Of a DNA stretch of 64,000 nt, positions 1-64,000 are shown piece after piece. Both the position numbers and the translations under genes were made by a program. How positions within the stretch are numbered: the stretch's first letter is position 1; the number at the start of each line of letters is the position of its first letter. The stretch is from Thermococcus barophilus MP. GTDB taxonomy: Archaea; Methanobacteriota_B; Thermococci; Thermococcales; Thermococcaceae. Where the stretch lies: the NCBI RefSeq assembly GCF_000151105.2, contig NC_014804.1, positions 496,001 through 560,000 on the forward strand. The letters are read 5' to 3'. The notes under the pieces are model-generated. The model saw only the letters and a program-made list of their open reading frames with translations. It did not search any database and had not been told where the DNA came from.

Positions 1-66
1 GTTGCCGAAAAATCTGCATTAGGTGACAAAAACTGGGCATTATTAACTAAATTGCTTGGTGGATAA
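1..66 (+). CDS. C-terminal end of an unidentified protein (cut by window edge)
   Basis: An open frame runs from the first base to a TAA at 64-66, giving 21 residues that end in ALLTKLLGG. The composition (Lys, Leu, Gly) looks like a normal protein tail. The start lies outside the window. I do not recognise the family from so little sequence. The promoter of the next RNA gene follows immediately, which agrees with a gene end here. Confidence 0.5.
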   Translation, partial: VAEKSALGDKNWALLTKLLGG

Positions 67-79
67 AAGAACTTATAAG
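65..79 (+). promoter_or_regulatory. BRE/TATA promoter of the H/ACA RNA
   Basis: Purine-rich AAAAGAA followed by CTTATAAG lies about 25 bp before the base of the first RNA hairpin at 100. This is the expected distance between an archaeal TATA box and transcription start. Confidence 0.6.
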
Positions 80-99
80 CCAATGCAATGAATAATATA

Positions 100-316
100 T
101 TGCCCCTGCGCGAGGACCCCGGGGAGAATGAACCGGGGGGCGATGCGGGGGCAACAGCTCGGTCATAGCGAGGTCCCCACGGGAGAGCCTTCCGCGTTAC
201 GGAGCACGATGACCGTGGGTAACCCTGACCGAGCACACTTCTGCCCGCCTGGGTTAACCCGCTTGAGAATGCCGTTCCATGGCTTCAATGAAGGCGGGGG
301 TTACGGGCGGGCAACA
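100..316 (+). ncRNA. Three-hairpin H/ACA guide RNA
   Basis: Three consecutive stem-loops are each followed directly by ACA. Hairpin 1: base stem TGCCCC (101-106) with GGGGCA (148-153), ACA 154-156. Hairpin 2: GCTCGGTC (157-164) with GACCGAGC (227-234), ACA 235-237. Hairpin 3: TGCCCGCC (242-249) with GGCGGGCA (306-313), ACA 314-316. Above an internal loop (the pseudouridylation pocket) each has an upper stem carrying GA and TGA elements typical of a kink-turn or kink-loop bound by L7Ae. A T-rich stretch follows from 317. Such RNAs guide Cbf5-Nop10-Gar1-L7Ae pseudouridylation of rRNA; three-hairpin H/ACA RNAs are known in Thermococcales. The rRNA targets were not worked out. An 83-codon reading frame across it is not considered real. 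Confidence 0.85.
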
Positions 317-413
317 TATTTTTGTTTCTTCCTTAAAGTTATGGTACAAGTCGTTATTACCAAAATTAACAAAATGTAGATGATAGAAAAGTAAAAGAAA
401 CAATAGAGGAGCA

Positions 414-2072
414 TCAACCCATCATGTTCATGCCGCCCATTCCGCCCATGCCTTCCATTCCCTGTCCGGAGCCTTCGCTCTTAACTCTCTTTGCAGCTAT
501 GACGTCGTCGATTCTGAGGATCATGATTGCTGCTTCGCTTGCGCTCTTGATTGCCTGCTTCTTAACCCTCACAGGCTCAATGACACCCCTCTCAAGCATA
601 TCAGCAGGCTCACCAGCAAAAACATCAATTCCAATTGCTTTACCTTTAGTCTTATGTTCGCTGATGACCTTAACAAGCACATCAATTGTATCAAGTCCAG
701 CGTTCTCTGCTAATGTCTTGGGGATTATCTTAAGTGCATCTGAGAATGCCTCAATTGCTAAAGCTTCCTTTCCTCCAACTTGCTTTCCGTACTCATCAAG
801 CCTTATAGAGAGCTCAATCTCAGTTGCGCCTCCTCCCGGGAGAATTGCTCCGTCTTCCATGACATCCTTAACGACTTTAACGGCATCTTCAAGGGCTCTT
901 TCCACTTCATCAATGACGTGCTCTGTTCCACCCCTGATGAGGATTGTCACTGCCTTTGGATTCTTGCAGCCCTCGACGAAGATCATGTTCTCGCCGGCGA
1001 TCTTTCTTTCTTCAACGAGCTCTGCATAACCTAAATCTTCCGAAGTCAGGTCTTTTACATTTGTGACTATCTTGGCTCCTGTTGCTTTTGCTAACTTCTC
1101 CATGTCACTCTTCTTGACCCTCCTCACTGCCAGGATTCCAGCCTTAGCCAAATAGTGCTGTGCTAAATCATCAATACCCTTCTGAACAAACACAACATTT
1201 GCACCAGTAGCAACAATCTGGTCAACCATGTCTTTAATCATCTTTTCTTCCTGCTCAAGAAACGCATAAAGTTGATCTGGAGCAGTAATATTTATTTTTG
1301 CATCAGTCTCAGTCTTTTTAACTTCGAGAGCATCGTTTATGAGTGCAATCTTAGCTCTCTCAACCCTCTTTGGCATCCTTGGGTGGACCCTCTCTTTGTC
1401 AATCACGACACCTTTAATAAGCTGGCTCTCCTCAACGCTTTCTCCTTCCTTCTTCTCAATCTTGATGTTATCAATGTCCACCTCAAACTTGCCGTCCTTT
1501 TTCTCTGCAACCTGCTTGACAGCCTCAACTGCAAGCCTCGCTAAATGCTCTCTGTGTGATTCTGCACTCTTACCGGTGATTGCTGTTTTTGCTATCTTCA
1601 TAAGGGTCTCCTCATTTTCTGGGTCTACTTTTATTGCAATATCTCCAAGTATCTCTTGGGCTTTTTCAACGGCTAAGGTGTAGCCCTTCACAATTATGCT
1701 TGGGTGAATGTTTTGATCAATCAGCTCTTCAGCTTTCCTGAGAAGCTCACCGGCAATAACAACTGCTGTGGTTGTACCATCACCGGCTTCCTCATCTTGG
1801 GTCTTTGCGACTTCAACCATCATCTTTGCAGCTGGATGCTGAAGATCAATCTTGTCCAAAATAGTTGCACCGTCGTTTGTGATAACGATGTCGCCAAGGC
1901 TGTCAACGAGCATTTTGTCCATTCCTTTTGGTCCTAAAGTTGTTCTAACGGTCTCAGCAACAATCCTTGCAGCCAAGATGTTCAACCTCTGGGCATCTCT
2001 ACCCACATACCTTTGAGTTCCCTCAGGTAGAATAACTATTGGCTGTCCGCCCTGTCCAACAAGCTGTGCCAT
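414..2072 (-). CDS. Thermosome subunit (group II chaperonin, HSP60/CCT family)
   Basis: A 552-residue ATP-dependent chaperonin subunit that assembles into double eight-fold rings in the cytosol and refolds proteins. Seen: the ATP-binding signatures LGPKGMDK (about 46-53), NDGATIL (about 66-72) and GDGTTT (about 97-102), the full equatorial-intermediate-apical length, and a C-terminal Gly-Met-rich tail ([15 protein letters not shown]) typical of thermosomes. A strong AGGAGG ribosome site precedes the ATG, and a TTTTTTATA box lies at 2121-2129. Thermococcales usually carry one or two paralogues; which one this is cannot be told here. Heat-shock control by Phr is known for the family, but I do not claim a Phr site. 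Confidence 0.97.
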
Positions 2073-2279
2073 TTTCTTTTCCTCCTAAGATTTCAATACG
2101 CTCTTCATACGTTAGTGTTCTATAAAAAACTTTTGTTCAAAAATTCATATTTTAACTGAAATTTTTGTCAAATTGTCTGAAAAAAGCCAAACTTAATAGA
2201 ACAATCACAAAGGAATTAAGATGTGGAAGGTGGATAAGATATTTAACCATGAGATACAAACAAAAAAGAGGTTGGGCAT

Positions 2280-2572
2280 ATGGAGGAAGTAAAAATTTAC
2301 GAGATAAGAAAAGACAACATTAGAGCCATGCTTAAAGAAATTGCCGAATACAACTTAGCGGATATTGAGGTTGAAAATCGTGCATCGCTTGTAGATGATA
2401 TGCTGAAAAGCCCTGGGGATAGACTTAGCTATGCCCTTCAAAAGCTGGAAGAGAACGATGTTGACACTGCAAGGTTTGTCATAAAAGATGATGCTGGAAT
2501 CCTCATAGTAAAAATCGATGATATAATAACAATAAGGATATCCTTGAGGATTTTAGGCTTGTTACAGATTAA
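2280..2572 (+). pseudogene. Unidentified small gene, apparently frameshifted, upstream of Bud32
   Basis: An ATG at 2280 with GAGGT just upstream and a TATA-like GATATTTAACC at about 2238 opens a frame that runs in phase into the Bud32 gene. The last stretch in this frame (about 2520-2585) codes an unnatural-looking run, whereas one base over the same DNA reads NKDILEDFRLVTD followed by TAA at 2570-2572, 13 bp before the Bud32 ATG. The simplest reading is a separate protein of about 97 residues with a single-base indel near 2500-2525. The product (predicted mixed alpha/beta, acidic) is not recognised. The alternative is a true N-terminal extension of Bud32. Confidence 0.5.
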
Positions 2573-2585
2573 GCGGGTGGTGCTG

Positions 2586-3251
2586 ATGGAACTAATAAAG
2601 CAAGGAGCAGAAGCAAAAATCTATTTAGCTAAATTTGAAGAGCTTTATTTCCCATTTAATGGTGAAAAAGTAATTATAAAGCACCGCATTTCTAAACGAT
2701 ACAGGATAAAGGAGATTGATCAGAAGCTGAGAAAAGAGAGGACTGTTAGAGAAGCGAGAATTCTGCACAGAGCTAAAAAGTTTGGAGTTAATGTTCCTTA
2801 TATCTATGAAGTTGATTTGAAGGATATGAAAATTGTCATGGAATTCATTGAAGGAGAGCGTTTGAAGGAGTATTTGGAGAGAATCCCCATAGAGGAACGT
2901 TTAAAATTTTGCCGTGAAATTGGAAGACAAATTGGAAAACTGCATGAAGCTGGTATTGTTCATGGAGATTTGACAACATCTAACATGATTTTAAGAGATG
3001 GGAAAATTTACCTCATAGATTTTGGGCTGGCAGAGTTTGATAACACACTTGAAGCCCAAGGCGTTGATTTACATCTACTAAAGAGAGCTATGGAAAGCAC
3101 ACACTACAAATGGTTTGAGGAAGGCTTCGAGGCTGTTCTTGAGGGCTATGTAGAGGTTAGAGGCGAAGAGAAAGCTCAAAAGCTGAAAGAAAAGATAGAG
3201 GAGATTGAAAGCAGAGGCAGGTATGTAAGGGAGAGAAAGTGGATTAAGTGA
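2586..3251 (+). CDS. bud32: KEOPS complex protein kinase/ATPase Bud32
   Basis: A 221-residue small RIO-like kinase that works with Kae1 in the KEOPS complex for t6A37 modification of tRNA. Seen: the family start MELIKQGAEA, likely ATP lysine near 32, catalytic HGDLTTSN at 126-133 (Asp128, Asn133) and the metal-binding DFG at 145-147. The reading frame is open back to 2280, but this ATG has its own GGTGGT ribosome site at 2576-2581 and gives the usual family length, so I place the start here. The C-terminus lacks the canonical basic RKR-type tail but ends in lysine-rich VRERKWIK. The gene overlaps the convergent MutS-like gene by 8 bp. Confidence 0.88.
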   Translation: MELIKQGAEAKIYLAKFEELYFPFNGEKVIIKHRISKRYRIKEIDQKLRKERTVREARILHRAKKFGVNVPYIYEVDLKDMKIVMEFIEGERLKEYLERIPIEERLKFCREIGRQIGKLHEAGIVHGDLTTSNMILRDGKIYLIDFGLAEFDNTLEAQGVDLHLLKRAMESTHYKWFEEGFEAVLEGYVEVRGEEKAQKLKEKIEEIESRGRYVRERKWIK

Positions 3252-4941
3252 ATGCCCGCCACACCCTCTCAAAAATCTTCTTCTCTTTTCCTCTCTTGGC
3301 GCGGTAAAGCTTTTCAACAATCAGCTCTGGAGTGCTTTTGCCCAAAACCCCAAACTTTGGCTGTCTGTCAACAATTAGGTTGAGATTTTCATCCAAGCCT
3401 TGAGCTTCGATACCATCGACTCTCGCAAAGGGCAGCTCCTTCTTTAAATCCTCGCCCAAATGTGACACAATGATGACATAGAATCCTTTTTCATAAGCAA
3501 TCTTCAAGAGCTCCGCTATTATCTTGACAGCAGCTCCGGGTTCTGTTATTGCTTCAAACTCGTCAATCAAAATCAGCTTTCTCCCATCGCTTGTCAGTGC
3601 TCTCACAAAGCTCTTTAAAGCTGTTTCAAAAGCTCCGGCACCGTAAATGGATCGCTTTCGCTTGAAGAAGAAAAGCTCGTCTAAAACCTCGACCCAAGCT
3701 TTCTCGGCATTAACTGGAAAGCCCATATGAGTTAAGATAACTATTTGAGAGGTAAGCTCAAGCAGTGAAGTTTTTCCACCACTGTTTGCACCTGTCAAAA
3801 TAACGACCCTCTCACCGTTTACACCATTAAACTCTATTGGAGCCTTTCCAACAACATAGCTAACCGGCTGAGGATTCTTAATGAACAGATGCCTCCCATT
3901 TATGAAAGTGATTCCTCCTTCAATCAGCTCTGGGAATGTAAACCCTTCTGTAAATTCCTTCACAGCCCTTAAAAACTCCAGCTCATAGGCTTTGTTTATC
4001 TCCTCTCTAAGCTTTGGTATGAGGTGTTTTATTTCATCAAGAATTTCACGACTCTTCAAATACAACTCAATTTTGAGTTCCCTTTCCAGTTCTTGGTGCA
4101 AAGCCTCAATGCTCTCTGGAAGGACTTCGATGGGATAGAGGTTTTCTCGTGAAAACAGTTCAACAGTAAAGTTTAGCCTTTCACTGAGTCTTTTCTCCGC
4201 TTCATTTATTTCCTCAAGGATTTCACTCTCAATTTCGCTGAAGTGCTTAAATATTGCACCATAGTCCCCTTCTCTGAGCTCTTTTAGAAATTCCAATAGC
4301 TCCTTACCAGTCAAAGTTAGGCTGAATCTCTCAAGCTTTTCTGCGATTTTTTTGTTTAACCTTCTCTCTTCTTCTGCTATCAGCTCGTCAAGGTTTTCAA
4401 TCAATTCTCTTCGCTTCATTATTTCCTCTAACTCTCCTAACTTTTTCAAAATTGATTCAGCAACACTTTTTTCTCCAAGAAGGTTAGCAATTTGTGATAA
4501 AGCTTTCAATGTCTCTCTATTCTCCCAAAGAGGCATGATATAGAGCTCAGGAGCAATTTCACTTATGCTAAGCTCGACGTCAATTCCAATCCCTACGGTG
4601 CTTAGGGTCAAATCATATCCTTCCAAAGGCTCTGTTGAGACTTCACACACTCCCAAAGCTTGGGCTTTTTCTAATTCACTTTCATCAACGACCAAAAGCC
4701 TATCGTGCAGAAAATCCTTTTTAAAACGAATTGGCTCGATTTTTGCCAATATCCCTTTCAGTTCTGGCACAATTCTTGGAAAGTTTTCTTTAAAATAAGT
4801 CTGTCTCCTAAGAATCTCCTTTTTGTCATTTGTGGGTTCAAATTTATCAAGATAAGCTAAGCTCTCCTTAAGTTGAATCCTTTTCTTTATTTCCTCACGG
4901 ATGCTTTTGTAGATTGCTCTCGCTTCGCTGTTGAGCCTCAT
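3244..4941 (-). CDS. Archaeal MutS-related ATPase (MutS domain V, MutS2-like)
   Basis: 565 residues. The C-terminal half is the MutS ATPase core: Walker A GANSGGKTS (about 384-392), Walker B LILIDEFEA (about 462) and an H-loop VSHLGED. The N-terminal half is predicted helical and coiled-coil, as in MutS2 lever arms, but there is no mismatch-recognition domain I and no Smr domain visible. It probably binds branched or recombination DNA rather than mismatches, but this is inference. A TATA-like element lies about 30 bp before the ATG with no clear ribosome site, so translation may be leaderless. It is convergent with Bud32. Confidence 0.8.
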   Translation of the reverse strand: MRLNSEARAIYKSIREEIKKRIQLKESLAYLDKFEPTNDKKEILRRQTYFKENFPRIVPELKGILAKIEPIRFKKDFLHDRLLVVDESELEKAQALGVCEVSTEPLEGYDLTLSTVGIGIDVELSISEIAPELYIMPLWENRETLKALSQIANLLGEKSVAESILKKLGELEEIMKRRELIENLDELIAEEERRLNKKIAEKLERFSLTLTGKELLEFLKELREGDYGAIFKHFSEIESEILEEINEAEKRLSERLNFTVELFSRENLYPIEVLPESIEALHQELERELKIELYLKSREILDEIKHLIPKLREEINKAYELEFLRAVKEFTEGFTFPELIEGGITFINGRHLFIKNPQPVSYVVGKAPIEFNGVNGERVVILTGANSGGKTSLLELTSQIVILTHMGFPVNAEKAWVEVLDELFFFKRKRSIYGAGAFETALKSFVRALTSDGRKLILIDEFEAITEPGAAVKIIAELLKIAYEKGFYVIIVSHLGEDLKKELPFARVDGIEAQGLDENLNLIVDRQPKFGVLGKSTPELIVEKLYRAKRGKEKKIFERVWRAFT

Positions 4942-5027
4942 CTCTTGATGCTTATCGCAAAAGTTTATGAATATTTTCCCCTGAAATACAACATAAAGTT
5001 TAAAATTTTTAATGTGTATCGGTTGTT

Positions 5028-5552
5028 ATGCTGTTTGGGAAACTCATTAGCCCAAGATATCACTTGAGAATTTGGAAGCTGAAATTTGAGAAAGAGAAAA
5101 TTAAAGAGGGGTTAAGGCTGAGAAGCATCAAGTTCATTGAATTTCACGATAATTCTTACGATGCAGAGCTTAAAGTTGATTCTCTTCTCGCATCTGCAGT
5201 TAATGAAAAGTATGTCTACCTGATGAAGTTTGACGATGGAAATTTGCTCGTAATCAGCAAAAAGCCCTTAACCAAAGAGGGAATTCTAAAGCAAGACGCT
5301 TACTTGGTTCGTGATGAGGCTACACTAAAAAAGTTAATTTTAAGCCAAAGCTCTAAAAAAGCGCAGATTCTTATGGAATTCCAGCCCTTTATTGTCTGGT
5401 TTCCAATAGCGGTGATTCTGGTGTATCTGTCAAAAAGGATATCGACTTTGGAATTTCTCTTAGCATTCGGTGGGTATTTTGTTATAAAGAAGCTTCTCAG
5501 GATTTTGGAATACTACATCTTGGGGGTACTGCAGAGAATAGGGAAAAGGTGA
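5028..5552 (+). CDS. Hypothetical membrane protein with two C-terminal helices
   Basis: 174 residues. The first 125 are soluble, basic at the start, with predicted beta structure. Residues about 128-145 (FIVWFPIAVILVYL) and 150-165 (LEFLLAFGGYFVIKKLL) look like two membrane segments. The family is not recognised. It converges on moaC with a 2-bp gap. The ribosome site is weak (GGTTG). Confidence 0.6.
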   Translation: MLFGKLISPRYHLRIWKLKFEKEKIKEGLRLRSIKFIEFHDNSYDAELKVDSLLASAVNEKYVYLMKFDDGNLLVISKKPLTKEGILKQDAYLVRDEATLKKLILSQSSKKAQILMEFQPFIVWFPIAVILVYLSKRISTLEFLLAFGGYFVIKKLLRILEYYILGVLQRIGKR

Positions 5553-5554
5553 AA

Positions 5555-6025
5555 TTAAAGATAGTTTCCTTTGATCTTCTCGACAACTCTAATGTCATAA
5601 ATCCTCGTAACCGGGTACTGTCCCTTCTCGTCTTTTTCCACGGCTTTCACCATGTCCCAGATTGTAAGTAAAGCGACACTAACCCCTGTTAGAGCTTCCA
5701 TCTCAACCCCTGTCTTGTAGTATGCTCTTACTTCACAAGTTGCCTCAATGTAATCTTCTCCAAACTCAAAGCTTATGTCAACACCAGTTAGCGGAATAGG
5801 ATGGCACAGCGGTATTATCTCCCAAGTCCTCTTTACTGCCAAAATTCCAGCTATCTGTGCAGCTGCAAGTACATTTCCTTTTTTAGTTTTACCCTCTTGG
5901 ATAAGCTTTATTGTCTCCGGTTTGAGCCTTATCTTTCCTTTGGCAATCGCCTTTCTAAACACAACATCCTTATGACCAACTTCCACCATTTTAACGCCTT
6001 TTTCATCCACATGAGTGAGCTTCAT
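5555..6025 (-). CDS. moaC: Cyclic pyranopterin monophosphate synthase MoaC
   Basis: 156 residues, the normal length for MoaC, which converts the MoaA product 3',8-cyclo-7,8-dihydro-GTP to cPMP in molybdopterin/tungstopterin synthesis. Family motifs are clear: [18 protein letters not shown] near the N-terminus, [14 protein letters not shown] and [14 protein letters not shown] (substrate-binding LCHPI) in the middle, and the [23 protein letters not shown] segment in the C-terminal half, with the catalytic Lys in MVKAVEK. GGTGGT precedes the ATG. Thermococcales depend on tungstopterin for ferredoxin-linked aldehyde oxidoreductases, so the gene fits. Confidence 0.96.
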
Positions 6026-6111
6026 GCAACCACCACTTTTTCTACAATGGAAAAGTATTTAAGCTTTGAATTCTTACAATACATCGAAGTCCGAGGTATG
6101 GGGGTGATAAT

Positions 6112-6441
6112 ATGGATGAGTTCATTGTCGCAACCACCGAGCATGTTCCTGGTTACAAAGTCGTCAAGGTTCTTGGCATTGCGCGAGGGGCAACCGTTAG
6201 GGCTAAGCACATTGGAAAGGACATCCTTGCTGGGCTTAGAAATATAGTTGGTGGTGAGGTCAAAGAATACACTGAAATGCTTGCCGAGGCGAGAGAAGTG
6301 GCAATTCAAAGGATGATCGAACATGCGAAGAGCATGGGAGCAAATGCCGTCATTGGCGTTCGCTTCATGACCTCGAGCATTGCCGCTGGAGCCGCTGAGA
6401 TTTTTGCATATGGCACGGCAGTTATTCTTGAGAAAGAGTAG
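6112..6441 (+). CDS. UPF0145 (YbjQ) family protein
   Basis: 109 residues matching the YbjQ/UPF0145 family along its length: N-terminal VATTEHVPGYKVVKVLGIARG, then ARGATVRAKHIGKDI and the C-terminal GANAVIGVRF core. These small proteins form homopentamers in known structures and have been linked to metal binding, but the function is open. GGGGTGAT precedes the ATG. Its last 20 bases overlap a convergent short reading frame of the peptide operon. Confidence 0.85.
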   Translation: MDEFIVATTEHVPGYKVVKVLGIARGATVRAKHIGKDILAGLRNIVGGEVKEYTEMLAEAREVAIQRMIEHAKSMGANAVIGVRFMTSSIAAGAAEIFAYGTAVILEKE

Positions 6442-6535
6442 TTAACGTATCAATGACTTCCTCAATCTTTGGTTTTTGTGATATAATCGATCCAAAAAGG
6501 AAAATGAGAGTAGACAAATAAATTAAACGAGACAT
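6422..6535 (-). CDS. 37-residue predicted membrane peptide
   Basis: Short frame beginning MSRLIYLSTLIFLFGSII, a hydrophobic helix, followed by a charged tail KPKIEEVIDTLTTLSQE. A GGTGA ribosome site that overlaps the previous stop lies 8 bases before the ATG. It is the last gene of the peptide operon and its 3' end overlaps the convergent UPF0145 gene by 20 bp. One helix plus an acidic tail would fit a small immunity or accessory factor, but I have no family match. Support is coupling and ribosome site only. Confidence 0.4.
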   Translation of the reverse strand: MSRLIYLSTLIFLFGSIISQKPKIEEVIDTLTTLSQE

Positions 6536-6542
6536 TGGGAAT

Positions 6543-6650
6543 TCACCACAATAAGGCAATTAGGAGAGTAAAAGCAACAAGTAAAACGGTTATTGCGTCT
6601 ATAACCCAGTTGTCATGTGCGGTCTTGCCTTTGGGCATTTTCATATCCAT
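6543..6650 (-). CDS. 35-residue predicted membrane peptide
   Basis: Short frame starting MDMKMPKGKTAHDNWVIDA and ending with one hydrophobic helix, AITVLLVAFTLLIALLW. A GAGGG ribosome site lies 8 bases before the ATG and 33 bp separate it from the preceding peptide gene. The positively charged N-terminus and single C-terminal helix resemble small immunity proteins in bacteriocin clusters, which is an inference from position and topology only. No family is recognised. Confidence 0.45.
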   Translation of the reverse strand: MDMKMPKGKTAHDNWVIDAITVLLVAFTLLIALLW

Positions 6651-6682
6651 GTTCGTTTCCCTCTGAGATGTTGTCTGAGAAG

Positions 6683-6919
6683 TTATACTCCCACGATAAC
6701 TACTCCAAGAAACCATCCTGTAGCTGCACCTAGCGTGGCTACTATGCCAGCCTTAATAAGTGCTGTTCCCATCGCTAGCCCCCCACCAATTGTTACAGCC
6801 CCCATTTTCTCGGAATGTGTAATTTTCCATACTACAAAGCTTTCATGCCCAACTGCTCCTCCTACCACCATCCCCATGGCTATCAATACCAACCCTATAA
6901 CTAAAGCCTTCCTCCACAT
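6683..6919 (-). CDS. Bacteriocin-like hydrophobic peptide B (leader-core precursor)
   Basis: 78 residues with no cysteine. The first 23 (MWRKALVIGLVLIAMGMVVG onward) form a basic plus hydrophobic leader nearly identical to that of peptide A at 7815-8105; the DNA there is about 90% identical over 70 bp. The rest is Gly/Ala/Val-rich with helical stretches (about VTIGGGLAMGTALIKAGIV and a final GWFLGVVIVGV) and shares no obvious sequence with peptide A. I start at the ATG at 6919 because GGGGTGA sits 5 bases upstream; a GTG at 6928 is possible. The size, composition and adjacent DUF95 gene resemble AS-48-type circular bacteriocin precursors. Cleavage and cyclisation are inferred, not seen. Confidence 0.6.
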   Translation of the reverse strand: MWRKALVIGLVLIAMGMVVGGAVGHESFVVWKITHSEKMGAVTIGGGLAMGTALIKAGIVATLGAATGWFLGVVIVGV

Positions 6920-6924
6920 TTCAA

Positions 6925-7480
6925 TCACCCCAAGCTTTCGGCAATTTTTGCCGTAATAGTGCTCTCAATTAATGCGGCAATAAAAATCAGAATCATTGAG
7001 ATAAGAAAGAGTTTAAAGAATTCTTTAGCGTCCTCCTCGCTAATTATTTCTTCTTTCTTACCCAAGGCGAATCTTAACAGCTCGTAAGGAATCTTAAAAC
7101 CAGCAGCACCAGCAATGATGATAGCAGGGATCTCGAAGATGCCGTGAGGGAGAATCAAGAGGAAGAAAGTTTTAAGCTCCCCTAAATTTAGATAAGCGTA
7201 GAACATTACCCCTACGTTTACACCATTAAAAATCAAGTTTAAGAAAGTTAAGCCACCAAACGTTAAAACACCGCCGAAAGAAAGCAATAATACAACCTTA
7301 AGGTTGTTAAGGAAAATATAATGGAAAGAAAACATGTTCTCATTAAATTCATGTTCCAAAAGGGGTGCAGAATTAATATCATAAAGAATCCCATAACGTT
7401 CTGAAAGACTTAAAACCAAAGAGAAAGCCAATAGAGAAAAGCAATGACGAAAGAATCAAAAATATTCTTCGCCTTTTCAT
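6925..7480 (-). CDS. SpoIIM/DUF95 family membrane protein, apparent frameshift near the N-terminus
   Basis: The frame ending at 6925 carries a typical SpoIIM/DUF95 body: NNLKVVLLLSFGGVLTFGGL, the conserved LPHGIFEIPAIIIAGAAG motif and three to four membrane helices. In that frame the only start is a TTG at 7431 without a ribosome site. In the neighbouring frame an ATG at 7480 with GAGGTG upstream (7489-7494) encodes MKRRRIFLILSSLLFSIGFL, the expected first helix of the family. Joining the two needs a one-base shift at about 7400-7455, perhaps in the T4 run at 7411-7417. DUF95 proteins are standard partners in circular-bacteriocin operons and are also widespread archaeal membrane proteins. The gene is coupled to the one upstream. 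Confidence 0.75.
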
Positions 7481-7492
7481 AAATTTAACACC

Positions 7493-7768
7493 TCAAGGCA
7501 AGATTAAAAATGCTAGTGAAGCTATGATCTCTGTTATACCCGCAATTTTTAATATCATCTGATCTCTTGAGTTCAGGTAAAATATCATTCCCACAAACAA
7601 CATTGCAACGGGAAATAGCGGAAACTTGAAACCAAATCTGAGATAAGCAACAGCATAATACATAGATGATATTAAAGAGGATATGAAAAGCGTCTTGTAA
7701 GTTCCCCGAATAATTATAAAACCAATACCCACAAGGAACAACAAGATAGCAATTGTACTCGTAGCCAT
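7493..7768 (-). CDS. Small four-helix membrane protein of the peptide operon
   Basis: 91 residues, almost entirely hydrophobic, with four predicted membrane segments (around IAILLFLVGIGFIII, LFISSLISSMYYAVAYL, FPVAMLFVGMIFYL and KIAGITEIIASLAFLIL). I choose the ATG at 7768 because GGAGGG lies 7 bases upstream; a TTG at 7825 would extend it by 19 residues into the stop of peptide A. The family is not recognised. Placed between the peptide gene and the DUF95 gene, it occupies the position of small immunity or maturation membrane proteins in circular-bacteriocin clusters (inference). Confidence 0.6.
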   Translation of the reverse strand: MATSTIAILLFLVGIGFIIIRGTYKTLFISSLISSMYYAVAYLRFGFKFPLFPVAMLFVGMIFYLNSRDQMILKIAGITEIIASLAFLILP

Positions 7769-7814
7769 TATGCTTCCCTCCAAAGGGTAAAAGTAAAAGT
7801 TCGAGAATAAAAGC

Positions 7815-8105
7815 TCATCCAACAATCAAAACTCCAGTCCCTATTAAACCTAACCCAAGATACGATGCAACGACAGTAGCAGTTGTTCTAACAGCCTGAC
7901 GCTCGGCAATGCCCCAAAGTATACTACCAGCCGCAGTTACAGCAGACCCTGCTTCGACGGTACTCTTATCCCCACTTGTGTCCTTATGATGCCATGCATG
8001 CCAAGCCCATAATGCGAGTCCTATATTGCTGCTTTCAACCGCTCCTCCAACTACCATCCCTATGGTTATCAATACCAACCCTAACACTAAAGCCTTCCTC
8101 CACAT
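7815..8105 (-). CDS. Bacteriocin-like hydrophobic peptide A (leader-core precursor)
   Basis: 96 residues, no cysteine. The leader MWRKALVLGLVLITIGMVVG matches peptide B almost residue for residue, then the sequence diverges completely: a Trp/His-rich patch (ALWAWHAWHH), a polar linker (KDTSGDKS), then Ala/Gly/Val-rich helices ending GLIGTGVLIVG. The ATG at 8105 is supported by AGGAGGTG five to six bases upstream; an in-frame extension to 8168 has no such support. It is first in the minus-strand operon, about 65 nt after the probable transcription start. A conserved leader with a variable core is the hallmark of ribosomal antimicrobial peptides; activity is not shown by sequence. Confidence 0.6.
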   Translation of the reverse strand: MWRKALVLGLVLITIGMVVGGAVESSNIGLALWAWHAWHHKDTSGDKSTVEAGSAVTAAGSILWGIAERQAVRTTATVVASYLGLGLIGTGVLIVG

Positions 8106-8194
8106 TTGGGACACCTCCTGGTTCTTCATATTATGAATGTTGTGGATACTACTTAAAGTTTTCTTCATAATTATTGTCGCCGTGTTTTTTTTTT

Positions 8195-8231
8195 CTTATA
8201 ATTTTGTTTGAACAAGTGACAATATATAAAA
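8195..8231. promoter_or_regulatory. Divergent promoter pair between the peptide operon and the ABC operon
   Basis: On the plus strand AATATATAAAA (8221-8231) lies about 50 bp before the permease start. On the minus strand TTATAAG (8195-8201) lies about 25 bp before the likely start of the peptide-operon transcript. The two boxes are only about 20 bp apart, so binding at one would interfere with the other. A T-run (8185-8194) sits in the minus-strand leader. Confidence 0.55.
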
Positions 8232-8280
8232 GGTAATTATTTTAAACAAATTAATTGCTATTCAAGAACTGGTGATGAGT

Positions 8281-9252
8281 GTGAAAGCCATCAACATAGC
8301 GATGAAGGATTTCGAAGTTAGCATTAGAACAAGAAAATTTCAAATAATAATAGCTCTCTTCACAATAATCTCTCTGGGAATGATTTATAGCTCAAAAAGA
8401 CTTGGCATAAGTGCAAACTTATATAAAACGCCCTTCCAAATGCTCTTCCTCTCAAGCTTCTCCAATGCGTTCAACTACTCAATAGCCTCATTAGGAATTC
8501 TCCTTGGAGCAACTGCAATAAACGAAGAAATTGAAAAAGGAACCCTAAAGTTAGTAGCTTCAAAGCCAGTATATAGGGATGAAATAATTGCTGGCAAGCT
8601 CCTGGGGGGTTTGTTAACCCTTAGCGTAGCCTTAGCGTTGTTCTATATCTTAACAGTGGCTTTTGCACTAATCTTAGGAGTTCTAATAACCGGAGATGAC
8701 CTGATGAAGTTTTTAGCAACTTTTCCCTTCAGCACGCTCTATGGATTAGTTTTCTTGAGCTTGGGTCTGTTAGTTTCAACACTCATTAAAAAATCTAAAA
8801 ATGCTCTAATAATGTCAATTTTCCTGTTTGTCTTCTTTGGCTTTTTGCTTTCAATAATCGCTGGGGTAGTAGCATTTGCAGTGGCTGGCTTGCCTCCAGT
8901 TCCCAATATCCCCGAGAATGCTACAAATCTGAGCGATGAACAGCTTCAAGAGATATTCCTTAAAGACCAGGCATATCAGGCATGGCTGACCAAGCTGACA
9001 ATAACGGCAGAGAAAATCCTTTATATCTCTCCAAACTACCATTATCAGGAAATAATCAGGATACTCTTTGGAGGAAAACCTCAAATTAGTGATATAGTAT
9101 CGGCCTTAGCTTATGAGCAGAGTGTCGTGGAGGAAAGATCAATCGTAGAGAGTCTTGGGCTGGTATGGGAGAATATCACTGCACTACTTATCATGTTCAT
9201 TTTTCCTTTTGCGATGGCCTATGTAAGGTTCATGAAAGCTGATTTGAGGTGA
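8281..9252 (+). CDS. ABC-2 type transporter permease 1 (NosY-like)
   Basis: 323 residues with about six membrane helices and a large extracellular loop (about residues 205-265). It shares with the two other permeases here the motifs NIAMKDF at the N-terminus, a [26 protein letters not shown] segment after helix 2, and the end [12 protein letters not shown] start at GTG 8281 because the paralogues start at the equivalent codon and GGTGATG precedes it; ATG 8275 is possible. It heads the plus-strand operon and is followed by an ATPase remnant, 4 bp away. Export of the neighbouring peptides or self-protection against them is a reasonable inference. Confidence 0.85.
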
Positions 9253-9256
9253 TAGT

Positions 9257-9451
9257 ATGTATGCCATAGAGATTGAAAACCTCACGAAGAGTTACGGGAA
9301 TTCTAAAGCTGTCGACGGTTTAAGTTTGGAGGTGCATAAGGGAGATGTTTTTGGATTTCTTGGCCCAAATGGTGCCGGAAAAACCACAACAATACTAAGC
9401 ATGTTGGGCTTAATAATCCCTGACAGTGGAACCGTAAAAATCTTGGGATAG
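9257..9451 (+). pseudogene. Truncated ABC ATPase (remnant of a duplicated permease-ATPase module)
   Basis: 64 codons encode the first part of a CcmA-type ATPase, including Walker [14 protein letters not shown], and are nearly the same as the start of the complete ATPase at 10488. Translation stops at TAG (9449-9451) after VKILG. One base out of frame the next codons continue DIFKG, as in family members, and then homology ends. There is no signature motif or Walker B, so it cannot be an active ATPase by itself. A deletion after tandem duplication explains the structure. Confidence 0.85.
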
Positions 9452-9565
9452 ATATCTTTAAGGGACTCCTACCACATATTATTCCGGTCAAACTTATATT
9501 AATAGTAAGCTTTATAAACAAGCACAGCATAAAGGAATGTAAAGCTTACTTTACAGGTGGTGACA

Positions 9566-10483
9566 ATGAACCCAATTTTGAATGTTGCAATTAAAGACCT
9601 TCAAGAAAGTATTAAAACCAAACGACTAGCAATAACACTTGCAATTTTTATTTTAGCTGGAATTGGGATGGCTTACTGGCTAAAGAGTGTAATGATGAAT
9701 GTTCCATTTTCATCCGGAGACGAGCAGTTTTTAAGCAGAGCCATAAGGGGAAACCTCCTTTCAACAGCAAAGAACTTTCTTGCAATATTTTCCATGCTGA
9801 TAGGTGCTGATGCGATAAACAGAGAAATCGAAAGCGGAACGATAAAAGTGACACTTGGGCATCCTATTTACAGAGATCAGTTTATCCTTGGAAAACTCCT
9901 TGGAAGGGCAGTTACTGTTATGTTTGGCTTTGCAATTTTTTCTGTGGTGAGCACAGCATCGATGCTTATAATAGGGATTCCTCTCAACACTGACATACTT
10001 CTGACTTTCATAAAGCCTCTGCCGTTCTTCGTACTATTCTCCCTTGTGTACCTTTCACTTGGGGTGCTCCTTTCAACGGCGATAAAAAAGCCCTCGACAG
10101 CAATAATAGTTGCAATAATACTCCCAATTTTTCTTGAGATGGTTTATCCGATGGTTGTGTCTATGGTAATAGCCATCAAGGCCTTTGCCTCTGGTGGAGC
10201 ATCACCCCAAGCAATTCAGGAGATCGTTAGGAAGGTGCAGACATTTCTCATGATACAGCCTGGTTTTCACATGGAAAACATTAACAATGCAATATTTTAT
10301 GGAATGACTTCCTCTCAAATTGCTACCTCTGGCGTGGCATTTCAGGTATCACCTCAGATATCAGGTGTATCATATGTTGAAGCACTGAGCTTGGCTTGGA
10401 AGAACATAGTCTTACTTTTTGTCATGATGCTGATTCCATTTGCCCTTGCCTATTTGAGATTCATGAAAGCTGATTTGAGGTGA
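9566..10483 (+). CDS. ABC-2 type transporter permease 2 (NosY-like)
   Basis: 305 residues with six predicted membrane helices. It begins MNPILNVAIKDLQESIKTKR, contains GADAINREIESGTIKVTLGHPIYRDQFILGKLLG after helix 2, and ends [11 protein letters not shown] like permease 1. The ATG at 9566 follows GGTGGTGAC. A TATA-like GCTTTATAAAC at about 9510-9520 suggests an internal promoter created next to the ATPase truncation. A complete ATPase gene follows 4 bp downstream, so this is probably its main partner. Confidence 0.87.
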   Translation: MNPILNVAIKDLQESIKTKRLAITLAIFILAGIGMAYWLKSVMMNVPFSSGDEQFLSRAIRGNLLSTAKNFLAIFSMLIGADAINREIESGTIKVTLGHPIYRDQFILGKLLGRAVTVMFGFAIFSVVSTASMLIIGIPLNTDILLTFIKPLPFFVLFSLVYLSLGVLLSTAIKKPSTAIIVAIILPIFLEMVYPMVVSMVIAIKAFASGGASPQAIQEIVRKVQTFLMIQPGFHMENINNAIFYGMTSSQIATSGVAFQVSPQISGVSYVEALSLAWKNIVLLFVMMLIPFALAYLRFMKADLR

Positions 10484-10487
10484 TTCT

Positions 10488-11402
10488 ATGTACGCTATAG
10501 AGATTGAAAACCTGACAAAAAGTTATGGAAATTTAAAGGCTGTTGATGATCTTACATTAAACGTCGAAAAGGGCATTGTATTTGGATTTCTTGGCCCGAA
10601 CGGTGCTGGAAAGACAACAACGATATTGAGCATGCTCGGCCTTATCATACCCGACAGCGGGAGCATAAGAATTCTCGGACACGACGTTTTCAGGGAGCCA
10701 ATTCAAGTAAAAGAAAAGATTGGATTTTTGCCAGAGAATGCCACCATCTATGAAGAACTAACAGCTTGGAAAAACTTGGACTTTTTCGCAAACTTCTATA
10801 GGTTTTCACGGCAAGAAAAGGAAAAGCGCATTGAAGAGCTTTTAAAGCTCGTTGGACTTTGGGATGTGAAGTACAGGAAAGTTAAGACATTTTCAAAAGG
10901 AATGAAGCAACGCCTGCTGCTTGCTCAAGCTCTGATAAACGATCCCGAGGTTCTTATCTTGGATGAGCCAACGAGTGGACTCGATCCTGAAGGTGCTTAC
11001 TTGGTGAAGAGCATCGTAAAGGAAGAGCGCGAAAAAGGGAAGACGGTGTTCTTCTCCTCACACGTATTGAGCGAAGTCGAAGAACTAAGTGATAAGGTTG
11101 GAATAATTGTGAAGGGCAGGCTTAGAGCATTAGGAACCCTTGAGGAAATTAAAAAAGAATTCATGGAGCTTGAAGGGTATGAGATAAAGGTGGAAACCAA
11201 ACAGCCTCTGCCCGAAATTGATCTGCCGGAAATAATAAGCATCAAACGTATCGGCGATAGTAGGGCAATAATATTTGCAAAGGAGGATATCAGGGAAGAG
11301 CTTTCGGAATACCTGTCAAGGAAAGGGATAACGATTCTGAGCCTTGAAATAGAGGAGCCAAGTTTGGAGGATGTTTTCTTGAAGACAATCTACAAGAGGT
11401 GA
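10488..11402 (+). CDS. ABC transporter ATP-binding protein (CcmA/NatA-like)
   Basis: 304 residues, complete. Walker [11 protein letters not shown] (about 38-47), Q-loop region, signature FSKGMKQR (about 138), Walker B VLILDEPTSGLDP (about 158) and H-loop FFSSHVLSEVEE are all present, with the C-terminal extension usual for this class. It is the only intact ATPase of the locus and must serve all three permeases if they are active. It overlaps or abuts the next gene through GAGGTGAT. Confidence 0.93.
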   Translation: MYAIEIENLTKSYGNLKAVDDLTLNVEKGIVFGFLGPNGAGKTTTILSMLGLIIPDSGSIRILGHDVFREPIQVKEKIGFLPENATIYEELTAWKNLDFFANFYRFSRQEKEKRIEELLKLVGLWDVKYRKVKTFSKGMKQRLLLAQALINDPEVLILDEPTSGLDPEGAYLVKSIVKEEREKGKTVFFSSHVLSEVEELSDKVGIIVKGRLRALGTLEEIKKEFMELEGYEIKVETKQPLPEIDLPEIISIKRIGDSRAIIFAKEDIREELSEYLSRKGITILSLEIEEPSLEDVFLKTIYKR

Positions 11403-11407
11403 TAAAA

Positions 11408-13600
11408 ATGAAGAAGCTCTCTACTGTGATGTTGCTGTTTCTTCTTCTGTCTTCAATTGCTCAGGCTCAGCCATGGATTGAAGTTTTTCAGGGAAAGGTA
11501 AAGATAGGTGAAACCCTTATAGTGGGGAAGTATCAAATCAAGATAACGCAGGAGAAAGAAACTCTGATGCCCTATGCAATAATCTACAAAGGTAATGAGA
11601 TAATAAAAGTTGCAGGGCTGAATGATACAATTGAAGCAGAAAAAATCAGGATAATCCCGGGAAGCTTTAATCCCGAAAGTGAAGAAGTCTTTTTGGTTGT
11701 CCAGTATGAGCCAAGCCTGTTCAATGAGATAAAACCCAAAGCAGGGCTTTCATTCAGTGTGAATGGATACTCCATAAAAATCCTAAACTCATCAGAAGAA
11801 AGCGCTGAGCTAAGCATAAATGGGGCTGAGATAATAGTGAAGAGCAACACATCCCGGGTTTATGACAAACTTGCATTTGTGTACAATGGTGAAATTCTGC
11901 GTGTTTATTATGCCGACGTCAGCGTTAAATTGGAAGAGAAGAGAGATTATGAAATCTATTATCCATTTGAAAGCCTAAACGTCAAGGCTGGGGAGGAAAT
12001 TAGGATTCCAATTTCCATAATAAACAACGGAAACGATGAGCTGCAGCTTCCCGTTCAGGTAACTTCAAAGCCTCCCAGCTGGGACGCTAAGATAATCGAC
12101 GGACAGAGTGGATATGATGTCAGTGAGATCATTCTTAGACCAAAAAGCTCTGCACAGCTTTTCCTTGATGTAAAGATACCCGAAGACAGTGAAGGTATTG
12201 AAACAGTAACCTTTGCAGTTGGTGAAGAAATAGGTGCTGTGAAAATCAGCGTTACAAAAGAAAGTGGCATGGAAGTGAAAGTTCCAATTCTCGGCGTGGA
12301 GGCTGAAGCAGGTGATACCTTAAAGCTTCCCGTTGAGATAATCAACAAAGGAAAGGAAAAAGAGGTCACCCTTGAGGTTAAAGGGAAGCCTCAAAACTGG
12401 AACGTTTACTTCATGCTTAATGGACAGAGGGTTAGGTCAGCCCTTCTGGATAAACAGTTATCTTTTACCCTCGTTATTGAAACCCCAAGGAATGCAGACC
12501 TTGGGATGCATAGTATAGCGTTCTCTGTAAACGGTATAGAAAAGAGGGTGTCGGTTTTCATCTACAGGACCCACAAAGGGGAACCCGCAAAGCTCATACT
12601 GACGGTCAAAGACGAAGATGGGAACTTTGTTGGAAAAGCAGAGGTAACGGTCGGAAATGAAACGGCCTTTACGGACAGCTACGGAAAAGTGGAGCTTGAG
12701 GTCAAGTCCGGAAAATATTTGCTTGTGATAGAAAAAGAGGGCTATGAGAAGTTTGAAAAAATCATTAAGCTTGAGGATGGAGAAGAGAAAAGCCTTGACG
12801 TAACGCTGGTCAAGCTTCCCTACTACTTTACCGTAGAGGGTCAAGGAGATATAGTGCAGGTTAAAACCGGAGGAATTGGAACGTATACGTTCACAATAAA
12901 CAATCTTGGAAAGAATGATGATACGTATTCGCTGTCCTGTTTAGGAATCCCTGAAGAATGGTCTGCCGAGTTTTACATGAACGAAATCCCTATAAAAAAC
13001 GTTCAGGTTGATGCAGGTAAATCAAAAGATGTTCTGCTCAGAATAATTCCTCCGTTCAATGCACAGCCCGGCAATTACAACATCACGATAAGCATAAAAA
13101 GCTCCTCCGGAATTGAAAGAACTCTTTCGCTGATGGTTAAGCTTGTTGGTGAATATAGGATTGAGCTTTATCCCCAAACACCGATGATAAGCGTTAAGGC
13201 TGGAAGTGAGGGAAGGGCTGTTGTAAACCTTCAAAACTCTGGAACAGCTCCAATAACCAATGTAAAATTTGAGGTCTCCGCTCCCCAGGGTTGGGACGTT
13301 AAGGTTGTCCCCAGCTCAATTCCTGAACTTAAACCGATGGTTTTTGGTGGTGGGAACGTCAAGGCAATTGCAGTGCCCTCTCAACATACGAGCGTTCAGG
13401 TTATCGTGAAGGTGCCAAAAACCACTCCTGCTGGGACATACCAGATAACCATCACAGCCAAGGGCGATCAGGCACAGGCAAGTACTCAGATAACGGTTAG
13501 AGTAACTCAGAGCTCAAAATCAGCCTACCTTGGAATTCTGATACTCCTCTTGACATTTGGTGCAGTGATATGGATGATGAGGAGGGTAGGGAGGAGATGA
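11408..13600 (+). CDS. Surface-anchored NEW3-type multidomain protein of the ABC operon
   Basis: 730 residues. An N-terminal signal peptide (KLSTVMLLFLLLSSIAQA) is followed by repeated Ig-like NEW3-type domains (for example YYPFESLNVKAGEEIRIPIS, VEAEAGDTLKLPVEIINKG, YPQTPMISVKAGSEGRAVV), a carboxypeptidase-regulatory-like beta domain near 400-470 (KLILTVKDEDGNFVGKAEVT), and a C-terminal helix AYLGILILLLTFGAVIWMM ending in arginines. It would sit outside the membrane, held by the last helix. NEW3 proteins often accompany archaeal ABC-2 exporters. The start at ATG 11408 follows GAGGTGAT; the stop overlaps the next start (ATGA). Confidence 0.82.
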   Translation: MKKLSTVMLLFLLLSSIAQAQPWIEVFQGKVKIGETLIVGKYQIKITQEKETLMPYAIIYKGNEIIKVAGLNDTIEAEKIRIIPGSFNPESEEVFLVVQYEPSLFNEIKPKAGLSFSVNGYSIKILNSSEESAELSINGAEIIVKSNTSRVYDKLAFVYNGEILRVYYADVSVKLEEKRDYEIYYPFESLNVKAGEEIRIPISIINNGNDELQLPVQVTSKPPSWDAKIIDGQSGYDVSEIILRPKSSAQLFLDVKIPEDSEGIETVTFAVGEEIGAVKISVTKESGMEVKVPILGVEAEAGDTLKLPVEIINKGKEKEVTLEVKGKPQNWNVYFMLNGQRVRSALLDKQLSFTLVIETPRNADLGMHSIAFSVNGIEKRVSVFIYRTHKGEPAKLILTVKDEDGNFVGKAEVTVGNETAFTDSYGKVELEVKSGKYLLVIEKEGYEKFEKIIKLEDGEEKSLDVTLVKLPYYFTVEGQGDIVQVKTGGIGTYTFTINNLGKNDDTYSLSCLGIPEEWSAEFYMNEIPIKNVQVDAGKSKDVLLRIIPPFNAQPGNYNITISIKSSSGIERTLSLMVKLVGEYRIELYPQTPMISVKAGSEGRAVVNLQNSGTAPITNVKFEVSAPQGWDVKVVPSSIPELKPMVFGGGNVKAIAVPSQHTSVQVIVKVPKTTPAGTYQITITAKGDQAQASTQITVRVTQSSKSAYLGILILLLTFGAVIWMMRRVGRR

Positions 13601-14517
13601 ATGTCTTCAATATAGCAATGAAAGAATTTTACGTTTCAATAAAGAGCAAGCGCTTTGTCATAATCCTTCTCCTTTACGTTATTTACCTCCTGCTTGTGGC
13701 ATACGCTTTAAGGAATCATCTTGCGGAGCTCTCAAAGCCAACTGTTGGCACTACAAATCTTGAGCCCTTTGGGACCAGAGGAGAAGTATTTCAAACACCG
13801 CTTTCAATGATGCTTATAGCTAACTTTTCCTTCTTCACGATAATTGGCGGCATAATGGGAGCCTCCCTTGGAGCCGATGCCATAAACAGGGAAATTGAAA
13901 CCGGAACAATAAAGACACTTCTTGGACATCCCGTGTACAGGGATGAGGTAATAAATGGAAAATTTTTGGGAAATGGTCTCGTTCTTGGAATAACCGTCAT
14001 GGTAGGATACCTTTTTACCGTTGCGTACCTTCTGATAATTGGAATTCCCATCGATGGTGAATCCTTTTTTAGGGGGCTTATTGCATTCCTTGTAACACTG
14101 CTGTACTCCCTTACGTTTCTAAGCATCGCAATTCTTATTTCAACAATGGTTAGAAAGCCCGAGACTTCGATGCTTATCTCAATCGGGCTGGCGATCTTCT
14201 TAACTCTGGTCTATGGAATTATAGTATCTTTAATTGCCGAGCATCTTGCCGGAGAAATGCCGCCTTATGGCCCAGCGTTTAGGGTGTGGAGAGAGAACGT
14301 TCTGCTCTGGGAGCAGAGGCTTCACCTCATAAATCCAGCCCATCATTATGCCGCTTTAGTGCTTGCTGTATTTGCAGGAGACAGAATAGCCAATTCATAC
14401 CTCCCCCTGTCAGAAGTTCTGGCACTTGCACTGAACAACTTAGCAATGCTGGTGGTGTTTTTAATGCTACCCTTTGCCCTTGCTTATGTGAGGTTCATGA
14501 CAAGTGATTTAAATTAA
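13597..14517 (+). CDS. ABC-2 type transporter permease 3 (NosY-like)
   Basis: 306 residues, six predicted membrane helices, starting MNVFNIAMKEFYVSIKSKRF and carrying GADAINREIETGTIKTLLGHPVYRDEVINGKFLG and the end AYVRFMTSDLN. ATG 13597 overlaps the stop of the NEW3 gene and has GGGAGGAG just upstream; an ATG at 13570 would lie inside the upstream gene. It is the third paralogue in one operon and the last gene of the plus-strand set. Convergent with rtcB. Confidence 0.88.
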   Translation: MNVFNIAMKEFYVSIKSKRFVIILLLYVIYLLLVAYALRNHLAELSKPTVGTTNLEPFGTRGEVFQTPLSMMLIANFSFFTIIGGIMGASLGADAINREIETGTIKTLLGHPVYRDEVINGKFLGNGLVLGITVMVGYLFTVAYLLIIGIPIDGESFFRGLIAFLVTLLYSLTFLSIAILISTMVRKPETSMLISIGLAIFLTLVYGIIVSLIAEHLAGEMPPYGPAFRVWRENVLLWEQRLHLINPAHHYAALVLAVFAGDRIANSYLPLSEVLALALNNLAMLVVFLMLPFALAYVRFMTSDLN

Positions 14518-14541
14518 ACAAATCAAAAATTGAAAGAGAAG

Positions 14542-15981
14542 TCAGCCCTTGGCAACTCCAATAGGTCTCATCCTTGCAACCAGCTTTGCAATTCCTGCCT
14601 TTGCAACGACATTGACGACGTTGTCAACGTTCTTATAAGCCCCCGGAGCCTCTTCAGCGACAACCCTTAGACTCGCTGCCCTGATGTAGATTCCTCTCTG
14701 CATGAGCTCATTTCTAAGCCTGTCCCCTCTGTACTGCCTTGTAGCGGCTTTTCTGCTGAGAACTCTTCCAGCGCCGTGGCATGTTGAACCAAATGCTTCT
14801 TTCATTGCCCCTTCGGTTCCAGCTAAGACATAGCTTGCGGTTCCCATTGAACCAGGAATAAGCACCGGCTGCCCGACGTCTCTGTAAATCCTTGGCACCG
14901 CCTCATGCCCAGGTGGGAATGCCCTTGTAGCACCTTTTCTGTGAACAACAACCTTAACTTTTCTTCCATCTACCTCATGCTCCTCAAGCTTGGCTATGTT
15001 GTGGGCAACATCATAAACAATGTGCATCCCAAGATCTTCAGCTTTTTGTCTGAACACTTCTTCAAAGCTCTCCCTTACCCAGTGGGTGATCATCTGCCTG
15101 TTTGCCCAAGCGAAGTTTGCAGCAGCTTTCATAGCACTGAAGTATCTCTGTCCCTCCTCGCTTTGGAACGGGACGCTGACAAGTTCTCTGTCTGGCCATG
15201 GGATCCTGTATTTTCTGTTGGCTTTTTCCATAATTCTGAGATAGTCGCTTGCAACCTGATGACCCAAACCTCTTGATCCTGTGTGAACCATCACAACCAC
15301 TTGCCCCTCGAAAAGGCCGTAAACCTCAGCCACTTCTGGATCGAATACCTTGTCCACAACTTGCACCTCAAGGAAGTGATTTCCGCTGCCAAGAGAGCCA
15401 AGCTGTGGTGCACCTCTTCTCTTTGCTGTATCACTTACGTAAGAGGGGTTTGCTCCTTCCATTCCCCCTCCTTCTTCCAGTCTCTCCAAGTCCTCTCTCC
15501 ATCCGTAGCCGTTGTCAACTGCCCACTTTGCACCCTCTGCTAAAACGTCATCAAGCTGGGTCCACTGAAGCCTGACCCTTCCTTTGCTACCCAATCCGCT
15601 TGGAACGTTCTTGAAGAGCGTATCAATGAGTTGCTTGATCTTTGGTCTTACATCCTTCTCGGTAAGGTTTGTTCTGATTAACCTCACTCCACAGTTGATG
15701 TCATAGCCCACTCCACCTGGGCTGATAACTCCTTCTTTGGCGTCAAAAGCCGCAACACCACCAATTGGGAAACCATATCCCTGATGACCATCTGGCATGA
15801 CTATAGAATACTTGTAAATTCCAGGAAGCATGGCTACATTCGCAGCTTGCTCAAGTGTTCTATCTTGACGCATTTTTTGAATTAAAACATCATCTGCATA
15901 GACTCTCCCGGGAACCCTCATTCTCTTGTCAAACTTGGGTATCTCCCATCTTATCTGATCTATCCTTTTCAATGGAACCAT
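14542..15981 (-). CDS. rtcB: tRNA-splicing ligase RtcB
   Basis: 479 residues, a GTP-dependent RNA ligase joining 2',3'-cyclic phosphate and 5'-OH ends during tRNA splicing. Seen: [16 protein letters not shown] with the metal-binding Cys, [26 protein letters not shown], and the guanylylated histidine in [12 protein letters not shown]. No intein is present, unlike some Pyrococcus RtcB genes. GGAGGTGG precedes the ATG. The archease gene lies upstream in the same direction, 50 bp away, so the ligase and its activator are probably co-transcribed. Confidence 0.97.
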
Positions 15982-16031
15982 TCCCCCACCTCCAATTAAA
16001 TTAACTCTCTATGTAATTTAAGAGCTTTGCT

Positions 16032-16466
16032 TTACAGATCCGGCACCAATTGGACAATCCAAGTTCCATCTTCCAACTGCTCAATCTTCATGTCATGATA
16101 TGTTATTGCCTTAACCTCCTCCTTGGGTTCATGTTTTCCATAATCTAAGGACTCTCCATAAGCTTTGGCTTTGAGCCTGTACCCCTCTTTGGTTTTCTCA
16201 ATCTTGACTTCAAAGTCTGAAAATACAAGCCCTTCAGTATCATGGAGAATTAAGAGCTCCTCAAGGAAGTTGTAGAGCAGAGCATACAAATCCTCACCGC
16301 TAACTTCAATCTCTCTCACTTCTTTTGGTTCGACTTTTTCCACATCTACCATTACGTCAAACAGTGCTATGGCAACATTCTCAAAAGCTTCTTCAAGAGT
16401 TCTTCCGTATCCTCTAATTCCTATATCTGCGGTATGTTCATAATGCTCCCACTTTCTCATTTTCAT
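16032..16466 (-). CDS. Archease (RtcB activator)
   Basis: 144 residues, the family length. [37 protein letters not shown] contains the conserved HTADIG motif and acidic residues; [31 protein letters not shown] and the C-terminal Asp complete the metal site. Archease speeds RtcB guanylylation and widens its nucleotide use. GGAGGTGA precedes ATG 16466. It lies directly upstream of rtcB. Confidence 0.95.
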
Positions 16467-16523
16467 TCTCTCACCTCCGATAGGTTAATATTCCTTGGGG
16501 GTTTATTAGGCTTGGGTGAGAAT

Positions 16524-17399
16524 ATGAGGGAGATAACTCCAAGGAAGATTATGGAGATGAAGGGAAAAGAAAAAATTGCCATGGTGACAGCTTATGATTA
16601 TCCTTCAGCACTGATAGCAGATAAAGCGGGAATTGACATTATTTTTATTGGAGATTCCCTCGGCATGGTAGTTTACGGCGAGCCAAATACTTTAAATGTC
16701 TCTATGGAGCAGATGATTTACCACACGAGGGCTGTTGCTAAAGCCGTTAAGAGGGCCTTAGTCTTGGCAGATATGCCCTTTATGAGCTATGAAGTGAGCA
16801 TTGAGGAAGGGCTTAGAAACGCGGCAAGGCTCATTCAGGCAGGTGCTGATGCTGTGAAAATTGAAGGGGGTTATGATCACAAGAAGCTTGTTAAAAGGCT
16901 TGTGAGGGCTGGGATTCCAGTAATGGGACACACCGGTTTAACACCCCAACGCTATCTCCGTTTAGGTGGCTACCGCCTGATAGGCGAAACTGAAGAGGAG
17001 ATCGAGGAAATCCTTAGGGATGCAAAAGCTTTGGAGAAATCGGGGGCATTTGCTGTTGTTCTGGAGTTTGTACTTGCAGATGTGGCAAAACTTGTAACGG
17101 AAGAAGTTAAGATACCAACGATTGGAATTGGCTCCGGACCATATGTTGATGGGCAGGTTTTGGTCTGGCATGATCTTTTGGGAATTTATGAAAATGTTCC
17201 ACCATTTGTCAAAAAATATGCCAACTTGGGAAGCATGATTCAGCTTGCCCTTGAAGAATACAGAACCGATGTGAAGGAGGGCAAGTTCCCAGAACCGAAA
17301 CACTACTGGGAGTTTTTAGATAAGGAAGAGTTTGAAAAGAAGAAAAAGAGGGCAATTGAAAAACTCATGAGAAACTCATTAGAGTTCTTTGATGACTAA
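16524..17399 (+). CDS. panB: 3-methyl-2-oxobutanoate hydroxymethyltransferase (ketopantoate synthase)
   Basis: 291 residues. PanB transfers a hydroxymethyl group from methylene-tetrahydropterin to 2-oxoisovalerate for pantothenate/CoA synthesis. Motifs: [34 protein letters not shown] (metal Asp), [23 protein letters not shown] and [17 protein letters not shown]. Start at ATG 16524, where [20 protein letters not shown] matches the family and GGGTGAG lies upstream; earlier in-frame codons fall in the archease promoter. It overlaps the convergent DMT transporter gene by 4 bp. Confidence 0.95.
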
Positions 17400-18235
17400 C
17401 GCCGTTCACTCTTAATTTTTGAAACTCCCAGGGTTCCTATCATTATCAGAATAAAGCCCACAGCATGATACACCGTAAAATTCTCCCCAAGAAGTATTGA
17501 CAGTCCAATGGCAACGGCTGGTGCTGGTGTTATTATTGCAGTAGCCTTTGAGAGGTTGATGAGTCTTATTGCTGAGTACCACAAAACTTGAGTTAGCGCA
17601 ATTATCACTCCCTCAACTACAGCAAGTTTTGTAAATTCTAAATCAAGACTTAGAGCCAAAACTAAAAGAATCAGTCCCCCAAATGTGTTTCTGAGGGTAG
17701 CTATTAAATATGGGGAGTACTTCAACTGTTTGGCAATTGTGTGTCCGATCTGCCAGAATAATGGTGTTAGCAAAAGCAATACATCCCCTCTCTTAGGCTC
17801 TATAAATCTTCCCTGAGTTATTACAAGGACTATCCCCAAAAGAATTATCAGCGAAAGGACAAGCTGCTTTTTAGTTATCCTTTCCCTTAGGAATAGGTAT
17901 GAAAGGACAAACGAATACAATACCTCACTCCTTGTTATCAGAGATGCATTTATTGCCGTGCTCATTCTGGCGCCATATGAGTACGCAATGTATGCCAAAG
18001 CGGTTCCAAAAAGGCCCACAAGAAAAGCTTTATGAAGATGCTCGGGGCTTTCTTTTAGCTCTTTCCATTTGCCTGAGGGCAAAATCATTACCCACAATAT
18101 CAAAGAGGCAAACAATGCAGAAAACGCTGCAAAGCTGAGAGGGTTAACTGGATTTGATTTAATAACAACTGGTTCAATTCCTACAAGGATTAGTGCGATG
18201 AAAGCAAACAGTGTTCCCTTGGCTTCTTGATTCAT
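17396..18235 (-). CDS. DMT superfamily (EamA) transporter
   Basis: 279 residues with about ten predicted membrane helices in two five-helix EamA repeats (for example [20 protein letters not shown] and [14 protein letters not shown]). Likely exports or imports small metabolites; the substrate cannot be told. ATG 18235 has GGTGAG four bases upstream. The C-terminus ends in basic KSERR. Confidence 0.85.
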
Positions 18236-18360
18236 ACGGCTCACCAAAGGATTTGGATTATTCCTGCACAATCCCAATACACTCTAAAGCTTAATTAAAA
18301 ATGCTTAAAGAGTTTGTGTATGCCTTGATAATTTATGCAGGGGAGAACAAAGTTTTGTTA

Positions 18361-18448
18361 TGGCGCCGGGGCGGGGATTTGAACCCCGGAGGGCTTAACG
18401 CCCACGGACTCTCCAGGCCCGCGCCTTCCCTGGCTAGGCTACCCCGGC
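18361..18448 (-). tRNA. tRNA-Ser (anticodon GGA)
   Basis: Acceptor stem GCCGGGG/CCCCGGC, D arm, anticodon stem CGGGC/GTCCG with loop CTGGAGA (anticodon GGA), a long variable arm TGGGCGTTAAGCCC as in serine tRNAs, T loop GTTCAAATC, discriminator G and an encoded CCA (18361-18363). It begins 20 bp after the S10 stop on the same strand, so it probably matures from the EF-1alpha-S10 transcript. Confidence 0.95.
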
Positions 18449-18468
18449 ACTAAAAATAAGAAGAGCAA

Positions 18469-18777
18469 TCATGAGATAAGCTCGATTTCGATTGTTACGT
18501 CTTCAGGAACGCGAATCCTCATTATCTGCCTCATAGCCCTCTCATCAGCCTCAATGTCAATAAGCCTTTTGTGAACTCTGAGCTCAAATCTATCAAAGGT
18601 TGCAGTTCCCTCACCATCCGGACTTTTCCTTGTTGTTATCCTGATTCTCTTTGTTGGGAGTGGTATAGGACCGCTCATCCTAACTCCTGTTCTCTCTGCA
18701 ATTTGCTTGATTTGATCAGCTACCTCATTAAGGGACTTTATATTGGTGCTTGCAAGCTTGATTCTTGCTTTTTGCAT
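18469..18777 (-). CDS. rpsJ: Small ribosomal subunit protein uS10
   Basis: 102 residues, the archaeal S10 length. Sequence from [20 protein letters not shown] through [22 protein letters not shown] and [14 protein letters not shown] is typical. ATG 18777 has GAGGTGG upstream; a GTG at 18786 is less likely. It follows EF-1alpha on the same strand with a 56-bp gap, an arrangement common in archaea. Confidence 0.96.
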
Positions 18778-18833
18778 TTTTGCCACCTCTTAAGAAGCTT
18801 CAGTTAAAAGAAAGAACTTAGAAAGAAAGGGCT

Positions 18834-20120
18834 TCACTCGCCCTTCTGAATGGATATGACCATACCAGCAGCGACTGTTTGACCCATGTCTCTGATAGCG
18901 AATCTACCGAGCTGTGGAATCTCCTTAACTGGCTCGATGACCATTGGCTTGGTTGGTCTGAGGATAACGATAGCTGAGTCACCGGTCTTGATGAACTGTG
19001 GGTTCTGCTCAACGATGTTACCTGTTCTTGGATCAAGCTTTGCAAGGAGCTGTTCAAATCTAACGGCAACCTGTGTGGTGTGTGCGTGGAGAACTGGTGT
19101 GTAACCAACGGTAATGGCTGTTGGGTGGTTGAGGACGATAATCTGAGCCTTGAATGTGTCCTTTGGTCTGACAACTGTTGGAGCCTTGTCTGGGTGTCCA
19201 GCGACGTCACCTCTCTTAATGTCGTTCTTGCTGACACCTCTGACGTTGAATCCGATGTTGTCACCTGGAAGAGCCTCTTGGAGTGGCTCGTGGTGCATCT
19301 CAATGCTCTTGACTTCACCCTGTATTGGCTTGTGGAAGATTGTACTGGCTGGCTCGAAGATGACTACATCACCGACCTTAAGCTTACCTGTCTCAACTCT
19401 ACCGACTGGGACTGTACCGACACCCTTAATTGAGTAAACATCCTGGATTGGGATTCTGAGTGGTTTATCGACGGGCTTTGGTGGCTCTGGAATCTGATCA
19501 AGTGCCTCGATGAGTGTTGGCCCCTTGTACCATGGCATCTTGTCGCTCTTCTTAACGACATTGTCACCTTCCCATGCTGATGTTGGGATGATTGGGAAGT
19601 TCTTGTAGCCGAGCATCTTGAGGAGCTTCTCGACCTGAGCGGCAACTTCTTTGAACCTCTTCTCGTCGTAGTTAACCATATCCATCTTGTTTATACAGAC
19701 AATTATGTGGTTGATACCAAGTGTTCTTGCAAGGAATGCGTGCTCCTTGGTCTGTGGCATGACACCGTCTGTGGCTGCAACGACGAGAACTGCAGCGTCA
19801 GCCTGTGAAGCACCGGTGATCATGTTCTTAACGAAGTCTCTGTGACCTGGAGCGTCAATGATTGTAATGTATCTGTGTGGGGTCTCGAACTTGGTATGAG
19901 CGACGTCAATTGTAATACCTCTTTCCCTCTCTTCCTTGAGCCTGTCCATGACCCAAGCGAACTTGAATGACTTACCCTTTTCACCCATCTCCTCGAACTT
20001 CTTAATGATCTGCTCTGGAATGTTGGCTGTGTCGAAGAGCAGTCTTCCAATCATGGTGCTCTTACCGTGGTCGACGTGTCCGATAAACACAATATTAACG
20101 TGTGGCTTCTCCTTTGCCAT
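18834..20120 (-). CDS. tuf: Translation elongation factor 1-alpha
   Basis: 428 residues. G1 GHVDHGKS (about 14-21), switch [15 protein letters not shown]4 NKMD and G5 SAW are intact; the three EF-Tu domains are full length. It delivers aminoacyl-tRNA to the ribosome as a GTP complex. Two TATA-like elements lie upstream on the minus strand, GCTTTAAAAACC at about 20165-20176 and CTTTTTAAACCC at about 20262-20273, with a long hairpin between them. GGAGGTGG precedes the ATG. First gene of a probable EF-1alpha, S10, tRNA-Ser operon. Confidence 0.98.
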
Positions 20121-20190
20121 TTTTATCCACCTCCAAATTTCTGCCTAACCTTATTGACTGGGATAGGTTTTTAAAGCTTTCTGTAACCTC

Positions 20191-20230
20191 GGCTCTCTTG
20201 AGCGGGAAACCCGCTTTTTGCAAGAGAGCC
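20191..20230. promoter_or_regulatory. Long perfect hairpin upstream of EF-1alpha
   Basis: GGCTCTCTTG (20191-20200) pairs with CAAGAGAGCC (20221-20230); inside, AGCGGG (20201-20206) pairs with CCCGCT (20210-20215) around an AAA loop, leaving a one-sided TTTTG bulge. It sits between two TATA-like boxes on the minus strand, so it lies either in a long EF-1alpha leader or in a separate small RNA. Function unknown. Confidence 0.5.
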
Positions 20231-20380
20231 TCATGAGTCCAAAGGAAGATACAGGAGAGGGTTTAAAAAGTTAACTAATTGCGGTTTTTGCAAAATGGTA
20301 CTTTCAGAACAAAGAGCATCCAATGTGTATGCTCTAACTCGTTTTGTGTAGAACTCTTTGACTTTTTCTTTTGAAAGCTT

Positions 20381-20763
20381 CGCCCTTTAGGGTGGGGATG
20401 CAGTATTCTTGGGTCTGCCGTTCAAATCACTGAAAGCCTTTTAAGTTTTGGAGTGGTAAGGACTCTGAAAGAGTCCTTTCAGGGATAGCCCTCTTGGAGG
20501 GCTTTCACCGTGCCCCTGAAACGGACGCCGACAGGCGTCCTTCGAAAACTGCCCTCTTGGGCAGTTAGAGTTTGAGATACGATAACCCCGAGCCTGTCTG
20601 CTCTGGCAGGTAGGGGTAATGGGCCTGAGACCGGGCCTGCAGGCTGAGCCGAAACCGGTGACGGGAGTAGTGATGAGCCCCCAAACCAATGAAGCGCCCT
20701 GGAGGAGGGGTTATGACTCCCGAGAGGAACCCTCACCCTTCAGGGCGGGGAGGAGGTCAGATA
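20381..20763 (+). mobile_element. IS200/IS605-like remnant or MITE with densely folded RNA
   Basis: No gene fits this GC-rich stretch. Both ends carry the same imperfect palindrome followed by GGGG: CCCTTTAGGG at 20383-20392 and CCCTTCAGGG at 20736-20745, the latter within a GGCGGGGAGGAGGTCAG end resembling right ends of archaeal TnpB elements. Within 20458-20565 are four perfect 7-8 bp hairpins (20458-20478, 20487-20503, 20523-20540, 20548-20565), the second enclosed by an outer stem (20477-20484 with 20514-20521). The last 150 bp, read on the plus strand, include PKPVTGVVMSPQTNEAPW, which resembles a degraded TnpB tail. I infer a deletion derivative that kept the ends and an omega-RNA-like segment. 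No transposase is present. Confidence 0.5.
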
Positions 20764-20796
20764 AACTGTATTGCCGGCTTCATTTCCTTCAATTTT

Positions 20797-21381
20797 TCAC
20801 CTCTCAACTTCAAACCAATCCTCAGCTCTCAGTGTTTTCTCCCTCCAGTAGGGAAGTGTAATCTTTGAATATCTAACATTTGGATTGTACGTAACTACCA
20901 CCCTATATCTGCCCTTCCACGGGAAATACCAGTCCTTTATTTTCCCATCTTCATGTCTTCTGCCCCATGAAAACTCGTAGATACCAACAATTTCCTCACC
21001 AGGTTGAAGAACCTTGAGGTTTTCATCCGTTGGAGGCAAGAGCGAGGGTCTTGGGCCAGAATATTTAATCTGGGTTCCATTCTCAAAATAAATCTCGATA
21101 CTTAGGGAGATCCATCTCATGGGAGCTATCACCCTCACCGGAGCAGCACCAACGTTTTTCAATCTGAGGGTTATGTTGAAAATTTCGTTTGATGTCAAAG
21201 CTTTTGGAGAAACACTAACAGAAAGAGACAAATTGCCTTTATATAACATCTTCTGGGTACTGTTTTCTACATTCTCAGAATTCATGATATCTACAGAATC
21301 AGAATCTTCGATCCTCTGATTCTTCCCGCCAACAATTAAGAGTACTAAAAGGAGCGTAATAAGAATTACCACCTTTTTCAC
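20797..21381 (-). CDS. Secreted or membrane-anchored hypothetical protein
   Basis: About 194 residues. A basic start and a hydrophobic segment (VVILITLLLVLLIVGG) suggest a signal anchor. The rest looks like a single beta-sandwich domain with a LSVSVSPKALTSNEIFNITL strand pattern and an end RYRVVVTYNPNVRY, similar in style to archaeal extracellular Ig-like domains. I prefer the GTG at 21381 with AAGGTGG upstream over the GTG at 21390. The family is not recognised. Confidence 0.6.
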   Translation of the reverse strand: MKKVVILITLLLVLLIVGGKNQRIEDSDSVDIMNSENVENSTQKMLYKGNLSLSVSVSPKALTSNEIFNITLRLKNVGAAPVRVIAPMRWISLSIEIYFENGTQIKYSGPRPSLLPPTDENLKVLQPGEEIVGIYEFSWGRRHEDGKIKDWYFPWKGRYRVVVTYNPNVRYSKITLPYWREKTLRAEDWFEVER

Positions 21382-21521
21382 TTTATCCACCTTGATCTAT
21401 AAAGATATTCCACCCTCCGTTTATATAAACCTTTTCTGACATAGTTAATGGAAAATAATCCATAACTGTTACAGAAATACCATAGCAAAAATCAAATTGT
21501 AAAAAGTCAGAAGAGAAAAAG

Positions 21522-23720
21522 TCAGAACTGTGGACAGATGTCCTTCTCCGTTGGTGGGTTTGGATCGAGCCCCTTCCTCTGTCTGATCTGCCTAATTATT
21601 TGGATAGCAAGTTCCTGGGGAACTCTCTCGAATCCTGCATGTTCAGTGCTCCACAATGCTCTACCACTTGTTGCACTTCTGATTGCTCCAGCAAATCCAA
21701 ACATCTCAGCAACTGGCGCCTTTGCAATGATGGTCATGACCTCACCTTCCTGCCTCATATCAAGGAGCTGACCTCTTCTCTGGCTGATTTCCCTGCTGAC
21801 TGGGCCCATGTACTCGTATGGAACGTTGATGATAACTTTCTGGTATGGCTCGTAAAGGACCGGACCAGCTTTCATCATTGCACAGTGAATGGCTGTTCTA
21901 ATTGCTGGATAAATCTGGGCTGGACCTCTGTGTACGTTGTCCTCGTGGATTTGTGCATCGACTAATCTAACGATAACCTTCATGACCGGCTCTTTTGCAA
22001 GTGGCCCCTCATCCATTGCTTGGTGGAAACCATCAATGAGTAAGTCCATAACCTCGTTGAGATACTGGATACCCTTGGTGTTGTCAAGGAATATGTTTCC
22101 TCTGTAGACATCAACAATACCTCTGGCGATATCGTAGTCCATTCCGAGCTCAGCAAGCTTCTTCGCAACAGCTTTTCTGTCCTTTGGTCTTCCCTCTGGA
22201 ATTTCGCCATCTCTAATTGCCTGATAGATGTTGTCTGGCATTGGCTCAACTACAACGTAGAACCTGTTGTGCTTGTTTGGTGACTTGCCTTCAACGATTG
22301 GGCTGACCTTTGTGATGCTCTCTCTGTAGACGACAATTGGTTCTGAAACATCAACATCAATGCCCCAGTCTTCTTTGAGCTTGTAGAGCTTGACCTCTAA
22401 GTGCAATTCTCCCATACCGCTGAGTAAGTGCTGTCCAGTTTCCTGATCAATCTTAACTTGAAGTGTTGGGTCTTCCTTGGCTAATTGCCTGAGAGCCTCG
22501 ATGAGTCTGGGCAGGTCTTTAATGTTCTTTGCCTCAATTGCAACTGTAACGACTGGCTCGCTTGTGTAGTGCAGAGCTTCGAACGGTTCAATTGGTTCTT
22601 GAGCGACTGTCTCACCAGCCATTGCATCTCTCAAACCAGTTACAGCGACAATGTTGCCTGCTGGAACTGCCTCCATGTTGACCCTCTCTGGACCCATGTA
22701 GATACCGACCTGCTGGATTCTGGCTTTCCTCTTTGCAGAGATAAGGTAAACCTCCTGACCAGTCTTAACGGTACCGCTCCAGACTCTGCCTGTTGAAACC
22801 TCACCGGCGTGCTTGTCAATGATGATCTTTGTAACAACCATGACCATTTTACCTTTTGGATCACATTTGAGCATTGCCTGACCGACATCGCTGTTGATAT
22901 CACCGCGCCAGAGGTGTGGAATTCTGTACTTCTGAGCCTCTAACGGGTTTGGCAAATGCCTAACGACCATGTCAAGGACAACAACGTGGAGCGGAGCTTT
23001 CTTCCTGAGGGTCTTCAGATCACCTGCATTTGTTAGGTCAATTATTTCCTTAAATGAAACTCCAGTCTTTTTCATGAATGGAACGCTGAGAGCCCAGTTG
23101 TAGTAAGCTGAACCGAATGCAACGCTTCCATCGTTAACGTTAACCAGCCACTGTTTCTTGAACTCCTCTGGAGCATATCTCTTGATGAGCCTGTTAACGT
23201 CTGTGATTATCTTAACGAATCTCTCCTGCATCTGCTGTGGGGTAAGCTTAAGCTCTCTGATGAGTCTATCAACTTTGTTGATGAAGAGAACGGGCTTAAC
23301 GTATTCCCTCAAGGCTTGTCTGAGAACTGTTTCAGTCTGTGGCATAACTCCTTCGACAGCGTCAACGACTATGATTGCACCGTCAATTGCTCTCATCGCT
23401 CTTGTAACGTCACCACCGAAGTCAACGTGACCGGGAGTGTCAATTAAGTTAATCAGGTACTCCTTTCCCTCGTACTCGTGAACCATTGAAACGTTAGCTG
23501 CGTTGATTGTAATTCCCCTCGCCTGCTCCTGCTCATCGAAGTCAAGGACAAGCTGCTTTCCTGCAAGCTCTTCGCTAATCATACCCGCCCCTGCCAGCAG
23601 GTTATCACTCAATGTTGTCTTACCGTGGTCAATGTGAGCAGCAATACCCATATTTCTAATTCTCTCGGGCTGAGTCATCAGCTCCTTAATTTTTGCAATC
23701 ATCTCTTCCCTTCTTCCCAT
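21522..23720 (-). CDS. fusA: Translation elongation factor 2
   Basis: 732 residues, GTPase driving ribosomal translocation. G1 [10 protein letters not shown] (about 26-35), [11 protein letters not shown] switch [16 protein letters not shown], and C-terminal domains including the diphthamide region [20 protein letters not shown] (the His becomes diphthamide). Upstream on the minus strand GATTTATAACC gives a clear TATA box and GGTGGTG precedes the ATG. No intein. Confidence 0.98.
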
Positions 23721-23900
23721 TTACACCACCTTCATGAGCATGTTCATCATTCAGTTAAAAAGTTGGGTTATAAATCTTTCCATAGGGAAGAATAGAGAAA
23801 GTTAAGCCATTATTGTTTCCAACTACCCGACTTTTGCTGGGAACTGTAGCGTCATGAATATAGAGAAACCTGTTAAAGGGTTTAACTCTTCAATACATTA

Positions 23901-24686
23901 TCAAAGTCCCAAGTGCCCTCTCAGGTATTTTAAATCCACATCAGCTGTCATATCTATGTTTATTGGGGTCACACTAACTTTTCTCTCGACTTTTACTGCA
24001 TACATATCAGTCCCTGGCTCAAGCACATCTCTTGGACATTGTGTGCCAACAATCCAGTAATAGGGAGTCCCTTTTGGGTCTATTCTCTCCTCTACTGACG
24101 GCTGGTACATCCTCCTTGCTAAGCGCGTGATCTCTATTGGAGTGCTTTCATCTGCATCATAGGGAATGTTAACGTTGAGCATATCAACGCCCTTTGGAAG
24201 CCCCTTTTCAAGAACTGCTTTCGCAATCTTTTTCAGAAATAACTTTGCCATTGTAAAGTCTATCTCTTCCCCTGCACCGAATTTGTACTTCTCTCTGTTC
24301 ACTTCTAAACTTATCGCAATGCTTGGAATTCCGTGGGTTGCTGCTTCAATTGCAGCACTTGCAGTTCCGGAGATTGTGATTTCAGTACTCATGTTTTCTC
24401 CCAAGTTAATCCCGCTAATTGCTAAATCAAAACTTCCAAATCGAGCCAGTGCAAATATTACACAGTCAACGGGCATTCCATCTAAGGCATAAGCCGCTTT
24501 TACTCCATTTATCGTTACACGTTTCGCTCTCAGAGGTCTGTGCAGAGTCATTGCCCTTCCGCTTGCACTCCTCTGAAACATTGGTGCAACGACATAAACA
24601 TCTCCAAGTCCTCTAAGTGCCTCAATTGCGGCTCTTATCCCTCTTGAGTAAATACCATCGTCGTTTGTTATGAGTATCTTTGGCAT
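23901..24686 (-). CDS. surE: 5'/3'-nucleotidase SurE
   Basis: 261 residues. MPKILITNDDGIYSRGIRAA holds the NDDG metal motif; FQRSASGRAMTLHRPL and SGINLGENMSTEITISGTASAA are the other SurE signatures. Metal-dependent dephosphorylation of nucleoside monophosphates. TTTATAAG lies about 22 bp before the ATG and there is no ribosome site, so the message is probably leaderless. Confidence 0.95.
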   Translation of the reverse strand: MPKILITNDDGIYSRGIRAAIEALRGLGDVYVVAPMFQRSASGRAMTLHRPLRAKRVTINGVKAAYALDGMPVDCVIFALARFGSFDLAISGINLGENMSTEITISGTASAAIEAATHGIPSIAISLEVNREKYKFGAGEEIDFTMAKLFLKKIAKAVLEKGLPKGVDMLNVNIPYDADESTPIEITRLARRMYQPSVEERIDPKGTPYYWIVGTQCPRDVLEPGTDMYAVKVERKVSVTPINIDMTADVDLKYLRGHLGL

Positions 24687-24740
24687 GGATTAATCTTGTC
24701 AAATCAACTTATAAATTTGTGGTAGAAAAATAAAAACTGT

Positions 24741-25325
24741 TCAGACTATTACTGAGTTCTGCTTGGATGGCAACTCTTCTGGAAGAGAGAAGTAAGCCAC
24801 AATTTCAAGGATTCTCGCTACAAAAATTATCAATAGCCCAATGAGTATTATTGCAGTCAGAGCTCCTATGAAATAGAGTAATCCTGTCGTTTTAAAGAGA
24901 TCTACATCTGTATGTTCAGCTATCAGCTCATAGCTTTTCTTGAGGTAGTAAGAACCAAGCGAAAACATAATCCAGAAAATTACAAAGCCCACAAGAATGC
25001 TCCCTATGATTGCCATTATTGCTCCAAAATTCTGCATTTCATGCTCAAATGCTCTTGGACCGCCCATTGCTATTATCGATGTTCCAAGAACTGCTATGAT
25101 GGCGATTATTAACGCAAGAAACGCACCGATCTGGAGAATGAATGAGATGAGGTAGTTCTTGAAAATTGCTTCATCGCCGGTTTCATTCGAAATTTCTTTC
25201 ACAGCTAAGAGAATAAGTACAATGCCGACTATGCTTAGGGCACTGCCCAGCCTTGGAACTACACCACCTACTAATGCTAAAATCGCGCCAATTCCTCCAT
25301 ACATCTTGGCTTGACTCAGTGTCAT
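24741..25325 (-). CDS. DUF996 family membrane protein
   Basis: 194 residues, mostly hydrophobic, with five or so membrane helices. It starts MTLSQAKMYGGIGAILALVG, as DUF996 proteins do, and has NYLISFILQIGAFLALIIAI and SYYLKKSYELIAEHTDVDLF. ATG 25325 has AGGTGATC upstream. Function unknown. Confidence 0.75.
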   Translation of the reverse strand: MTLSQAKMYGGIGAILALVGGVVPRLGSALSIVGIVLILLAVKEISNETGDEAIFKNYLISFILQIGAFLALIIAIIAVLGTSIIAMGGPRAFEHEMQNFGAIMAIIGSILVGFVIFWIMFSLGSYYLKKSYELIAEHTDVDLFKTTGLLYFIGALTAIILIGLLIIFVARILEIVAYFSLPEELPSKQNSVIV

Positions 25326-25441
25326 GACGATCACCTGGATAAATTACTAAATTTGTAGATATAATCTTTTCTCTTTTTTAAGTTGAAAATAATCACAGCA
25401 ACTTTAAAAACCCAAGCCTCGATGCCTTGGTAGGTGAGAAA

Positions 25442-26410
25442 ATGAGTTATTGGACAAGTGAAGACAACGTTGCTGGAAGAAAAGGGGTTGCATTGTTCAT
25501 AATCCTACCAACTATTGGTTGCTATCGTTACAGAATAGGGCAAGCCTGCTACATGTGCTCATATCCTGCATCTGCACCAAAGATGCCGTGGAATCAGGAG
25601 GAAATAGTTGAATATGTGAAAAAGGCTCTTAAAAAAATTGAAGATAAAGAGAGAGTTGCCGTGAGAATCTTTACTTCTGGTTCATTTCTTGACGACGGTG
25701 AGCTTAAACCAGAGACGAGAAAAAAGATTTTCAAACTTTTGGCTGGGTATGATAATATCAAGGAAATTGTGATTGAATCAAGATCGGAGCTTGTGAGATA
25801 CAATGCCGTTAAGGAACTTGCAGATATTGCCGAAGACAGGCACTTTGAAATTGCAATTGGGCTTGAGACCGCAAACAATGATATAGCGGATGTATGTATA
25901 AACAAGGGCAATACTTTTGAACAATTTGTCAATGCCAGTGAAGAAATAAGAAGTGCTGGTGCGAAGGTTAAAACATATCTCCTCCTAAAGCCAATTTTCT
26001 TAAGCGAGAGAGACGGGATTGAAGATGTAAAAGAGAGCATAAAAAAAGCCGCCCCTTATACTGATACATTTTCCATAAACATCACAAACATACAAAAGGG
26101 TACAGTTTATGAAAGACTCTGGGAAAAACGGGAATACAGACCTCCTTGGCTGTGGAGTGTTGTCAAAATATTAAAATGGGCAAAAATGACATTTCCGGAA
26201 AAAAGAATCCTCAGCGATCCAGTAGGAGCCGGCTCAAAAAGAGGCCCTCATAATTGCGGGAAGTGTGATAAGATGATTGCCGATGCAATAAGGAAGTTTT
26301 CAACAACCCAAGAACTCAAATATCTTGAGAATCTCGAGCATGAATGCATAGCGGAGTGGGAATATATAGTTCAGGAGGGGCTCTTAGACTGGCAGTTACT
26401 CACTTATTAA
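25442..26410 (+). CDS. Archaeosine synthase radical SAM subunit RaSEA
   Basis: 322 residues. Radical SAM protein with GCYRYRIGQACYMCSYPA, where three cysteines (C-x8-C-x2-C) would bind the 4Fe-4S cluster, and RIFTSGSFLDDGEL and IGLETANNDIADVCINKG in the barrel. This pattern belongs to RaSEA, which with ArcS turns preQ0-lysine at tRNA position 15 into archaeosine. Further cysteines near the C-terminus (NCGKCDKM) are conserved-looking. ATG 25442 has GGTGAG upstream. Another gene of the same pathway, queE, lies at 61220. Confidence 0.85.
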   Translation: MSYWTSEDNVAGRKGVALFIILPTIGCYRYRIGQACYMCSYPASAPKMPWNQEEIVEYVKKALKKIEDKERVAVRIFTSGSFLDDGELKPETRKKIFKLLAGYDNIKEIVIESRSELVRYNAVKELADIAEDRHFEIAIGLETANNDIADVCINKGNTFEQFVNASEEIRSAGAKVKTYLLLKPIFLSERDGIEDVKESIKKAAPYTDTFSINITNIQKGTVYERLWEKREYRPPWLWSVVKILKWAKMTFPEKRILSDPVGAGSKRGPHNCGKCDKMIADAIRKFSTTQELKYLENLEHECIAEWEYIVQEGLLDWQLLTY

Positions 26411-26423
26411 ACTTCACCATGTT

Positions 26424-26437
26424 TTTACATTTGTAAA
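26424..26437. promoter_or_regulatory. Palindrome TTTACATTTGTAAA, distal operator candidate of the KGOR operon
   Basis: TTTACA and TGTAAA arms separated by TT, 14 bp after the RaSEA stop. The same pattern (TTTAC-N4-GTAAA) recurs at the KGOR promoter 160 bp downstream, which suggests a single regulator binding both. Confidence 0.45.
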
Positions 26438-26587
26438 CATAATTTATGGCAAAATCTTCTAAAAAAGTGTTCATTTGCATTGTCAAAACTGTTGAATAAA
26501 CTCTTGAAACTCTCTTTTTAATGCACAAAGATATGTAATCTTTACTTTGGGCGATATCACACTTTTGGTTTTCGAAAGCTTTAAATG

Positions 26588-26603
26588 TTTTACATACGTA
26601 AAA
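26588..26603. promoter_or_regulatory. Palindrome TTTTACATACGTAAAA at the KGOR promoter
   Basis: Six-base arms TTTTAC/GTAAAA lie immediately after a TATA-like GCTTTAAATG (26578-26587) and before the expected transcription start, 28 bp upstream of the first KGOR gene. A protein bound here would block transcription, so a repressor site is inferred. The regulator is not identified. Confidence 0.5.
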
Positions 26604-26630
26604 ACTTTGAGCAATTTGCAGGTGATGATT

Positions 26631-26888
26631 ATGGCAGATGTCGAAATTAAGACGGAGGGCTATCTCACCATAGGAAAAACTGACCAGGTGGAAATTGACG
26701 TCGATACTTTTCTTTGCAAAGGCTGCGGGATCTGTGTTGAACTTTGCCCAAGAAAAGTCTTTGAATGGAGCAAAGAGCTGAGCGAAAAAGGTGTTCATTA
26801 TCCTGTTCCAGTTCACGCTGATAAATGCGTTAAATGCAAGCTCTGTGAACTCTTGTGTCCAGATTTCGCCATAGCCGTTAGGTGGTAG
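26631..26888 (+). CDS. korD: 2-oxoglutarate:ferredoxin oxidoreductase delta subunit (ferredoxin-like)
   Basis: 85 residues with two 4Fe-4S motifs, CKGCGICVELCP and CVKCKLCELLCP. It passes electrons from the TPP-containing core to ferredoxin. ATG 26631 with GGTGATG upstream. It is the first of seven genes in the order delta, alpha, beta, gamma, alpha, beta, gamma known from Pyrococcus furiosus KGOR. Confidence 0.9.
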   Translation: MADVEIKTEGYLTIGKTDQVEIDVDTFLCKGCGICVELCPRKVFEWSKELSEKGVHYPVPVHADKCVKCKLCELLCPDFAIAVRW

Positions 26889-26890
26889 CT

Positions 26891-28078
26891 ATGATTATTC
26901 AGGGTGATGAACCAGAGCAGATTAGACTTTTAAGAAAGCTTTACCCTAAGGGAAACTATTTCATGCAAGGTGATGAGGCAATAGCGTATGGAGCGATCTT
27001 TGCAGGCTGTAGATTCTATGCGGGCTATCCAATAACACCAGCAAGTGAAATTGCCGAGACAATGGCAAGAGAATTGCCAAAAGTTAAGGGTTACTACATC
27101 CAAATGGAGGATGAGATTGGGAGTATTGCTGCTATCATTGGTGCTTCTTGGACAGGTTTAAAATCAATGACTGCTACAAGTGGTCCGGGATTCAGCCTGA
27201 TGCAGGAAAATCTGGGCTATGCTATTATGACTGAAACTCCAATAGTTGTAGTTGACGTCCAGAGAAGCGGCCCGTCAACTGGACAAGCAACAAAAGGCGC
27301 CCAGGGGGACTTTTTCCAAGCAAGATGGGGAACTCATGGGGACCATCCAATTGTTGCTATTTCACCAATAAGCGTTGAAGACTCGTTCTGGGAAACGATA
27401 AGAGCATTTAACATATCCGAAAAGCTTAGGATTCCGGTTATTCTGCTTGCTGATGGTATAATTGGGCATACAAGAGAGCAGATAAGAATTCCAGATCCGG
27501 AGGAAGTTGAGATAGTTTACAGAAAGCTCCCCAAAGATGAGGAAGAGGCTAAATATCCATTTGGTGATGTTGATGGTTCTCTTGTTCCGCCGATGCCTCT
27601 CTTTGGTCACGGTTACTTCACTCATGTAACAGGCTCAACTCACAAAGAGACAGGTTTGAGGGATGTTTACACTCCAGAGGTTCACATAAAACTTGTAAAC
27701 CGCTTGCACAAGAAGATTGAGAAGCACGAAAAGGAGATAGAAAAGTGGGAAGAGTATTTCACCGATGATATGGAAATCCTCGTAATAAGCTGGGGAGTTT
27801 CAGCTCGTCCCTCTCTTGGTGCTGTTCTCAAGGCAAGAGAGGAGGGCATAAAAGTTGGGCTCTTCATTCCAAAGACCGTACATCCGTTCCCAGGTAAAAA
27901 GGTTAAGGATCTTGCAAAGAAGGTCAGAGCAATTATCGTCCCAGAGATGAACCTTGGGCAGCTGATCCTTGAAGTGCAGCGCTATGTGAACGATGACGTA
28001 ATTCTAAAAGGGGTTAACAAGATCGGTGGAATTCCTTTAACGGTTGAAGAAATTCTCCGCGAGATAAGGGGTGTGTGA
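26891..28078 (+). CDS. korA: 2-oxoglutarate:ferredoxin oxidoreductase alpha subunit
   Basis: 395 residues. CRFYAGYPITPASEIAETMA, EDEIGSIAAIIGASWTGLKS, SGPGFSLMQENLGYAIMTE and VDVQRSGPSTGQAT are the family hallmarks; the transketolase C-terminal domain (about 280-395) is complete. CoA-dependent oxidative decarboxylation of 2-oxoglutarate to succinyl-CoA. GGTGGT precedes ATG 26891. Confidence 0.92.
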   Translation: MIIQGDEPEQIRLLRKLYPKGNYFMQGDEAIAYGAIFAGCRFYAGYPITPASEIAETMARELPKVKGYYIQMEDEIGSIAAIIGASWTGLKSMTATSGPGFSLMQENLGYAIMTETPIVVVDVQRSGPSTGQATKGAQGDFFQARWGTHGDHPIVAISPISVEDSFWETIRAFNISEKLRIPVILLADGIIGHTREQIRIPDPEEVEIVYRKLPKDEEEAKYPFGDVDGSLVPPMPLFGHGYFTHVTGSTHKETGLRDVYTPEVHIKLVNRLHKKIEKHEKEIEKWEEYFTDDMEILVISWGVSARPSLGAVLKAREEGIKVGLFIPKTVHPFPGKKVKDLAKKVRAIIVPEMNLGQLILEVQRYVNDDVILKGVNKIGGIPLTVEEILREIRGV

Positions 28079-28079
28079 G

Positions 28080-28943
28080 ATGGCTAAGGAGATTTACACC
28101 AAATATAAAATGGCAAAATATCTGAGAAAAGAGGCTTTGCCGACAGCTTTATGCCCCGGCTGTGGTGGTGGCACTGTTCTCAATGCCTTTGCAAATGCAA
28201 TTGACCAGCTCAAGATTGACCCAAGGGATTTGGTTGTTGTGAGTGGAATTGGTTGTTCAGCCTGGATTGCGTCACCGTACTTCTTAGCTGACACCCTTCA
28301 CACAACCCACGGAAGGGCAATAGCCTTTGCAACAGGTGTTAAGGTTGGTCTGCCAGACAAAAAGGTCGTCGTGATTAGCGGAGATGGCGATTTAGCTGGA
28401 ATTGGTGGAAATCATCTCATCCACGCGGCGAGAAGAAATATTGACATAACAGTCATCTTGGTGAACAACTTCATTTACGGAATGACTGGCGGTCAAGTGG
28501 CTCCAACAACACCTTTTGGTGCCAAAACGACAACAACACCCTACAGAAACATAGAGCATCCTTTGAACATAGCCGAAGTTGTGGCTGAAGCTGGAGCGAG
28601 TTATGTTGCAAGGTGGACAACTGCTCACGTTTACCAGCTCATTGAGAGCATAAAGAGAGCTCTCCAAGTGAAGGGCTTCTCACTTGTTGAGGTCATCTCA
28701 CAGTGTCCAGTTCAGTTTGGAAGGAGGAATAAGATGAAAGAACCGGCTGAGATGCTCAGATGGTTCCTCAGGAACTCCATACCAATAAGCAAGGCAAAGA
28801 ACATGAGCAAGGAAGAATTAGAAGGAAAATTTGTAATCGGGGAATTTGTTAACAGACAAAGGCCAGAATTCACGGAAGAGCTTAACAAACTGATTGATGA
28901 AGTTGCCGAGCACTTTGGTCTGGGTGATGAAGATGCAGATTAG
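28080..28943 (+). CDS. korB: 2-oxoglutarate:ferredoxin oxidoreductase beta subunit (TPP-binding)
   Basis: 287 residues. LCPGCGGGTVLNAF near the N-terminus, GDGDLAGIGGNHLIHAARRN (TPP and Mg site) and YGMTGGQVAPTTPFG are typical. It binds thiamine diphosphate and holds the reaction centre. ATG 28080 lies next to the alpha stop. Confidence 0.93.
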   Translation: MAKEIYTKYKMAKYLRKEALPTALCPGCGGGTVLNAFANAIDQLKIDPRDLVVVSGIGCSAWIASPYFLADTLHTTHGRAIAFATGVKVGLPDKKVVVISGDGDLAGIGGNHLIHAARRNIDITVILVNNFIYGMTGGQVAPTTPFGAKTTTTPYRNIEHPLNIAEVVAEAGASYVARWTTAHVYQLIESIKRALQVKGFSLVEVISQCPVQFGRRNKMKEPAEMLRWFLRNSIPISKAKNMSKEELEGKFVIGEFVNRQRPEFTEELNKLIDEVAEHFGLGDEDAD

Positions 28944-29445
28944 ACTTGCCGGTATAGGTGGGCAGGGTGTTGTTTTGGCAGGTGTAATCTTGGGTGAAGC
29001 CGCTGCAATTGAAGGACTAAATGTTGTTCAGACTCAGGATTACAGCTCAGCTTCAAGAGGTGGACACTCAATAGCTGATGTTATCATTTCAAAGGAACCA
29101 ATCTACGACTTGATTGTCACTAAGGCTGATGTTCTTGTGGCTTTGGCTCAGCTTGGCTATGATACTACAAAAGACTCACTTAGAAAAGATGGGCTTTTAA
29201 TAATTGACACGGATTTAGTTAAGCCGGATAGAGAGTTTATTGGGGCTCCTTTTACAAGATTGGCGGAGGAAAAAACAGGGCTGGCCTTGACAGTCAATAT
29301 GGTAGCTCTTGGTTATTTGGTTGCCAAAACTGGAGTTGTTAAGAAAGAGAGTGTTGAAGAGGCTATAAGGAGGAGAGTTCCAAAAGGAACCGAAGATATT
29401 AATTTGAAAGCCTTTAGGGTTGGTTATGAGGAGGGATCAAGATGA
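28933..29445 (+). CDS. korC: 2-oxoglutarate:ferredoxin oxidoreductase gamma subunit
   Basis: 170 residues beginning MQIRLAGIGGQGVVLAGVIL, the gamma-domain signature, followed by QTQDYSSASRGGHS. ATG 28933 has GGGTGA upstream and overlaps the end of korB by 11 bp. ATG 28927 is an alternative start two codons earlier. Confidence 0.92.
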   Translation: MQIRLAGIGGQGVVLAGVILGEAAAIEGLNVVQTQDYSSASRGGHSIADVIISKEPIYDLIVTKADVLVALAQLGYDTTKDSLRKDGLLIIDTDLVKPDREFIGAPFTRLAEEKTGLALTVNMVALGYLVAKTGVVKKESVEEAIRRRVPKGTEDINLKAFRVGYEEGSR

Positions 29446-30605
29446 AATATCCATTTCCCGTTGGCAAAAGTGATTTTATACAAGGTGATGAAGCTATAGC
29501 AAGGGCTGCAATTTTAGCGGGGTGTAGATTTTATGCAGGTTATCCAATAACTCCAGCAAGCGAGATTTTTGAAGCAATGGCTCTCTACATGCCCCTTGTC
29601 GATGGTGTATCTATTCAAATGGAAGATGAATTAGCAAGCATTGCTGCTATTATTGGTGCCTCATGGGTTGGAGCTAAAGCTATGACTGCCACAAGTGGTC
29701 CAGGATTTAGTTTGATGATGGAAAACTTGGGTTATGCCATTATGACTGAAACACCTATAGTTGTTGTTGACGTTCAGAGGAGTGGCCCCTCGACGGGGCA
29801 GCCCACTTTAGCAGCTCAAGGTGATGTTATGCAGGCAATTTGGGGAACTCACGGAGACCACAGCTTAATAGTGTTAACCCCTGCAACCGTTCAGGAAGCT
29901 TTTGATATGACCATTAGGGCATTCAACTTGGCTGAAAAGTACAGAACACCTGTTATTCTTCTTACAGATGCTGAAGTTGGACACATGCGTGAAAAAGTTG
30001 ACATACCAAATCCAGAAGATATAGAACTCATTTACCGCAAGTTACCCGCAAATGAAGAGGAAGCAAAGTATCCATTTGGTGATATTCACGGTGATTTAAT
30101 ACCTCCAATGCCAATCTTTGGAAAAGGATACCGCACCTATGTTACTGGACTTACCCATGATGAGAAAGGAAGACCAAAGACAGTAGATGCGGAAATTCAC
30201 CGCAAGCTTATTGAAAGAATTGTAAACAAGATTGAAAAGAACAAAAAAGATATCATCGATTATGAAACTTTTGATCTTGATGATGCTGAAGTAGCAATAA
30301 TAAGCTATGGAATCGTTGCTCGTTCTGCAATTAGGGCTGTAAAGATGCTCCGCAGTGAGGGAATTAAGGCAGGCTTGCTTAAGCTCAACGTTGTATGGCC
30401 TTTTGACTTTGAGATGATCGAAAAGATAGCAGAGCAGGTAAATGCAATTTACGTTCCGGAGATGAACCTCGGGCAGGTGTACCATCTTGTCAAAGAAGGA
30501 GCAAATGGAAAAGCGAGAGTTGAGCTTATTCCGAAGATTGGTGGAGAAGTTCATACACCTCAGGAGATTGTTAAAGCCGTTAAGAGGTGTGAGAAATGTA
30601 TCTGA
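29442..30605 (+). CDS. 2-oxoacid:ferredoxin oxidoreductase alpha subunit (second set)
   Basis: 387 residues, a close paralogue of the alpha subunit at 26891: CRFYAGYPITPASEIFEAMA, EDELASIAAIIGASWVGAKA and VDVQRSGPSTGQPT are all kept. Its start overlaps the previous stop by 4 bp. No delta gene accompanies this set, so it either shares the one at 26631 or works without it. Substrate unknown; a different 2-oxoacid is likely. Confidence 0.9.
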   Translation: MKYPFPVGKSDFIQGDEAIARAAILAGCRFYAGYPITPASEIFEAMALYMPLVDGVSIQMEDELASIAAIIGASWVGAKAMTATSGPGFSLMMENLGYAIMTETPIVVVDVQRSGPSTGQPTLAAQGDVMQAIWGTHGDHSLIVLTPATVQEAFDMTIRAFNLAEKYRTPVILLTDAEVGHMREKVDIPNPEDIELIYRKLPANEEEAKYPFGDIHGDLIPPMPIFGKGYRTYVTGLTHDEKGRPKTVDAEIHRKLIERIVNKIEKNKKDIIDYETFDLDDAEVAIISYGIVARSAIRAVKMLRSEGIKAGLLKLNVVWPFDFEMIEKIAEQVNAIYVPEMNLGQVYHLVKEGANGKARVELIPKIGGEVHTPQEIVKAVKRCEKCI

Positions 30606-31441
30606 AGCTCAGCTATGAAATTAGGGACAAATATCTAAGAAAGGACATGCTCCCAACGATTTTCTGTCCTGGCTGTGGTATTGGTTCAGTTTTACAATAC
30701 ACACTGAGGGCAATCGATGAGCTCGGTTGGAGTAAAGATGATGTAGTTTGGGTGAGCGGAATTGGATGTTCGTCAAGAGTTCCAGGATTTGTGGACTTTG
30801 ATGGTCTGCACACAACTCACGGAAGAGCTTTAGCCTTTGCCACTGGAATAAAGATGGCAAATCCAGATTTGAAGGTCATAGCATTTATGGGAGATGGAGA
30901 CACAGCAGCAATTGGCGGAAACCACTTCATTCATGCAATCAGGAGAAATTTGGATGTCACTGTAATACTCATCAACAACTTCACATATGGAATGACGGGA
31001 GGACAAGTAGCGCCAACTACACTTAAAGGACTTAGAGGAACCACGGCACCATACGGAAGCTTTGAAAATCCATTTGACATTGCTGAACTTGCTGTTGCCG
31101 CTGGGGCAAACTATGTCGCAAGATGGACTGTCTTTAACTATCTTCAGGGTATAAACAGCATAAAGAAAGCTTTACAAAAGAAAGGTTTCAGCTTAGTTGA
31201 GTTCCTTTCACCCTGCCCAATCAGCTTCGGAAGGAGAAACAGAATGAAAACTGCCCCCGAGCTGATAAAGTGGTACAACAAGATTACAGTGCCAATAAGC
31301 AAAGCAAAGAACATGAGCCCAGAGGAGCTTAAAGGTAAGATTATTATTGGTGAGTTTGTTGACAGGGACAGGCCGAGCTTGGATGAGGAATACGAAGCGT
31401 ACAAGAAAAGGGCAAAGAAGATGATGGGGTGGGAAGAATGA
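30596..31441 (+). CDS. 2-oxoacid:ferredoxin oxidoreductase beta subunit (second set)
   Basis: 281 residues. FCPGCGIGSVLQYTLRA, GDGDTAAIGGNHFIHAIRRN and YGMTGGQVAPTTLKG correspond to the TPP-binding signatures of the beta subunit. It overlaps the alpha gene by 10 bp. Differences from the first set around the pocket (SSRVPGFVDFDG in place of SAWIASPYFLAD) suggest a different substrate. Confidence 0.9.
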   Translation: MYLKLSYEIRDKYLRKDMLPTIFCPGCGIGSVLQYTLRAIDELGWSKDDVVWVSGIGCSSRVPGFVDFDGLHTTHGRALAFATGIKMANPDLKVIAFMGDGDTAAIGGNHFIHAIRRNLDVTVILINNFTYGMTGGQVAPTTLKGLRGTTAPYGSFENPFDIAELAVAAGANYVARWTVFNYLQGINSIKKALQKKGFSLVEFLSPCPISFGRRNRMKTAPELIKWYNKITVPISKAKNMSPEELKGKIIIGEFVDRDRPSLDEEYEAYKKRAKKMMGWEE

Positions 31442-32004
31442 GGAAAGAAGTCCTCATCAGCGGTTTTGGTGGTCAGGGTGTCATCTTGGCAAGTGTAATT
31501 CTCGGGAGAGCTGCAGCAGTTTATGAAGGTCTTTACGCTGTTCAAACTCAGTCTTATGGTCCCGAGTCAAGAGGTGGGGCAAGCAAGGCTGAAGTTGTTA
31601 TAAGTGATGAACCAATTGACTATCCAAAAACTTTACGTCCAGATTATGCAGTTTTCTTATCACAAGAAGCCTACCAAAAATACCTCACTCATCTAAAGGA
31701 AAATGCCATATTAATCATCGAGAAGGATTTGATACCACACAGAAATGAAGAAGTCGAGAAAAAATTGAAGCTCAAAGTTTATGCTTTGCCACTTACTAAA
31801 ATTGCTGAAGAAACAACAGGACTGAGCTTAACGATGAACATTTTGGCATTGGGATTATTTGTTGCATTAACTGAAATTGTAAGCAGAGAAGCAATAGAAA
31901 AAGCTGTCTTGGATGCTGTTCCAAAAGGAACAGAGCAGATAAACCTGAAAGCTCTCCACAAGGGGTTTGAGCTTGGAGAAAAAGCTCTAAAAGGCGAGCT
32001 TTAA
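31438..32004 (+). CDS. 2-oxoacid:ferredoxin oxidoreductase gamma subunit (second set)
   Basis: 188 residues starting MRKEVLISGFGGQGVILAS, followed by QTQSYGPESRGGASKAEVVI. ATG 31438 overlaps the beta stop by 4 bp. Last gene of the seven-gene cluster; the T-rich stretch after 32004 may end transcription. Confidence 0.9.
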   Translation: MRKEVLISGFGGQGVILASVILGRAAAVYEGLYAVQTQSYGPESRGGASKAEVVISDEPIDYPKTLRPDYAVFLSQEAYQKYLTHLKENAILIIEKDLIPHRNEEVEKKLKLKVYALPLTKIAEETTGLSLTMNILALGLFVALTEIVSREAIEKAVLDAVPKGTEQINLKALHKGFELGEKALKGEL

Positions 32005-32071
32005 TTTTCTGTTTTTTCTTAAGTTTTTGTCCCACGGAAACTTTATCAACCATGACTTTTAATTATTGAAC

Positions 32072-32539
32072 ATGCTAATCAACGAAACTAAGAACAAGAT
32101 GTGGCACGGAAAAGTCAAATTGGCGGACACTTTTTTTAAAAGGTTTAAAGGTTTAATGCTTACTCCTAATGTCAATTATGCCCTTGTGTTCATTCTGCCA
32201 GCCGAAACAAGGGCAAATGCTTCAATACATATGTTTTTCATGCTTCAGAGCATTGATGTTATATTTCTAAACTCGGCAAGAGAGGTTGTAGATTTCAAAA
32301 AAGCCAAGCCATGGCGTGTTTACATCCCCAGGGAAGCTGCAAAATACATTATTGAGGGACCCCACGGAATTATCAAAGCTCTTGATGTGGCAATAGGAGA
32401 TAAACTAAGCTGGATAGTGGAGGATGAAAAGGAAAAAGCTGTACCCTCACCAAGCAATGTTATTAATGGAGTGTCATTTAAGAAAATTAACGGAACGATA
32501 AGCTTAGCTGAGCCGAAGCCAAAGCTTAAAGAGCCGTGA
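32072..32539 (+). CDS. DUF192 family protein
   Basis: 155 residues. The middle has the DUF192 pattern: [28 protein letters not shown] and the conserved end AIGDKLSW. No signal peptide is apparent, unlike many bacterial members. Function unknown. It is coupled to the next gene by a TGA/ATG overlap. Confidence 0.8.
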
Positions 32540-33213
32540 TGTTTATGGAGTTTTTAGAGTGCATTAAAAAGCGGATCATCCAGGATGATGAGCTCAAAAA
32601 TGAGCTTTATTCCCTAATCCTCTATGGTTCATTTGTAAGGGGAGATTTTCTCGAAAATGTAAGCGATTTGGACTTTTTTGCAGTAATAATAAAAGATGAG
32701 TCAATTATTCCAAAGCTTAGGCAAGTCTTGGAGGATTGCACCAAAGAAATCAATGCCGTTGAAGTTGACTTAGCGTGGGAATATCTGGAGAATATAAGCG
32801 ATCCACTGAGAAGAGGAGTTCCTTTCAAGTTTTTGACCATCTATCAAGAAGATTTTCTTGAAAATCACATCGTCGTTTACGGCAAGGATATAGCTAATAT
32901 CCTACCAAAATATAAATTTGAGAATCTTTTGAGCTGGAGAATAGAGCGAATTTTAAAGCTGATCGAGAGATCTAAGAGGAATCCAAAGCTGATGCATATA
33001 TTAGCTGGAGAAACCGCAAGACTTTTAGCCCTAATTAATGGAGCAAAAAGCCTCAGGAAGAAGGATATTGTAAATGCTCTTGAGAAAATTCGGGATGAAG
33101 AAGCTCTCGAGGTATACAGAGCTTACCTGAATGGGAGAAAGCTCAAGTTCGATGAAGGATTCCTGACGAGGTTTATAGAAGCAAGGATTGATAGGATTAA
33201 AAAGATCCTTTAG
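32539..33213 (+). CDS. Nucleotidyltransferase-domain protein (MNT-like) with helical C-terminus
   Basis: 224 residues. LILYGSFVRGDFLENVSDLDFF is the GSxxRG...SDxD signature of minimal nucleotidyltransferases, with the catalytic acidic pair. The C-terminal third is helical and might act as a built-in HEPN-like partner, though no RxxxxH motif is visible. It shares a stop/start overlap with the DUF192 gene. Target unknown. Confidence 0.75.
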   Translation: MFMEFLECIKKRIIQDDELKNELYSLILYGSFVRGDFLENVSDLDFFAVIIKDESIIPKLRQVLEDCTKEINAVEVDLAWEYLENISDPLRRGVPFKFLTIYQEDFLENHIVVYGKDIANILPKYKFENLLSWRIERILKLIERSKRNPKLMHILAGETARLLALINGAKSLRKKDIVNALEKIRDEEALEVYRAYLNGRKLKFDEGFLTRFIEARIDRIKKIL

Positions 33214-33245
33214 GCCTCTTCCCTTAGAGCAATTGACATTTTACG

Positions 33246-34238
33246 TTAGAACACCCTAAAGTCAATAGCGATGTTATATTGGTAGGGGGCATAAGGTCTA
33301 ACCTTCCTTCTTTCCAAGAATTTGACTTTCTTCCCGAGCTCTCTCGCAACAGTCTTGATTTTTTCCTCATGTTTCCCAAACAAGTCATCTTCATGAGAAA
33401 ACCCATAATAGTGAATTATTCCTCCGCTCTTTACACTCAGCATAGCCTCTCTTAAAAATTCATGTGCGAACTTTGGAAGGTTCATGATGACTCTATCGGC
33501 TTTAATCTGACCAGCAACTTTTCTGACGTCTCCCAAGATTGGAATTACATTGGGCGTTTTATTCAGTCTCTTATTTTCTTCTAAATATTTTACCGCCCAG
33601 GGATTTATGTCGCATGCAAAGACGAGCCTAACTTTTTTTGCAAGCAAAATTGAATAAGGACCAACACCAGCAAACATATCGAAAACTATTTCTCCTTCTT
33701 TAGCTTTTTTAAAGATTCTCATTCTTTCTGTTGCTAAGCGAGGGGAGAAATAAACCTTTGCAACATCCAGCTTAAGCTTTATTCCATTTTCTCTATGCAA
33801 TGTCTCTGTCCTCTTTTCCCCCGCTAAATGGATGAGCTGTCTAATCCTAAACTCTCCAGAAACTGCGCTTCCTTTTGCGAAAACAGCTTTTATATGCTTG
33901 TGAACTTTTAAAATTGCCTCTCCAATTTGTTTCCCATACTCCATAAGTTCCTCTGAGAGTTCAATTACTGCTATATCTCCAATTATATCAAAGGAAGAGG
34001 GAAGAAGAGATCTTAGATAGTCAGGAACATCTACAACTTCCCGATAGCTGTGAGGTCTCTTTTCAATTGGTTCAAATTCTGTCTCAACGATTTCAAATCC
34101 TTCAACTCTCTCTTTTATGGGAAAAATTAGAAAATCCCCCTCTCGCTTAACTTTGTAGTTTTTATCCAGAACATCAAGCTCGATAAGCTTTCTTCTTACT
34201 TTTTCACCTTCATGTTTATGAACTCTAATTCCAAGCAT
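33246..34238 (-). CDS. trm5b: tRNA (guanine37-N1)-methyltransferase Trm5b
   Basis: 330 residues. The N-terminal part (residues 1-110) corresponds to domains D1/D2; the Rossmann methyltransferase domain has VFDMFAGVGPYSILLAKK (SAM motif I) and the NLPK motif (VIMNLPKFAHEFL), typical of Trm5, and EFRIRQLIHLAGEKRTETLHRENG. Makes m1G37 to prevent frameshifting. Length fits Trm5b rather than the longer or shorter paralogues. Confidence 0.88.
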   Translation of the reverse strand: MLGIRVHKHEGEKVRRKLIELDVLDKNYKVKREGDFLIFPIKERVEGFEIVETEFEPIEKRPHSYREVVDVPDYLRSLLPSSFDIIGDIAVIELSEELMEYGKQIGEAILKVHKHIKAVFAKGSAVSGEFRIRQLIHLAGEKRTETLHRENGIKLKLDVAKVYFSPRLATERMRIFKKAKEGEIVFDMFAGVGPYSILLAKKVRLVFACDINPWAVKYLEENKRLNKTPNVIPILGDVRKVAGQIKADRVIMNLPKFAHEFLREAMLSVKSGGIIHYYGFSHEDDLFGKHEEKIKTVARELGKKVKFLERRKVRPYAPYQYNIAIDFRVF

Positions 34239-34326
34239 TTTTCATCAAATTCAGAAGGGAAGTGCAAATTTAAAAGAATTGTGAACGAAAACTTTTTAAA
34301 TGGACTTAGGGCTTAAGATATTGGAC

Positions 34327-34404
34327 GCCCCGGTGGTGTAGCCCGGTCAAACATGCGGGCCTTTCGAGCCCGCGCCCCGGGTTCAAATCCCGGCCGGGGC
34401 ACCA
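34327..34404 (+). tRNA. tRNA-Glu (anticodon TTC)
   Basis: Acceptor GCCCCGG/CCGGGGC, D arm, anticodon stem CGGGC/GCCCG with loop CTTTCGA (anticodon TTC), T loop GTTCAAATC, discriminator A and encoded CCA. A TATA-like CTTTTTAAATGG lies about 35 bp upstream, and a short T-rich stretch follows. Confidence 0.96.
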
Positions 34405-34464
34405 GAACTCTTTTGCTTGCTTCTGTCCTTTCGGAAATATTAATAAAAACACGAAAGCAAAATT

Positions 34465-36513
34465 TTACTTTACAAAGAATTCTGCAAGAAGATCTATGTA
34501 CTCCTCATTTACACCACTTAAGTATTTGCTTACTTTTTCTCCCGTTTGATTTCTGTCTTTTCCAGCGAGAATTATCACAATTTGCTTTTCTGTCCAAACA
34601 TTTCTTTTAATGAATATTCCTTGCTCCCCTTTGATAATCTTCTCCTGCTCTTCTAAGCTTAGTGCTTGTTGTACATATTTTCCTACTCCATCGTATGCTT
34701 TTGGGCCCCCAAGGATTATTATAAATCTCGAGCTCTTGAGCTTCCCAAACTCCTGAGGTTTTGCTCTAATAACCATTACTCCAAAGCTTTCTAAGGATTT
34801 CTTGAGTTCTTTTCCTTTTATCTCCCAATCAATGTCATTTGCAAGTATGACTGTTTGTACAATTGGGGCAAATGTCTTAATGGGTCTAAATTCCGAGCTC
34901 CATTCGATCAAGTCTTTCAAAACTTTGAACTCTTTCCTCCCGCCAGCTTCAATTTCAAAGGAAACATATGCACTCCTGAATCCGTCTCCTCTATGGTTCT
35001 GATCTCTTGTTATTATTGCTCCCATGTAGTCAGTTGAAAGCGCCACTATGTCAACGATATCGGGATTTATTGCTTTCAGCAATCTAATTCTTTCGATAAT
35101 CTCCTGAGATGCAGTTAAATTGAGCGTTTTAAAACCAACAGGAATTGAAATTTTGTCGTCTAAGATTTTTGAATCAATGATTTTGTCAATCAGTGTGAAA
35201 TCCAGTGCAGATACGCTTTTTAGATAATTTGAATTCCCAAAAAGCTCCTCTTGAAGTTCGGCAAACTCCTTAATGTCATCTTTAACATCAAGCTTTAAAC
35301 TCCGAATCCTATCTTTTGCAAACTTTAAGCTTTTAGGAGGCAGCAAATATTGCCATCCAAAAGCAGTTCTTGTCTCATTTGTGAATTCAAGAAGTGAAGT
35401 ACTCTTAATGATTTCTCTGTTCTTTATTCCGATCTTGGCAGATGAAGGTATAAACGGCAAAATTGAGGGTATCTCTGATAAGTAAGACTTTCCCAATTCA
35501 ACTGCTTTCAGCTTTACCTCCTCGATGAAGGGTAAAAGCTCAAGTCCCAAAGCTGTTGCTATACTGCCGTTTTTGTACGCTTCAAATCCTCCAATATGTT
35601 TACTCGAACCTAACTTTATGAGTTTGTTTTTAAATACAGTCCCATCATACAAAGTACCGTGAGTCACTATCAGTCCAGCATTGTTTATTCTAAGATATCT
35701 GAGAAGCTTGTCTATGTCCTTCCTTGAAATTTCCCACTCTTTCATCCACAAATTAGATAAAATAATCACATCTGGCTTGAACTCCTCTAATGCAGAAGAC
35801 AGTTCATTGGAAGTTATCACTGCAATGTTGTATTCATCAGCAAGATATTGCCAGCTGTGGAAACTCAGGAAATCGGAGTGCTTACCAAAAGGTCTGAGCA
35901 GGGAGAGGACATCTTTGTAGTCACTCATGTTATAATGATATCTTTCAAAGGAGAGATTGACCATCAAATCCAAATCCTTGAGATTTTGAACCATTCCCCA
36001 AAGTTTTAGGGAAGGATCAACTATAAGTATCTTTTTGCCCCCGGGATTCGGAACAAAATATATCCCTACAGGACTTTCGACAATGTTTCCCTCTTTGTCC
36101 TCAATAACTGCCTTGAATTCGACTAAACTTCCCGGAGGTTGGGGAGGTATAGTTGCCTTTCCATAAAATGTCGTGAAATTGAATTTCTGGGTTAAGAACC
36201 TACTTGTTATTATGTTATACATAGTCTCATTTTCGTTTACCGTAGCTTCTGAAGCATAGAGCCACTTCCAATTTCCTCTGTTTACCCTATAGTAAATTCC
36301 CATCTTTACAATTCCAACGTCATCTATACCGTAAAGATAAACTGTATAGGAAGTATTTGGGGAAACAGTAAGGAATTTTGGATAAAGATTCCCAACAATT
36401 ATAACTGGGGGACGTGGATTTTTTACAAGAGCAACAACCTCAGCATGGGTAGGAGGCAAGGCAGTCAATATCATTATCATCAACAAAAATAATGAGATAT
36501 GTATCCTCCTCAT
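34465..36513 (-). CDS. Large secreted protein of unknown function
   Basis: 682 residues with a signal peptide (IHISLFLLMIMILTALPPTHA). The N-terminal region has Ig-like strands; the middle (about 155-300) has a Rossmann-like pattern (KILIVDPSLKLWGMVQNL, DVIILSNLWM, AGLIVTHGTLYDG) like glutamine-amidotransferase-type folds; the C-terminus (RFIIILGGPKAYDGVGKYV, KQIVIILAGKDRNQTGEKV) looks like the alternating pattern in Thermococcales S-layer-associated proteins. No anchor helix at the end. Function not assigned. It shares its start-side gap with the FecCD permease. Confidence 0.7.
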   Translation of the reverse strand: MRRIHISLFLLMIMILTALPPTHAEVVALVKNPRPPVIIVGNLYPKFLTVSPNTSYTVYLYGIDDVGIVKMGIYYRVNRGNWKWLYASEATVNENETMYNIITSRFLTQKFNFTTFYGKATIPPQPPGSLVEFKAVIEDKEGNIVESPVGIYFVPNPGGKKILIVDPSLKLWGMVQNLKDLDLMVNLSFERYHYNMSDYKDVLSLLRPFGKHSDFLSFHSWQYLADEYNIAVITSNELSSALEEFKPDVIILSNLWMKEWEISRKDIDKLLRYLRINNAGLIVTHGTLYDGTVFKNKLIKLGSSKHIGGFEAYKNGSIATALGLELLPFIEEVKLKAVELGKSYLSEIPSILPFIPSSAKIGIKNREIIKSTSLLEFTNETRTAFGWQYLLPPKSLKFAKDRIRSLKLDVKDDIKEFAELQEELFGNSNYLKSVSALDFTLIDKIIDSKILDDKISIPVGFKTLNLTASQEIIERIRLLKAINPDIVDIVALSTDYMGAIITRDQNHRGDGFRSAYVSFEIEAGGRKEFKVLKDLIEWSSEFRPIKTFAPIVQTVILANDIDWEIKGKELKKSLESFGVMVIRAKPQEFGKLKSSRFIIILGGPKAYDGVGKYVQQALSLEEQEKIIKGEQGIFIKRNVWTEKQIVIILAGKDRNQTGEKVSKYLSGVNEEYIDLLAEFFVK

Positions 36514-36611
36514 TTTTCACCACCAATACTATTGTTTAGACTTCATGGTATTTAGCCTTTTGTTGAGTTAGATTTTTAAGAAAAAGATGGACAAATAATC
36601 CAGGTGGAAAT

Positions 36612-37610
36612 ATGAAAAAATTCATGACCCTAGTGTTGTCCTCAGTCATCCTTATCTTTACCGGCATAGCTTTTGGATCAGTTAATTTGCCTTTTTCTAA
36701 GATTTTGAGCACATTCACCCTTGAAAATTTAAAATTAGCAGTATATGACCCCAAGAAACTTGGCACAACTGAGACGATAATACTTCAGATAAGAATGCCC
36801 CGTGTGCTACTTGCATATCTTGTGGGACTCAGCCTTGCCTCTGCTGGAACAGCTTCCCAAGCTCTGTTTAAAAATCCTCTTGCCGATCCTTACATATTAG
36901 GAATAAGTGGTGGAGCTGCTGTAGGTGCCGCCTTGGCGGCTTTGTATTTTCCAACACACATGGGGATTTTTGCCCTTGTTGGAGCTTTGATTTCAGTTGG
37001 TATTGTTTACAATATTTCAAAAATTGATGACCACATACCGGTGGATACACTTTTATTGGCAGGAATCGCCTTTGGGTTTTTTGCTCATGCTGTAACCTCG
37101 TACCTCCTTTATGTTGGAAGAGAAAGAATCCACATGGCAATTTTCTGGCTCATGGGGACATTCAACGGGGCAACGTGGGATGATGTCAAGCTTGTTCTTT
37201 TTTCATCTATTGTGGGATTTTCATTTTTGATGCTTAGGTGGAAAGAGCTAAACCTTCTGCTTTTTGGAGAAGAGAGCATAGCACTCGGCTTGGATTTGAA
37301 CTTCTATCGAAAAATTATAATATTTGTGATCTCCATGCTTACAGCGTTTGCTGTTGCAACAAGCGGAATAATTGGATTTGTTGGACTTATAAGTCCTCAT
37401 GCCATGCGTTTAATGTTTGGACCAAACCACAAGAACCTCTTACCAGCAGCAGCTCTCTTTGGAGGGTCATTAATGGTATTTGCAGACTTACTGGCAAGGA
37501 TAGTACTAAAACCTGCTGAAATACCTGTAGGCATAATAACGGCTCTGTTTGGGGCGCCTTTCTTCATTTACCTCCTTATGAAGCGTAAAAGGGGGGAACT
37601 TTATGCTTGA
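36612..37610 (+). CDS. FecCD/BtuC family ABC transporter permease
   Basis: 332 residues with about ten membrane helices. RMPRVLLAYLVGLSLASAGTASQALFKNPLADPYILG is the family signature, and GFVGLISPHAMRLMFGPNH is the coupling region. Takes up iron-siderophore, cobalamin or similar metal complexes. GGTGG precedes the ATG. The ATPase gene overlaps its end by 8 bp. No substrate-binding protein gene is next to it. Confidence 0.92.
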   Translation: MKKFMTLVLSSVILIFTGIAFGSVNLPFSKILSTFTLENLKLAVYDPKKLGTTETIILQIRMPRVLLAYLVGLSLASAGTASQALFKNPLADPYILGISGGAAVGAALAALYFPTHMGIFALVGALISVGIVYNISKIDDHIPVDTLLLAGIAFGFFAHAVTSYLLYVGRERIHMAIFWLMGTFNGATWDDVKLVLFSSIVGFSFLMLRWKELNLLLFGEESIALGLDLNFYRKIIIFVISMLTAFAVATSGIIGFVGLISPHAMRLMFGPNHKNLLPAAALFGGSLMVFADLLARIVLKPAEIPVGIITALFGAPFFIYLLMKRKRGELYA

Positions 37611-38319
37611 AGTTAATATTTCATTCTCATATGGTTCACGAAGAATCCTCCATGATGTGGAGTTTTCTGCTCAAAAGAACTCTCTCCTTGCTATCATTGG
37701 CCCCAACGGTGCGGGTAAGTCCACTTTGCTAAAGTGCATGGTGGGTATTCTTAAGCCTGAGGGGTATGTGAACTTTAATAACATTAACTTGATTGAGTTA
37801 AAACCTAAAGAACGGGCAAAGTTTATCACCTACGTTCCTCAAACCTCCGTTCCGGAATTTGCCTTCACGATTGAAGAGTTTGTTGAAATGGGCACATATG
37901 CAACAAGGGGCGATATAAAAGAAGCCCTAAGGAAAGTTGGGATGTGGGAAAGAAGAAAAGAATTTGTGACGAACTTAAGTGGCGGTGAATACCAGCTTGT
38001 CCTCATTGCGAGGGCATTGGCCCAGGGAAGCGAGGTAATTCTTTTGGACGAGCCCACATCTCACTTGGATATCAACCACGCCCTGCTTGTAATGAACCTC
38101 CTAAAGGACATCAAAGAGGAGAAAATAGTTATAGCTGTTATGCACGACCTAAACTTGGCATTACAGTACTCTGATGAAATTATTCTGCTGAACAAAGGGA
38201 AGGTTGAGTGGAAAGGAAATACTAAAGACCTCAAACCGGAAGTTCTGGAAAGAGTGTACAGTGTCAAAGCCAAGATACTTAAGGTTGAAAATAAGCCAAT
38301 AGTTCTGGTGGAGATCTAA
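37603..38319 (+). CDS. FecE/BtuD family ABC transporter ATP-binding protein
   Basis: 238 residues. Walker A GPNGAGKSTLL (about 35-45), signature LSGGEYQLVLIARAL, Walker B VILLDEPTSHLD and H-loop AVMHDLNLA are intact, as in cobalamin and siderophore importers. It forms an operon with the permease. Its end meets the convergent NTPase gene with a 4-bp overlap. Confidence 0.93.
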   Translation: MLEVNISFSYGSRRILHDVEFSAQKNSLLAIIGPNGAGKSTLLKCMVGILKPEGYVNFNNINLIELKPKERAKFITYVPQTSVPEFAFTIEEFVEMGTYATRGDIKEALRKVGMWERRKEFVTNLSGGEYQLVLIARALAQGSEVILLDEPTSHLDINHALLVMNLLKDIKEEKIVIAVMHDLNLALQYSDEIILLNKGKVEWKGNTKDLKPEVLERVYSVKAKILKVENKPIVLVEI

Positions 38320-38831
38320 GGACTTAGTGCTTTCAAAAGCTCATGCGAGATTTCTTCCCTTATCTTTTCCCTGTTCTCCTCTGTTAGGACATAGAGCTTT
38401 CCTTTGTTTTTGAATCTATGCACCCATCTCCTATGCAGAGTTGCCAGCAGGGGCTTTTCACTCCTCAAAGCTTCCTCTATAACCTTTGCAAACTCCTTGC
38501 TCTTGAACTCCATCGCACCAATTTCGTCAATTATTATGACATCTGCATTTCGGATGGCTCTTCTTATTGCAGAAACTCCTATTTTGTCTAAATCTTCAAC
38601 ATTCACGAAATACTTTCCAACCCTGGGATATCCTTCTCCAACCCATGCTAAAGTGCCCTCTTCATTAGTATCAAGTGCCCTAATCTTAAATCCAACTCTT
38701 TTCCCTTGTTCTCTAACTTCCTGTGTGACCATCCCACCTATCCTAAAGCCACTCTTTCTGAGATCTTCTGCAATTTTAAGAACAAGAGTTGTTTTTCCTA
38801 CTCCAGGCACTCCCGTTACAAAGATCTTCAT
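38316..38831 (-). CDS. THEP1-type nucleoside-triphosphatase
   Basis: 171 residues starting MKIFVTGVPGVGKTTLVLKI (Walker A GVPGVGKTT), followed by GFRIGGMVTQEVREQGKRVGF and Walker B VIIIDEIGAMEF. This is the THEP1 family of NTPases first described from hyperthermophiles. ATG 38831 has GGTGATG upstream, so earlier in-frame codons are not used. Confidence 0.9.
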   Translation of the reverse strand: MKIFVTGVPGVGKTTLVLKIAEDLRKSGFRIGGMVTQEVREQGKRVGFKIRALDTNEEGTLAWVGEGYPRVGKYFVNVEDLDKIGVSAIRRAIRNADVIIIDEIGAMEFKSKEFAKVIEEALRSEKPLLATLHRRWVHRFKNKGKLYVLTEENREKIREEISHELLKALSP

Positions 38832-38893
38832 GGCATCACCAGAATCTTTTAACATTGCTTAAAAATTAAAAAATTGTGGAAATCAAAGATGTG

Positions 38894-40147
38894 TCAGCTG
38901 TTGTTTTCTTCGCCGCTCTCATTATGGTGGTCTTCGTGATGTCCCTCTTCATGATGATTCTCTTCCTTGTGCTCCCTGCCTTCTCTATGATGCTTTTCTT
39001 TTTCCTCCCATCTTACCCTTATGAGCTCCTTCTCACTGTGATACCTTGTTTTTATCATATCTCTAAGCTGAGCTAAAAGTTGCTTGGCTAACTCATAGTT
39101 CCCGTTATCATATGCTTGTTCTACTTGTTCCAATAGGCTCTTCTCCTCAGTTACATTGAATCCAAGCTCTTCAAGTCTCTCAATTATGTCTTCAAGTTTT
39201 TCCAGCTGTATCTTGAGCTTCATAGTTTCATTTTTGTGCATCATTACCTGCATCTCCTCACTGCCCATTTTTATGACAACCTCTGCAAGTGATTTGGCTG
39301 CAATGGCAAGTCCGTACGCTTTTCCATATTTCGTTTCATTATATGCCTCTTTAGCTTCTTGGAGGTGATCCTTTGCCCTCTCAAGGAGTTTTTCGGCGGC
39401 AGGAATAGAGGTGTTTGCAATTAATGATTCAGCAAGGGCTGTTCTGTTCTCTGCAATTTGAATAGCAAGCAAGGCATCTTCTGCGGATATGGTCGTATTT
39501 TCACAAGTTACATTGGCGTTAAGCTTTTCACGGATCCTTTCTCTAACCCTCTCTGTAATGTTCTCTGAATATGGAGTGTTTATTATAACGACCGCTGTAG
39601 TGTTCAGCAAATTGAGTATCTGAGTCTGATTTTCAAAATTGTCTTCGTCCACATAGATTATGATTGTCCTTCCAGTTATGTTTTCAGCTCTTCTAATTGC
39701 CGTTACATCCTCTCCGTAAACGATGACAACTTTAACATTTTTCATCAATTCGGAGTAGTTTTCAAATAAGTACTGAAGCACTGCAAGGTTGGTTTCATAT
39801 CTGTTTGCTCCCCATCTCCTGACATATGGTATTCCAAGATCTTGGAGGTCACTTAGATATTGATCAACTACAGCATTAGGACCTCCGATTACAAGAACTA
39901 AGTCCGGGGCTCTTGCAACTATCTCCGATGTAACATTTGGGTCGTAAATTCCCCACGGTGTTACAACCACAGATGCATTTAAGTACTCGGCAATTTTCTC
40001 AGCCAGAGCATGGTCAGCTTCATTATCACTCACTAATATTACTAAATTTAAGCTGGTTGCTGTTCCACTCTGAGCCTTTGATAAGGGTGCTGCACTTGCT
40101 AAAACCAAAAACCCAAACAAGAGAGCAAGTATTTTTCTTCCCATCAT
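38894..40147 (-). CDS. Secreted protein with cell-wall-binding-repeat-like N-terminus and His-rich tail
   Basis: 417 residues with a signal peptide (ILALLFGFLVLASAAPLSKA). Residues about 32-200 have the pattern LVILVSDNEADHALAEKIAE, VLVIGGPNAVVDQYLSDL and RRWGANRYETNLAVLQYL, as in putative cell-wall-binding repeat 2 and Thermococcales S-layer domains. The middle (about 210-370) is helical and coiled-coil. The last 35 residues are a His/Glu tail (for example EENHHEEGHHEDHHNES), suggesting metal binding at the surface. GAGGTG precedes the ATG. Its closeness to a FecCD importer suggests, but does not prove, a metal role. Confidence 0.7.
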   Translation of the reverse strand: MMGRKILALLFGFLVLASAAPLSKAQSGTATSLNLVILVSDNEADHALAEKIAEYLNASVVVTPWGIYDPNVTSEIVARAPDLVLVIGGPNAVVDQYLSDLQDLGIPYVRRWGANRYETNLAVLQYLFENYSELMKNVKVVIVYGEDVTAIRRAENITGRTIIIYVDEDNFENQTQILNLLNTTAVVIINTPYSENITERVRERIREKLNANVTCENTTISAEDALLAIQIAENRTALAESLIANTSIPAAEKLLERAKDHLQEAKEAYNETKYGKAYGLAIAAKSLAEVVIKMGSEEMQVMMHKNETMKLKIQLEKLEDIIERLEELGFNVTEEKSLLEQVEQAYDNGNYELAKQLLAQLRDMIKTRYHSEKELIRVRWEEKEKHHREGREHKEENHHEEGHHEDHHNESGEENNS

Positions 40148-40445
40148 GCGCTTTCACCTCACTTATTTCTACTAAAAACGTTGTATTTAAGCTTTTTTCA
40201 CGAAATCGTCAATTAACATTCACGTTTGTTTATAAAAAAGCCCCCATATCTCTTTTTGTCCTTTTTATCGTTAACAACCGTTTTTAATCGTTTATTATTG
40301 TTTAACCTCGAAAATAATGTTCGTTTTTAGGATTTTAGTGGTTAGCTACAGCAAATCTCTGATATATTCGCCACATCTTTGATTTTTAAATTTATAAAGA
40401 ACAAAGCTTAAATCAGAAATTTGAGAAGTTCATTAGGTGGTGGAA
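40148..40445. other. AT-rich intergenic region with divergent promoters
   Basis: About 300 bp with no gene. TATA-like ATTTATAAAG near 40390 serves the following gene. On the other strand a TATA-like region near 40185-40195 serves the secreted protein. Repeated GTTAAC/GTTTAA-type words occur at 40265-40310 but no clear operator. I see no structured RNA. Confidence 0.5.
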
Positions 40446-41507
40446 ATGAAGCTTAAGTACAAGCCAGAGGAACTTACCAAGCTCCCAAGGAGTGTTGAGT
40501 ATAGAGATAAGAAAGTTTACCTCATTGATCAGAGGCTTTTACCTCGGGAGTTTAAGGTCATATCTCTAAGCACTGTTGAGCAGGTTGCAAAAGCCATAAA
40601 GACAATGCAGGTGAGAGGTGCTCCAGCTATAGGAGCAGCAGCTGCTTTTGGTTTAGCCTTATATGCCGAGAGGAGCAGGGCAGAAACAAAGGACGAGTTT
40701 TTTAATGGATTTTACAGGGCATATGAGATCCTGAAAAACACCCGTCCGACAGCGGTGAACCTTTTCTGGGCTCTCAATAGAATAAAAAAACTTGTCGAAG
40801 AACACAGAGAAGACAGCTTAGCTGAAATAAAGCGCTTGATAGTCAGGGAAGCTCAGAAAATAGCGGATGAAGATGTTGAAGCAAACCTAAGGATGGGACA
40901 CATTGGAGCCGAAATTCTGCCAGAGGGGAATGTACTAACTCATTGTAACGCCGGAAGCTTGGCGACTGTTCATCTCGGCACTGTTGGTGCCGTTTTAAGG
41001 GTTATGCACAAAGAAGGAAAGCTCAACTTACTGTGGGTTGACGAGACAAGGCCGGTTCTGCAGGGTGCCCGCTTATCTGCGTGGGAGTATCACTATGATG
41101 GTATTCCACTCAAGCTCATTGCCGATAATATGGCCGGCTTTGTAATGCAGCAGGGAAAAGTTGATGCCATAATTGTTGGTGCCGATAGAATCGTTGCAAA
41201 TGGCGACTTTGCAAATAAGATTGGAACTTATACTTTGGCTGTATTAGCTAAGGAGCACGGGATTCCATTCTTCACAGTTGCACCGCTATCAACAATTGAC
41301 ATGAGCCTTAAGAGCGGCGAGGAGATACCAATTGAAGAGCGCAGCAGGGAGGAAGTGCTGACATGCGGCGGCTGTAAGATAGCACCAGACGTTGATGTCT
41401 ACAACCCAGCTTTTGATATTACGCCTCACAAGTATCTGACGGCAGTAATAACAGACAAAGGCGTTGTTTATCCTCCATTTGAGAGGAACTTGAAAAAGTT
41501 GTTTTGA
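40446..41507 (+). CDS. mtnA: S-methyl-5-thioribose-1-phosphate isomerase (eIF2B-like fold)
   Basis: 353 residues. MQVRGAPAIGAAAAFGLALY, ADNMAGFVMQQGKVDAIIVG and GADRIVANGDFANKIGTYTLA are MtnA signatures, with the catalytic Cys in LTHCNAGSLAT and Asp in the GADRI motif. It isomerises MTR-1-P to MTRu-1-P in methionine salvage. The related ribose-1,5-bisphosphate isomerase is shorter, so MtnA is preferred. ATG 40446 has GGTGGTGG upstream. Confidence 0.88.
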   Translation: MKLKYKPEELTKLPRSVEYRDKKVYLIDQRLLPREFKVISLSTVEQVAKAIKTMQVRGAPAIGAAAAFGLALYAERSRAETKDEFFNGFYRAYEILKNTRPTAVNLFWALNRIKKLVEEHREDSLAEIKRLIVREAQKIADEDVEANLRMGHIGAEILPEGNVLTHCNAGSLATVHLGTVGAVLRVMHKEGKLNLLWVDETRPVLQGARLSAWEYHYDGIPLKLIADNMAGFVMQQGKVDAIIVGADRIVANGDFANKIGTYTLAVLAKEHGIPFFTVAPLSTIDMSLKSGEEIPIEERSREEVLTCGGCKIAPDVDVYNPAFDITPHKYLTAVITDKGVVYPPFERNLKKLF

Positions 41508-41565
41508 GGATTTGGAGGATAAACTTTAATTTTCCCAACATCTTTCTTATATTCCGGTGATGCTC

Positions 41566-42702
41566 ATGCAGTTCTTCAGCTTAAAGACGAGGATAGTCTT
41601 AGGGGAAGGAAGCTTGGGCTACATAAAGAGCATTGCAAAGAAGCACAGCAGAGTTTTAATATTCTCAAGCAAATCAATGAGAGTTCACGGGTTTTTAAAT
41701 GAGGCAATGAACTATGTGGAAGATGCAAATGCAGAGGTTGAAGCAATAACAGGAGTTCCAGCAGAGCCGAGCTATGAATACGTCGAAAGTATAATGCCAA
41801 AGGTCAGAGAGTTCCAGCCAGACTTGATAGTTGCCTTAGGCGGAGGAAGTGTAATAGATGTGGCAAAGGCAGTTAAGGTTTTCTATGATGGCACAGAGCT
41901 TAAGTTTGAGGAGGTTGCATTCATAAGCCGCTTTGAGAAGCCAAAGCCAATTCCTAAGCTCAAGACTCCATTAATAGCAATCCCTTCAACGAGCGGAGCC
42001 GGGAGTGAGGTTTCAGCGGCGAGTGTTCTTAAAAAAGGAGATATTAAATACAACTTGGTAAGCTTTGAAATTGCGCCAGAGTTTGCAATTCTTGATCCAA
42101 GGTTGCCGAGGACAATGCCAAAAGAAGTTGCAAGGAACAGCGGACTGGATGTTCTGGTGCACGGAATTGAAGCTTATACAACAACCGCAGCGACACCTTT
42201 CAGCGATGCAATGGCGATCAAAGCCATAAAGCTCGTCTACAAGTGGTTACCGCTCTCAGTTCAAGGTGATGAAAAGGCAAGAGAAAATGTCCACTACGCA
42301 GCGACAATGGCCGGAATAGCTTTTCTTAATGCCCGCTTAGGATTGTGCCACAGCTTAAGCCATAAAGCGGCTTGGATTGCCCCTCACGGCTTGTTAAATG
42401 CAATATTCTTGCCCTATGTTATGGAGTTCAACATGAGGAGCGAATATGCAAGAAAACGCTATGCAGAGATAACAAGAGAGCTGGGCTTTAACACTGCTCA
42501 AGAGCTGATTGAAGTCATCAGAGAGTTCAATGAGATGCTTGGAGTTCCAAAGCTGAGTGAACTTGTAAGTGAGGAAGAATTCCTATCAAAGCTTGACGAA
42601 ATGAGCGAAAAAGCCTACCACGATCCGCTGATAAACTTCAACCCAGTTGAGCCAAGCATTGAGGAAATAAAGGAGCTGTATAAGAGAGCCTTCTATGATT
42701 GA
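41566..42702 (+). CDS. Iron-containing alcohol dehydrogenase
   Basis: 378 residues of the Fe-ADH family. ALGGGSVIDVAKAVKV is the NAD(P)-binding glycine-rich motif; metal ligands lie in SGLDVLVHGIEAYTT and GLCHSLSHKAAWIAPHGLLN. It interconverts alcohols and aldehydes or ketones, likely NADP-linked in Thermococcales; the substrate cannot be told. ATG 41566 has GGTGATG upstream. Its stop overlaps the convergent hepT gene. Confidence 0.9.
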   Translation: MQFFSLKTRIVLGEGSLGYIKSIAKKHSRVLIFSSKSMRVHGFLNEAMNYVEDANAEVEAITGVPAEPSYEYVESIMPKVREFQPDLIVALGGGSVIDVAKAVKVFYDGTELKFEEVAFISRFEKPKPIPKLKTPLIAIPSTSGAGSEVSAASVLKKGDIKYNLVSFEIAPEFAILDPRLPRTMPKEVARNSGLDVLVHGIEAYTTTAATPFSDAMAIKAIKLVYKWLPLSVQGDEKARENVHYAATMAGIAFLNARLGLCHSLSHKAAWIAPHGLLNAIFLPYVMEFNMRSEYARKRYAEITRELGFNTAQELIEVIREFNEMLGVPKLSELVSEEEFLSKLDEMSEKAYHDPLINFNPVEPSIEEIKELYKRAFYD

Positions 42703-43107
42703 AGGATTTCTTTTACCCTTTTTACAAATCGTCTCACGGCGTCAAGGGAATTTATTACCTCAAAAATCTCTTCCCCATCAATATCATAGTACTCATGAGC
42801 GATAGCATTACGGTAGAACACAAGACTCTCCAGCACAGTTTGAAGATTTTTGTCAATGATTCCAGCTTTTCCAAGCTCTTTAAAAATCGCTCTATATGTC
42901 TTTGGAATTCCCAACCCATATGCGAGGATTAATTCCTCCCCCAAGTCTATTACCCTAATTTAAAATAACAAAGATAAGCATTGAAGAGGCATAAAATGTT
43001 TTTCTATCCCTTAGATCATCAACGTTCTTAATCTCCATGCTATCTAAATCACTAAGAAACCTCTCTATATCGCTGATAATCTTTCCAATTCTCTCGATGT
43101 CAAACAT
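42693..43107 (-). pseudogene. hepT: HEPN toxin HepT, frameshifted
   Basis: From ATG 43107, which overlaps the mntA stop, the frame encodes MFDIERIGKIISDIERFLSD and ends at a TAG (42955-42957) after LIFVILN. Shifting by one base in AAATTAGGG (about 42954-42961) restores the rest: RVIDLGEELILAYGLG followed by the RNase motif RNAIAHEYY (RxxxxH with Tyr target) and a normal C-terminus. The joined product of about 137 residues has the full HepT length. So it is either an inactivated toxin or a sequencing indel. Confidence 0.8.
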
Positions 43108-43465
43108 TGCTCAGTACCCTCTTCAGATGCCTTTCTAAAAGGGGTTTAAAATCCCAGTACTCCTTGAATGCTCTTGCTTTTATTCTATGGAGCTTTTTTT
43201 CATCTCTAACGAACAACGGCTTTCCTTCACTAAGAACTCTGAAGCGGATATATATCGGCAAATCCCAGAAAATTGAAATATCAATCTTTCGTGAGGAAAA
43301 GCTCAAGATTTCACGCCTTTGGGCTTTGGTTATTTTAGGTTCAGTTATCACGCAAATATCATAATCGGAATATGGTTTAGCTTTTCCAGTAGCCTGAGAA
43401 CCAAAGAGATAAACAGCAATGATCCATGGATACAGCTTTAATTCCTCGACAACTTCCTCAATCAT
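43100..43465 (-). CDS. mntA: MntA-type nucleotidyltransferase antitoxin
   Basis: 121 residues. VYLFGSQATGKAKPYSDYDICVI is the GSxxxG...SDxD signature of minimal nucleotidyltransferases. MntA antitoxins AMPylate the tyrosine of HepT to silence it. Its stop overlaps the hepT start, the usual gene order. The ATG at 43465 is preferred; no clear ribosome site is visible and a TATA-like element lies about 25 bp upstream, so translation may be leaderless. Confidence 0.85.
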   Translation of the reverse strand: MIEEVVEELKLYPWIIAVYLFGSQATGKAKPYSDYDICVITEPKITKAQRREILSFSSRKIDISIFWDLPIYIRFRVLSEGKPLFVRDEKKLHRIKARAFKEYWDFKPLLERHLKRVLSNV

Positions 43466-43516
43466 CAGTTGCAAATTGGTATCAAAATTAATAAAGGTTA
43501 CTAATTATCCACTAAC

Positions 43517-46294
43517 ATGCATATCCTCCTTAGAAAAGCCATTGAAGAAAAGTTTGGCAGGCTTAATGAACTCCAGCTTAGAGCTTTTAGTGAGATTAGC
43601 TCAGGAAAGAGTGTTTTAATTATTGCTCCCACGGGAAGCGGAAAAACTGAAGCTGCTGTTCTGCCCGTTTTAGATGCAATTTTGAAGAATGGTTTAAAAC
43701 CAATCTCCGCCCTCTACATCGCTCCCATCAAAGCTCTGAACAGGGATCTGCTTGAACGTTTGGAATGGTGGGGAGCTAAAACTGGGATTAGAGTTGAAGT
43801 AAGACACGGCGACACTTCCGCATATAAAAAAGCAAAGCAGACAAAAAACCCTCCACACCTTTTGATAATCACCCCCGAAACTCTTGGAGTTATTTTGACA
43901 ATGAAATCGCTCAGAGCTTATTTGAAAAATATCAAATTCGTCATTGTTGACGAAATAGCAGAGCTCGTTGACAATAAAAGAGGAGTACAGTTAATTTTGG
44001 GTCTCGAGAGGCTTTCTGAGATTGCGGAATTCCAGAGAATTGGATTAAGCGCCACAATTGGAAATGAGGAGGAGATAAAGGAGTGGTTAAAAGCTGATGT
44101 CATTGTAAAGCCTTCACTCAGAAAGGAGTATTCAGTAAAAGTCCTCTTCCCCTCTCCTGATGAAAGAGATTTAAAGCTTGCTGAAAAGTTAAAGCTTCCT
44201 GTAGATGTGGCGACTCGTTTGAGGGTTCTCTGGGATATTGTGGAGAAGCATAAACGGGCTTTGATTTTCACAAATACAAGGCAGTTTGCTGAAATCTTAG
44301 CTCATCGCTTAAAAGCTTGGGGCAAACCAGTTGAAGTTCATCATGGAAGTTTGTCAAAAGAAGCGAGGATACAAGCTGAGAGGTTCCTAAAAGAGGGGAA
44401 AATCAAAGCTTTGATATGCACTTCTTCTATGGAGCTCGGCATCGACATAGGAGACGTGGATGTTGTCGTTCAATACATGAGTCCGAGACAAGTAAACAGA
44501 CTAATTCAGCGCATAGGGAGAGCAAGGCATAGATTGGGAGAAGTTAGCAGGGGCTACATAATCACGGCTAATGTTGAGGATTATCTTGAAAGCCTAATAA
44601 TAGCTCAAAGAGCTATTGAAGGAAAGCTTGAGAGAGTTAAGCCGTACGAAAATGCTCTCGATGTCTTAGCTCACTTCATTGTCGGCTTGCTGATTGAATA
44701 TAAACATCTACCAAAGGATAAGCCATTTGAGATTGCCAAGAGAGCTTACCCATACAGAAACTTAAAATGGGAGGATTATGAAGGAGTTTTAAACATCTTG
44801 CAAGAGGCTCATCTGATAGGCTGTGATGAAGATAAAGGCATTCTCTTCTTGAGGAGAGGAGCTTATGCTTATTACTACGAAAATCTCTCAACAATTCCCG
44901 ATGAGATATCTTACAGAGTTTTTGACGTTTCAAGCGGGCATATAATAGGTCGTTTGGACGAGAGCTTTGTCATGGATTTGGAGGAGGGAACGGAGTTCAT
45001 AATGAATGGCAAAAGTTGGATCCTTCTTGGTATTGATGAAGAAGCAAAGCTGCTCAAAGTGAGAGAGAGCAAAAGCCTTGAGAGTGCAATTCCGAGCTGG
45101 GAAGGTGAGATGATTCCTGTTCCTTTAGAAGTCGCTTTGGATGTTGGAAGACTGAAAAGGGAGTTGCTGTTTGACTTTGAGAGAGCGAAAAGGATTATTA
45201 AAGATGTTGAATTTAGTGAGGAAGAGCTGAGGAAAGCCAAGGAAATTCTCGAAATGCAAGAGCCTTTAAGCACAGATAGAGATGTCGGTATTGAATCCCT
45301 GCCAAAGGCTCTTGTAGTCCATGCGGACTTTGGGAATCAGGTTAATGAAGCCATTGGAAGATTTGTGTGGAGTTTTCTCTCAATGAGATATGGTAAAGTT
45401 TTCACAATGAGAGCGCAAGCCCATGCAATTGTGTTTAAAACTCCATTTCAGCTCAATCCGAGTGAAGTGAAAAGTTATCTCCTCCAAGACGGCAGAGCTT
45501 TGCCCTTTGTGATTTCAAAAAGCTTAAGGGGGAGCATAATTTACAGATGGAGAATGCTGAACGTGGCAAAGAGGATTGGCGCTTTGAGGAGAGAAGCTAA
45601 AATAAGAAAAATCGAGAGACTTTTTGAAGGCACGATAATTGAGAAGGAAACCCTAAATGAGCTTTTCCATGACAAGCTCGACATCGAGAATGCAACTGAA
45701 ATTTTGGACAAAATAAAAAGCGGCATAATTAGAATTAAAACCACCTTAAATTCTGAACCTTCACCATTAGCAGAGATGAATATAAACATCGGCGGAGAGT
45801 TCCTAATTAGCGGAGAGCTTGAAAAAGATGAAATCCTTGAGCTGTTCAAACAAAGGTTGTTGGATACTGAAGTTATGCTGGTGTGTATAAACTGTGGCTG
45901 GAGCTCAAGAACGAAGGTTTCCCGCTTGAGGGAGCGCTTAAAGTATCTGGAGTGTCCCAAGTGTTCTTCAAGAATGATTGCCGTTGCTCATCCAATTGAT
46001 GCAGAAGAATTCCTCAAAGCTTTTAAAAAACTCAAACAGAGTAAAAAGCTGGAAAAAAGTGAGGAGAGAGCCTACAGAAAGCTAATAAAGGCAGCCGATT
46101 TAGTTCAGAGTTACGGCTTCGATGCAGTTTTGGCTTTAGCGAGCTACGGGACGGGGCCAGATACTGCAGCCAGACTTTTGAGCCAGTACAGAGGTGAGGC
46201 GCTACTGGTTGCTCTGATGGAGCGTGAAAGGGAGTTTATAAGGACGAGGAGATTTTGGGTGGATGGGAGAGATGGGAAAGTGAGAAAAGACTGA
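43517..46294 (+). CDS. Lhr-type DEAD/DEAH box helicase with zinc-finger domain
   Basis: 925 residues. Motif I APTGSGKTEAA (about 38-48), motif II VVDEIAEL (DEIA variant), motif III LSATIGN, and helicase-C motifs including QRIGRARHRLG identify superfamily 2, Lhr group. A winged-helix and Lhr core region follow, and a CINCGW...CPKCSS zinc ribbon near 790-830. Lhr proteins unwind branched DNA and RNA:DNA hybrids. It diverges from the toxin-antitoxin pair. Confidence 0.87.
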   Translation: MHILLRKAIEEKFGRLNELQLRAFSEISSGKSVLIIAPTGSGKTEAAVLPVLDAILKNGLKPISALYIAPIKALNRDLLERLEWWGAKTGIRVEVRHGDTSAYKKAKQTKNPPHLLIITPETLGVILTMKSLRAYLKNIKFVIVDEIAELVDNKRGVQLILGLERLSEIAEFQRIGLSATIGNEEEIKEWLKADVIVKPSLRKEYSVKVLFPSPDERDLKLAEKLKLPVDVATRLRVLWDIVEKHKRALIFTNTRQFAEILAHRLKAWGKPVEVHHGSLSKEARIQAERFLKEGKIKALICTSSMELGIDIGDVDVVVQYMSPRQVNRLIQRIGRARHRLGEVSRGYIITANVEDYLESLIIAQRAIEGKLERVKPYENALDVLAHFIVGLLIEYKHLPKDKPFEIAKRAYPYRNLKWEDYEGVLNILQEAHLIGCDEDKGILFLRRGAYAYYYENLSTIPDEISYRVFDVSSGHIIGRLDESFVMDLEEGTEFIMNGKSWILLGIDEEAKLLKVRESKSLESAIPSWEGEMIPVPLEVALDVGRLKRELLFDFERAKRIIKDVEFSEEELRKAKEILEMQEPLSTDRDVGIESLPKALVVHADFGNQVNEAIGRFVWSFLSMRYGKVFTMRAQAHAIVFKTPFQLNPSEVKSYLLQDGRALPFVISKSLRGSIIYRWRMLNVAKRIGALRREAKIRKIERLFEGTIIEKETLNELFHDKLDIENATEILDKIKSGIIRIKTTLNSEPSPLAEMNINIGGEFLISGELEKDEILELFKQRLLDTEVMLVCINCGWSSRTKVSRLRERLKYLECPKCSSRMIAVAHPIDAEEFLKAFKKLKQSKKLEKSEERAYRKLIKAADLVQSYGFDAVLALASYGTGPDTAARLLSQYRGEALLVALMEREREFIRTRRFWVDGRDGKVRKD

Positions 46295-46341
46295 ACACAT
46301 CTATTGTTAACCTGTCTCTTAGACACTCCGAAAAGTTATTA

Positions 46342-46358
46342 AGTATCGCCCCGATACT
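46342..46358. promoter_or_regulatory. Palindrome AGTATCG-CCC-CGATACT before an archaeal ATPase gene
   Basis: Perfect 7-bp arms around CCC, directly after a TATA-like AGTTATTAAG (about 46334-46342) and 19 bp before the TTG start. Placement over the transcription start suggests an autoregulatory or repressor site. Comparable palindromes precede the two other ATPase genes of this family in the window. Confidence 0.55.
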
Positions 46359-46376
46359 AATAAAAGGGTGTTTATT

Positions 46377-47465
46377 TTGTTCAGCACGAGACCTGTTAGG
46401 AAGGAGGAAGAATTGTTCGGAAGGAAGCACAGGGAAGCTGTTGGAAGAATATATAATGCAATCCAAGATGGAGACTTTGTGGCAGTTCTTGGGCCAAGAA
46501 GGGTTGGAAAAACGAGCGTCATAAACGTCTTTCTGAACAAGTATGGCTCCGAGTTCTACTACCTCTACTATGACCTGGCCTTTGGAATGGGGAGGGAAGC
46601 AATAAGCTACTTAGAATTGACTCCCGTACGGACGAATATTCCAACAAAAGTCCTTGATTACTCCGCGTCCCTGAATTTTGGCATCTTAAGAATGGATATC
46701 AGACCCAGGGGGATAGTAGAGTTCCAGAACGCATTTATCGGGCTTTTGAGGTTTCTGAACAGGACGGGCAAACAGACTGTTATCGTCTTTGACGAAGCGC
46801 AGGTTCTCCCACGGTTCACACCGCTGAACATGCTTGGAATCCTCCAGACGATTTCAGATTCCTTTGAGAACGTTACGGTGATACTTTCTGGATCAATGCC
46901 GGGACTTCTTGAGCGAGTAATAAACCCAAGCGGCGAAAGACCGTTTTTTGCAAGATACGTGGAGAGGGTGAACATCACGAGGTGGTCAACTGAGGAAGGG
47001 CTGGAGTACCTCAAGCTGGGGCTTCCGTCCGTGGAGTTAGAGGAACTTAAGGAAGCAGTTATCGAGCTCTCGGGCGTTCCGGGCTTTTTAGCGTATTATG
47101 GAAAGCTCAGGACAAGGGGATTATTCCATTCAGAAGCTCTTGAGGAGACCGTGAAATACGCTATCAGGCTCTGGACCCTTGATCTGCAGAATTTTTTAAG
47201 GATATATAGATCCCCTGGATACATAGTTGCGCTACAAAGAGTTGCGAAAGGGCCATCAACTGGAGTAACCACTGAGGAAATAATAGCTGAGGTGAAAGCA
47301 ACCACTGGACTGTCAGGGGTCAGAATAAAGAACATGCTCAGGAACCTTGTGGATGCAGGTCTGCTGGTAAAGCCGAGGAGAGGTCTCTACGTGATTCCGG
47401 AAAGACCTCTTAGGAAGGCTGTACTTAGTTTTAAAGGCAATTTCTCTAATCCTCGAACTTTTTGA
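46377..47465 (+). CDS. Archaeal-type P-loop ATPase (ATPase_2 family) 1
   Basis: 362 residues. Starts MFSTRPVRKEEELFGRKHRE; Walker A GPRRVGKTSVINV, Walker B TVIVFDEAQVL, sensor VILSGSMPGLLERV. A winged-helix-like C-terminal region (VTTEEIIAEVKATTGLSGVR) follows. The TTG at 46377 is chosen because GGGTG sits six bases upstream; a GTG at 46368 would lie inside that site. The family is expanded in Thermococcales and its role is unclear (defence or element-borne STAND-like ATPase suggested). Confidence 0.83.
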   Translation: MFSTRPVRKEEELFGRKHREAVGRIYNAIQDGDFVAVLGPRRVGKTSVINVFLNKYGSEFYYLYYDLAFGMGREAISYLELTPVRTNIPTKVLDYSASLNFGILRMDIRPRGIVEFQNAFIGLLRFLNRTGKQTVIVFDEAQVLPRFTPLNMLGILQTISDSFENVTVILSGSMPGLLERVINPSGERPFFARYVERVNITRWSTEEGLEYLKLGLPSVELEELKEAVIELSGVPGFLAYYGKLRTRGLFHSEALEETVKYAIRLWTLDLQNFLRIYRSPGYIVALQRVAKGPSTGVTTEEIIAEVKATTGLSGVRIKNMLRNLVDAGLLVKPRRGLYVIPERPLRKAVLSFKGNFSNPRTF

Positions 47466-48177
47466 TGCCGCCAAGGTCTTTTCGCTGGATCAACCTGAGG
47501 AGCTTCACCGCGTAAAAGACCCAAAGTGCGTTCTTCTCGTCGTCCAAAAGACCGTCAATGAGTTCAAGAAGCTCTTTTTCAGCTTTTTGCATAGCGTTTT
47601 CAGAGAAGTCCGCGAACTCAAGCCCCTTAACGATAGCGAGGACTTCTGAAGGAATTCCTGTCTTAGGTGTTCTAACTTTCAAGTCTTCTGTCTCTGTTTT
47701 CCTGCCAGAGATTTCGGCGAGGAACTGACGGAACTCTTCAAGTTCTGGCTCAATGTCGATGCCGTTTCTCTTGAGGATGTATAGCGGATCGTCCGTTTTT
47801 TCTGCTAGTGCCTGATAGAGTGCGTCGAGTTTCTCTTCAGATACATCTCCTGTTAGTTTATCCACTATTTTCGATGCTTTTTGGATAGCGGTTATTATTT
47901 TTTCTTTATCTTCGTTCTTTACAGGAATTCCTCTTTCTCTTGCTGCCGATATTATTTCATCTGCTACTTTTTCGGGATTTTGCTTCATTTCACCGTACTT
48001 TACTCCACCGAGCACTAGTGAATCAAATGCGTCGCCCACTGCATGTCCGACATGTTTTGACGTACTCTTGGCAATGTGGGAGAGTGTGAGTGCAAGGAAT
48101 GGATGGAGAAGCATTGTGCGTAGATCTTCTGGGTGCTTTTGCTTTACGTTTTTATGGTAGAAGTCACGGGATTCCAT
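47446..48177 (-). CDS. Hypothetical helical protein
   Basis: About 243 residues starting MESRDFYHKNVKQKHPEDLR, with AAG GAG close upstream inside the preceding gene. Helical throughout, charged, with one hydrophobic stretch near MLLHPFLALTLSHIA. No family is recognised. It overlaps the end of the previous gene by 14 bp and the convergent ATPase gene by 20 bp. An earlier start at 48216 is possible. Confidence 0.55.
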   Translation of the reverse strand: MESRDFYHKNVKQKHPEDLRTMLLHPFLALTLSHIAKSTSKHVGHAVGDAFDSLVLGGVKYGEMKQNPEKVADEIISAARERGIPVKNEDKEKIITAIQKASKIVDKLTGDVSEEKLDALYQALAEKTDDPLYILKRNGIDIEPELEEFRQFLAEISGRKTETEDLKVRTPKTGIPSEVLAIVKGLEFADFSENAMQKAEKELLELIDGLLDDEKNALWVFYAVKLLRLIQRKDLGGIKKFED

Positions 48178-48442
48178 GCTCCTTATATATATAGGGTTCA
48201 CCTGTGTCATCCACATGCTTTACAGCCTCTAGCACCTTATGGATTCTCTTCTCGTCCTGTTCGGGATCCACACGCTTGAGCAGCTTTGGGATGTTTCTCG
48301 TACCACGTACTATAAGGAATCCGATTTTTCGTACCTGGTCCCGAGTCAGCCCGTACTTTCTTGCGAGTTTTGCGTATATATCTTCTTCCTCTTTCTTCTT
48401 CCCCCCGAATATGAACATCCCGGCCAAAGGCAGAAGTGACAA
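48164..48442 (-). CDS. Small hypothetical protein with N-terminal hydrophobic segment
   Basis: About 92 residues. A short hydrophobic start (SLLPLAGMFIFGG) is followed by KKKEEEDIYAKLARKYGLTR and a basic helical part. A TTG start at 48442 with GGGGTGG five bases upstream is preferred over the GTG at 48451. Not recognised. It lies 12 bp downstream of the ATPase at 48455 and is coupled to the gene at 47446, so the three probably form one transcript. Confidence 0.5.
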   Translation of the reverse strand: MSLLPLAGMFIFGGKKKEEEDIYAKLARKYGLTRDQVRKIGFLIVRGTRNIPKLLKRVDPEQDEKRIHKVLEAVKHVDDTGEPYIYKEHGIP

Positions 48443-48454
48443 GGGCACCACCCC

Positions 48455-49837
48455 TCAAACCTCAGCATTGAAAGAAATAAGCCTTTCGAAGTCCTTTAAA
48501 TCCCAAACAAGCCAGTTCTCCTTCTTTTCCACTCTCTTAGCAACCAACCCATAAACCATTTCCCACCCTTCCAATCCTACAAGTTTGCTTTTCCTCTCCA
48601 ACTTTTCCAAAATTCTCTTAGCTTCTCTCTCACTCAAATTCTTCCATTTAACCTCCACAAACAACACTTTCCTCTCTCGCTCATTCAAAGCAAGCAGATC
48701 AATCTCCTCTTTTTTGTGCCACCACTTCCCAATCCTCATGAACCTGAAAGGCAACTCTTTCCGTTTATTCAGCTCAATTAGAAATTGCTTTGCAATTTCC
48801 TCAAAAATCCAGCCAAGGTAGTTGTTGAAGTCCTTCATCACGAGCTCAATGAGCTCTTCACCCTCTCCGGTCTCTATTAAATCTGAGTTGGGATAAACGT
48901 AGCGAAACCAAAAAGCAAAATACGGGTCAGTTATGTAGTACCTCCCCTTCCTGCTCTTCCAGCTTGCCGTTACGGGAATTTCTCTTCGCACTAAGTCGAG
49001 GTCAATGAGAACACTTAGATATTTCCCTACAGTGGCTCTCTCCAAACCTGTTTCGTTTACGATTTCATTGAGCGTAGTTTTTCCCCTCGCTATCGCTTCC
49101 ATTATGGCAAAGTAGTTCCTCGGCTCCTCGAGTTCCTCCCTAAGGATAAAAAGTGCATCTCCATAGAGGAACGAATCTGCTCTGAAGTAATCCAGCAGGT
49201 TTTCTTCAATGCTCTTTTCGTCATTGAACTCAAGAAGATATGCTGGGGTTCCTCCCAGTATCCCATAGACCTTTACAAACTCCTCAAGAGAATACCGCGG
49301 AAAGAATTCCTTCGCACTGAAAAAATTCAGGGGTTTAAGCTTCATCTGTGCAGTTCTTCTGCCGTAAAGGGGGCTTTTATAGCCGAAAAGCTTTTCCACC
49401 ATGGAAATGCTGGAGCCGCAGATTATGAGAAATATTTTCCCCTGCGAGAGCTTTAAGTCCCAGTACTCCTGAAGTATTGAAGGCAAAACCTTGTTCCCCT
49501 TCACAAGATAGGGGAATTCATCGATAACGATGATGAGCCTATCTTTGAGAGATTTTTGATGAAGATACTCAAAAAATGCGTCCCAGCTCTGAAGTGGATT
49601 TTTCCTCAGAAATTCATCGTTAAAATACTCAGCTAACTTTTCCGAGAAGCGTTTTAGATTCTCAGATTCACTCGTTTCCCTTGCGAGGAGATAAACCCCT
49701 CCATGTTTCTTTATGAACTCAAGCAACAGAGCTGTCTTTCCGATCCTCCTTCTTCCGTATACAACTATGAATTCTGCTTTCCCCCTTTTCAACCTCTCCT
49801 CAAGCAGTTTCATCTCGGTTTCCCTATCGATGAACAT
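48455..49837 (-). CDS. Archaeal-type P-loop ATPase 2 with C-terminal DUF234/nuclease-like domain
   Basis: 460 residues. Walker A YGRRRIGKTALLLEF (about 25-39), Walker B LIIVIDEFPYL, sensor LIICGSSISMVEKL, then a winged helix (LNEIVNETGLERATVGKYLS) and a DUF234 domain. Near the C-terminus EIDLLALNERERKVLFVEVK matches the acidic plus ExK arrangement of PD-(D/E)XK nucleases. ATPase action coupled to a nuclease-like fold would suit a DNA defence or element function. A palindrome lies just before the start. Confidence 0.85.
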   Translation of the reverse strand: MFIDRETEMKLLEERLKRGKAEFIVVYGRRRIGKTALLLEFIKKHGGVYLLARETSESENLKRFSEKLAEYFNDEFLRKNPLQSWDAFFEYLHQKSLKDRLIIVIDEFPYLVKGNKVLPSILQEYWDLKLSQGKIFLIICGSSISMVEKLFGYKSPLYGRRTAQMKLKPLNFFSAKEFFPRYSLEEFVKVYGILGGTPAYLLEFNDEKSIEENLLDYFRADSFLYGDALFILREELEEPRNYFAIMEAIARGKTTLNEIVNETGLERATVGKYLSVLIDLDLVRREIPVTASWKSRKGRYYITDPYFAFWFRYVYPNSDLIETGEGEELIELVMKDFNNYLGWIFEEIAKQFLIELNKRKELPFRFMRIGKWWHKKEEIDLLALNERERKVLFVEVKWKNLSEREAKRILEKLERKSKLVGLEGWEMVYGLVAKRVEKKENWLVWDLKDFERLISFNAEV

Positions 49838-49857
49838 ATTATATACTCACCAGTAAA

Positions 49858-49871
49858 TTACTTGCAAGTAA
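49858..49871. promoter_or_regulatory. Palindrome TTACTTGCAAGTAA before ATPase 2
   Basis: Perfect 14-bp palindrome, between a TATA-like CTTAAATAG (about 49872-49880, minus strand) and the ATG at 49837. It is flanked by two GTAAA repeats. Same position relative to the start as the palindromes before ATPases 1 and 3, with a different sequence but similar AGTA/TACT half-site words. Confidence 0.5.
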
Positions 49872-49967
49872 ACTATTTAAGATTTTCGAAATTTTGACCG
49901 CTCTCCCTTCAGGATAATTGCAAAATCTCCAGATAGAGAACTCCTATTGAAAAGAAAAACAAAAACC

Positions 49968-51020
49968 TCAGCTCTTCCCAAAAATATCATTCACGGCAGT
50001 TAAGAACTCACTCGCTTTAACGACGTCTCTCACATCTATATGCTCATTCTTTGTGTGGGAAATATCCAAGTTGCCGGGTCCAAAGACTATGGTCTTTGTT
50101 CCGTTGTACATGAAGTTTATTGCGTCTGTCCAGCTCCTCATTCCTCCAAATTCATCCAAGCCAGTTAAATCCATTGCCCTCTTAGCTATCTGAACAATCT
50201 CCTCACTCTCATCAAGCTCATAACCATCCCATATCTCTGTGTATTCATATCTCAGCGTGTACTCCTCAAGTATTGGATCAAATAAGTCAAGAATATCCTC
50301 AACTTCTTGCTCCGGTAACAGACGAGCTTCAAGACGACCCTTACATAGAGCTGGGATTAAGTAATATGGGTTTTCACAGACAAGCTCCTGCAGTCCAACG
50401 TGGGGGTCAAAGTACTTTCCTTTCTGCTTAAATGGTTCCAAAGCCTTAAGCTCCTCTAACATTTTATAAGTCAGCTCAATGGCATTTTCTCCACTTTCAG
50501 GACAAGCCCCGTGGGCTTCTTTTCCGTCAACCTCAAAGTAAGCCTCAATGTTTCCAGCGTGGGCTATGTGAACTTCAAGATCAGTTGGTTCCAAAACAAT
50601 TGCCATCTTTGGTCTGTACCGTTCCATAAACAAAGCGGATCCTCTTCCTCCCTTTTCCTCATCGCTGACAAACACAATTCCAACGTTTAAGTCCTTGTCT
50701 TCCTTCTTTAGGCTTTCAAGCATAAGCAAAATGCTCGCCAAACCTCCTTTTACATCGCTCGCTCCAGTTCCATAGACGATGTTGCCTCTTATGAATGGTT
50801 GAACCCTTATGTCAATTGTATCCATGTGCACCTCATAGAAGAGCTCGGCATCAGGATTAACGATGAGGTTTATTATCTCGCCATCGCTCTCTATATGGAC
50901 ATCATAACCGAGTTTGTGGAGGAACTCCATGATATGCAACGCCAGTCTGTCTTCCTTTCCTGAAGGGGAAGGGATTCTCAGCAGATTAATCAAAATTTCC
51001 TTGGCTCTCTCAGCTTTCAT
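49968..51020 (-). CDS. M20 family metallopeptidase/deacylase (ArgE/DapE-like)
   Basis: 350 residues. Metal site motifs EVHMDTIDI, GTGASDVKGGLAS, SDEEKGGRGSALF (catalytic Glu-Glu), VLEPTDLEVHIAHAGN and the final ISHTKNEHIDV. The dimerisation domain sits around 165-270. The family removes acyl groups or hydrolyses dipeptides, needing two zinc or cobalt ions. In Thermococcales one member is the LysK carrier-protein hydrolase, but no lysine-pathway neighbours are present here, so no specific name is given. Confidence 0.85.
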   Translation of the reverse strand: MKAERAKEILINLLRIPSPSGKEDRLALHIMEFLHKLGYDVHIESDGEIINLIVNPDAELFYEVHMDTIDIRVQPFIRGNIVYGTGASDVKGGLASILLMLESLKKEDKDLNVGIVFVSDEEKGGRGSALFMERYRPKMAIVLEPTDLEVHIAHAGNIEAYFEVDGKEAHGACPESGENAIELTYKMLEELKALEPFKQKGKYFDPHVGLQELVCENPYYLIPALCKGRLEARLLPEQEVEDILDLFDPILEEYTLRYEYTEIWDGYELDESEEIVQIAKRAMDLTGLDEFGGMRSWTDAINFMYNGTKTIVFGPGNLDISHTKNEHIDVRDVVKASEFLTAVNDIFGKS

Positions 51021-51100
51021 TCAAATCACCTAACCATTAGTAGTGGTGAGCCTTTATAAAGTCTCCCTAACTTTTTAAACCTTGGCGCTAATTTTCAAAT

Positions 51101-51172
51101 GGGCGATGAAGAGTTTTACCCTTGCTGACGAGACTCGCTCCCTCGGATGAGGACGCGGTCCCCCCTGGAGCC
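51101..51172 (+). ncRNA. C/D box sRNA candidate
   Basis: C box GCGATGA (51103-51109), D' CTGA (51125-51128), C' GGATGA (51145-51150) and a weak D box CTGG (51165-51168). Flanking GGGC and GCCC would close the terminal stem. A TATA box CTTTTTAAAC (51071-51080) lies about 25 bp before the 5' end. Guide before D box: ACGCGGTCCCCC. The imperfect D box lowers confidence. Confidence 0.5.
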
Positions 51173-51190
51173 CCTTTTGAGGTGATGAAC

Positions 51191-51880
51191 ATGATTCCCA
51201 TCGAGATTCCGCCGAACACTGTAATGCTCAAAGGCATTGGCTGGGACTCAAACATATACTTAGTTAGAGACGAAAATGAAGCGCTGATAATAGACACTGG
51301 GACTGGAGTGTACTGGCACAAATACATAGATATCTGGCTCAATGAGAACTATTTGAAAGGTGCTGAAAAAATTACAATTTTCAATACCCATGAGCACTTT
51401 GATCATGTTGGTGGGAACATGGCTTTTAGGAGATATTTCGAGGAGAGAGGAATCAAAGTTTACTTTGCAGCTCATAAATATACGGCTGAAGCATTGGAAC
51501 GCGGAGATGACTACGTGATACTCTCATTCTACCATGGAAGAAGCTACACTCCCCATGAAGTCCACCTAAAGCTGAGTGGTGGAGAGGCTTTGCGAGTTGG
51601 CAACCTTGAGCTGATTGTAATTCACACTCCCGGACATACAAGGGGAAGCGTTTGCCTGTATGAGCCGAATGAAAAGCTGCTCTTCACTGGAGACACAATT
51701 TTCAACAAGACTGTTGGAAGGACGGATTTTCCTACAGGAAGCTTAGAGATGCTCAAAAAGTCTCTCCAGAAGCTTGAAAAGCTTGACGTCTATCTTGGTT
51801 TGCCGGGTCATGGAAGGGTAATTAAAAACTGGAAAGAAAACCTTGAGTACATAAAGCACCTTCTGGAGGACTTCGAATGA
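51191..51880 (+). CDS. Metallo-beta-lactamase fold hydrolase
   Basis: 229 residues. NTHEHFDHVGGNMA is the HxHxDH zinc motif, and HTPGHTRGSVCLYEP, LLFTGDTIF and GLPGHGRVIKNW supply the other ligands, as in the glyoxalase II-like group. Substrate unknown. ATG 51191 has GAGGTGATG upstream; ATG 51185 is possible. The upstream frame lies in the sRNA and is not used. It overlaps the next gene by 4 bp. Confidence 0.87.
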   Translation: MIPIEIPPNTVMLKGIGWDSNIYLVRDENEALIIDTGTGVYWHKYIDIWLNENYLKGAEKITIFNTHEHFDHVGGNMAFRRYFEERGIKVYFAAHKYTAEALERGDDYVILSFYHGRSYTPHEVHLKLSGGEALRVGNLELIVIHTPGHTRGSVCLYEPNEKLLFTGDTIFNKTVGRTDFPTGSLEMLKKSLQKLEKLDVYLGLPGHGRVIKNWKENLEYIKHLLEDFE

Positions 51881-52140
51881 GAAAGGGCTCGGTAAAAGAG
51901 GCATTGGCAAAGATAAAGTACGACCCAAGAGAAAACGAGAGCGATTACTACATAGTGATTGAACACCGGGGAGCTTATGAAAACATCAAGAAAATCCCCG
52001 TAGAAATCATTGAACTTGGGCACGGCTACTTCTTTATTGGTGAAACGCAGATTCCTTATCACAGGATTTTGGCGGTTGTTAGGAAAGATGGGAAAATCGT
52101 GTGGAGGAAGAGGGGAGTAAGCGAAGAGCTTAAATTCTGA
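51877..52140 (+). CDS. DUF504/UPF0248 family protein
   Basis: 87 residues ending in IPYHRILAVVRKDGKIVWRK, the core of DUF504. Small predicted RNA-related protein often found near RNA-processing genes in archaea. Its ATG overlaps the MBL gene stop (ATGA). Function unknown. Confidence 0.8.
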   Translation: MRKGSVKEALAKIKYDPRENESDYYIVIEHRGAYENIKKIPVEIIELGHGYFFIGETQIPYHRILAVVRKDGKIVWRKRGVSEELKF

Positions 52141-52212
52141 AGTTTCCTATACCGTGTTTTTCATCAAGTTAAGTTTTTAATCAATCAAAATCACCCTTCA
52201 TCTGGTGATGGT

Positions 52213-52974
52213 ATGATAGACGCTCACGCTCATTTTGAGTTTTATAAGCGGGATGCACCAAAAATTATAGATGAGTGTAAAGCTGAGCTTAAAGCCGTTG
52301 TTGACTCAATAACGGAGTACAGAAAAGCTCATGTATGGAAAAGCTGGGAGATGCTGAAGCCTTACTTCGGCTTTATCTTCCCAACGCTTGGCTATCATCC
52401 AAACGAAGCGAGACGGGGGAATTGGGAGAAGGTTAGGAAGGTTGAGGAGTTCATATGGGATCATAAAGATGAAATCGTTGCAGTCGGCGAAATTGGCTTG
52501 GACTACCACTACGCTGAAAATGAAAAGCAGAAAGAAAATCAGATGAACATTTTCAAGCACTTCCTCAAATTAGCACTTGAGATTAAAAAGCCTGTAGTCA
52601 TTCATGCCAGAGAGTCTGAAAAAGAGGCATATGAAATTGTTCAGCACTATGGTGTAAATGCTTACTTCCATTCTTTCGCTGGAAGTAAAGAGCTGGCGAA
52701 GGAGATTGCAGAGAACGGACATTACATCGGGATAAACACTGGTATTGTCTTCATTCCAGAAGTCAAAGCTGCGGCAGAAGTTCTCGATGTTGAGGCAGTT
52801 TTGGTAGAAACAGACTCTCCTTATATGAGCCCATTTAAAGGACAGAGAAATAAGCCTTGCTACGTAAAGGTAGTAATTGAAGAGATAGCAAAGCTTAAAG
52901 AGCTGAGCTTTGAAGAAGTAGAGAGGATAACTGAGGAAAATGCTATTAAATTTTTCAATCTAAAGCTGAGGTGA
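52213..52974 (+). CDS. TatD-like metal-dependent hydrolase
   Basis: 253 residues. MIDAHAHFEFYKRDAPKIID supplies HxH, GEIGLDYHYAENEKQK the catalytic Glu, KKPVVIHAREsEKEA and YFHSFAGS further histidines, and LVETDSPYMSPF the terminal Asp. TatD enzymes are 3'-5' exonucleases or deoxyribonucleases; the archaeal subgroup is not characterised here. GGTGATGGT precedes the ATG. Confidence 0.85.
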   Translation: MIDAHAHFEFYKRDAPKIIDECKAELKAVVDSITEYRKAHVWKSWEMLKPYFGFIFPTLGYHPNEARRGNWEKVRKVEEFIWDHKDEIVAVGEIGLDYHYAENEKQKENQMNIFKHFLKLALEIKKPVVIHARESEKEAYEIVQHYGVNAYFHSFAGSKELAKEIAENGHYIGINTGIVFIPEVKAAAEVLDVEAVLVETDSPYMSPFKGQRNKPCYVKVVIEEIAKLKELSFEEVERITEENAIKFFNLKLR

Positions 52975-52978
52975 GAAG

Positions 52979-53266
52979 ATGCACATCATGGAAGAGCTCA
53001 AAACCCTTTGCAGAGAGCTTGGAGAGGAAAGCCTAATTCCAAGAATTGAGTCATTCATAGCCCTAAACAAAGAGTTCGAATCCAAAAAGGGCAAAGAATT
53101 TGTTGAAGTTTCCATATTGGGATTTGCAGAGGGAATTCTGACAACACTCAAACTCAAGTATCCTGAGAATGAGAAAGTTAGGAGCTTGCTTGAGAAAGTA
53201 AGCACTCAGAGGAAAGAACTCGATATAAAGTTCAGAAAACCAAAGCCGCCGATTTTTGATGAATGA
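52979..53266 (+). CDS. Small conserved hypothetical protein
   Basis: 95 residues, helical (MHIMEELKTLCRELGEESLI), with GFAEGILTTLKLKYPENEKV in the middle and a basic, proline-rich end. It may belong to a Thermococcales-specific DUF, but I am not sure. It follows tatD by 4 bp with GAGGTGAG and probably shares its transcript. The last bases touch the antisense C/D sRNA. Confidence 0.65.
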   Translation: MHIMEELKTLCRELGEESLIPRIESFIALNKEFESKKGKEFVEVSILGFAEGILTTLKLKYPENEKVRSLLEKVSTQRKELDIKFRKPKPPIFDE

Positions 53267-53324
53267 TCAGCCCTGGCTGTAGTCATCATCGCAGAGCTCA
53301 GACCGTAGAAAGGTCATCACATGC
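53263..53324 (-). ncRNA. C/D box sRNA
   Basis: All boxes are canonical on the minus strand: C box GTGATGA (53314-53320), D' CTGA, C' TGATGA and D box CTGA (53267-53270). Guides are CCTTTCTACGGT before D' and CTACAGCCAGGG before D. A TATA-like CTTAAAAATTAAG lies about 25 bp upstream. By the fifth-nucleotide rule the predicted targets contain ACCGUAGAAAGG (methylated U) and CCCUGGCUGUAG (methylated G). Its 3' end touches the stop of the convergent gene at 53266. Confidence 0.85.
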
Positions 53325-53363
53325 CCGCCATTAAATTGTTTTATTCCTTAATTTTTAAGTTTT

Positions 53364-54884
53364 TCAGTAGAACTCCTTGAACAGCTCGACCTCCTGTATG
53401 TACGAGCGTTTAAGCTTTAGGGCTGTTTTGGCTCTCTCAAGTTCCCTTCCTAGGTAAAAAGCATGCCTCGGTGAGATTTGGAAGTGCTCAAGAATTGTGT
53501 CAATTATTGCATTTGGTTCTTCTCCCACTATCGTCAAAATCTGCTCGGATCCTCTATGAGCAATCACCCAGATTTTCCCCTTTTTTGTAGAAATCCTGAA
53601 GTAAATATCTTCGAGCTTAACTTCCTTCTCTTTAGCTTTAATTATAGGGGATTTAATCTCATACTCAACTTTCTCGCTCCTCTTCTCCTTCAAAATCAGC
53701 AGATCAAAACCTAAATCTTTGGGCATGTCGAAGAGCATCATGTCCAAAGCTCTCCTCAGCTCCTTGACTGCTCCTCTACATTTGGGGCTAACTTCCGTAG
53801 TTAAAAGCAGAGAAATTTTCAGTTCTTTGGCGAAACCTGCCATAACTGCGTTTATCCCAACGCTGTCAGCATCAATTAGTTCAACAACATTGCCAACACC
53901 AGCCAATAGTACATCATCTGGATTTCTCTCGCGATAGAGCTGAAAAGCTGTGATTGAGCGGGCTAAGTTAGGGATATGCTCAAGAATAAGGTCGGGAATA
54001 ATTCGTTTATAACCTAAATCAATGGCTTTTTCTTTGAGCATTTCCAAAAATTCAACTCTTTCATGTGGATCCCTTGGAAAGAATCCTTTTTTCTGGTTTG
54101 TAGGTATTAAAACCACTGGTTTCTCAATCACAATCTCCTCAAGGTTGCTCTCGTCAATGCTGAGGAAAAGGTCGGCATAATCTAAAGCTCTCTCAATTTC
54201 CTTCGTGTTTAAGGAATCAAAGCTTACTGGAACATCATATCCTCTTTCCCTCAGAGCATCTCGAACTTCTGGAATCACCTCGATAAATTCCAGATTCGTT
54301 TCTCCGCTTACCATCCCAATGTCTATGATGTCTGCTCCACTCTCGAGGTAATAAACCGCTTTATCAACTGTCTCATCAACGCTCAGCTCTGGTGCATCGA
54401 CTATCTCAGCTAAGATTCTGTGTGGAAAGTCAAAGCCTACCGGCAGGTTTCCAATTAAGAAGTTGTAGGGCTTTTTGAGGGCTCTTTTGATATAAACTTT
54501 GTTTTTCGTCTTATTTTTGATATCCTCAACCTTCTTAAGCGCATCCCGTTGAAAGAGATCATCGGCGGGAACTTCCTTGCTCAGCTTGAAGCCTTCTCTC
54601 AACGCTTTCAAAACTTGAGGCAGATCAAAGGCATATTTCGGTCCTTTGAACGTTGGGATGCCAAGTTCATCTTCGATTATTTGAGCTGAGCCCCTAACAA
54701 GGCCGGGGATGAGAATTAAGTCGTGATCTTCACTTTTTATGCCGGCTTTTTTTAGGTAGTGGGCTATGAGCTTTGGTGTCAAAAAAGCGGCTACGCTGAC
54801 GGGAGCTACAAATACATCGCAGTCTTTACCGTATTTTCTCACCAACGGCTCAGCAAGTTTTCCCGTCACAAGGAGGATCTTCAT
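53364..54884 (-). CDS. Dihydropteroate synthase-like protein
   Basis: 506 residues. An N-terminal domain (MKILLVTGKLAEPLVRKYG, about 1-140) is fused to a pterin-binding TIM barrel (GNLPVGFDFPHRILAEIVDA, SGADIIDIGMVSGE, VPVSFDSLNTKEIERAL). This archaeal family is separate from bacterial FolP and is thought to act in pterin (methanopterin-like or folate-like) synthesis. ATG 54884 with GGAG eight bases upstream is preferred over an in-frame TTG at 55010. Confidence 0.82.
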   Translation of the reverse strand: MKILLVTGKLAEPLVRKYGKDCDVFVAPVSVAAFLTPKLIAHYLKKAGIKSEDHDLILIPGLVRGSAQIIEDELGIPTFKGPKYAFDLPQVLKALREGFKLSKEVPADDLFQRDALKKVEDIKNKTKNKVYIKRALKKPYNFLIGNLPVGFDFPHRILAEIVDAPELSVDETVDKAVYYLESGADIIDIGMVSGETNLEFIEVIPEVRDALRERGYDVPVSFDSLNTKEIERALDYADLFLSIDESNLEEIVIEKPVVLIPTNQKKGFFPRDPHERVEFLEMLKEKAIDLGYKRIIPDLILEHIPNLARSITAFQLYRERNPDDVLLAGVGNVVELIDADSVGINAVMAGFAKELKISLLLTTEVSPKCRGAVKELRRALDMMLFDMPKDLGFDLLILKEKRSEKVEYEIKSPIIKAKEKEVKLEDIYFRISTKKGKIWVIAHRGSEQILTIVGEEPNAIIDTILEHFQISPRHAFYLGRELERAKTALKLKRSYIQEVELFKEFY

Positions 54885-54969
54885 GTACTTAACTCCGCTT
54901 CTTAAGTTATAAAACCTCTCCCAAAATTTTATTAACTCAAGTGCTTCCTCTTTAACTAAGGTGAGTTGG

Positions 54970-55731
54970 ATGATCGAAGTTGAGAACTTAACTAAAAAAT
55001 TTGGGGACAAAATTGCCGTTGATGGAATAAGCTTTCATGTTCACGATGGTGAAATTTACGGTCTTCTGGGACCAAATGGAAGTGGCAAATCAACCACAAT
55101 GAAGATCCTTGCCGGAATTTTGAAGCCCACCACCGGAAAAGTTCTGGTTGAAGGGATAAATGTCGCTAAAAATCCAATTGAAGTTAAAAAAATAGTTGGC
55201 TATGTTCCAGAGACACCAATTTTGTATGAAAGCTTAACACCAAGCGAACTTTTCAACTTTGTCGGAAGCATAAGGGGGATTCCTAAAGATAAACTTGAAG
55301 AGAGGGTGAATTACTTTGTTAAGGCTTTTGGCATTGAGGAGTATTTAGAGCAGTTCATTGGAACGCTCAGCTTTGGAACTCAGCAGAAGGTTTCTCTGAT
55401 AACCGCTCTTTTACATGACCCAAAAGTTCTCATCTTGGATGAGGCTATGAATGGGTTAGATCCAAAGTCAGCCAGAATTTTAAGAGAGCTTCTGCTTGAA
55501 TTCAAAAATGAAGGAAAGAGCATAGTTTTCTCCACACATATTCTGTCCTTAGCTGAGGTCATCTGCGATAGAATCGGCGTCATCTATCAGGGAAAGATAA
55601 TTGCAGAGGGAACAATTGAAGAGCTTAAAGAGAAAGCCCATGAGGAAAGTCTCGAAGATGTCTTCCTCAAGCTCACAGAGAGCAAAGATGAGATTGTTCA
55701 TATAGTTCAGGCCCTCAAGGAAAGCCTATAG
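54970..55731 (+). CDS. ABC transporter ATP-binding protein
   Basis: 253 residues. Walker A GPNGSGKSTT, Walker B VLILDEAMNGLD and H-loop FSTHILSLAEV are clear; the signature is LSFGTQQKV, a variant of LSGGQ. It forms a two-gene operon with the permease that starts 10 bp downstream. Start at ATG 54970 with GGTGAG upstream. Confidence 0.88.
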   Translation: MIEVENLTKKFGDKIAVDGISFHVHDGEIYGLLGPNGSGKSTTMKILAGILKPTTGKVLVEGINVAKNPIEVKKIVGYVPETPILYESLTPSELFNFVGSIRGIPKDKLEERVNYFVKAFGIEEYLEQFIGTLSFGTQQKVSLITALLHDPKVLILDEAMNGLDPKSARILRELLLEFKNEGKSIVFSTHILSLAEVICDRIGVIYQGKIIAEGTIEELKEKAHEESLEDVFLKLTESKDEIVHIVQALKESL

Positions 55732-55740
55732 GTGTGTTAA

Positions 55741-57222
55741 ATGTTTGAGGTTGTTAAGATTCTTTACCGCGAGCTCCATTACCAGATTTTAAAGAGGAAT
55801 CCACAGATAGCAAATGACGAGAAAAAATTCAAAAAGCACCTCAAGAATGCAGTCAGCATAAAAAGAAACGTTGCAATTCAGAGCATAGCTTTCATTTTCT
55901 TTGGAATCATGATGGCTATAGGACTTTTCTTTTCTGATGACAAAACCTATATAGTTGCGATGCTGTCTTCTTTGGCATTAATTCCATTCATATTTTCACT
56001 TTATGTTACAACAGTCCAATCGTCTTATGTGGTCTCGCTCGGTTTGTTTGAACCAATGAAATCTTTACCGATAAGAATTGGAGCACTCTATTTAAGTGAG
56101 CTCTTGGGAATTGATCAAATCCCAGCGTTGGCAATGATTTTGCCAAGCATAGCTGTTGTCAGTATGAGGTATCCTTTGAATGGAATTTTAGCTCTGCTGT
56201 GGGTTTTCGTGGGAATGCTTGCTGGTCACACAATTGGACTAATAATATACTCCACTTTTGGGCTTAGGATTAGCTACAGAAAAAGCAGAAGCGGAAGCTT
56301 AAAAAATCTTCTTAAAATTCTGGCGATATTTGCGTTTATGGGACTGTTCTATGGGGTAAGCTATATGCAAGGGTACATTCAGGAGCACAGCGAAAAGGTT
56401 GCTGCAGTCATTGGCAGGTACTCTATAGCTTATCCCTTTACAATTTCCTCGATTTTTGATCCAAAGAAGAGCGTTGTAATGCTTTTGCTTTATGTTGCGG
56501 TGTTTATTCCTCTCTACCAGCTTGCTCTCAAAAGAGTCTGGAGCGGGATTCTTGAACCAAAGCTCGAATCTGAAAAAACCAAGACATCAAAATTCAGAGC
56601 CTCTCTTGGTGGAAAAGTCCTCAATCTCACACTCAAGGATTTGAAAATAATCTTCCGAAAGACTGCAATGATAACTGGGTTTTTGATGCCAATTTATGTT
56701 TTACTGCCCCAGATACTCATGACAATACAAAGTGGAAATCTTTCAATTATGAGAGCAACTTACTTCCTCTTCATCTTGGGGGTCTTTACAATCCCTGGAG
56801 CAGATGCCGTGCTTAAGGTAGAGGGCAAAGTTTTAGACTTCCTCAAATCCTTGCCGCTCACCAAGAGAGAATACGCCCTCAGCAAAGCTCTCTCAATGTC
56901 TGTGATCCCTATGCTACTTTCGGGCTTGATTTTGATTCTCGCCGTTTATTATGATCCAAAGGCTCTCATCCTGTTCCCCTATATATTCCTACTCCCCCTG
57001 AATGCTTCATTTCTGACAATGGCATATTTCTTCCGCTATGAGGAGGTTGAGCTTGGAATCCCAGAATTCAACATTGGGCATATGATTGTACTTATGATTC
57101 TGGTCGGGATGCTCTTTGGAGTAATTACCCTTCCATTGTTTCTGCTTACGTATCCGCTTGAATATTTCATAAGCTTCGGAATTGGTTTGGTAAGTTTAGG
57201 GATTTTGTATAGGTTACTTTAG
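55741..57222 (+). CDS. ABC-2 type transporter permease
   Basis: 493 residues with about ten to twelve membrane helices in two halves, a basic cytosolic N-terminus (KEFKKHLKNAVSIKRN-like) and a coupling-type segment DAVLKVEGKVLDFLKSLPLTKREYALSKAL. It is partner of the ATPase just upstream. Substrate unknown; the set is unrelated in sequence to the three NosY-like permeases at 8281-14517. Confidence 0.82.
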   Translation: MFEVVKILYRELHYQILKRNPQIANDEKKFKKHLKNAVSIKRNVAIQSIAFIFFGIMMAIGLFFSDDKTYIVAMLSSLALIPFIFSLYVTTVQSSYVVSLGLFEPMKSLPIRIGALYLSELLGIDQIPALAMILPSIAVVSMRYPLNGILALLWVFVGMLAGHTIGLIIYSTFGLRISYRKSRSGSLKNLLKILAIFAFMGLFYGVSYMQGYIQEHSEKVAAVIGRYSIAYPFTISSIFDPKKSVVMLLLYVAVFIPLYQLALKRVWSGILEPKLESEKTKTSKFRASLGGKVLNLTLKDLKIIFRKTAMITGFLMPIYVLLPQILMTIQSGNLSIMRATYFLFILGVFTIPGADAVLKVEGKVLDFLKSLPLTKREYALSKALSMSVIPMLLSGLILILAVYYDPKALILFPYIFLLPLNASFLTMAYFFRYEEVELGIPEFNIGHMIVLMILVGMLFGVITLPLFLLTYPLEYFISFGIGLVSLGILYRLL

Positions 57223-57227
57223 CTTTA

Positions 57228-58304
57228 TTACCTTCTTAGAACTCTCTCAACAACAGGATCAATAATTTTGTACTTTTTTCTGCCATCTTTAAGCTCCGGC
57301 GTAATCCAGCTCATTTTTTCAAGATTCCGAAGCAATTCAGCGAGCCTGGAGTTTGGAACTCTCTTGCTGTTTCTCTCCAGATAATCTTTTATAAGCTCCC
57401 ATCTGTCGTACCCTCTTGCTATTGCCTTTAGTATCAGAACGTAGCGGAGGCTTCTTTTTTCCAGCTCCTTTAATTCCCCTTTTAAAAAGTCCTCAGCTCG
57501 TTTCATAACACCTTCTAAGGCTTTTTCGAGGCTTTTAATTTTAATGTATTCGTTACCAAAATCAACAAGCCAACCTGGAATCCCATCGAGTATCTCAACG
57601 GCTTTTTCAATATCATCTTCGCTTATTTGGATGCTTACTTCTTCAAATCCCTGTCTAAGAAATTCCTTTGAGAGTTCTCTTGAGAATGGGACGATGGTAA
57701 GTTCCTCGCAGACTCTCCCATAAAGAGGACTTTCATAATTATCAATTCCAATAAAGTCATGAAGAAGTCCTACCTCAGAACCAGTTAAGATAAAATGAAC
57801 GTTCCTAAGATTATCATAGCTGTATGCAAGCAGTGCCAGGAACTCTTTTCCTCCTTTGGAGCCATAAAACCTCAGATACTGGGCTTCATCAATTCCTATT
57901 ACAACACCAACGTCATTAAGAGCTTCGAGAACTTCCGAAAGAAGGACTTCTCTTTTGAACCTTACGTCAACTCCAAAAAGTTTGACACCTCTAATATATT
58001 TCAATGCATCTATGATTTTTTCCTTGAATTCACCTTTTAGAGAGTTTAGAGATTTTTCGAATGTTCGAATTAGCACGTCATTTGTTATCCAGCCTCCAGA
58101 GTCAAAGTACAGCTTTCTTGCGTCAATATAAATACCATTTCCGAGTTCATTAAGAGCGACCCTTAAAATTGAACTTTTGCCTATCCTTCTAATTCCTAAA
58201 AGCAGAACCAATGGTTTATCAGCGAGCTTCTTAAGCGACTCAATTTCTTCTTCTCTGTCAAAAAGCTCTTTCCTATCCATCTTTGGTCGTGGATCAAATA
58301 ACAT
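57228..58304 (-). CDS. Archaeal-type P-loop ATPase (ATPase_2 family) 3
   Basis: 358 residues. MLFDPRPKMDRKELFDREEE, Walker A GIRRIGKSSILRV, Walker B VVIGIDEAQYLRF and sensor FILTGSEVGLLHDF, then a winged-helix-like C-terminus. Similar in layout to ATPase 1. The start codon lies directly after a double palindrome. Function unknown; such genes are numerous and strain-variable in Thermococcales. Confidence 0.85.
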   Translation of the reverse strand: MLFDPRPKMDRKELFDREEEIESLKKLADKPLVLLLGIRRIGKSSILRVALNELGNGIYIDARKLYFDSGGWITNDVLIRTFEKSLNSLKGEFKEKIIDALKYIRGVKLFGVDVRFKREVLLSEVLEALNDVGVVIGIDEAQYLRFYGSKGGKEFLALLAYSYDNLRNVHFILTGSEVGLLHDFIGIDNYESPLYGRVCEELTIVPFSRELSKEFLRQGFEEVSIQISEDDIEKAVEILDGIPGWLVDFGNEYIKIKSLEKALEGVMKRAEDFLKGELKELEKRSLRYVLILKAIARGYDRWELIKDYLERNSKRVPNSRLAELLRNLEKMSWITPELKDGRKKYKIIDPVVERVLRR

Positions 58305-58305
58305 A

Positions 58306-58343
58306 AGTAATGCCCCCGTTACTAAGTAACGCCCCCATTACTT
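58306..58343. promoter_or_regulatory. Tandem palindromes between TATA and start of ATPase 3
   Basis: Two copies of AGTAAYG-CCCC(C)-RTTACT: AGTAATG(C5)TTACT-type at 58306-58323 and AGTAACG(C5)ATTACT at 58325-58343; the whole block is itself an inverted repeat. A minus-strand TATA GATTATAAG is just outside it and the ATG begins at 58304. This leaves essentially no leader except the palindromes, so a bound protein would block both transcription and access to the start. Confidence 0.6.
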
Positions 58344-58378
58344 ATAATCCTTTTGAATGAAACTTGAATTGAAAAGAA

Positions 58379-58732
58379 TCAGCATGTAATATGAAAAACC
58401 CCTAATACTTTCTTCCCCTTTCTCAACTCATTGAAGAGCTTTATTGCTTCTGGAGTCGGTTTTTCTACAATTTCCTTGCCTTTGACAAGTTCCTTAGCTT
58501 CAGGTAATAGCCTTAAAGCACCATAAATTCCGGTTCCTACAATCAAAATATCAAAATCCTCTCTAAGGTAATCCTTCAGCTCATCCGGATCAAACTTGTG
58601 ACTTGTTCCATGCTTTTTCTTTGACAGCTCTTTTTTTCTCCGTTCAATTTTTCCAGAAGGATAAATAACAATGTCATATGGGTATTCCTTACCTTGGACA
58701 ACAATCTCTCCAAACCTCACAGAATCAATCAT
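58379..58732 (-). CDS. Mth938-like domain protein (DUF498)
   Basis: 117 residues. MIDSVRFGEIVVQGKEYPYD, DILIVGTGIYGALRLLPEAK and the C-terminal GVFHITC fit the Mth938/NDUFAF3 family. Function in archaea unknown. It overlaps the Nudix gene by 4 bp. Confidence 0.85.
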   Translation of the reverse strand: MIDSVRFGEIVVQGKEYPYDIVIYPSGKIERRKKELSKKKHGTSHKFDPDELKDYLREDFDILIVGTGIYGALRLLPEAKELVKGKEIVEKPTPEAIKLFNELRKGKKVLGVFHITC

Positions 58733-59253
58733 AAGCTCACCTCCCTTAGGCTTCTCAATGCATCATCAAGTATCTTACCATGATCAAAAGCCAGCTTTAA
58801 GCTCTTAATCTCATCAAAGCTGAAGACTTTTGCCTCTCTGGCATCATCTCCTCCCCTAAGATTTCCATGCCCTTTGGCTAAGAATGCTATTGTAACTGTA
58901 TGTCCCCTTGGGTCTCTGTTAGGATCGCTGTAAACTCCAATGAGCTTTATCAGCTCAACATTCAGCCCTGTCTCCTCCTTTGCCTCTCTAATTGCTGCAT
59001 CTTCTACTCTCTCTCCGTACTCAACGAAGCCACCTGGCAAAGCCCAGTGGTTTTTGAAAGGCTCGTGTTTGCGTTTTATTAAAACAATGCCATCCTTATA
59101 GAAGATCACTAAATCAACCGTTAAGCCAATGCATTTATGAACTTCGGCTTTTAATTCGGGGTATTTTTTTAAGATGAGCTTTGTTATATCCCTTTTGACT
59201 GGAGCCATATCATAACCTTTAGGAGCTTTAATTAGCAAAACATACCTGTCCAT
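58729..59253 (-). CDS. Nudix hydrolase
   Basis: About 174 residues. GGFVEYGERVEDAAIREAKE followed by ETG is a complete Nudix box; LVIFYKDGIVLIKRKHEPFK precedes it. An N-terminal region of about 45 residues has no clear match. ADP-ribose or a nucleotide is a likely substrate. Start at ATG 59253 follows GGGAGGT directly; a GTG at 59262 is an alternative. Forms a pair with the Mth938-like gene. Confidence 0.88.
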   Translation of the reverse strand: MDRYVLLIKAPKGYDMAPVKRDITKLILKKYPELKAEVHKCIGLTVDLVIFYKDGIVLIKRKHEPFKNHWALPGGFVEYGERVEDAAIREAKEETGLNVELIKLIGVYSDPNRDPRGHTVTIAFLAKGHGNLRGGDDAREAKVFSFDEIKSLKLAFDHGKILDDALRSLREVSL

Positions 59254-59273
59254 ACCTCCCACCCCGAGTTTTT

Positions 59274-59331
59274 GCCTCAGAGAAGTCCCGTATCATCACT
59301 TCTCAGCGTGCTGACGTCTCTTCATCGGTCA
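59274..59331 (-). ncRNA. C/D box sRNA overlapping the 3' end of the PfkB gene
   Basis: On the minus strand: C box CGATGA (59322-59327), D' CTGA that includes the TGA stop of the kinase gene, C' GTGATGA and D box CTGA (59277-59280). Guides: 15 nt before D' (AGAGACGTCAGCACG) and TACGGGACTTCT before D. Flanking CC and GG can close a short stem. As its C box is inside the coding region, the RNA must be processed from, or initiated within, the kinase transcript. Confidence 0.8.
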
Positions 59332-60151
59332 CTATTTTTTCGACTTTCACATTTTTAGCATTTTCTCTGGCTTCGTCAAAATCAAAGAAAGGAGTGCGAT
59401 ATTTAAGGAAAAATGCGGTGAATGAGACCGTCATTTTTAATGCTTTCATGAATGGGTATTGCTTGTAGAAGTATGAGAAATATGCCAAAAAAGAATCACC
59501 AGCACCTGTTGTTTCAGCAACTGACATTTTTATGGGCTCAAAGTGATACCTTTCCCCTCTATAAACTGCTTCTCCTCTATCAGCTCCATTAGAAATGAGC
59601 ATGACTTCTGGTTTGTTATCTATCTCATCGAGCATCTCAAACTCATTAACATCTGCATGGACAATTTTGGCGTTGCTTAAAAATGAAGCGTTGGTTTTCT
59701 TTAGTCCAACTTTCCCGTTTTCAAAGCTCCTGACGAATCCCTGGACATCAATGGAGATAAAGCCTCTCATTTTCTTTACGATCTCTCCTGAAATCTCATT
59801 GGCAACAGGATTTAGAAGTATAATGTCCCAGTTATCAGTAGGAATCTCAGATACTCTAAAAGAGTCAGCTTTGGACAGCAGCCTTAAGATTCGTGTGTTT
59901 TCATCGAGATATCTAAGCTCGTAGGTTGTAGTGTATTTTGAGGGAAGAAGCGTAATCCAAATTCCCCTTTCTTTAAGTTCTCTCAACCATTCTTTTGGGA
60001 AATCTTTTCCGACTTTGGTTATAATTTCCACATCACAGAAAGGAGAGAGCACCAAGGCAGAATAGTACACTCCCCCACCAATTCTCTCAATTCGAACATT
60101 CCCTCTGAGTATTATATCATGGGTTAAATGTCCTACTATCAAGCACTTCAT
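59303..60151 (-). CDS. PfkB family carbohydrate/nucleoside kinase
   Basis: 282 residues. GGGVYYSALVLSPF in the N-terminal region and the PfkB motif AETTGAGDSFLAYFSYF with the catalytic Asp. Substrate unknown; the protein is shorter than ribokinases and has a simplified N-terminal half. Its last codons and stop are part of a C/D box RNA. Leaderless translation is likely. Confidence 0.83.
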   Translation of the reverse strand: MKCLIVGHLTHDIILRGNVRIERIGGGVYYSALVLSPFCDVEIITKVGKDFPKEWLRELKERGIWITLLPSKYTTTYELRYLDENTRILRLLSKADSFRVSEIPTDNWDIILLNPVANEISGEIVKKMRGFISIDVQGFVRSFENGKVGLKKTNASFLSNAKIVHADVNEFEMLDEIDNKPEVMLISNGADRGEAVYRGERYHFEPIKMSVAETTGAGDSFLAYFSYFYKQYPFMKALKMTVSFTAFFLKYRTPFFDFDEARENAKNVKVEKIVTDEETSAR

Positions 60152-60247
60152 ACTTAAATCCCACTTCAGCTCTTATGCACTATAATTTAAAAGCTTGTTC
60201 ATCAAAAAATTTATTACTTGAAAATCCAACTTTTGTTGGTGTTTCGT

Positions 60248-61123
60248 TTGATTGAGGGCATATATGTTCCCCATGTGACACCATTTGATGACAATGAGAA
60301 CATCAATGAAGAAGCCCTGAGAGAGCTTATTCACTACTTTGAAAATGCCAGGGTGAGCGGTTTTGTAACCTTGGGGAGCAATGGCGAGTTCCCGTATCTG
60401 AACTTTGAAGAGAAGATGAGAGTTTTAAAAATAGTTTGCGAAGAAACAAACCTGCCAGTTATTGCCGGTGTAACTGAAAATTCAACACGAGAGACTGTAA
60501 AACTGGCAAAAGAAGCTTGGAATCTTGGTGTTGATGCCCTTTTGATAGCTCCCCCCTATTATTTCAAACCCAATGAAAAGGAGCTCTTTGCTCACTATTC
60601 TGCAATAGCCCAGAGCGTTGAAGCTCCGATCCTGATCTACAATGTTCCCAAGTTCACTGGCATAAACATTCCAATCCAAGTAATTGAGCACTTAGTTGAA
60701 GAATATTCGAACATAATAGGGATTAAGGATTCAAGTGGCTCAATTGGGAGGATAGGTGAGCTTATCAGAAGACTCGGCGAAGATATGAGCATCTTAGCTG
60801 GAACTGCGGATTTGATTTATCCAGCATTGGCATTAGGAGCCCATGGAGCAGTTATAGCTGTTGCAAATGTTGCTCCCCGCTTATGCGTTGAGCTTTACAC
60901 CGCTTTTCTTGAAAAGAAATATGAGAGAGCTAAACGTCTTCAACTGATGATAAACTATCTCAACGAGATCTTGGTGAAAAGATACAACCAGATAAGTGCA
61001 ATAAAGGAAGCTATGAACATGCTTGGCTTAAATGTTGGTTACCCAAGGATGCCCTCCCTGCTACTTGATGAGCAGGCTGTTCAAGAGATTGAATTTGCAC
61101 TTGCAGAGGTTGGATTGCTGTGA
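60248..61123 (+). CDS. Dihydrodipicolinate synthase/N-acetylneuraminate lyase family aldolase
   Basis: 291 residues. EGIYVPHVTPFDDNENINEE, FVTLGSNGEFPYLNFEEK, PVIAGVTENSTRET, IYNVPKFTGINI and GIKDSSGS (Schiff-base Lys) are the class I aldolase signatures. Thermococcales lack the diaminopimelate pathway, so a 2-keto-3-deoxy-sugar or other pyruvate aldolase is likelier than DapA. TTG 60248 is chosen because GGTG lies six bases upstream. Confidence 0.85.
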   Translation: MIEGIYVPHVTPFDDNENINEEALRELIHYFENARVSGFVTLGSNGEFPYLNFEEKMRVLKIVCEETNLPVIAGVTENSTRETVKLAKEAWNLGVDALLIAPPYYFKPNEKELFAHYSAIAQSVEAPILIYNVPKFTGINIPIQVIEHLVEEYSNIIGIKDSSGSIGRIGELIRRLGEDMSILAGTADLIYPALALGAHGAVIAVANVAPRLCVELYTAFLEKKYERAKRLQLMINYLNEILVKRYNQISAIKEAMNMLGLNVGYPRMPSLLLDEQAVQEIEFALAEVGLL

Positions 61124-61125
61124 AG

Positions 61126-61184
61126 GCTCAGCTACGTCGATCCCGGGCATCAATACCCCAAAGGCCAATCTACATCATCGCCTG
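61126..61184 (-). ncRNA. C/D box sRNA
   Basis: C box CGATGA (61175-61180), C' TTGATGC (61147-61153), D box CTGA (61128-61131); the D' box is degenerate. Flanking AGGC and GCCT can form the terminal stem. A TATA-like CTTTTTAAC lies about 25 bp upstream. The guide before D, GGATCGACGTAG, predicts a target containing CUACGUCGAUCC with methylated G. It lies antisense between the aldolase and queE. Confidence 0.7.
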
Positions 61185-61219
61185 GGTATATATTAAAAAA
61201 GAAGTTAAAAAGTTTTAAA

Positions 61220-61987
61220 TCACAAAACATTCAAGTACTTATGAACCTGAAAGCTCAGCCCAACGTTTTCTCTCCCCAAGATTTTAGCAGCAGCTTTATA
61301 AAACTCCATCAGTTGCTTTTGTGTTAAATCAATTGGCTCCTTTGGCTGAATTACCAGTGGGGCTGAGCCTTCAAGAAGAGAAGCATACCATTCGATGTTT
61401 TCAAGCTTGGTGTCTTTTGTAACCACAAGCTTGGCATAGACCTTTGCACCAGCCTTCCTCAAGATTTTAATGCTCTCAACTTCCATCATCACTAAATCTC
61501 TCCACGCACCTGTTGCTCTTGCGCTTTCATCCTTTATGTCAACGCTTGCGTAATCGACAAGATGGGCAATTTCGGCAATCCTCTCTGGAAAACCTCCGTG
61601 AGTTTCGAGGAAGTTCTTAAAGCCGAGTTCACTCGATTTTTCCATTAGCGCTTTCAAAGGTTTAATTTGTAGAGTTGGTTCTCCCCCAGTGTAGCTGATT
61701 GAATGAACATCTCCCGTGTCAAGGCTCAAAATAACATCAACAACTTCATCCAAGGTGGCTGGATTGGGTTTGTATTTAAATTCTCCAGAAAAAGGCTCAA
61801 TCTCATAGCGCCACTGTAGGACTTTTGAGGCGTCTATAAACTGCCTTGAGTCGCACCACACACATCTAAGGTCGCAACCAGCAAATCTGACAAAAATCTG
61901 TCTTCTACCGAAAGCTGAGCCTTCCACACTCCCTCCTTCACCCTGCCAGCTGTTAAAGATCTCAGCTAAAATAAGCCTATAGCTCAA
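61220..61987 (-). CDS. queE: 7-carboxy-7-deazaguanine synthase QueE
   Basis: 255 residues. Radical SAM enzyme: AGCDLRCVWCDSRQFI has C-x3-C-x2-C, preceded by NSWQGEGGSVEGSAFGRRQIF, the QueE pattern. Converts CPH4 to CDG on the way to preQ0 and archaeosine. SISYTGGEPTLQIKPLKALM is the GGE SAM-binding motif. Two unknown small genes precede it on the same strand, each overlapping or close, probably one operon. Confidence 0.9.
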   Translation of the reverse strand: MSYRLILAEIFNSWQGEGGSVEGSAFGRRQIFVRFAGCDLRCVWCDSRQFIDASKVLQWRYEIEPFSGEFKYKPNPATLDEVVDVILSLDTGDVHSISYTGGEPTLQIKPLKALMEKSSELGFKNFLETHGGFPERIAEIAHLVDYASVDIKDESARATGAWRDLVMMEVESIKILRKAGAKVYAKLVVTKDTKLENIEWYASLLEGSAPLVIQPKEPIDLTQKQLMEFYKAAAKILGRENVGLSFQVHKYLNVL

Positions 61988-62225
61988 TTCCCTTCACCTT
62001 ATCGCTCACATAGCCCTCAAGGATTTCAATTCTAACCTCTCTCTGCTCTCCAGTTAAATCTGCCATCAGCCTCACCGCATTTGCATAGTCCCACAGCCTC
62101 CTCTTTGCGTCTTCGTCGATTACCTCACACATCACTATGATCTCTTTTGCATTTTCCCTGCTTGCAATCTCAACTACCCTCATTGCATCACTAACTGTGA
62201 AGAGCCCCTTCTTTTTGAACAGCAT
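61977..62225 (-). CDS. Small hypothetical protein of the queE operon
   Basis: 82 residues, mixed charge, KKKGLFTVSDAMRVVEIASR then CEVIDEDAKRRLWDYANAVR. ATG 62225 has GAGGTGGG upstream; a GTG at 62234 is less likely. Overlaps queE by 11 bp. Not recognised. Confidence 0.6.
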   Translation of the reverse strand: MLFKKKGLFTVSDAMRVVEIASRENAKEIIVMCEVIDEDAKRRLWDYANAVRLMADLTGEQREVRIEILEGYVSDKVKGIEL

Positions 62226-62235
62226 GAAACCCACC

Positions 62236-62739
62236 TCAAACGTATTTCATTAAAAGCCCCACGGCTTCTTCCAAAACTTCTCTATCTTCAGCGTCCACTA
62301 CTCGATCGAGATAATGGAGCGCCTTAATATTTAAAATTAGGTATGCCTCATCTCTATTTAAGCCTAAGTCATATGCCTCATAGAACACAATTTCCCGCTC
62401 TAATGCTTCATTGAGCATCCTAATGAAATAATCAATCTCTTCAACGCTTAAATCACTCCAACGGCTTTCAATTTCATCAAAATACCTCTCCAAAATTCTC
62501 AAGGTTTCATAATCAACTTTAAGCGTGCCCTCAATGTACGGAAACTCTCCAATGCGGAATATCTTTATCCCTTCATCATCCTGAATTCCCACATAGTCCC
62601 ACAGAAGGAACCCCTCAATAACATTCCCTCCTCCATAGCGGCTTGTTAAGTATGTGAAGCGTTCCATGATATTTTCCATGTCCATTAAAAACTCTTCTTC
62701 ATCCTCAAATCTCACGATTTTGCTTATTGTTCCAGTCAT
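62236..62739 (-). CDS. Hypothetical acidic helical protein of the queE operon
   Basis: 167 residues, rich in Glu and Asp, mainly helical (for example SVEEIDYFIRMLNEALEREI). It is first of the three-gene operon, with AGGTG before the ATG and the next start 10 bp downstream. No known family recognised. Confidence 0.6.
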   Translation of the reverse strand: MTGTISKIVRFEDEEEFLMDMENIMERFTYLTSRYGGGNVIEGFLLWDYVGIQDDEGIKIFRIGEFPYIEGTLKVDYETLRILERYFDEIESRWSDLSVEEIDYFIRMLNEALEREIVFYEAYDLGLNRDEAYLILNIKALHYLDRVVDAEDREVLEEAVGLLMKYV

Positions 62740-62810
62740 TGCTTACACCTGTTGTACTTTCATACTTCATGTAGGGCTAAGTGTTATAAGTCTTTGGCTC
62801 CTACATTATT

Positions 62811-62890
62811 ATGCCCGAGGAGTATTGGGTTGCGATGACCTCGGGACCCCCAGGGGGGCGACATCTTTAATGCCCCCCGAATTTCCCACA
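62811..62890 (+). ncRNA. Structured RNA of unknown class
   Basis: A TATA box TTATAAG (62784-62790) is followed about 25 bp later by a GC-rich segment. Hairpin A: CCCGAGG (62814-62820) with CCTCGGG (62839-62845), loop containing GATGA as in kink-turns. Hairpin B: GGGGGGC (62853-62859) with GCCCCCC (62872-62878). An ACA follows the first paired block (62861-62863), but the geometry of an H/ACA pocket is not clear. No start or stop codons in sensible frames. It lies between two minus-strand genes. Confidence 0.5.
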
Positions 62891-62933
62891 CTCCAGAAAA
62901 ACTAAAGGGTTCAGAAAAGGGAAAAAGATGAGT

Positions 62934-63254
62934 TCATTCCTCTTTTATCATCACTAAGAACATCTTGAACTTGTCTACCGCCTTTAAAGCGTGAGGTTCG
63001 TTGGCTGGCATCACTATCATGTCTCCTTCTTCAAGGTAATAGGATTTCCCTGAAATCACAACTTCAGCTTTGCCTTCTAAGATATAAACAAGCGCGTCAA
63101 AAGGAGCAGTATGCTCGCTCAATCCTTGATCCTTATCAAACGCAAAAACTGTTACTGTGCCGGTTTTCTTATCTATTATGGTTCTGCTTACTACTGCACC
63201 TTCCTGATACTCCACCATGTCCTTCAGCTTTTTAACTTTCGGGTGTGCATTCAT
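62934..63254 (-). CDS. Cupin domain protein
   Basis: 106 residues. The two cupin motifs are visible: SEHTAPFDALVYILEGKAEV and EGDMIVMPANEPHAL. Single-domain cupin, probably metal-binding; substrate unknown. GGTGA precedes the ATG. Confidence 0.87.
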   Translation of the reverse strand: MNAHPKVKKLKDMVEYQEGAVVSRTIIDKKTGTVTVFAFDKDQGLSEHTAPFDALVYILEGKAEVVISGKSYYLEEGDMIVMPANEPHALKAVDKFKMFLVMIKEE

Positions 63255-63350
63255 TTGAGGTCACCTTTATAAACCTCTCAGGGAACATATAAATACCCTG
63301 CGCCACACAGTATTTTTATATCCTCCTTTCAACTGTCTCAAGGTGTTACT

Positions 63351-64000
63351 ATGGTCACACTGATCATAGCAGAAAAACCGAATGTCGCAAAAAAGATTGC
63401 ATATGCCCTTGCTGAAAGAAAACCAATAAGAAAAACACTTTATGGGGTTCCATATTATGAATTAAGCCGTGATGGAAAGAAGATCATCGTAGCTCCAGCA
63501 GTTGGTCATCTCTATACATTGGCTCCAAAAACCAAAACCTATGGCTATCCGATTTTTGACATCGAATGGGTTCCGGTCTATGTTGCTGAAAAAGGAAAAA
63601 GCTATGCTAAAGATTATATCAAAGCTTTGAGAGAGCTTGCAAAAAGAGCTGATGAGTTTATTGTGGCTTGTGATTATGATACTGAAGGTGAAGTAATCGG
63701 TTATACAGCACTAAAATATGCCTGCGGTGTTGATCCAAAGAAAGCAAAGCGTATGAAGTTCTCTGCATTAACAAAGCGGGACATCCTCAAGGCGTGGTAC
63801 AACCTTGAACCGACAATAAACTTTGGAATGGCAGATGCCGGAATAGCCAGGCACATCCTCGACTGGTACTGGGGTGTCAACCTTTCAAGGGCTCTGACGC
63901 ATGCCATAAAGCGTGCAAGCGGTAAATGGATGATTTTGAGTACAGGTAGAGTTCAAGGACCTACGCTCAAATTCTTAGTTGAGCGGGAAAAGGAAATTGC
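63351..64000 (+). CDS. topA: DNA topoisomerase I (type IA), cut by the window end
   Basis: The first 216 residues are in the window and the frame is open to the last base. [17 protein letters not shown] and [16 protein letters not shown] form the TOPRIM domain (Glu in AEKPN, DxDxE), and [18 protein letters not shown] belongs to the topoisomerase core near the active site. Relaxes negatively supercoiled DNA. AGGTG lies 5 bases before ATG 63351 and a TTTTTATA box about 25-40 bp upstream. Not reverse gyrase, which would have an N-terminal helicase. Confidence 0.93.

Follow-up and report, generated by a model that had tools for sequence, protein, structure and literature searches.

The 64,000-nt stretch of the Thermococcus barophilus MP genome analysed here (the window) carries an acquired locus that, judged by sequence comparison, is very probably a polymorphic, bacteriocin-type archaeal toxin/immunity module, possibly one with a circular product. 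The original prediction of a bacteriocin-type system built like a circular-bacteriocin cluster is strongly supported by the cognate pairing of peptides with small membrane proteins, by orphan arrays of such proteins, by the exchange of cores and by the co-occurrence of a particular permease. Its inventory also holds up in full (Table 1): the two cysteine-free leader-core peptides are present and have a 22-residue leader in common, the DUF95/SpoIIM gene, the small membrane protein and the tiny membrane ORFs are all in place, and so is the divergent operon with three ABC-2 permeases, an ATPase and a NEW3 surface protein. Where it has to be amended is in the arrangement, since the two peptides belong to two precursor cassettes and not to a single operon, and in the tiny membrane peptides, which are not extra toxins: cassette 2 has one of them as its immunity candidate, and the other is probably a DUF95 stub.

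Table 1. Features of the peptide locus and the neighbouring ABC operon (window coordinates).
Feature	Position	Strand	Remarks
Insert, horizontally acquired	6441..9478		two peptide cassettes, dedicated permease and 5' ATPase copy
37-aa ORF	6422..6535	-	probable N-terminal DUF95 stub, cassette 2; severed at insert edge
One-TM 35-aa protein	6543..6650	-	immunity candidate for peptide 2, from homology to a 31-aa protein of G025
Precursor peptide 2	6683..6919	-	78 aa; peptide-1-type leader, different core (GHESFVVWKITHSEKMG type)
SpoIIM/DUF95 of cassette 1	6925..7480	-	intact ORF 6925-7431; Pfam PF01944, E=1.9e-32
Small membrane protein, cassette 1	7493..7768	-	91 aa; candidate for immunity to peptide 1, from position and RBS
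Precursor peptide 1	7815..8105	-	96 aa; leader family match; RBS AGGAGGTG
Leader of precursor peptide 1	8040-8105	-	first 22 codons; core below
perm1, dedicated ABC-2 permease	8272..9252	+	PF12679, 4e-37; divergent from cassettes
Truncated duplicate of ATPase 5' end	9257..9451	+	donor side of insert
perm2, resident ABC-2 permease of ancestral operon	9557..10483	+	not specific to peptide system
Resident ABC ATPase	10488..11402	+	possible energy source for perm1
Resident NEW3-domain surface protein, ABC operon	11399..13600	+	in 32/37 Thermococcaceae genomes, peptides or not
perm3, resident third ABC-2 permease	13570..14517	+	present in peptide-negative relatives

A constant leader with hypervariable cores

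Of 94 Thermococcaceae genomes, 17 contain the leader-core family, in which the leader MWRKALVLGLVLMAIGMVVGG precedes hypervariable cores in cassettes whose gene order is, in nearly every intact case, precursor, small membrane protein, DUF95. Because of this distribution, and because dN/dS is 0.07-0.36 for most cores in which it could be computed (matched pairs, codon by codon), the family lies far from chance. The cores have a median length of 70 aa (in intact precursors, between about 52 and 99), a hydrophobic first residue and a mostly hydrophobic last one; their lack of cysteine, predicted from the window's two peptides, is true of those two and does not extend to the family, in which 10 of 29 tabulated cores contain Cys. 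Neither the precursors nor the small proteins have a credible match in Pfam, NCBIfam, PHROGs or PADLOC, a profile search against the PDB found nothing, and homology of the cores to known bacteriocins was not detectable in Pfam, NCBIfam and PDB or by hhalign with AS-48. Two AlphaFold models are all-helical at a confidence too low for a reading of the fold (pLDDT 58.5 and 56.4), with a confident leader helix in one of them, and a Foldseek search with the first model gave no match. Two kinds of leader-HMM match were discarded, an ORF at 4713 of L111, which is an immunity-type protein and not a precursor, and weak matches in genus g3, which lie within long ORFs and were set aside as chance.

Small membrane proteins that follow the cores

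The small membrane proteins of the cassettes span 31-130 aa (median 80 aa, GRAVY 0.97, charge +3), and their type matches the type of the core. Over 29 cassettes, similarity between cores goes very closely with similarity between small proteins (Mantel r=0.87, p=5e-5), as against r=-0.01 for leader and core, r=-0.10 for leader and small protein, and r=0.34 for core and DUF95 N-terminus. Co-transfer of adjacent genes can inflate a correlation of this kind; leader and DUF95, equally adjacent, do not follow. The mosaic pair G009a/G031b has nucleotide identities of 0.73 in the leader, 0.93 in the core, 0.87-0.92 in the small protein and 0.71-0.75 in DUF95, and since core and small protein are thus about 90% identical between genera inside a leader and DUF95 of about 72%, the two move as a unit. 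Small-protein genes also accumulate in orphan arrays that have no peptide genes (nine in G020, six in G023 and five in G016), and in G113 such an array of nine ORFs of eight types stands without precursor or DUF95. It is this coupling, together with joint exchange and orphan arrays, that leads us to a toxin/immunity logic, in which the small membrane proteins would be putative immunity proteins protecting the producer.

Both proteins of the window have relatives elsewhere. The core of peptide 2 has a relative in G025 (L069), accompanied downstream by the 31-aa protein to which the window's 35-aa protein is homologous, and orphan homologues of the latter occur in G113; homologues of the 91-aa protein are confined to peptide-positive G113 (75%) and G023 (60%), without the matching core there. 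For one core type, the small proteins reproduce the core itself over 32 aa (z=13-16).

Acquisition, possible decay and the dedicated permease

By blastn against a peptide-negative genome of the same genus (G003, L116), homology covers 550-6440 (94%) and resumes at 9479-11745 (77%); to the window's 3-kb insert, flanked by gene 6112-6441 and the resident ABC operon, there corresponds in that genome an empty site of 31 bp. The permease part of the insert is 89.8% identical in nucleotides to another genus (G033), the moaC region only 72%, and the partial ATPase copy matches the start of the resident ATPase (76.6% nt identical; 86% identical). Viral contigs and plasmids gave no matches when searched, and so nothing points to carriage by a virus or plasmid.

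The insert may not have come through intact. The DUF95 gene of cassette 1, whose homologues are 57-85% identical, has a one-base frameshift near 7411-7420 relative to them, so that ATG 7480 starts a 33-codon ORF and the remainder sits in the next frame; the N-terminus of the ORF at 6422-6535, MSRLIYLSTLIFLFGSI, resembles the starts of intact DUF95 proteins such as MSRQVFYFSTFIFLFSI, with a weak tblastn match to the DUF95 N-terminus of L074 (E=0.088). With one DUF95 frameshifted and the other a probable stub, production may be impaired, and the window's peptide locus may be partly decayed.

Whereas the original prediction counted the whole divergent ABC operon as a component of the bacteriocin cluster, this had to be rejected because the operon occurs in peptide-negative genomes too, and among its genes only perm1 stands as part of the system. 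The perm1 subfamily (>=60% identity; 15 genomes) is a separate clade in the permease tree and is found in 15 of the 17 peptide-positive and 0 of the 77 peptide-negative genomes (Fisher p=1.5e-15, phylogeny uncorrected), encoded either divergently from the cassettes or in place of the resident operon's first permease, and it decays together with the peptide genes in G019 and G016. The ATPase, NEW3 protein, perm2 and perm3, on the other hand, are present in peptide-negative relatives: perm2 has a 78% orthologue in the equivalent operon of G003 and G006, both peptide-negative, and the ATPase has orthologues in that operon in peptide-positive and peptide-negative genomes alike.

Proposed mechanism and alternative readings

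Each cassette would encode three products: a precursor in which the hydrophobic, conserved leader is followed by a helical and mostly hydrophobic core that varies; a cognate membrane protein for producer protection; and a SpoIIM/DUF95 membrane protein by which the peptide would be matured or exported. Leader cleavage might take place at or near the GG at its end, and perm1 probably exports the peptide, paired with the ATPase of the resident operon; the mature core would then act on, and presumably kill through, the membranes of archaeal relatives without the matching small protein. A more far-reaching version would make these archaeal circular bacteriocins, their core-immunity cassettes being reshuffled from genus to genus behind a resident leader, with a replacement permease capturing a housekeeping ABC transporter and at least one immunity type mimicking its toxin, whose assembly would be blocked by a membrane-anchored copy of its 32-residue helix; this is a combination that we regard as rather unlikely to hold in full.

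Two narrower forms of the toxin/immunity module differ in the fate of the core. Head-to-tail joining after leader removal, with the help of DUF95 and ABC proteins and on the model of AS-48 or leucocyclicin Q, is a serious candidate at somewhat less than even odds, and cyclisation as such is put no higher: SpoIIM accompanies nearly every intact cassette, the AS-48 SpoIIM aligns significantly with DUF95 (hhalign E=1.5e-6 over 117 columns), core length and hydrophobic ends are suitable and other modifying enzymes were not noted in the cassettes, but the core and AS-48 align with hhalign probability 0, the low-confidence models show neither a defined saposin fold nor a match to a PDB fold, core lengths are spread, a counterpart to the second, large membrane protein of AS-48 was not noted, and DUF95 scores higher against a Thermococcaceae housekeeping paralogue than against the AS-48 SpoIIM. 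A linear, unmodified membrane-active peptide released in a signal-peptidase-like manner, with DUF95 serving only export or self-protection, comes not far short of an even chance; the leader, with its basic start, hydrophobic stretch and small residues, resembles a signal peptide and is confidently helical in the model, and a modifying enzyme was not noted in the cassettes, nor was a C39 peptidase found in the 94 genomes, although the leader is conserved far above the need of an ordinary signal peptide and the DUF95 partner is nearly constant.

Specific and diversified pairing is also what a peptide pheromone and its cognate membrane receptor would display, but the partners can be as short as 31-35 aa, with a single TM and without any signalling domain, and the accumulation of many partner types without peptides fits acquired protection better than listening; communication is improbable. 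Still less probable is a complex for membrane remodelling or vesicle formation, which the relevant passages of Makarova 2015 (PMC5898192) propose for arCOG01996/DUF95 cassettes with small diverged membrane proteins: the protein family and kind of neighbourhood are shared and every component is a membrane protein, yet the pairing of a constant leader with hypervariable cores, the coupling of core and small protein, core exchange and orphan arrays would go unexplained, and the distribution is patchy. An intracellular membrane toxin-antitoxin or phage-triggered suicide module, consistent with a small hydrophobic toxin beside a small membrane partner and with the membrane-associated defence suggested for DUF95 islands in 2014 (passages in PMC4158269), has just as slight a chance, given that the dedicated permease and conserved leader imply export and that the cassette genes have no PADLOC match.

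Significance

No published peptide antimicrobial of Thermococcales was found in the literature, and archaea go unmentioned in the circular-bacteriocin literature examined; the toxin/immunity module, if confirmed, would be a peptide-weapon system in an archaeal group for which none was found described. Its 29 cassettes, which represent roughly a dozen specificity types or more, amount to a direct, testable toxin/immunity map; the same reading would explain a "dark matter" DUF95 island for which defence or membrane remodelling had been proposed earlier, and the cores are candidate heat-stable, possibly cyclic peptides. Mimic-type immunity and permease replacement, if true, would inform on peptide action and export.

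Comparison with known systems

The nearest likeness is to circular-bacteriocin clusters (AS-48, leucocyclicin Q, uberolysin/carnocyclin), almost all of which include SpoIIM (PMC7132975, PMC6131525): the cassettes likewise have a hydrophobic leader-core precursor with a core of about 70 aa, a SpoIIM/DUF95 gene, a small hydrophobic cationic protein of putative immunity function beside the precursor, and an ABC transport gene, perm1, tied to them by co-occurrence. They differ in being archaeal, in cores without sequence similarity to known circular families (Pfam, NCBIfam, PDB and hhalign with AS-48), in a conserved leader with hypervariable cores, in immunity candidates that vary by core type and in a permease that joins a resident ABC operon. 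The arCOG01996 dark-matter islands, for which defence or AMP transport was proposed (Makarova 2014, PMC4158269), also combine DUF95 with highly diverged small membrane proteins, in Pyrococci and Thermococci among others, with an ABC transporter nearby in some, but the passages concerned in PMC4158269 and PMC5898192 describe neither precursors of the leader-core kind nor cognate immunity pairs, orphan arrays or a dedicated permease. VARTIG hypervariable Ig modules (PMC8416519) are likewise a hypervariable conflict locus of Thermococcales, though with large Ig-domain proteins and a text from which DUF95, SpoIIM and ABC are absent. Class II bacteriocins of the C39 double-glycine type have a leader terminating in GG, as here, but the Thermococcaceae leader is hydrophobic, and C39 processing was rejected since no C39 peptidase was found across the 94 genomes with a search that gave matches in control genomes. 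Polymorphic and colicin-type toxins, finally, differ in that the putative Thermococcaceae toxin is a small membrane-type peptide and not an enzymatic domain, and they share with it a conserved delivery part, an exchangeable toxin part, an adjacent cognate immunity gene that varies with toxin specificity (r=0.87, against -0.10 for the leader) and arrays of orphan immunity genes, as in G113, G020, G023 and G016.

Gene content of the locus

Judging from genome sequences, Thermococcaceae very probably carry bacteriocin-type modules of peptide toxin and immunity, and in Thermococcus barophilus MP every gene that the original prediction listed is present where it had been placed.

Genes of the peptide locus and the adjoining ABC operon in the window
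Feature	Position	Strand	Remark
37-aa ORF	6422-6535	minus	start resembles DUF95
35-aa protein, one TM	6543-6650	minus	
Precursor 2, 78 aa	6683-6919	minus	22-residue N-terminus common to both precursors
SpoIIM/DUF95 protein	6925-7431	minus	
91-aa protein, three TM	7493-7768	minus	
Precursor 1, 96 aa	7815-8105	minus	22-residue N-terminus common to both precursors
Permease, dedicated kind	8272-9252	plus	divergent from precursors
ATPase copy, truncated	9257-9451	plus	76.6% nucleotide identity to 5' part of intact ABC ATPase
Second permease	9557-10483	plus	
ATPase, intact	10488-11402	plus	
NEW3 protein	11399-13600	plus	
Third permease	13570-14517	plus	

The HMM search of archaeal genomes that had been proposed, made with an alignment of 21 precursors, recovered the leader-core family in 17 of 94 Thermococcaceae genomes (E < 1e-5; five genera), and the 21 remaining genomes sampled from the phylum gave no match. 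The leader MWRKALVLGLVLMAIGMVVGG is near-invariant at the N-terminus while the remainder is hypervariable in both sequence and length, and codon comparison of related cores gave dN/dS of 0.07-0.36, well below 1, in most pairs (one nearly identical pair gave 0.71 and one was saturated), indicating that the precursors are real genes under selection. One leader-HMM match (L109 of G085, 7013-7267) sits on a separate contig with none of the window's genes detected nearby, and an additional precursor at a contig end (L112 of G115, 9377-9616) is the leader plus KYQKKADYYWDKYEKALAEGNTAKAEYYRAKAERY, its core related to the mimic type described below.

Pairing and exchange of cores and small proteins

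Far from always standing without DUF95 and ABC partners, the precursors are followed in nearly all intact copies by a small membrane protein (the immunity candidate) and then DUF95, with ribosome-binding sites, and the type of small protein tracks the type of core: KAEVGLVFAKDYL... cores precede MEKxIVFSLFLIFS..., NLTYRxTKxYTNPEKA... cores a protein of 71-73 aa, SYLTYYMAKxGASPEA... cores MGxVERRLL..., and the HESFVVWKITHSEKMG core of the window and a related core in G025 homologous one-TM proteins of 35 and 31 aa, respectively. Across 29 cassettes (pairs hand-picked as the first well-placed ORF downstream, a few cores coming from frameshifted copies), core and small-protein similarities were correlated (r = 0.87, p = 5e-5), leader similarity was uncorrelated with that of core (-0.01) or small protein (-0.10), and DUF95 N-termini correlated weakly with cores (r = 0.34). 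Short ORFs resembling a toxin-antitoxin antitoxin (MEVIEAVYEKGVLKPLKPLKL...; L066, 8625-8825) or with a PIN-type start (MIVIDTSVWLDLFLE...; L073, 5813-6171) adjoin peptide cassettes in two relatives.

Between cassettes G009a and G031b, from different genera, nucleotide identity runs from 0.51-0.65 upstream through 0.73 in the leader to 0.93 in the core, then stays at 0.87-0.92 across the small protein before falling to 0.71-0.75 in DUF95, with silent-site differences of 0.79 (leader) and 0.15 (core); G023a/G016b behave alike, and in G031a/G025b the dip is confined to the leader because the upstream region likewise shows 0.88-0.92 identity. The core therefore travels jointly with its small protein while the leader stays resident, a pattern shared with toxin and immunity genes.

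In genome G113, nine small-protein ORFs representing eight types lie next to the dedicated permease, and this array includes neither a precursor nor DUF95; several such small proteins are also carried by G020, G023, G016 and G007. Homologues of the window's 91-aa protein are limited within the family to one in G113 (75%) and one in G023 (60%), and a matching core is absent from both; orphan small proteins are the footprint that acquired immunity would be expected to leave. One small-protein type contains a 32-residue near-copy of the core encoded just upstream (KYHxYMELYRxAL...; z = 13-16; L063, L067, L069), suggesting that protection may work by mimicry. The two genes at these loci may share common ancestry.

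The dedicated permease and the origin of the insert

A peptide link for the whole ABC operon, as originally proposed, does not hold, since this operon adjoining rtcB (permease, ATPase, NEW3, permease) occurs in most of the family regardless of peptides, with NEW3 in 32 of 37 genomes and the layout also in several peptide-negative genomes. The link is borne out for the first permease, which comes in two kinds: the window kind, at a minimum of 60% identity, occurs in 15 genomes, every one peptide-positive, and in 0 of 77 peptide-negative ones (Fisher p = 1.5e-15, uncorrected for phylogeny). This dedicated permease forms a separate clade with branching discordant with genera, and it replaces the ancestral permease (e.g., G031, G028, G025, G015, G022, G113), lies next to it (in the window and in G009) or accompanies a cassette at other sites (G007, G020, G023). 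G019 retains a permease fragment and a broken DUF95 and lacks any peptide, and in G016 the permease is fragmentary and both precursors are damaged. An intact permease is missing from G012 and G016, which keep several small-protein genes, and this weakly favors a role of the permease in production rather than in immunity. The window's rtcB (14542-15981) is uninterrupted, and in many relatives the rtcB homologue is broken up in frame by a long segment that is probably an intein (e.g., L116 11055-13868, L121 10644-13460; open frames of 880-970 aa).

Alignment with G003, a peptide-negative genome from the window's genus, extends as far as 6440 and picks up again at 9479; the empty site in G003 measures 31 bp. 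One end of the insert lies within the 5' portion of an ATPase gene, so its source was an operon of the replaced type; the truncated ATPase copy is a remnant of the insertion event. The insert's permease part has 89.8% nucleotide identity to G033, a member of another genus for which the moaC region stands at 72%, and was on these identities acquired by horizontal transfer. At the opposite edge, the 37-aa ORF indicates that cassette 2 has probably lost most of its DUF95, and the remaining DUF95 bears a one-base frameshift near 7411-7420, adjoining a TTTT run, that is either sequencing error or genuine damage, so peptide production may be impaired in this strain. DUF95 decay appears common among relatives, with split copies at L074, L075, L108, L073 and L076.

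Proposed mechanism and comparison with known systems

In the most likely mechanism that I infer, the precursor would be synthesized and its leader cut off at or near GG by a protease (no C39 peptidase occurs in the 94 genomes), DUF95 and the dedicated permease, the latter energized by the resident ATPase, would help to mature and export the core, and the core would act on relatives' membranes while the small protein protects the producer.

The peptide could be circular or linear, either being a form of the bacteriocin-type module rather than a competitor to it. Circular-bacteriocin clusters likewise combine a precursor, SpoIIM, a small cationic immunity protein and ABC genes (PMC6131525, PMC7132975), and removal of the DUF95 protein of leucocyclicin Q is cited as leaving the mature circular peptide inside cells (in PMC7132975). 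The AS-48 SpoIIM is significantly similar to DUF95 here (hhalign E = 1.5e-6), although it scores lower than a housekeeping archaeal paralogue does; the cores have no detected similarity to AS-48 and no PDB match, and structure models of the peptides are of low confidence. The locus therefore works like a circular-bacteriocin cluster in gene content, and a circular form of the peptide is a tentative reading with somewhat less than even chances. Leader-core precursors, cognate pairing, orphan arrays and the permease link are additions to the DUF95 cassettes as presented in the relevant passages of Makarova 2014 (PMC4158269) and 2015 (PMC5898192), which do not describe them and which report, for Pyrococci among other archaea, that diverged small membrane proteins accompany DUF95 in cassettes proposed to serve defense or antimicrobial-peptide transport in the earlier paper and membrane remodeling in the later one.

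Follow-up and report, generated by a model that had tools for sequence, protein, structure and literature searches.

Conserved leaders over exchangeable cores in DUF95 cassettes of Thermococcaceae: candidate precursors of secreted archaeocins

The window analyzed here (a 64,000-nt stretch of DNA, part of a 2.01-Mb archaeal chromosome that its relatives place in the Thermococcaceae) contains a 72-nt direct repeat (6850-6921 and 8036-8107, 90% identical) that forms the 5' ends of two genes, A and B, with unrelated remaining parts (Table 1). Leaders of the same type precede different cores in Thermococcaceae of five genera, in cassettes with a small membrane partner and a SpoIIM/DUF95 protein. 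Judging from sequence and gene content, A and B are likely to be precursors of secreted, membrane-active archaeocins that would act in the manner of the DUF95-dependent circular bacteriocins known from Gram-positive bacteria.

Table 1. Coordinates of the features in the window
Feature	Position	Strand	Description
Precursor peptide B	7815..8105	-	96 aa: MWRKALVLGLVLITIGMVVGGAV plus 73-aa core with WAWHAWHH patch; start codon 8105
Leader of B, conserved	8040..8105	-	22 codons
Precursor peptide A	6683..6919	-	78 aa: common leader plus 55-aa core VGHESFVVWKITHSEKMG...; start codon 6919
Leader of A, conserved	6854..6919	-	22 codons; 89% nt identical to B leader
Partner of B	7493..7768	-	Small membrane protein of 91 aa, hydrophobic and cationic, with about 3 TM; ORF reaches 7825 from a TTG
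Partner of A	6543..6650	-	35 aa, single TM; 57 aa from first ATG at 6716
SpoIIM/DUF95 membrane protein	6925..7480	-	PF01944 E=1.9e-32 on downstream frame (6925-7431)
BRE/TATA-like element	8146..8163	-	GAAAACTTTAAGTAGTAT; upstream of B; also present with other cassettes; gene A lacks one
ABC-2 permease PERM1, dedicated	8272..9252	+	Transcribed divergently; its close orthologs (61-90%) are confined to genomes with cassettes
ABC ATPase, truncated 5' fragment	9257..9451	+	64 aa; carried in with PERM1
Inserted island	6441..9478	.	3.04 kb; G092 (same genus, no cassette) has the empty site

Two leader-sharing genes and their relatives

The original prediction, that near-identical leaders are followed by unrelated cores, was borne out: residues 1-23 match at 20 of 23 positions, and 59 of 66 leader nucleotides are identical against 77 of 162 aligned core nucleotides (Fisher 1e-9). 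Within the 22 leader codons, the seven nucleotide differences comprise three that change a residue (I/L, A/T, M/I) and four silent ones, and core identity (29%) is close to the shuffled mean of 27%. Both genes lie on the minus strand, a detail missing from the prediction, and the cores are indeed unequal in length, with 55 and 73 residues after residue 23 replacing the 54 and 72 given earlier. The Trp/His patch attributed to A is in fact found in B, as A has only VWKITH. The closest core relative of B is encoded at L076:4640-4951 (core z 16), while relatives of the A core are found at L070:6731 (69% aa) and L065:7656 (53% aa).

When the leader was compared with the genomes of relatives (one genome per species), as had been proposed, it was found at the beginning of peptide genes more widely than chance would allow: searches and a profile search recovered the motif MWRKAL[AV][LI]GLVLMA[IL]G[MV]VVGGA followed by various cores in 17 of 94 Thermococcaceae genomes (G000; G004-006, G008, G009; G023, G043; G074-077, G079, G080, G083, G085; G093). 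The boundaries of the small ORFs were assigned in the present analysis. The highest copy number, seven, was observed in G085, with six copies in one tandem array and one on another contig. Among 24 full-length precursors, the leaders are on average 77% identical in amino acids and 75% in nucleotides and the cores 32% (shuffled 27%, 95th percentile 36%), thus extending the predicted pattern of conserved leader and diverged core beyond the two window genes. Leader identity and core identity are uncorrelated in this set (Spearman 0.09, p=0.13), and most core pairs are unalignable above shuffled controls, so the genes are not the simple diverged duplicates devoid of variation that had been named as the counter-explanation. 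Leader amino acid identity was not significant as a genus marker. Leader nucleotide identity is higher within genera (4 of 1000 or 2000 permutations, relatedness ignored), with a small effect of 3%, as expected of native leaders or of gene conversion.

All leaders have the same layout of an n-region WRK, approximately 15 hydrophobic residues, and GGA. The cores have 50-87 aa and are mostly hydrophobic, usually rich in Gly, Ala or Val, and contain 0-2 Cys; three KYALHKYN-type cores are non-hydrophobic (GRAVY about -0.2 to -0.3). All of the 22 tabulated C-termini except the aberrant L060 end in L, A, V, G or Y, which is compatible with cyclisation and is not evidence for it. The AlphaFold2 model of the B core is all helix and too poor (pLDDT 52, pTM 0.24) for a usable fold search or the assignment of a fold. 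The peptides had no family match in Pfam or NCBIfam, and searching the PDB by sequence, be it with the B core, the precursor alignment or the DUF95 alignment, gave nothing meaningful.

A profile search across 115 genomes of the phylum, among them the 94 family genomes, yielded no convincing relatives outside the Thermococcaceae; its weak hits fall on the signal peptides of long secreted proteins (including L109-L111). Viral contigs contained no relatives, and a scan of genome contigs gave only Thermococcus sp. JdFR-02. In genus g4, some secreted proteins of 320-380 aa carry a leader-like signal peptide (MGWKRALAFALVVLFFGMTLGGASA; L046:1495 onward).

Cassette order, permease and island

The cassettes are ordered peptide, small membrane partner and SpoIIM/DUF95 protein, all on one strand, and PF01944 is present in nearly every one of them. 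A DUF95 gene, usually in single copy, occurs in all 94 family genomes except four incomplete ones; extra copies were found in 17/17 peptide genomes vs. 3/77 others (Fisher 5e-16). Two of these three exceptions (G078, G086) are degraded cassettes with core remnants, and the third (G020) is the frame of an unrelated 540-aa ORF. At the degraded loci (L084 in G078, L085 in G086), remnants of core, partner and DUF95 can still be recognized, a picture of cassette decay.

In the window, B is followed by its partner, DUF95 with a frameshifted N-terminus, A, and the partner of A. The N-terminal TM segment of the DUF95 protein (MKRRRIFLILSSLLFSIGFLFG, ATG at 7480) lies in a different frame than the rest, which places a frameshift near 7410-7420, at a short T run; this is either an assembly error or an inactivation, and the copy may thus be inactive. 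A structure model of DUF95 (pLDDT 74) had no significant fold match in the PDB. The ATG of A sits 5 nt past the DUF95 stop codon, which suggests that A is read from the transcript of B, and the same junction of DUF95 stop and leader (GGGTGATT.AAATGTGGA) recurs in L061, L063, L064 and L077. A would then rely on the promoter of B, apparently having kept its own partner and not its own DUF95 gene. The promoter element was discarded as a system-specific marker: the identical 18-mer also precedes the gene of an unrelated proteasome-like subunit, and it is therefore a generic strong archaeal promoter. In genus g5, a gene for a 429-aa AAA-type ATPase (MISKETWGKIIRDYLEW...) is repeatedly located 3' of DUF95 (L068, L069, L070, L073, L075, L076).

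The PERM1 subtype of ABC-2 permease was detected in 15/17 cassette genomes vs. 0/77 others (Fisher 1.5e-15), the best match in the 77 cassette-free genomes being <=48% identical. The two cassette genomes that lack it (G004, G009) both have damaged cassettes, and in G009 a PERM1 fragment remains beside the cassette (L064). A resident ABC operon (permease, ATPase, Ig-like NEW3 protein, permease), mostly placed between moaC and an rtcB-like gene, is present in every genome examined around this site, and PERM1 is usually inside or next to such an operon that has the ATPase. Several genera have it in place of the first operon permease, and others have it next to the cassette; in g5 it is for the most part not linked to the cassettes, so that linkage alone cannot account for the co-occurrence. 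The shared export or maturation step that had been predicted to act on the leader is supported by these sequence data, as the common SpoIIM/DUF95 protein and the one dedicated permease subtype would be a plausible machinery for it.

Comparison with G092 delimits the inserted island of the window: identity is 96% up to about 6440, and homology returns at about 9479. The island holds A, DUF95, partner, B, PERM1 and the truncated ATPase start. This last fragment (9257-9451) nearly duplicates the beginning of the intact ATPase (10488-11402) and is a scar left by the arrival of PERM1.

Core exchange and core-partner pairing

Among 19 complete cassettes, mean amino acid identity is 77% for the leader, 33% for the core, 43% for the N-terminal half of DUF95 and 81% for its C-terminal half. 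The original prediction also called for a check on recombination between leader copies and variable cores, and between genomes (one per species) such recombination was found, with core and partner crossing genera. In the cross-genus pair G080 (L074:8001) and G093 (L077:7878), nucleotide identity is 73% in the leader, 93% in the core and 90% in the partner (leader vs. core, Fisher 2.8e-5), and drops to 72-77% in DUF95 (C-terminal half 76%), with the housekeeping genes moaC, ATPase and rtcB at 74-78%. Since the leader and the C-terminal half of DUF95 are at housekeeping level, both look native, and core and partner appear to have been transferred recently. A second chimera (L070:8665 and L074:5864) has nucleotide identities of 77% in the leader, 92% in the core, 94% in the N-terminal half of DUF95 and 76% in its C-terminal half. 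The leader-core contrasts of L061/L068 and L061/L076 have the same direction and are not significant (p=0.07, 0.12). Within a genome, leaders reach 92% identity over unrelated cores (L077/L078, A and B of the window, L076). Leader-anchored exchange of core and partner is therefore very likely.

The partners have 31-173 aa and 1-4 TM segments, are hydrophobic, and carry a net positive charge in 21 of 23 cases; that of A has a relative in the 31-41 aa partner belonging to the A-type core in L070 (z 11.7). Among 253 cassette pairs, all ten pairs with the closest cores had related partners (10/10), as against 1/222 of the core-unrelated pairs; where cores are moderately related (z 6-22), the partners are mostly unrelated. 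Linkage alone could partly explain this matching. By size, charge, TM segments, hydrophobicity and core specificity the partners resemble the immunity proteins of circular bacteriocins, a putative role that we infer for the partners of A and B as well. In three cassettes (L070:8665-9220, L074:5650-6196, L079:7201-7740) the partner consists of a TM segment and a copy of a segment of its own core (KYHxYMELYRxAL...YKSxAEEYS; 32 aa, 60% or more identical to the core; 20/32 identical, E=2e-11). Such a core-copying partner behind its own TM helix might possibly provide immunity by mimicry.

Known systems, proposed function and alternatives

Circular bacteriocins (enterocin AS-48, circularin A, leucocyclicin Q and gassericin A groups) likewise consist of a leader and a hydrophobic core of about 60-80 aa. 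All known clusters encode a PF01944 (SpoIIM/DUF95) protein and an ABC transporter, together with a small immunity protein that is cationic and hydrophobic (PMC6131525; control L083), and upon knockout of the DUF95 gene lcyD the mature circular peptide stays inside the cell (PMC6131525). In an hhalign comparison, the DUF95 of the cassettes proved homologous to SpoIIM from an AS-48-type cluster (prob 95, E=2.6e-8). In contrast to the 'highly disparate' bacterial leaders (PMC6131525), the thermococcal leader is of one conserved type over unrelated cores, and here the host is archaeal, cassettes form tandem arrays, and core and partner are swapped under a resident leader. A, B and nine other precursors did not match the circular-bacteriocin families PF09221 and TIGR03651, while the AS-48-type control did (4e-13 and 1.6e-23), and membership in a circular-bacteriocin family is accordingly not claimed. 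Archaea are unmentioned in the circular-bacteriocin surveys PMC8534725, PMC7132975, PMC5695211 and PMC8659200.

The arCOG01996 cassettes of Pyrococci, Archaeoglobi and methanogens, in which DUF95 accompanies small diverged membrane proteins, some of them near SalXY-type ABC transporters, were described as DUF95/COG1300 'dark matter' and regarded as defence or membrane-remodelling systems in the sections we draw on of Makarova et al. 2014 (PMC4158269) and 2015 (PMC5898192). The thermococcal loci share this layout, a multi-gene cassette that joins DUF95 to small diverged membrane proteins (PF01944 plus partner genes), and are, going by those sections, almost certainly the same; a leader-bearing precursor, core-partner pairing, leader/core recombination and a dedicated permease are not mentioned there.

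Double-glycine class II bacteriocins also combine a common leader ending in GG with variable cores and cognate immunity, but their leaders are amphipathic and of the LSxxEL type, whereas the thermococcal one is hydrophobic with a WRK start. Export by this route was rejected, as the C39 peptidase (PF03412) was found in 0/94 Thermococcaceae genomes, the control genomes being positive. Halocins, sulfolobicins and archaeal lanthipeptides are antagonistic peptides of archaea too; unlike them, the cores described here have 0-2 Cys and had no database match to any of these groups. We know of no halocin, sulfolobicin or archaeal lanthipeptide described as linked to DUF95.

From the gene content we infer export, immunity and killing, and a secreted antagonistic peptide with cognate immunity is quite likely. 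The leader would steer every precursor to one common membrane machinery, either the host signal peptidase or DUF95 and PERM1 with the resident ABC ATPase; that DUF95 and the ABC transporter act on the precursor is rather likely. The leader would then be cut off and the core set free, perhaps to be ligated head to tail on the circular-bacteriocin model, cyclisation being a tentative suggestion. The core would harm the membrane of related archaea without the cassette, the partner would confer core-specific immunity, and PERM1 would export the peptide or keep it out. Core and partner very likely move as one unit through two crossovers, the first in the conserved leader and the second inside DUF95, and a strain would thus switch weapon and shield together, keeping its own leader and machinery. 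Delivery by the leader to DUF95 and the ABC transporter, export and attack is the model favoured by the circular-bacteriocin gene set and the homology of DUF95 to the AS-48-type cluster. Counting against it are the missing bacteriocin-family match of the precursors, the low-confidence model of the B core, the three non-hydrophobic cores, the possible share of linkage in the core-partner matching, the frameshift in the window DUF95, and the fact that DUF95 occurs throughout the family and serves other roles too.

A serious alternative, which we do not favour but regard as a real possibility, is that these are linear archaeocins of the Sec route, with the leader removed by the host signal peptidase, cores active on membranes in linear form, no cyclisation, and DUF95 as an accessory for immunity or export. 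In its n-, h- and c-regions the leader is laid out like a Sec signal peptide, and it is similar to those on some secreted Thermococcus proteins of 320-380 aa; the cassette lacks a recognizable cyclase-type enzyme. However, a recognizable peptidase or cyclase is also missing from known circular bacteriocin clusters, for which DUF95, a small cationic partner and an ABC transporter are the defining gene set (PMC6131525), and the 77% amino acid conservation of the leader far exceeds the need of a generic signal peptide. An intracellular toxin-antitoxin or anti-virus abortive module, in which the core is a membrane toxin held by the partner and DUF95 a regulator, could be envisaged since a toxin-like hydrophobic peptide adjoins a cognate small membrane protein, the islands insert and decay, the partner of the KYALHKYN type reproduces a core segment, as would suit an antidote, and membrane-associated defence was suggested for arCOG01996 loci by Makarova et al. 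2014 (PMC4158269). We deem it unlikely: the conserved, removable-looking leader, DUF95 and the co-occurring ABC permease point to export, and tandem arrays of different cores in one genome fit a weapon repertoire better.

If the module served to remodel membranes or form vesicles, a role proposed for DUF95 loci of arCOG01994/01996 (PMC5898192), the peptides would be structural membrane components instead of antagonists. Every product is a membrane protein, DUF95 among them, and one partner type is weakly Yip1-like (E=0.0015, below cut-off), but the patchy distribution (17/94), the empty site, degraded copies, hypervariable cores, core-matched partners and horizontal core replacement are signatures of conflict and not of housekeeping, which makes this reading highly improbable. 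Just as improbable are pheromones, with cores as strain-specific signals and partners as membrane receptors: matched hypervariability and leader-core modularity are also seen in signal-receptor pairs, but the partners, at 31-173 aa with 1-4 TM segments, contained no sensor, kinase or DNA-binding domain, no conserved regulator is linked, and the cores are long and hydrophobic for signals.

Few antagonistic peptides are known from archaea. If the archaeocin reading is true, the Thermococcales have a bacteriocin-like system that is common, heat-stable and cultivable; a concrete function can be given to the fast-evolving 'dark matter' loci of arCOG01996; and work on the roles of leader and DUF95 in circular-bacteriocin maturation gains a useful natural series of leader/core recombinants. 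Genetic tools exist for Thermococcus and Pyrococcus, which makes the proposal testable. On sequence grounds, the cassettes could even constitute a previously unrecognized archaeal RiPP-like weapon class, which we consider quite possible while holding it loosely: a resident, host-specific promoter-leader and the C-terminal half of DUF95 would be fixed, core and immunity modules would be swapped across genera, and in one subtype the immunity protein would duplicate, in membrane-anchored form, a part of the toxin core that it belongs to (mimicry).

A related arrangement was found on plasmid pMETHO01 of Methanomethylovorans hollandica (L112), where a clearly related DUF95 gene (hhalign E=3e-29) follows two genes for hydrophobic 66-aa peptides (L112:3658-5306), with ABC-2 permeases downstream and an ABC ATPase and a YIP1 protein nearby. 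The peptides had no family match; in contrast to the thermococcal precursors, they have a different leader and are near-identical (3 substitutions apart), not diversified. The locus is a candidate circular-bacteriocin-like locus in a methanogen plasmid, and the related DUF95 behind two near-identical peptide genes suggests that the scheme reaches beyond the Thermococcales.
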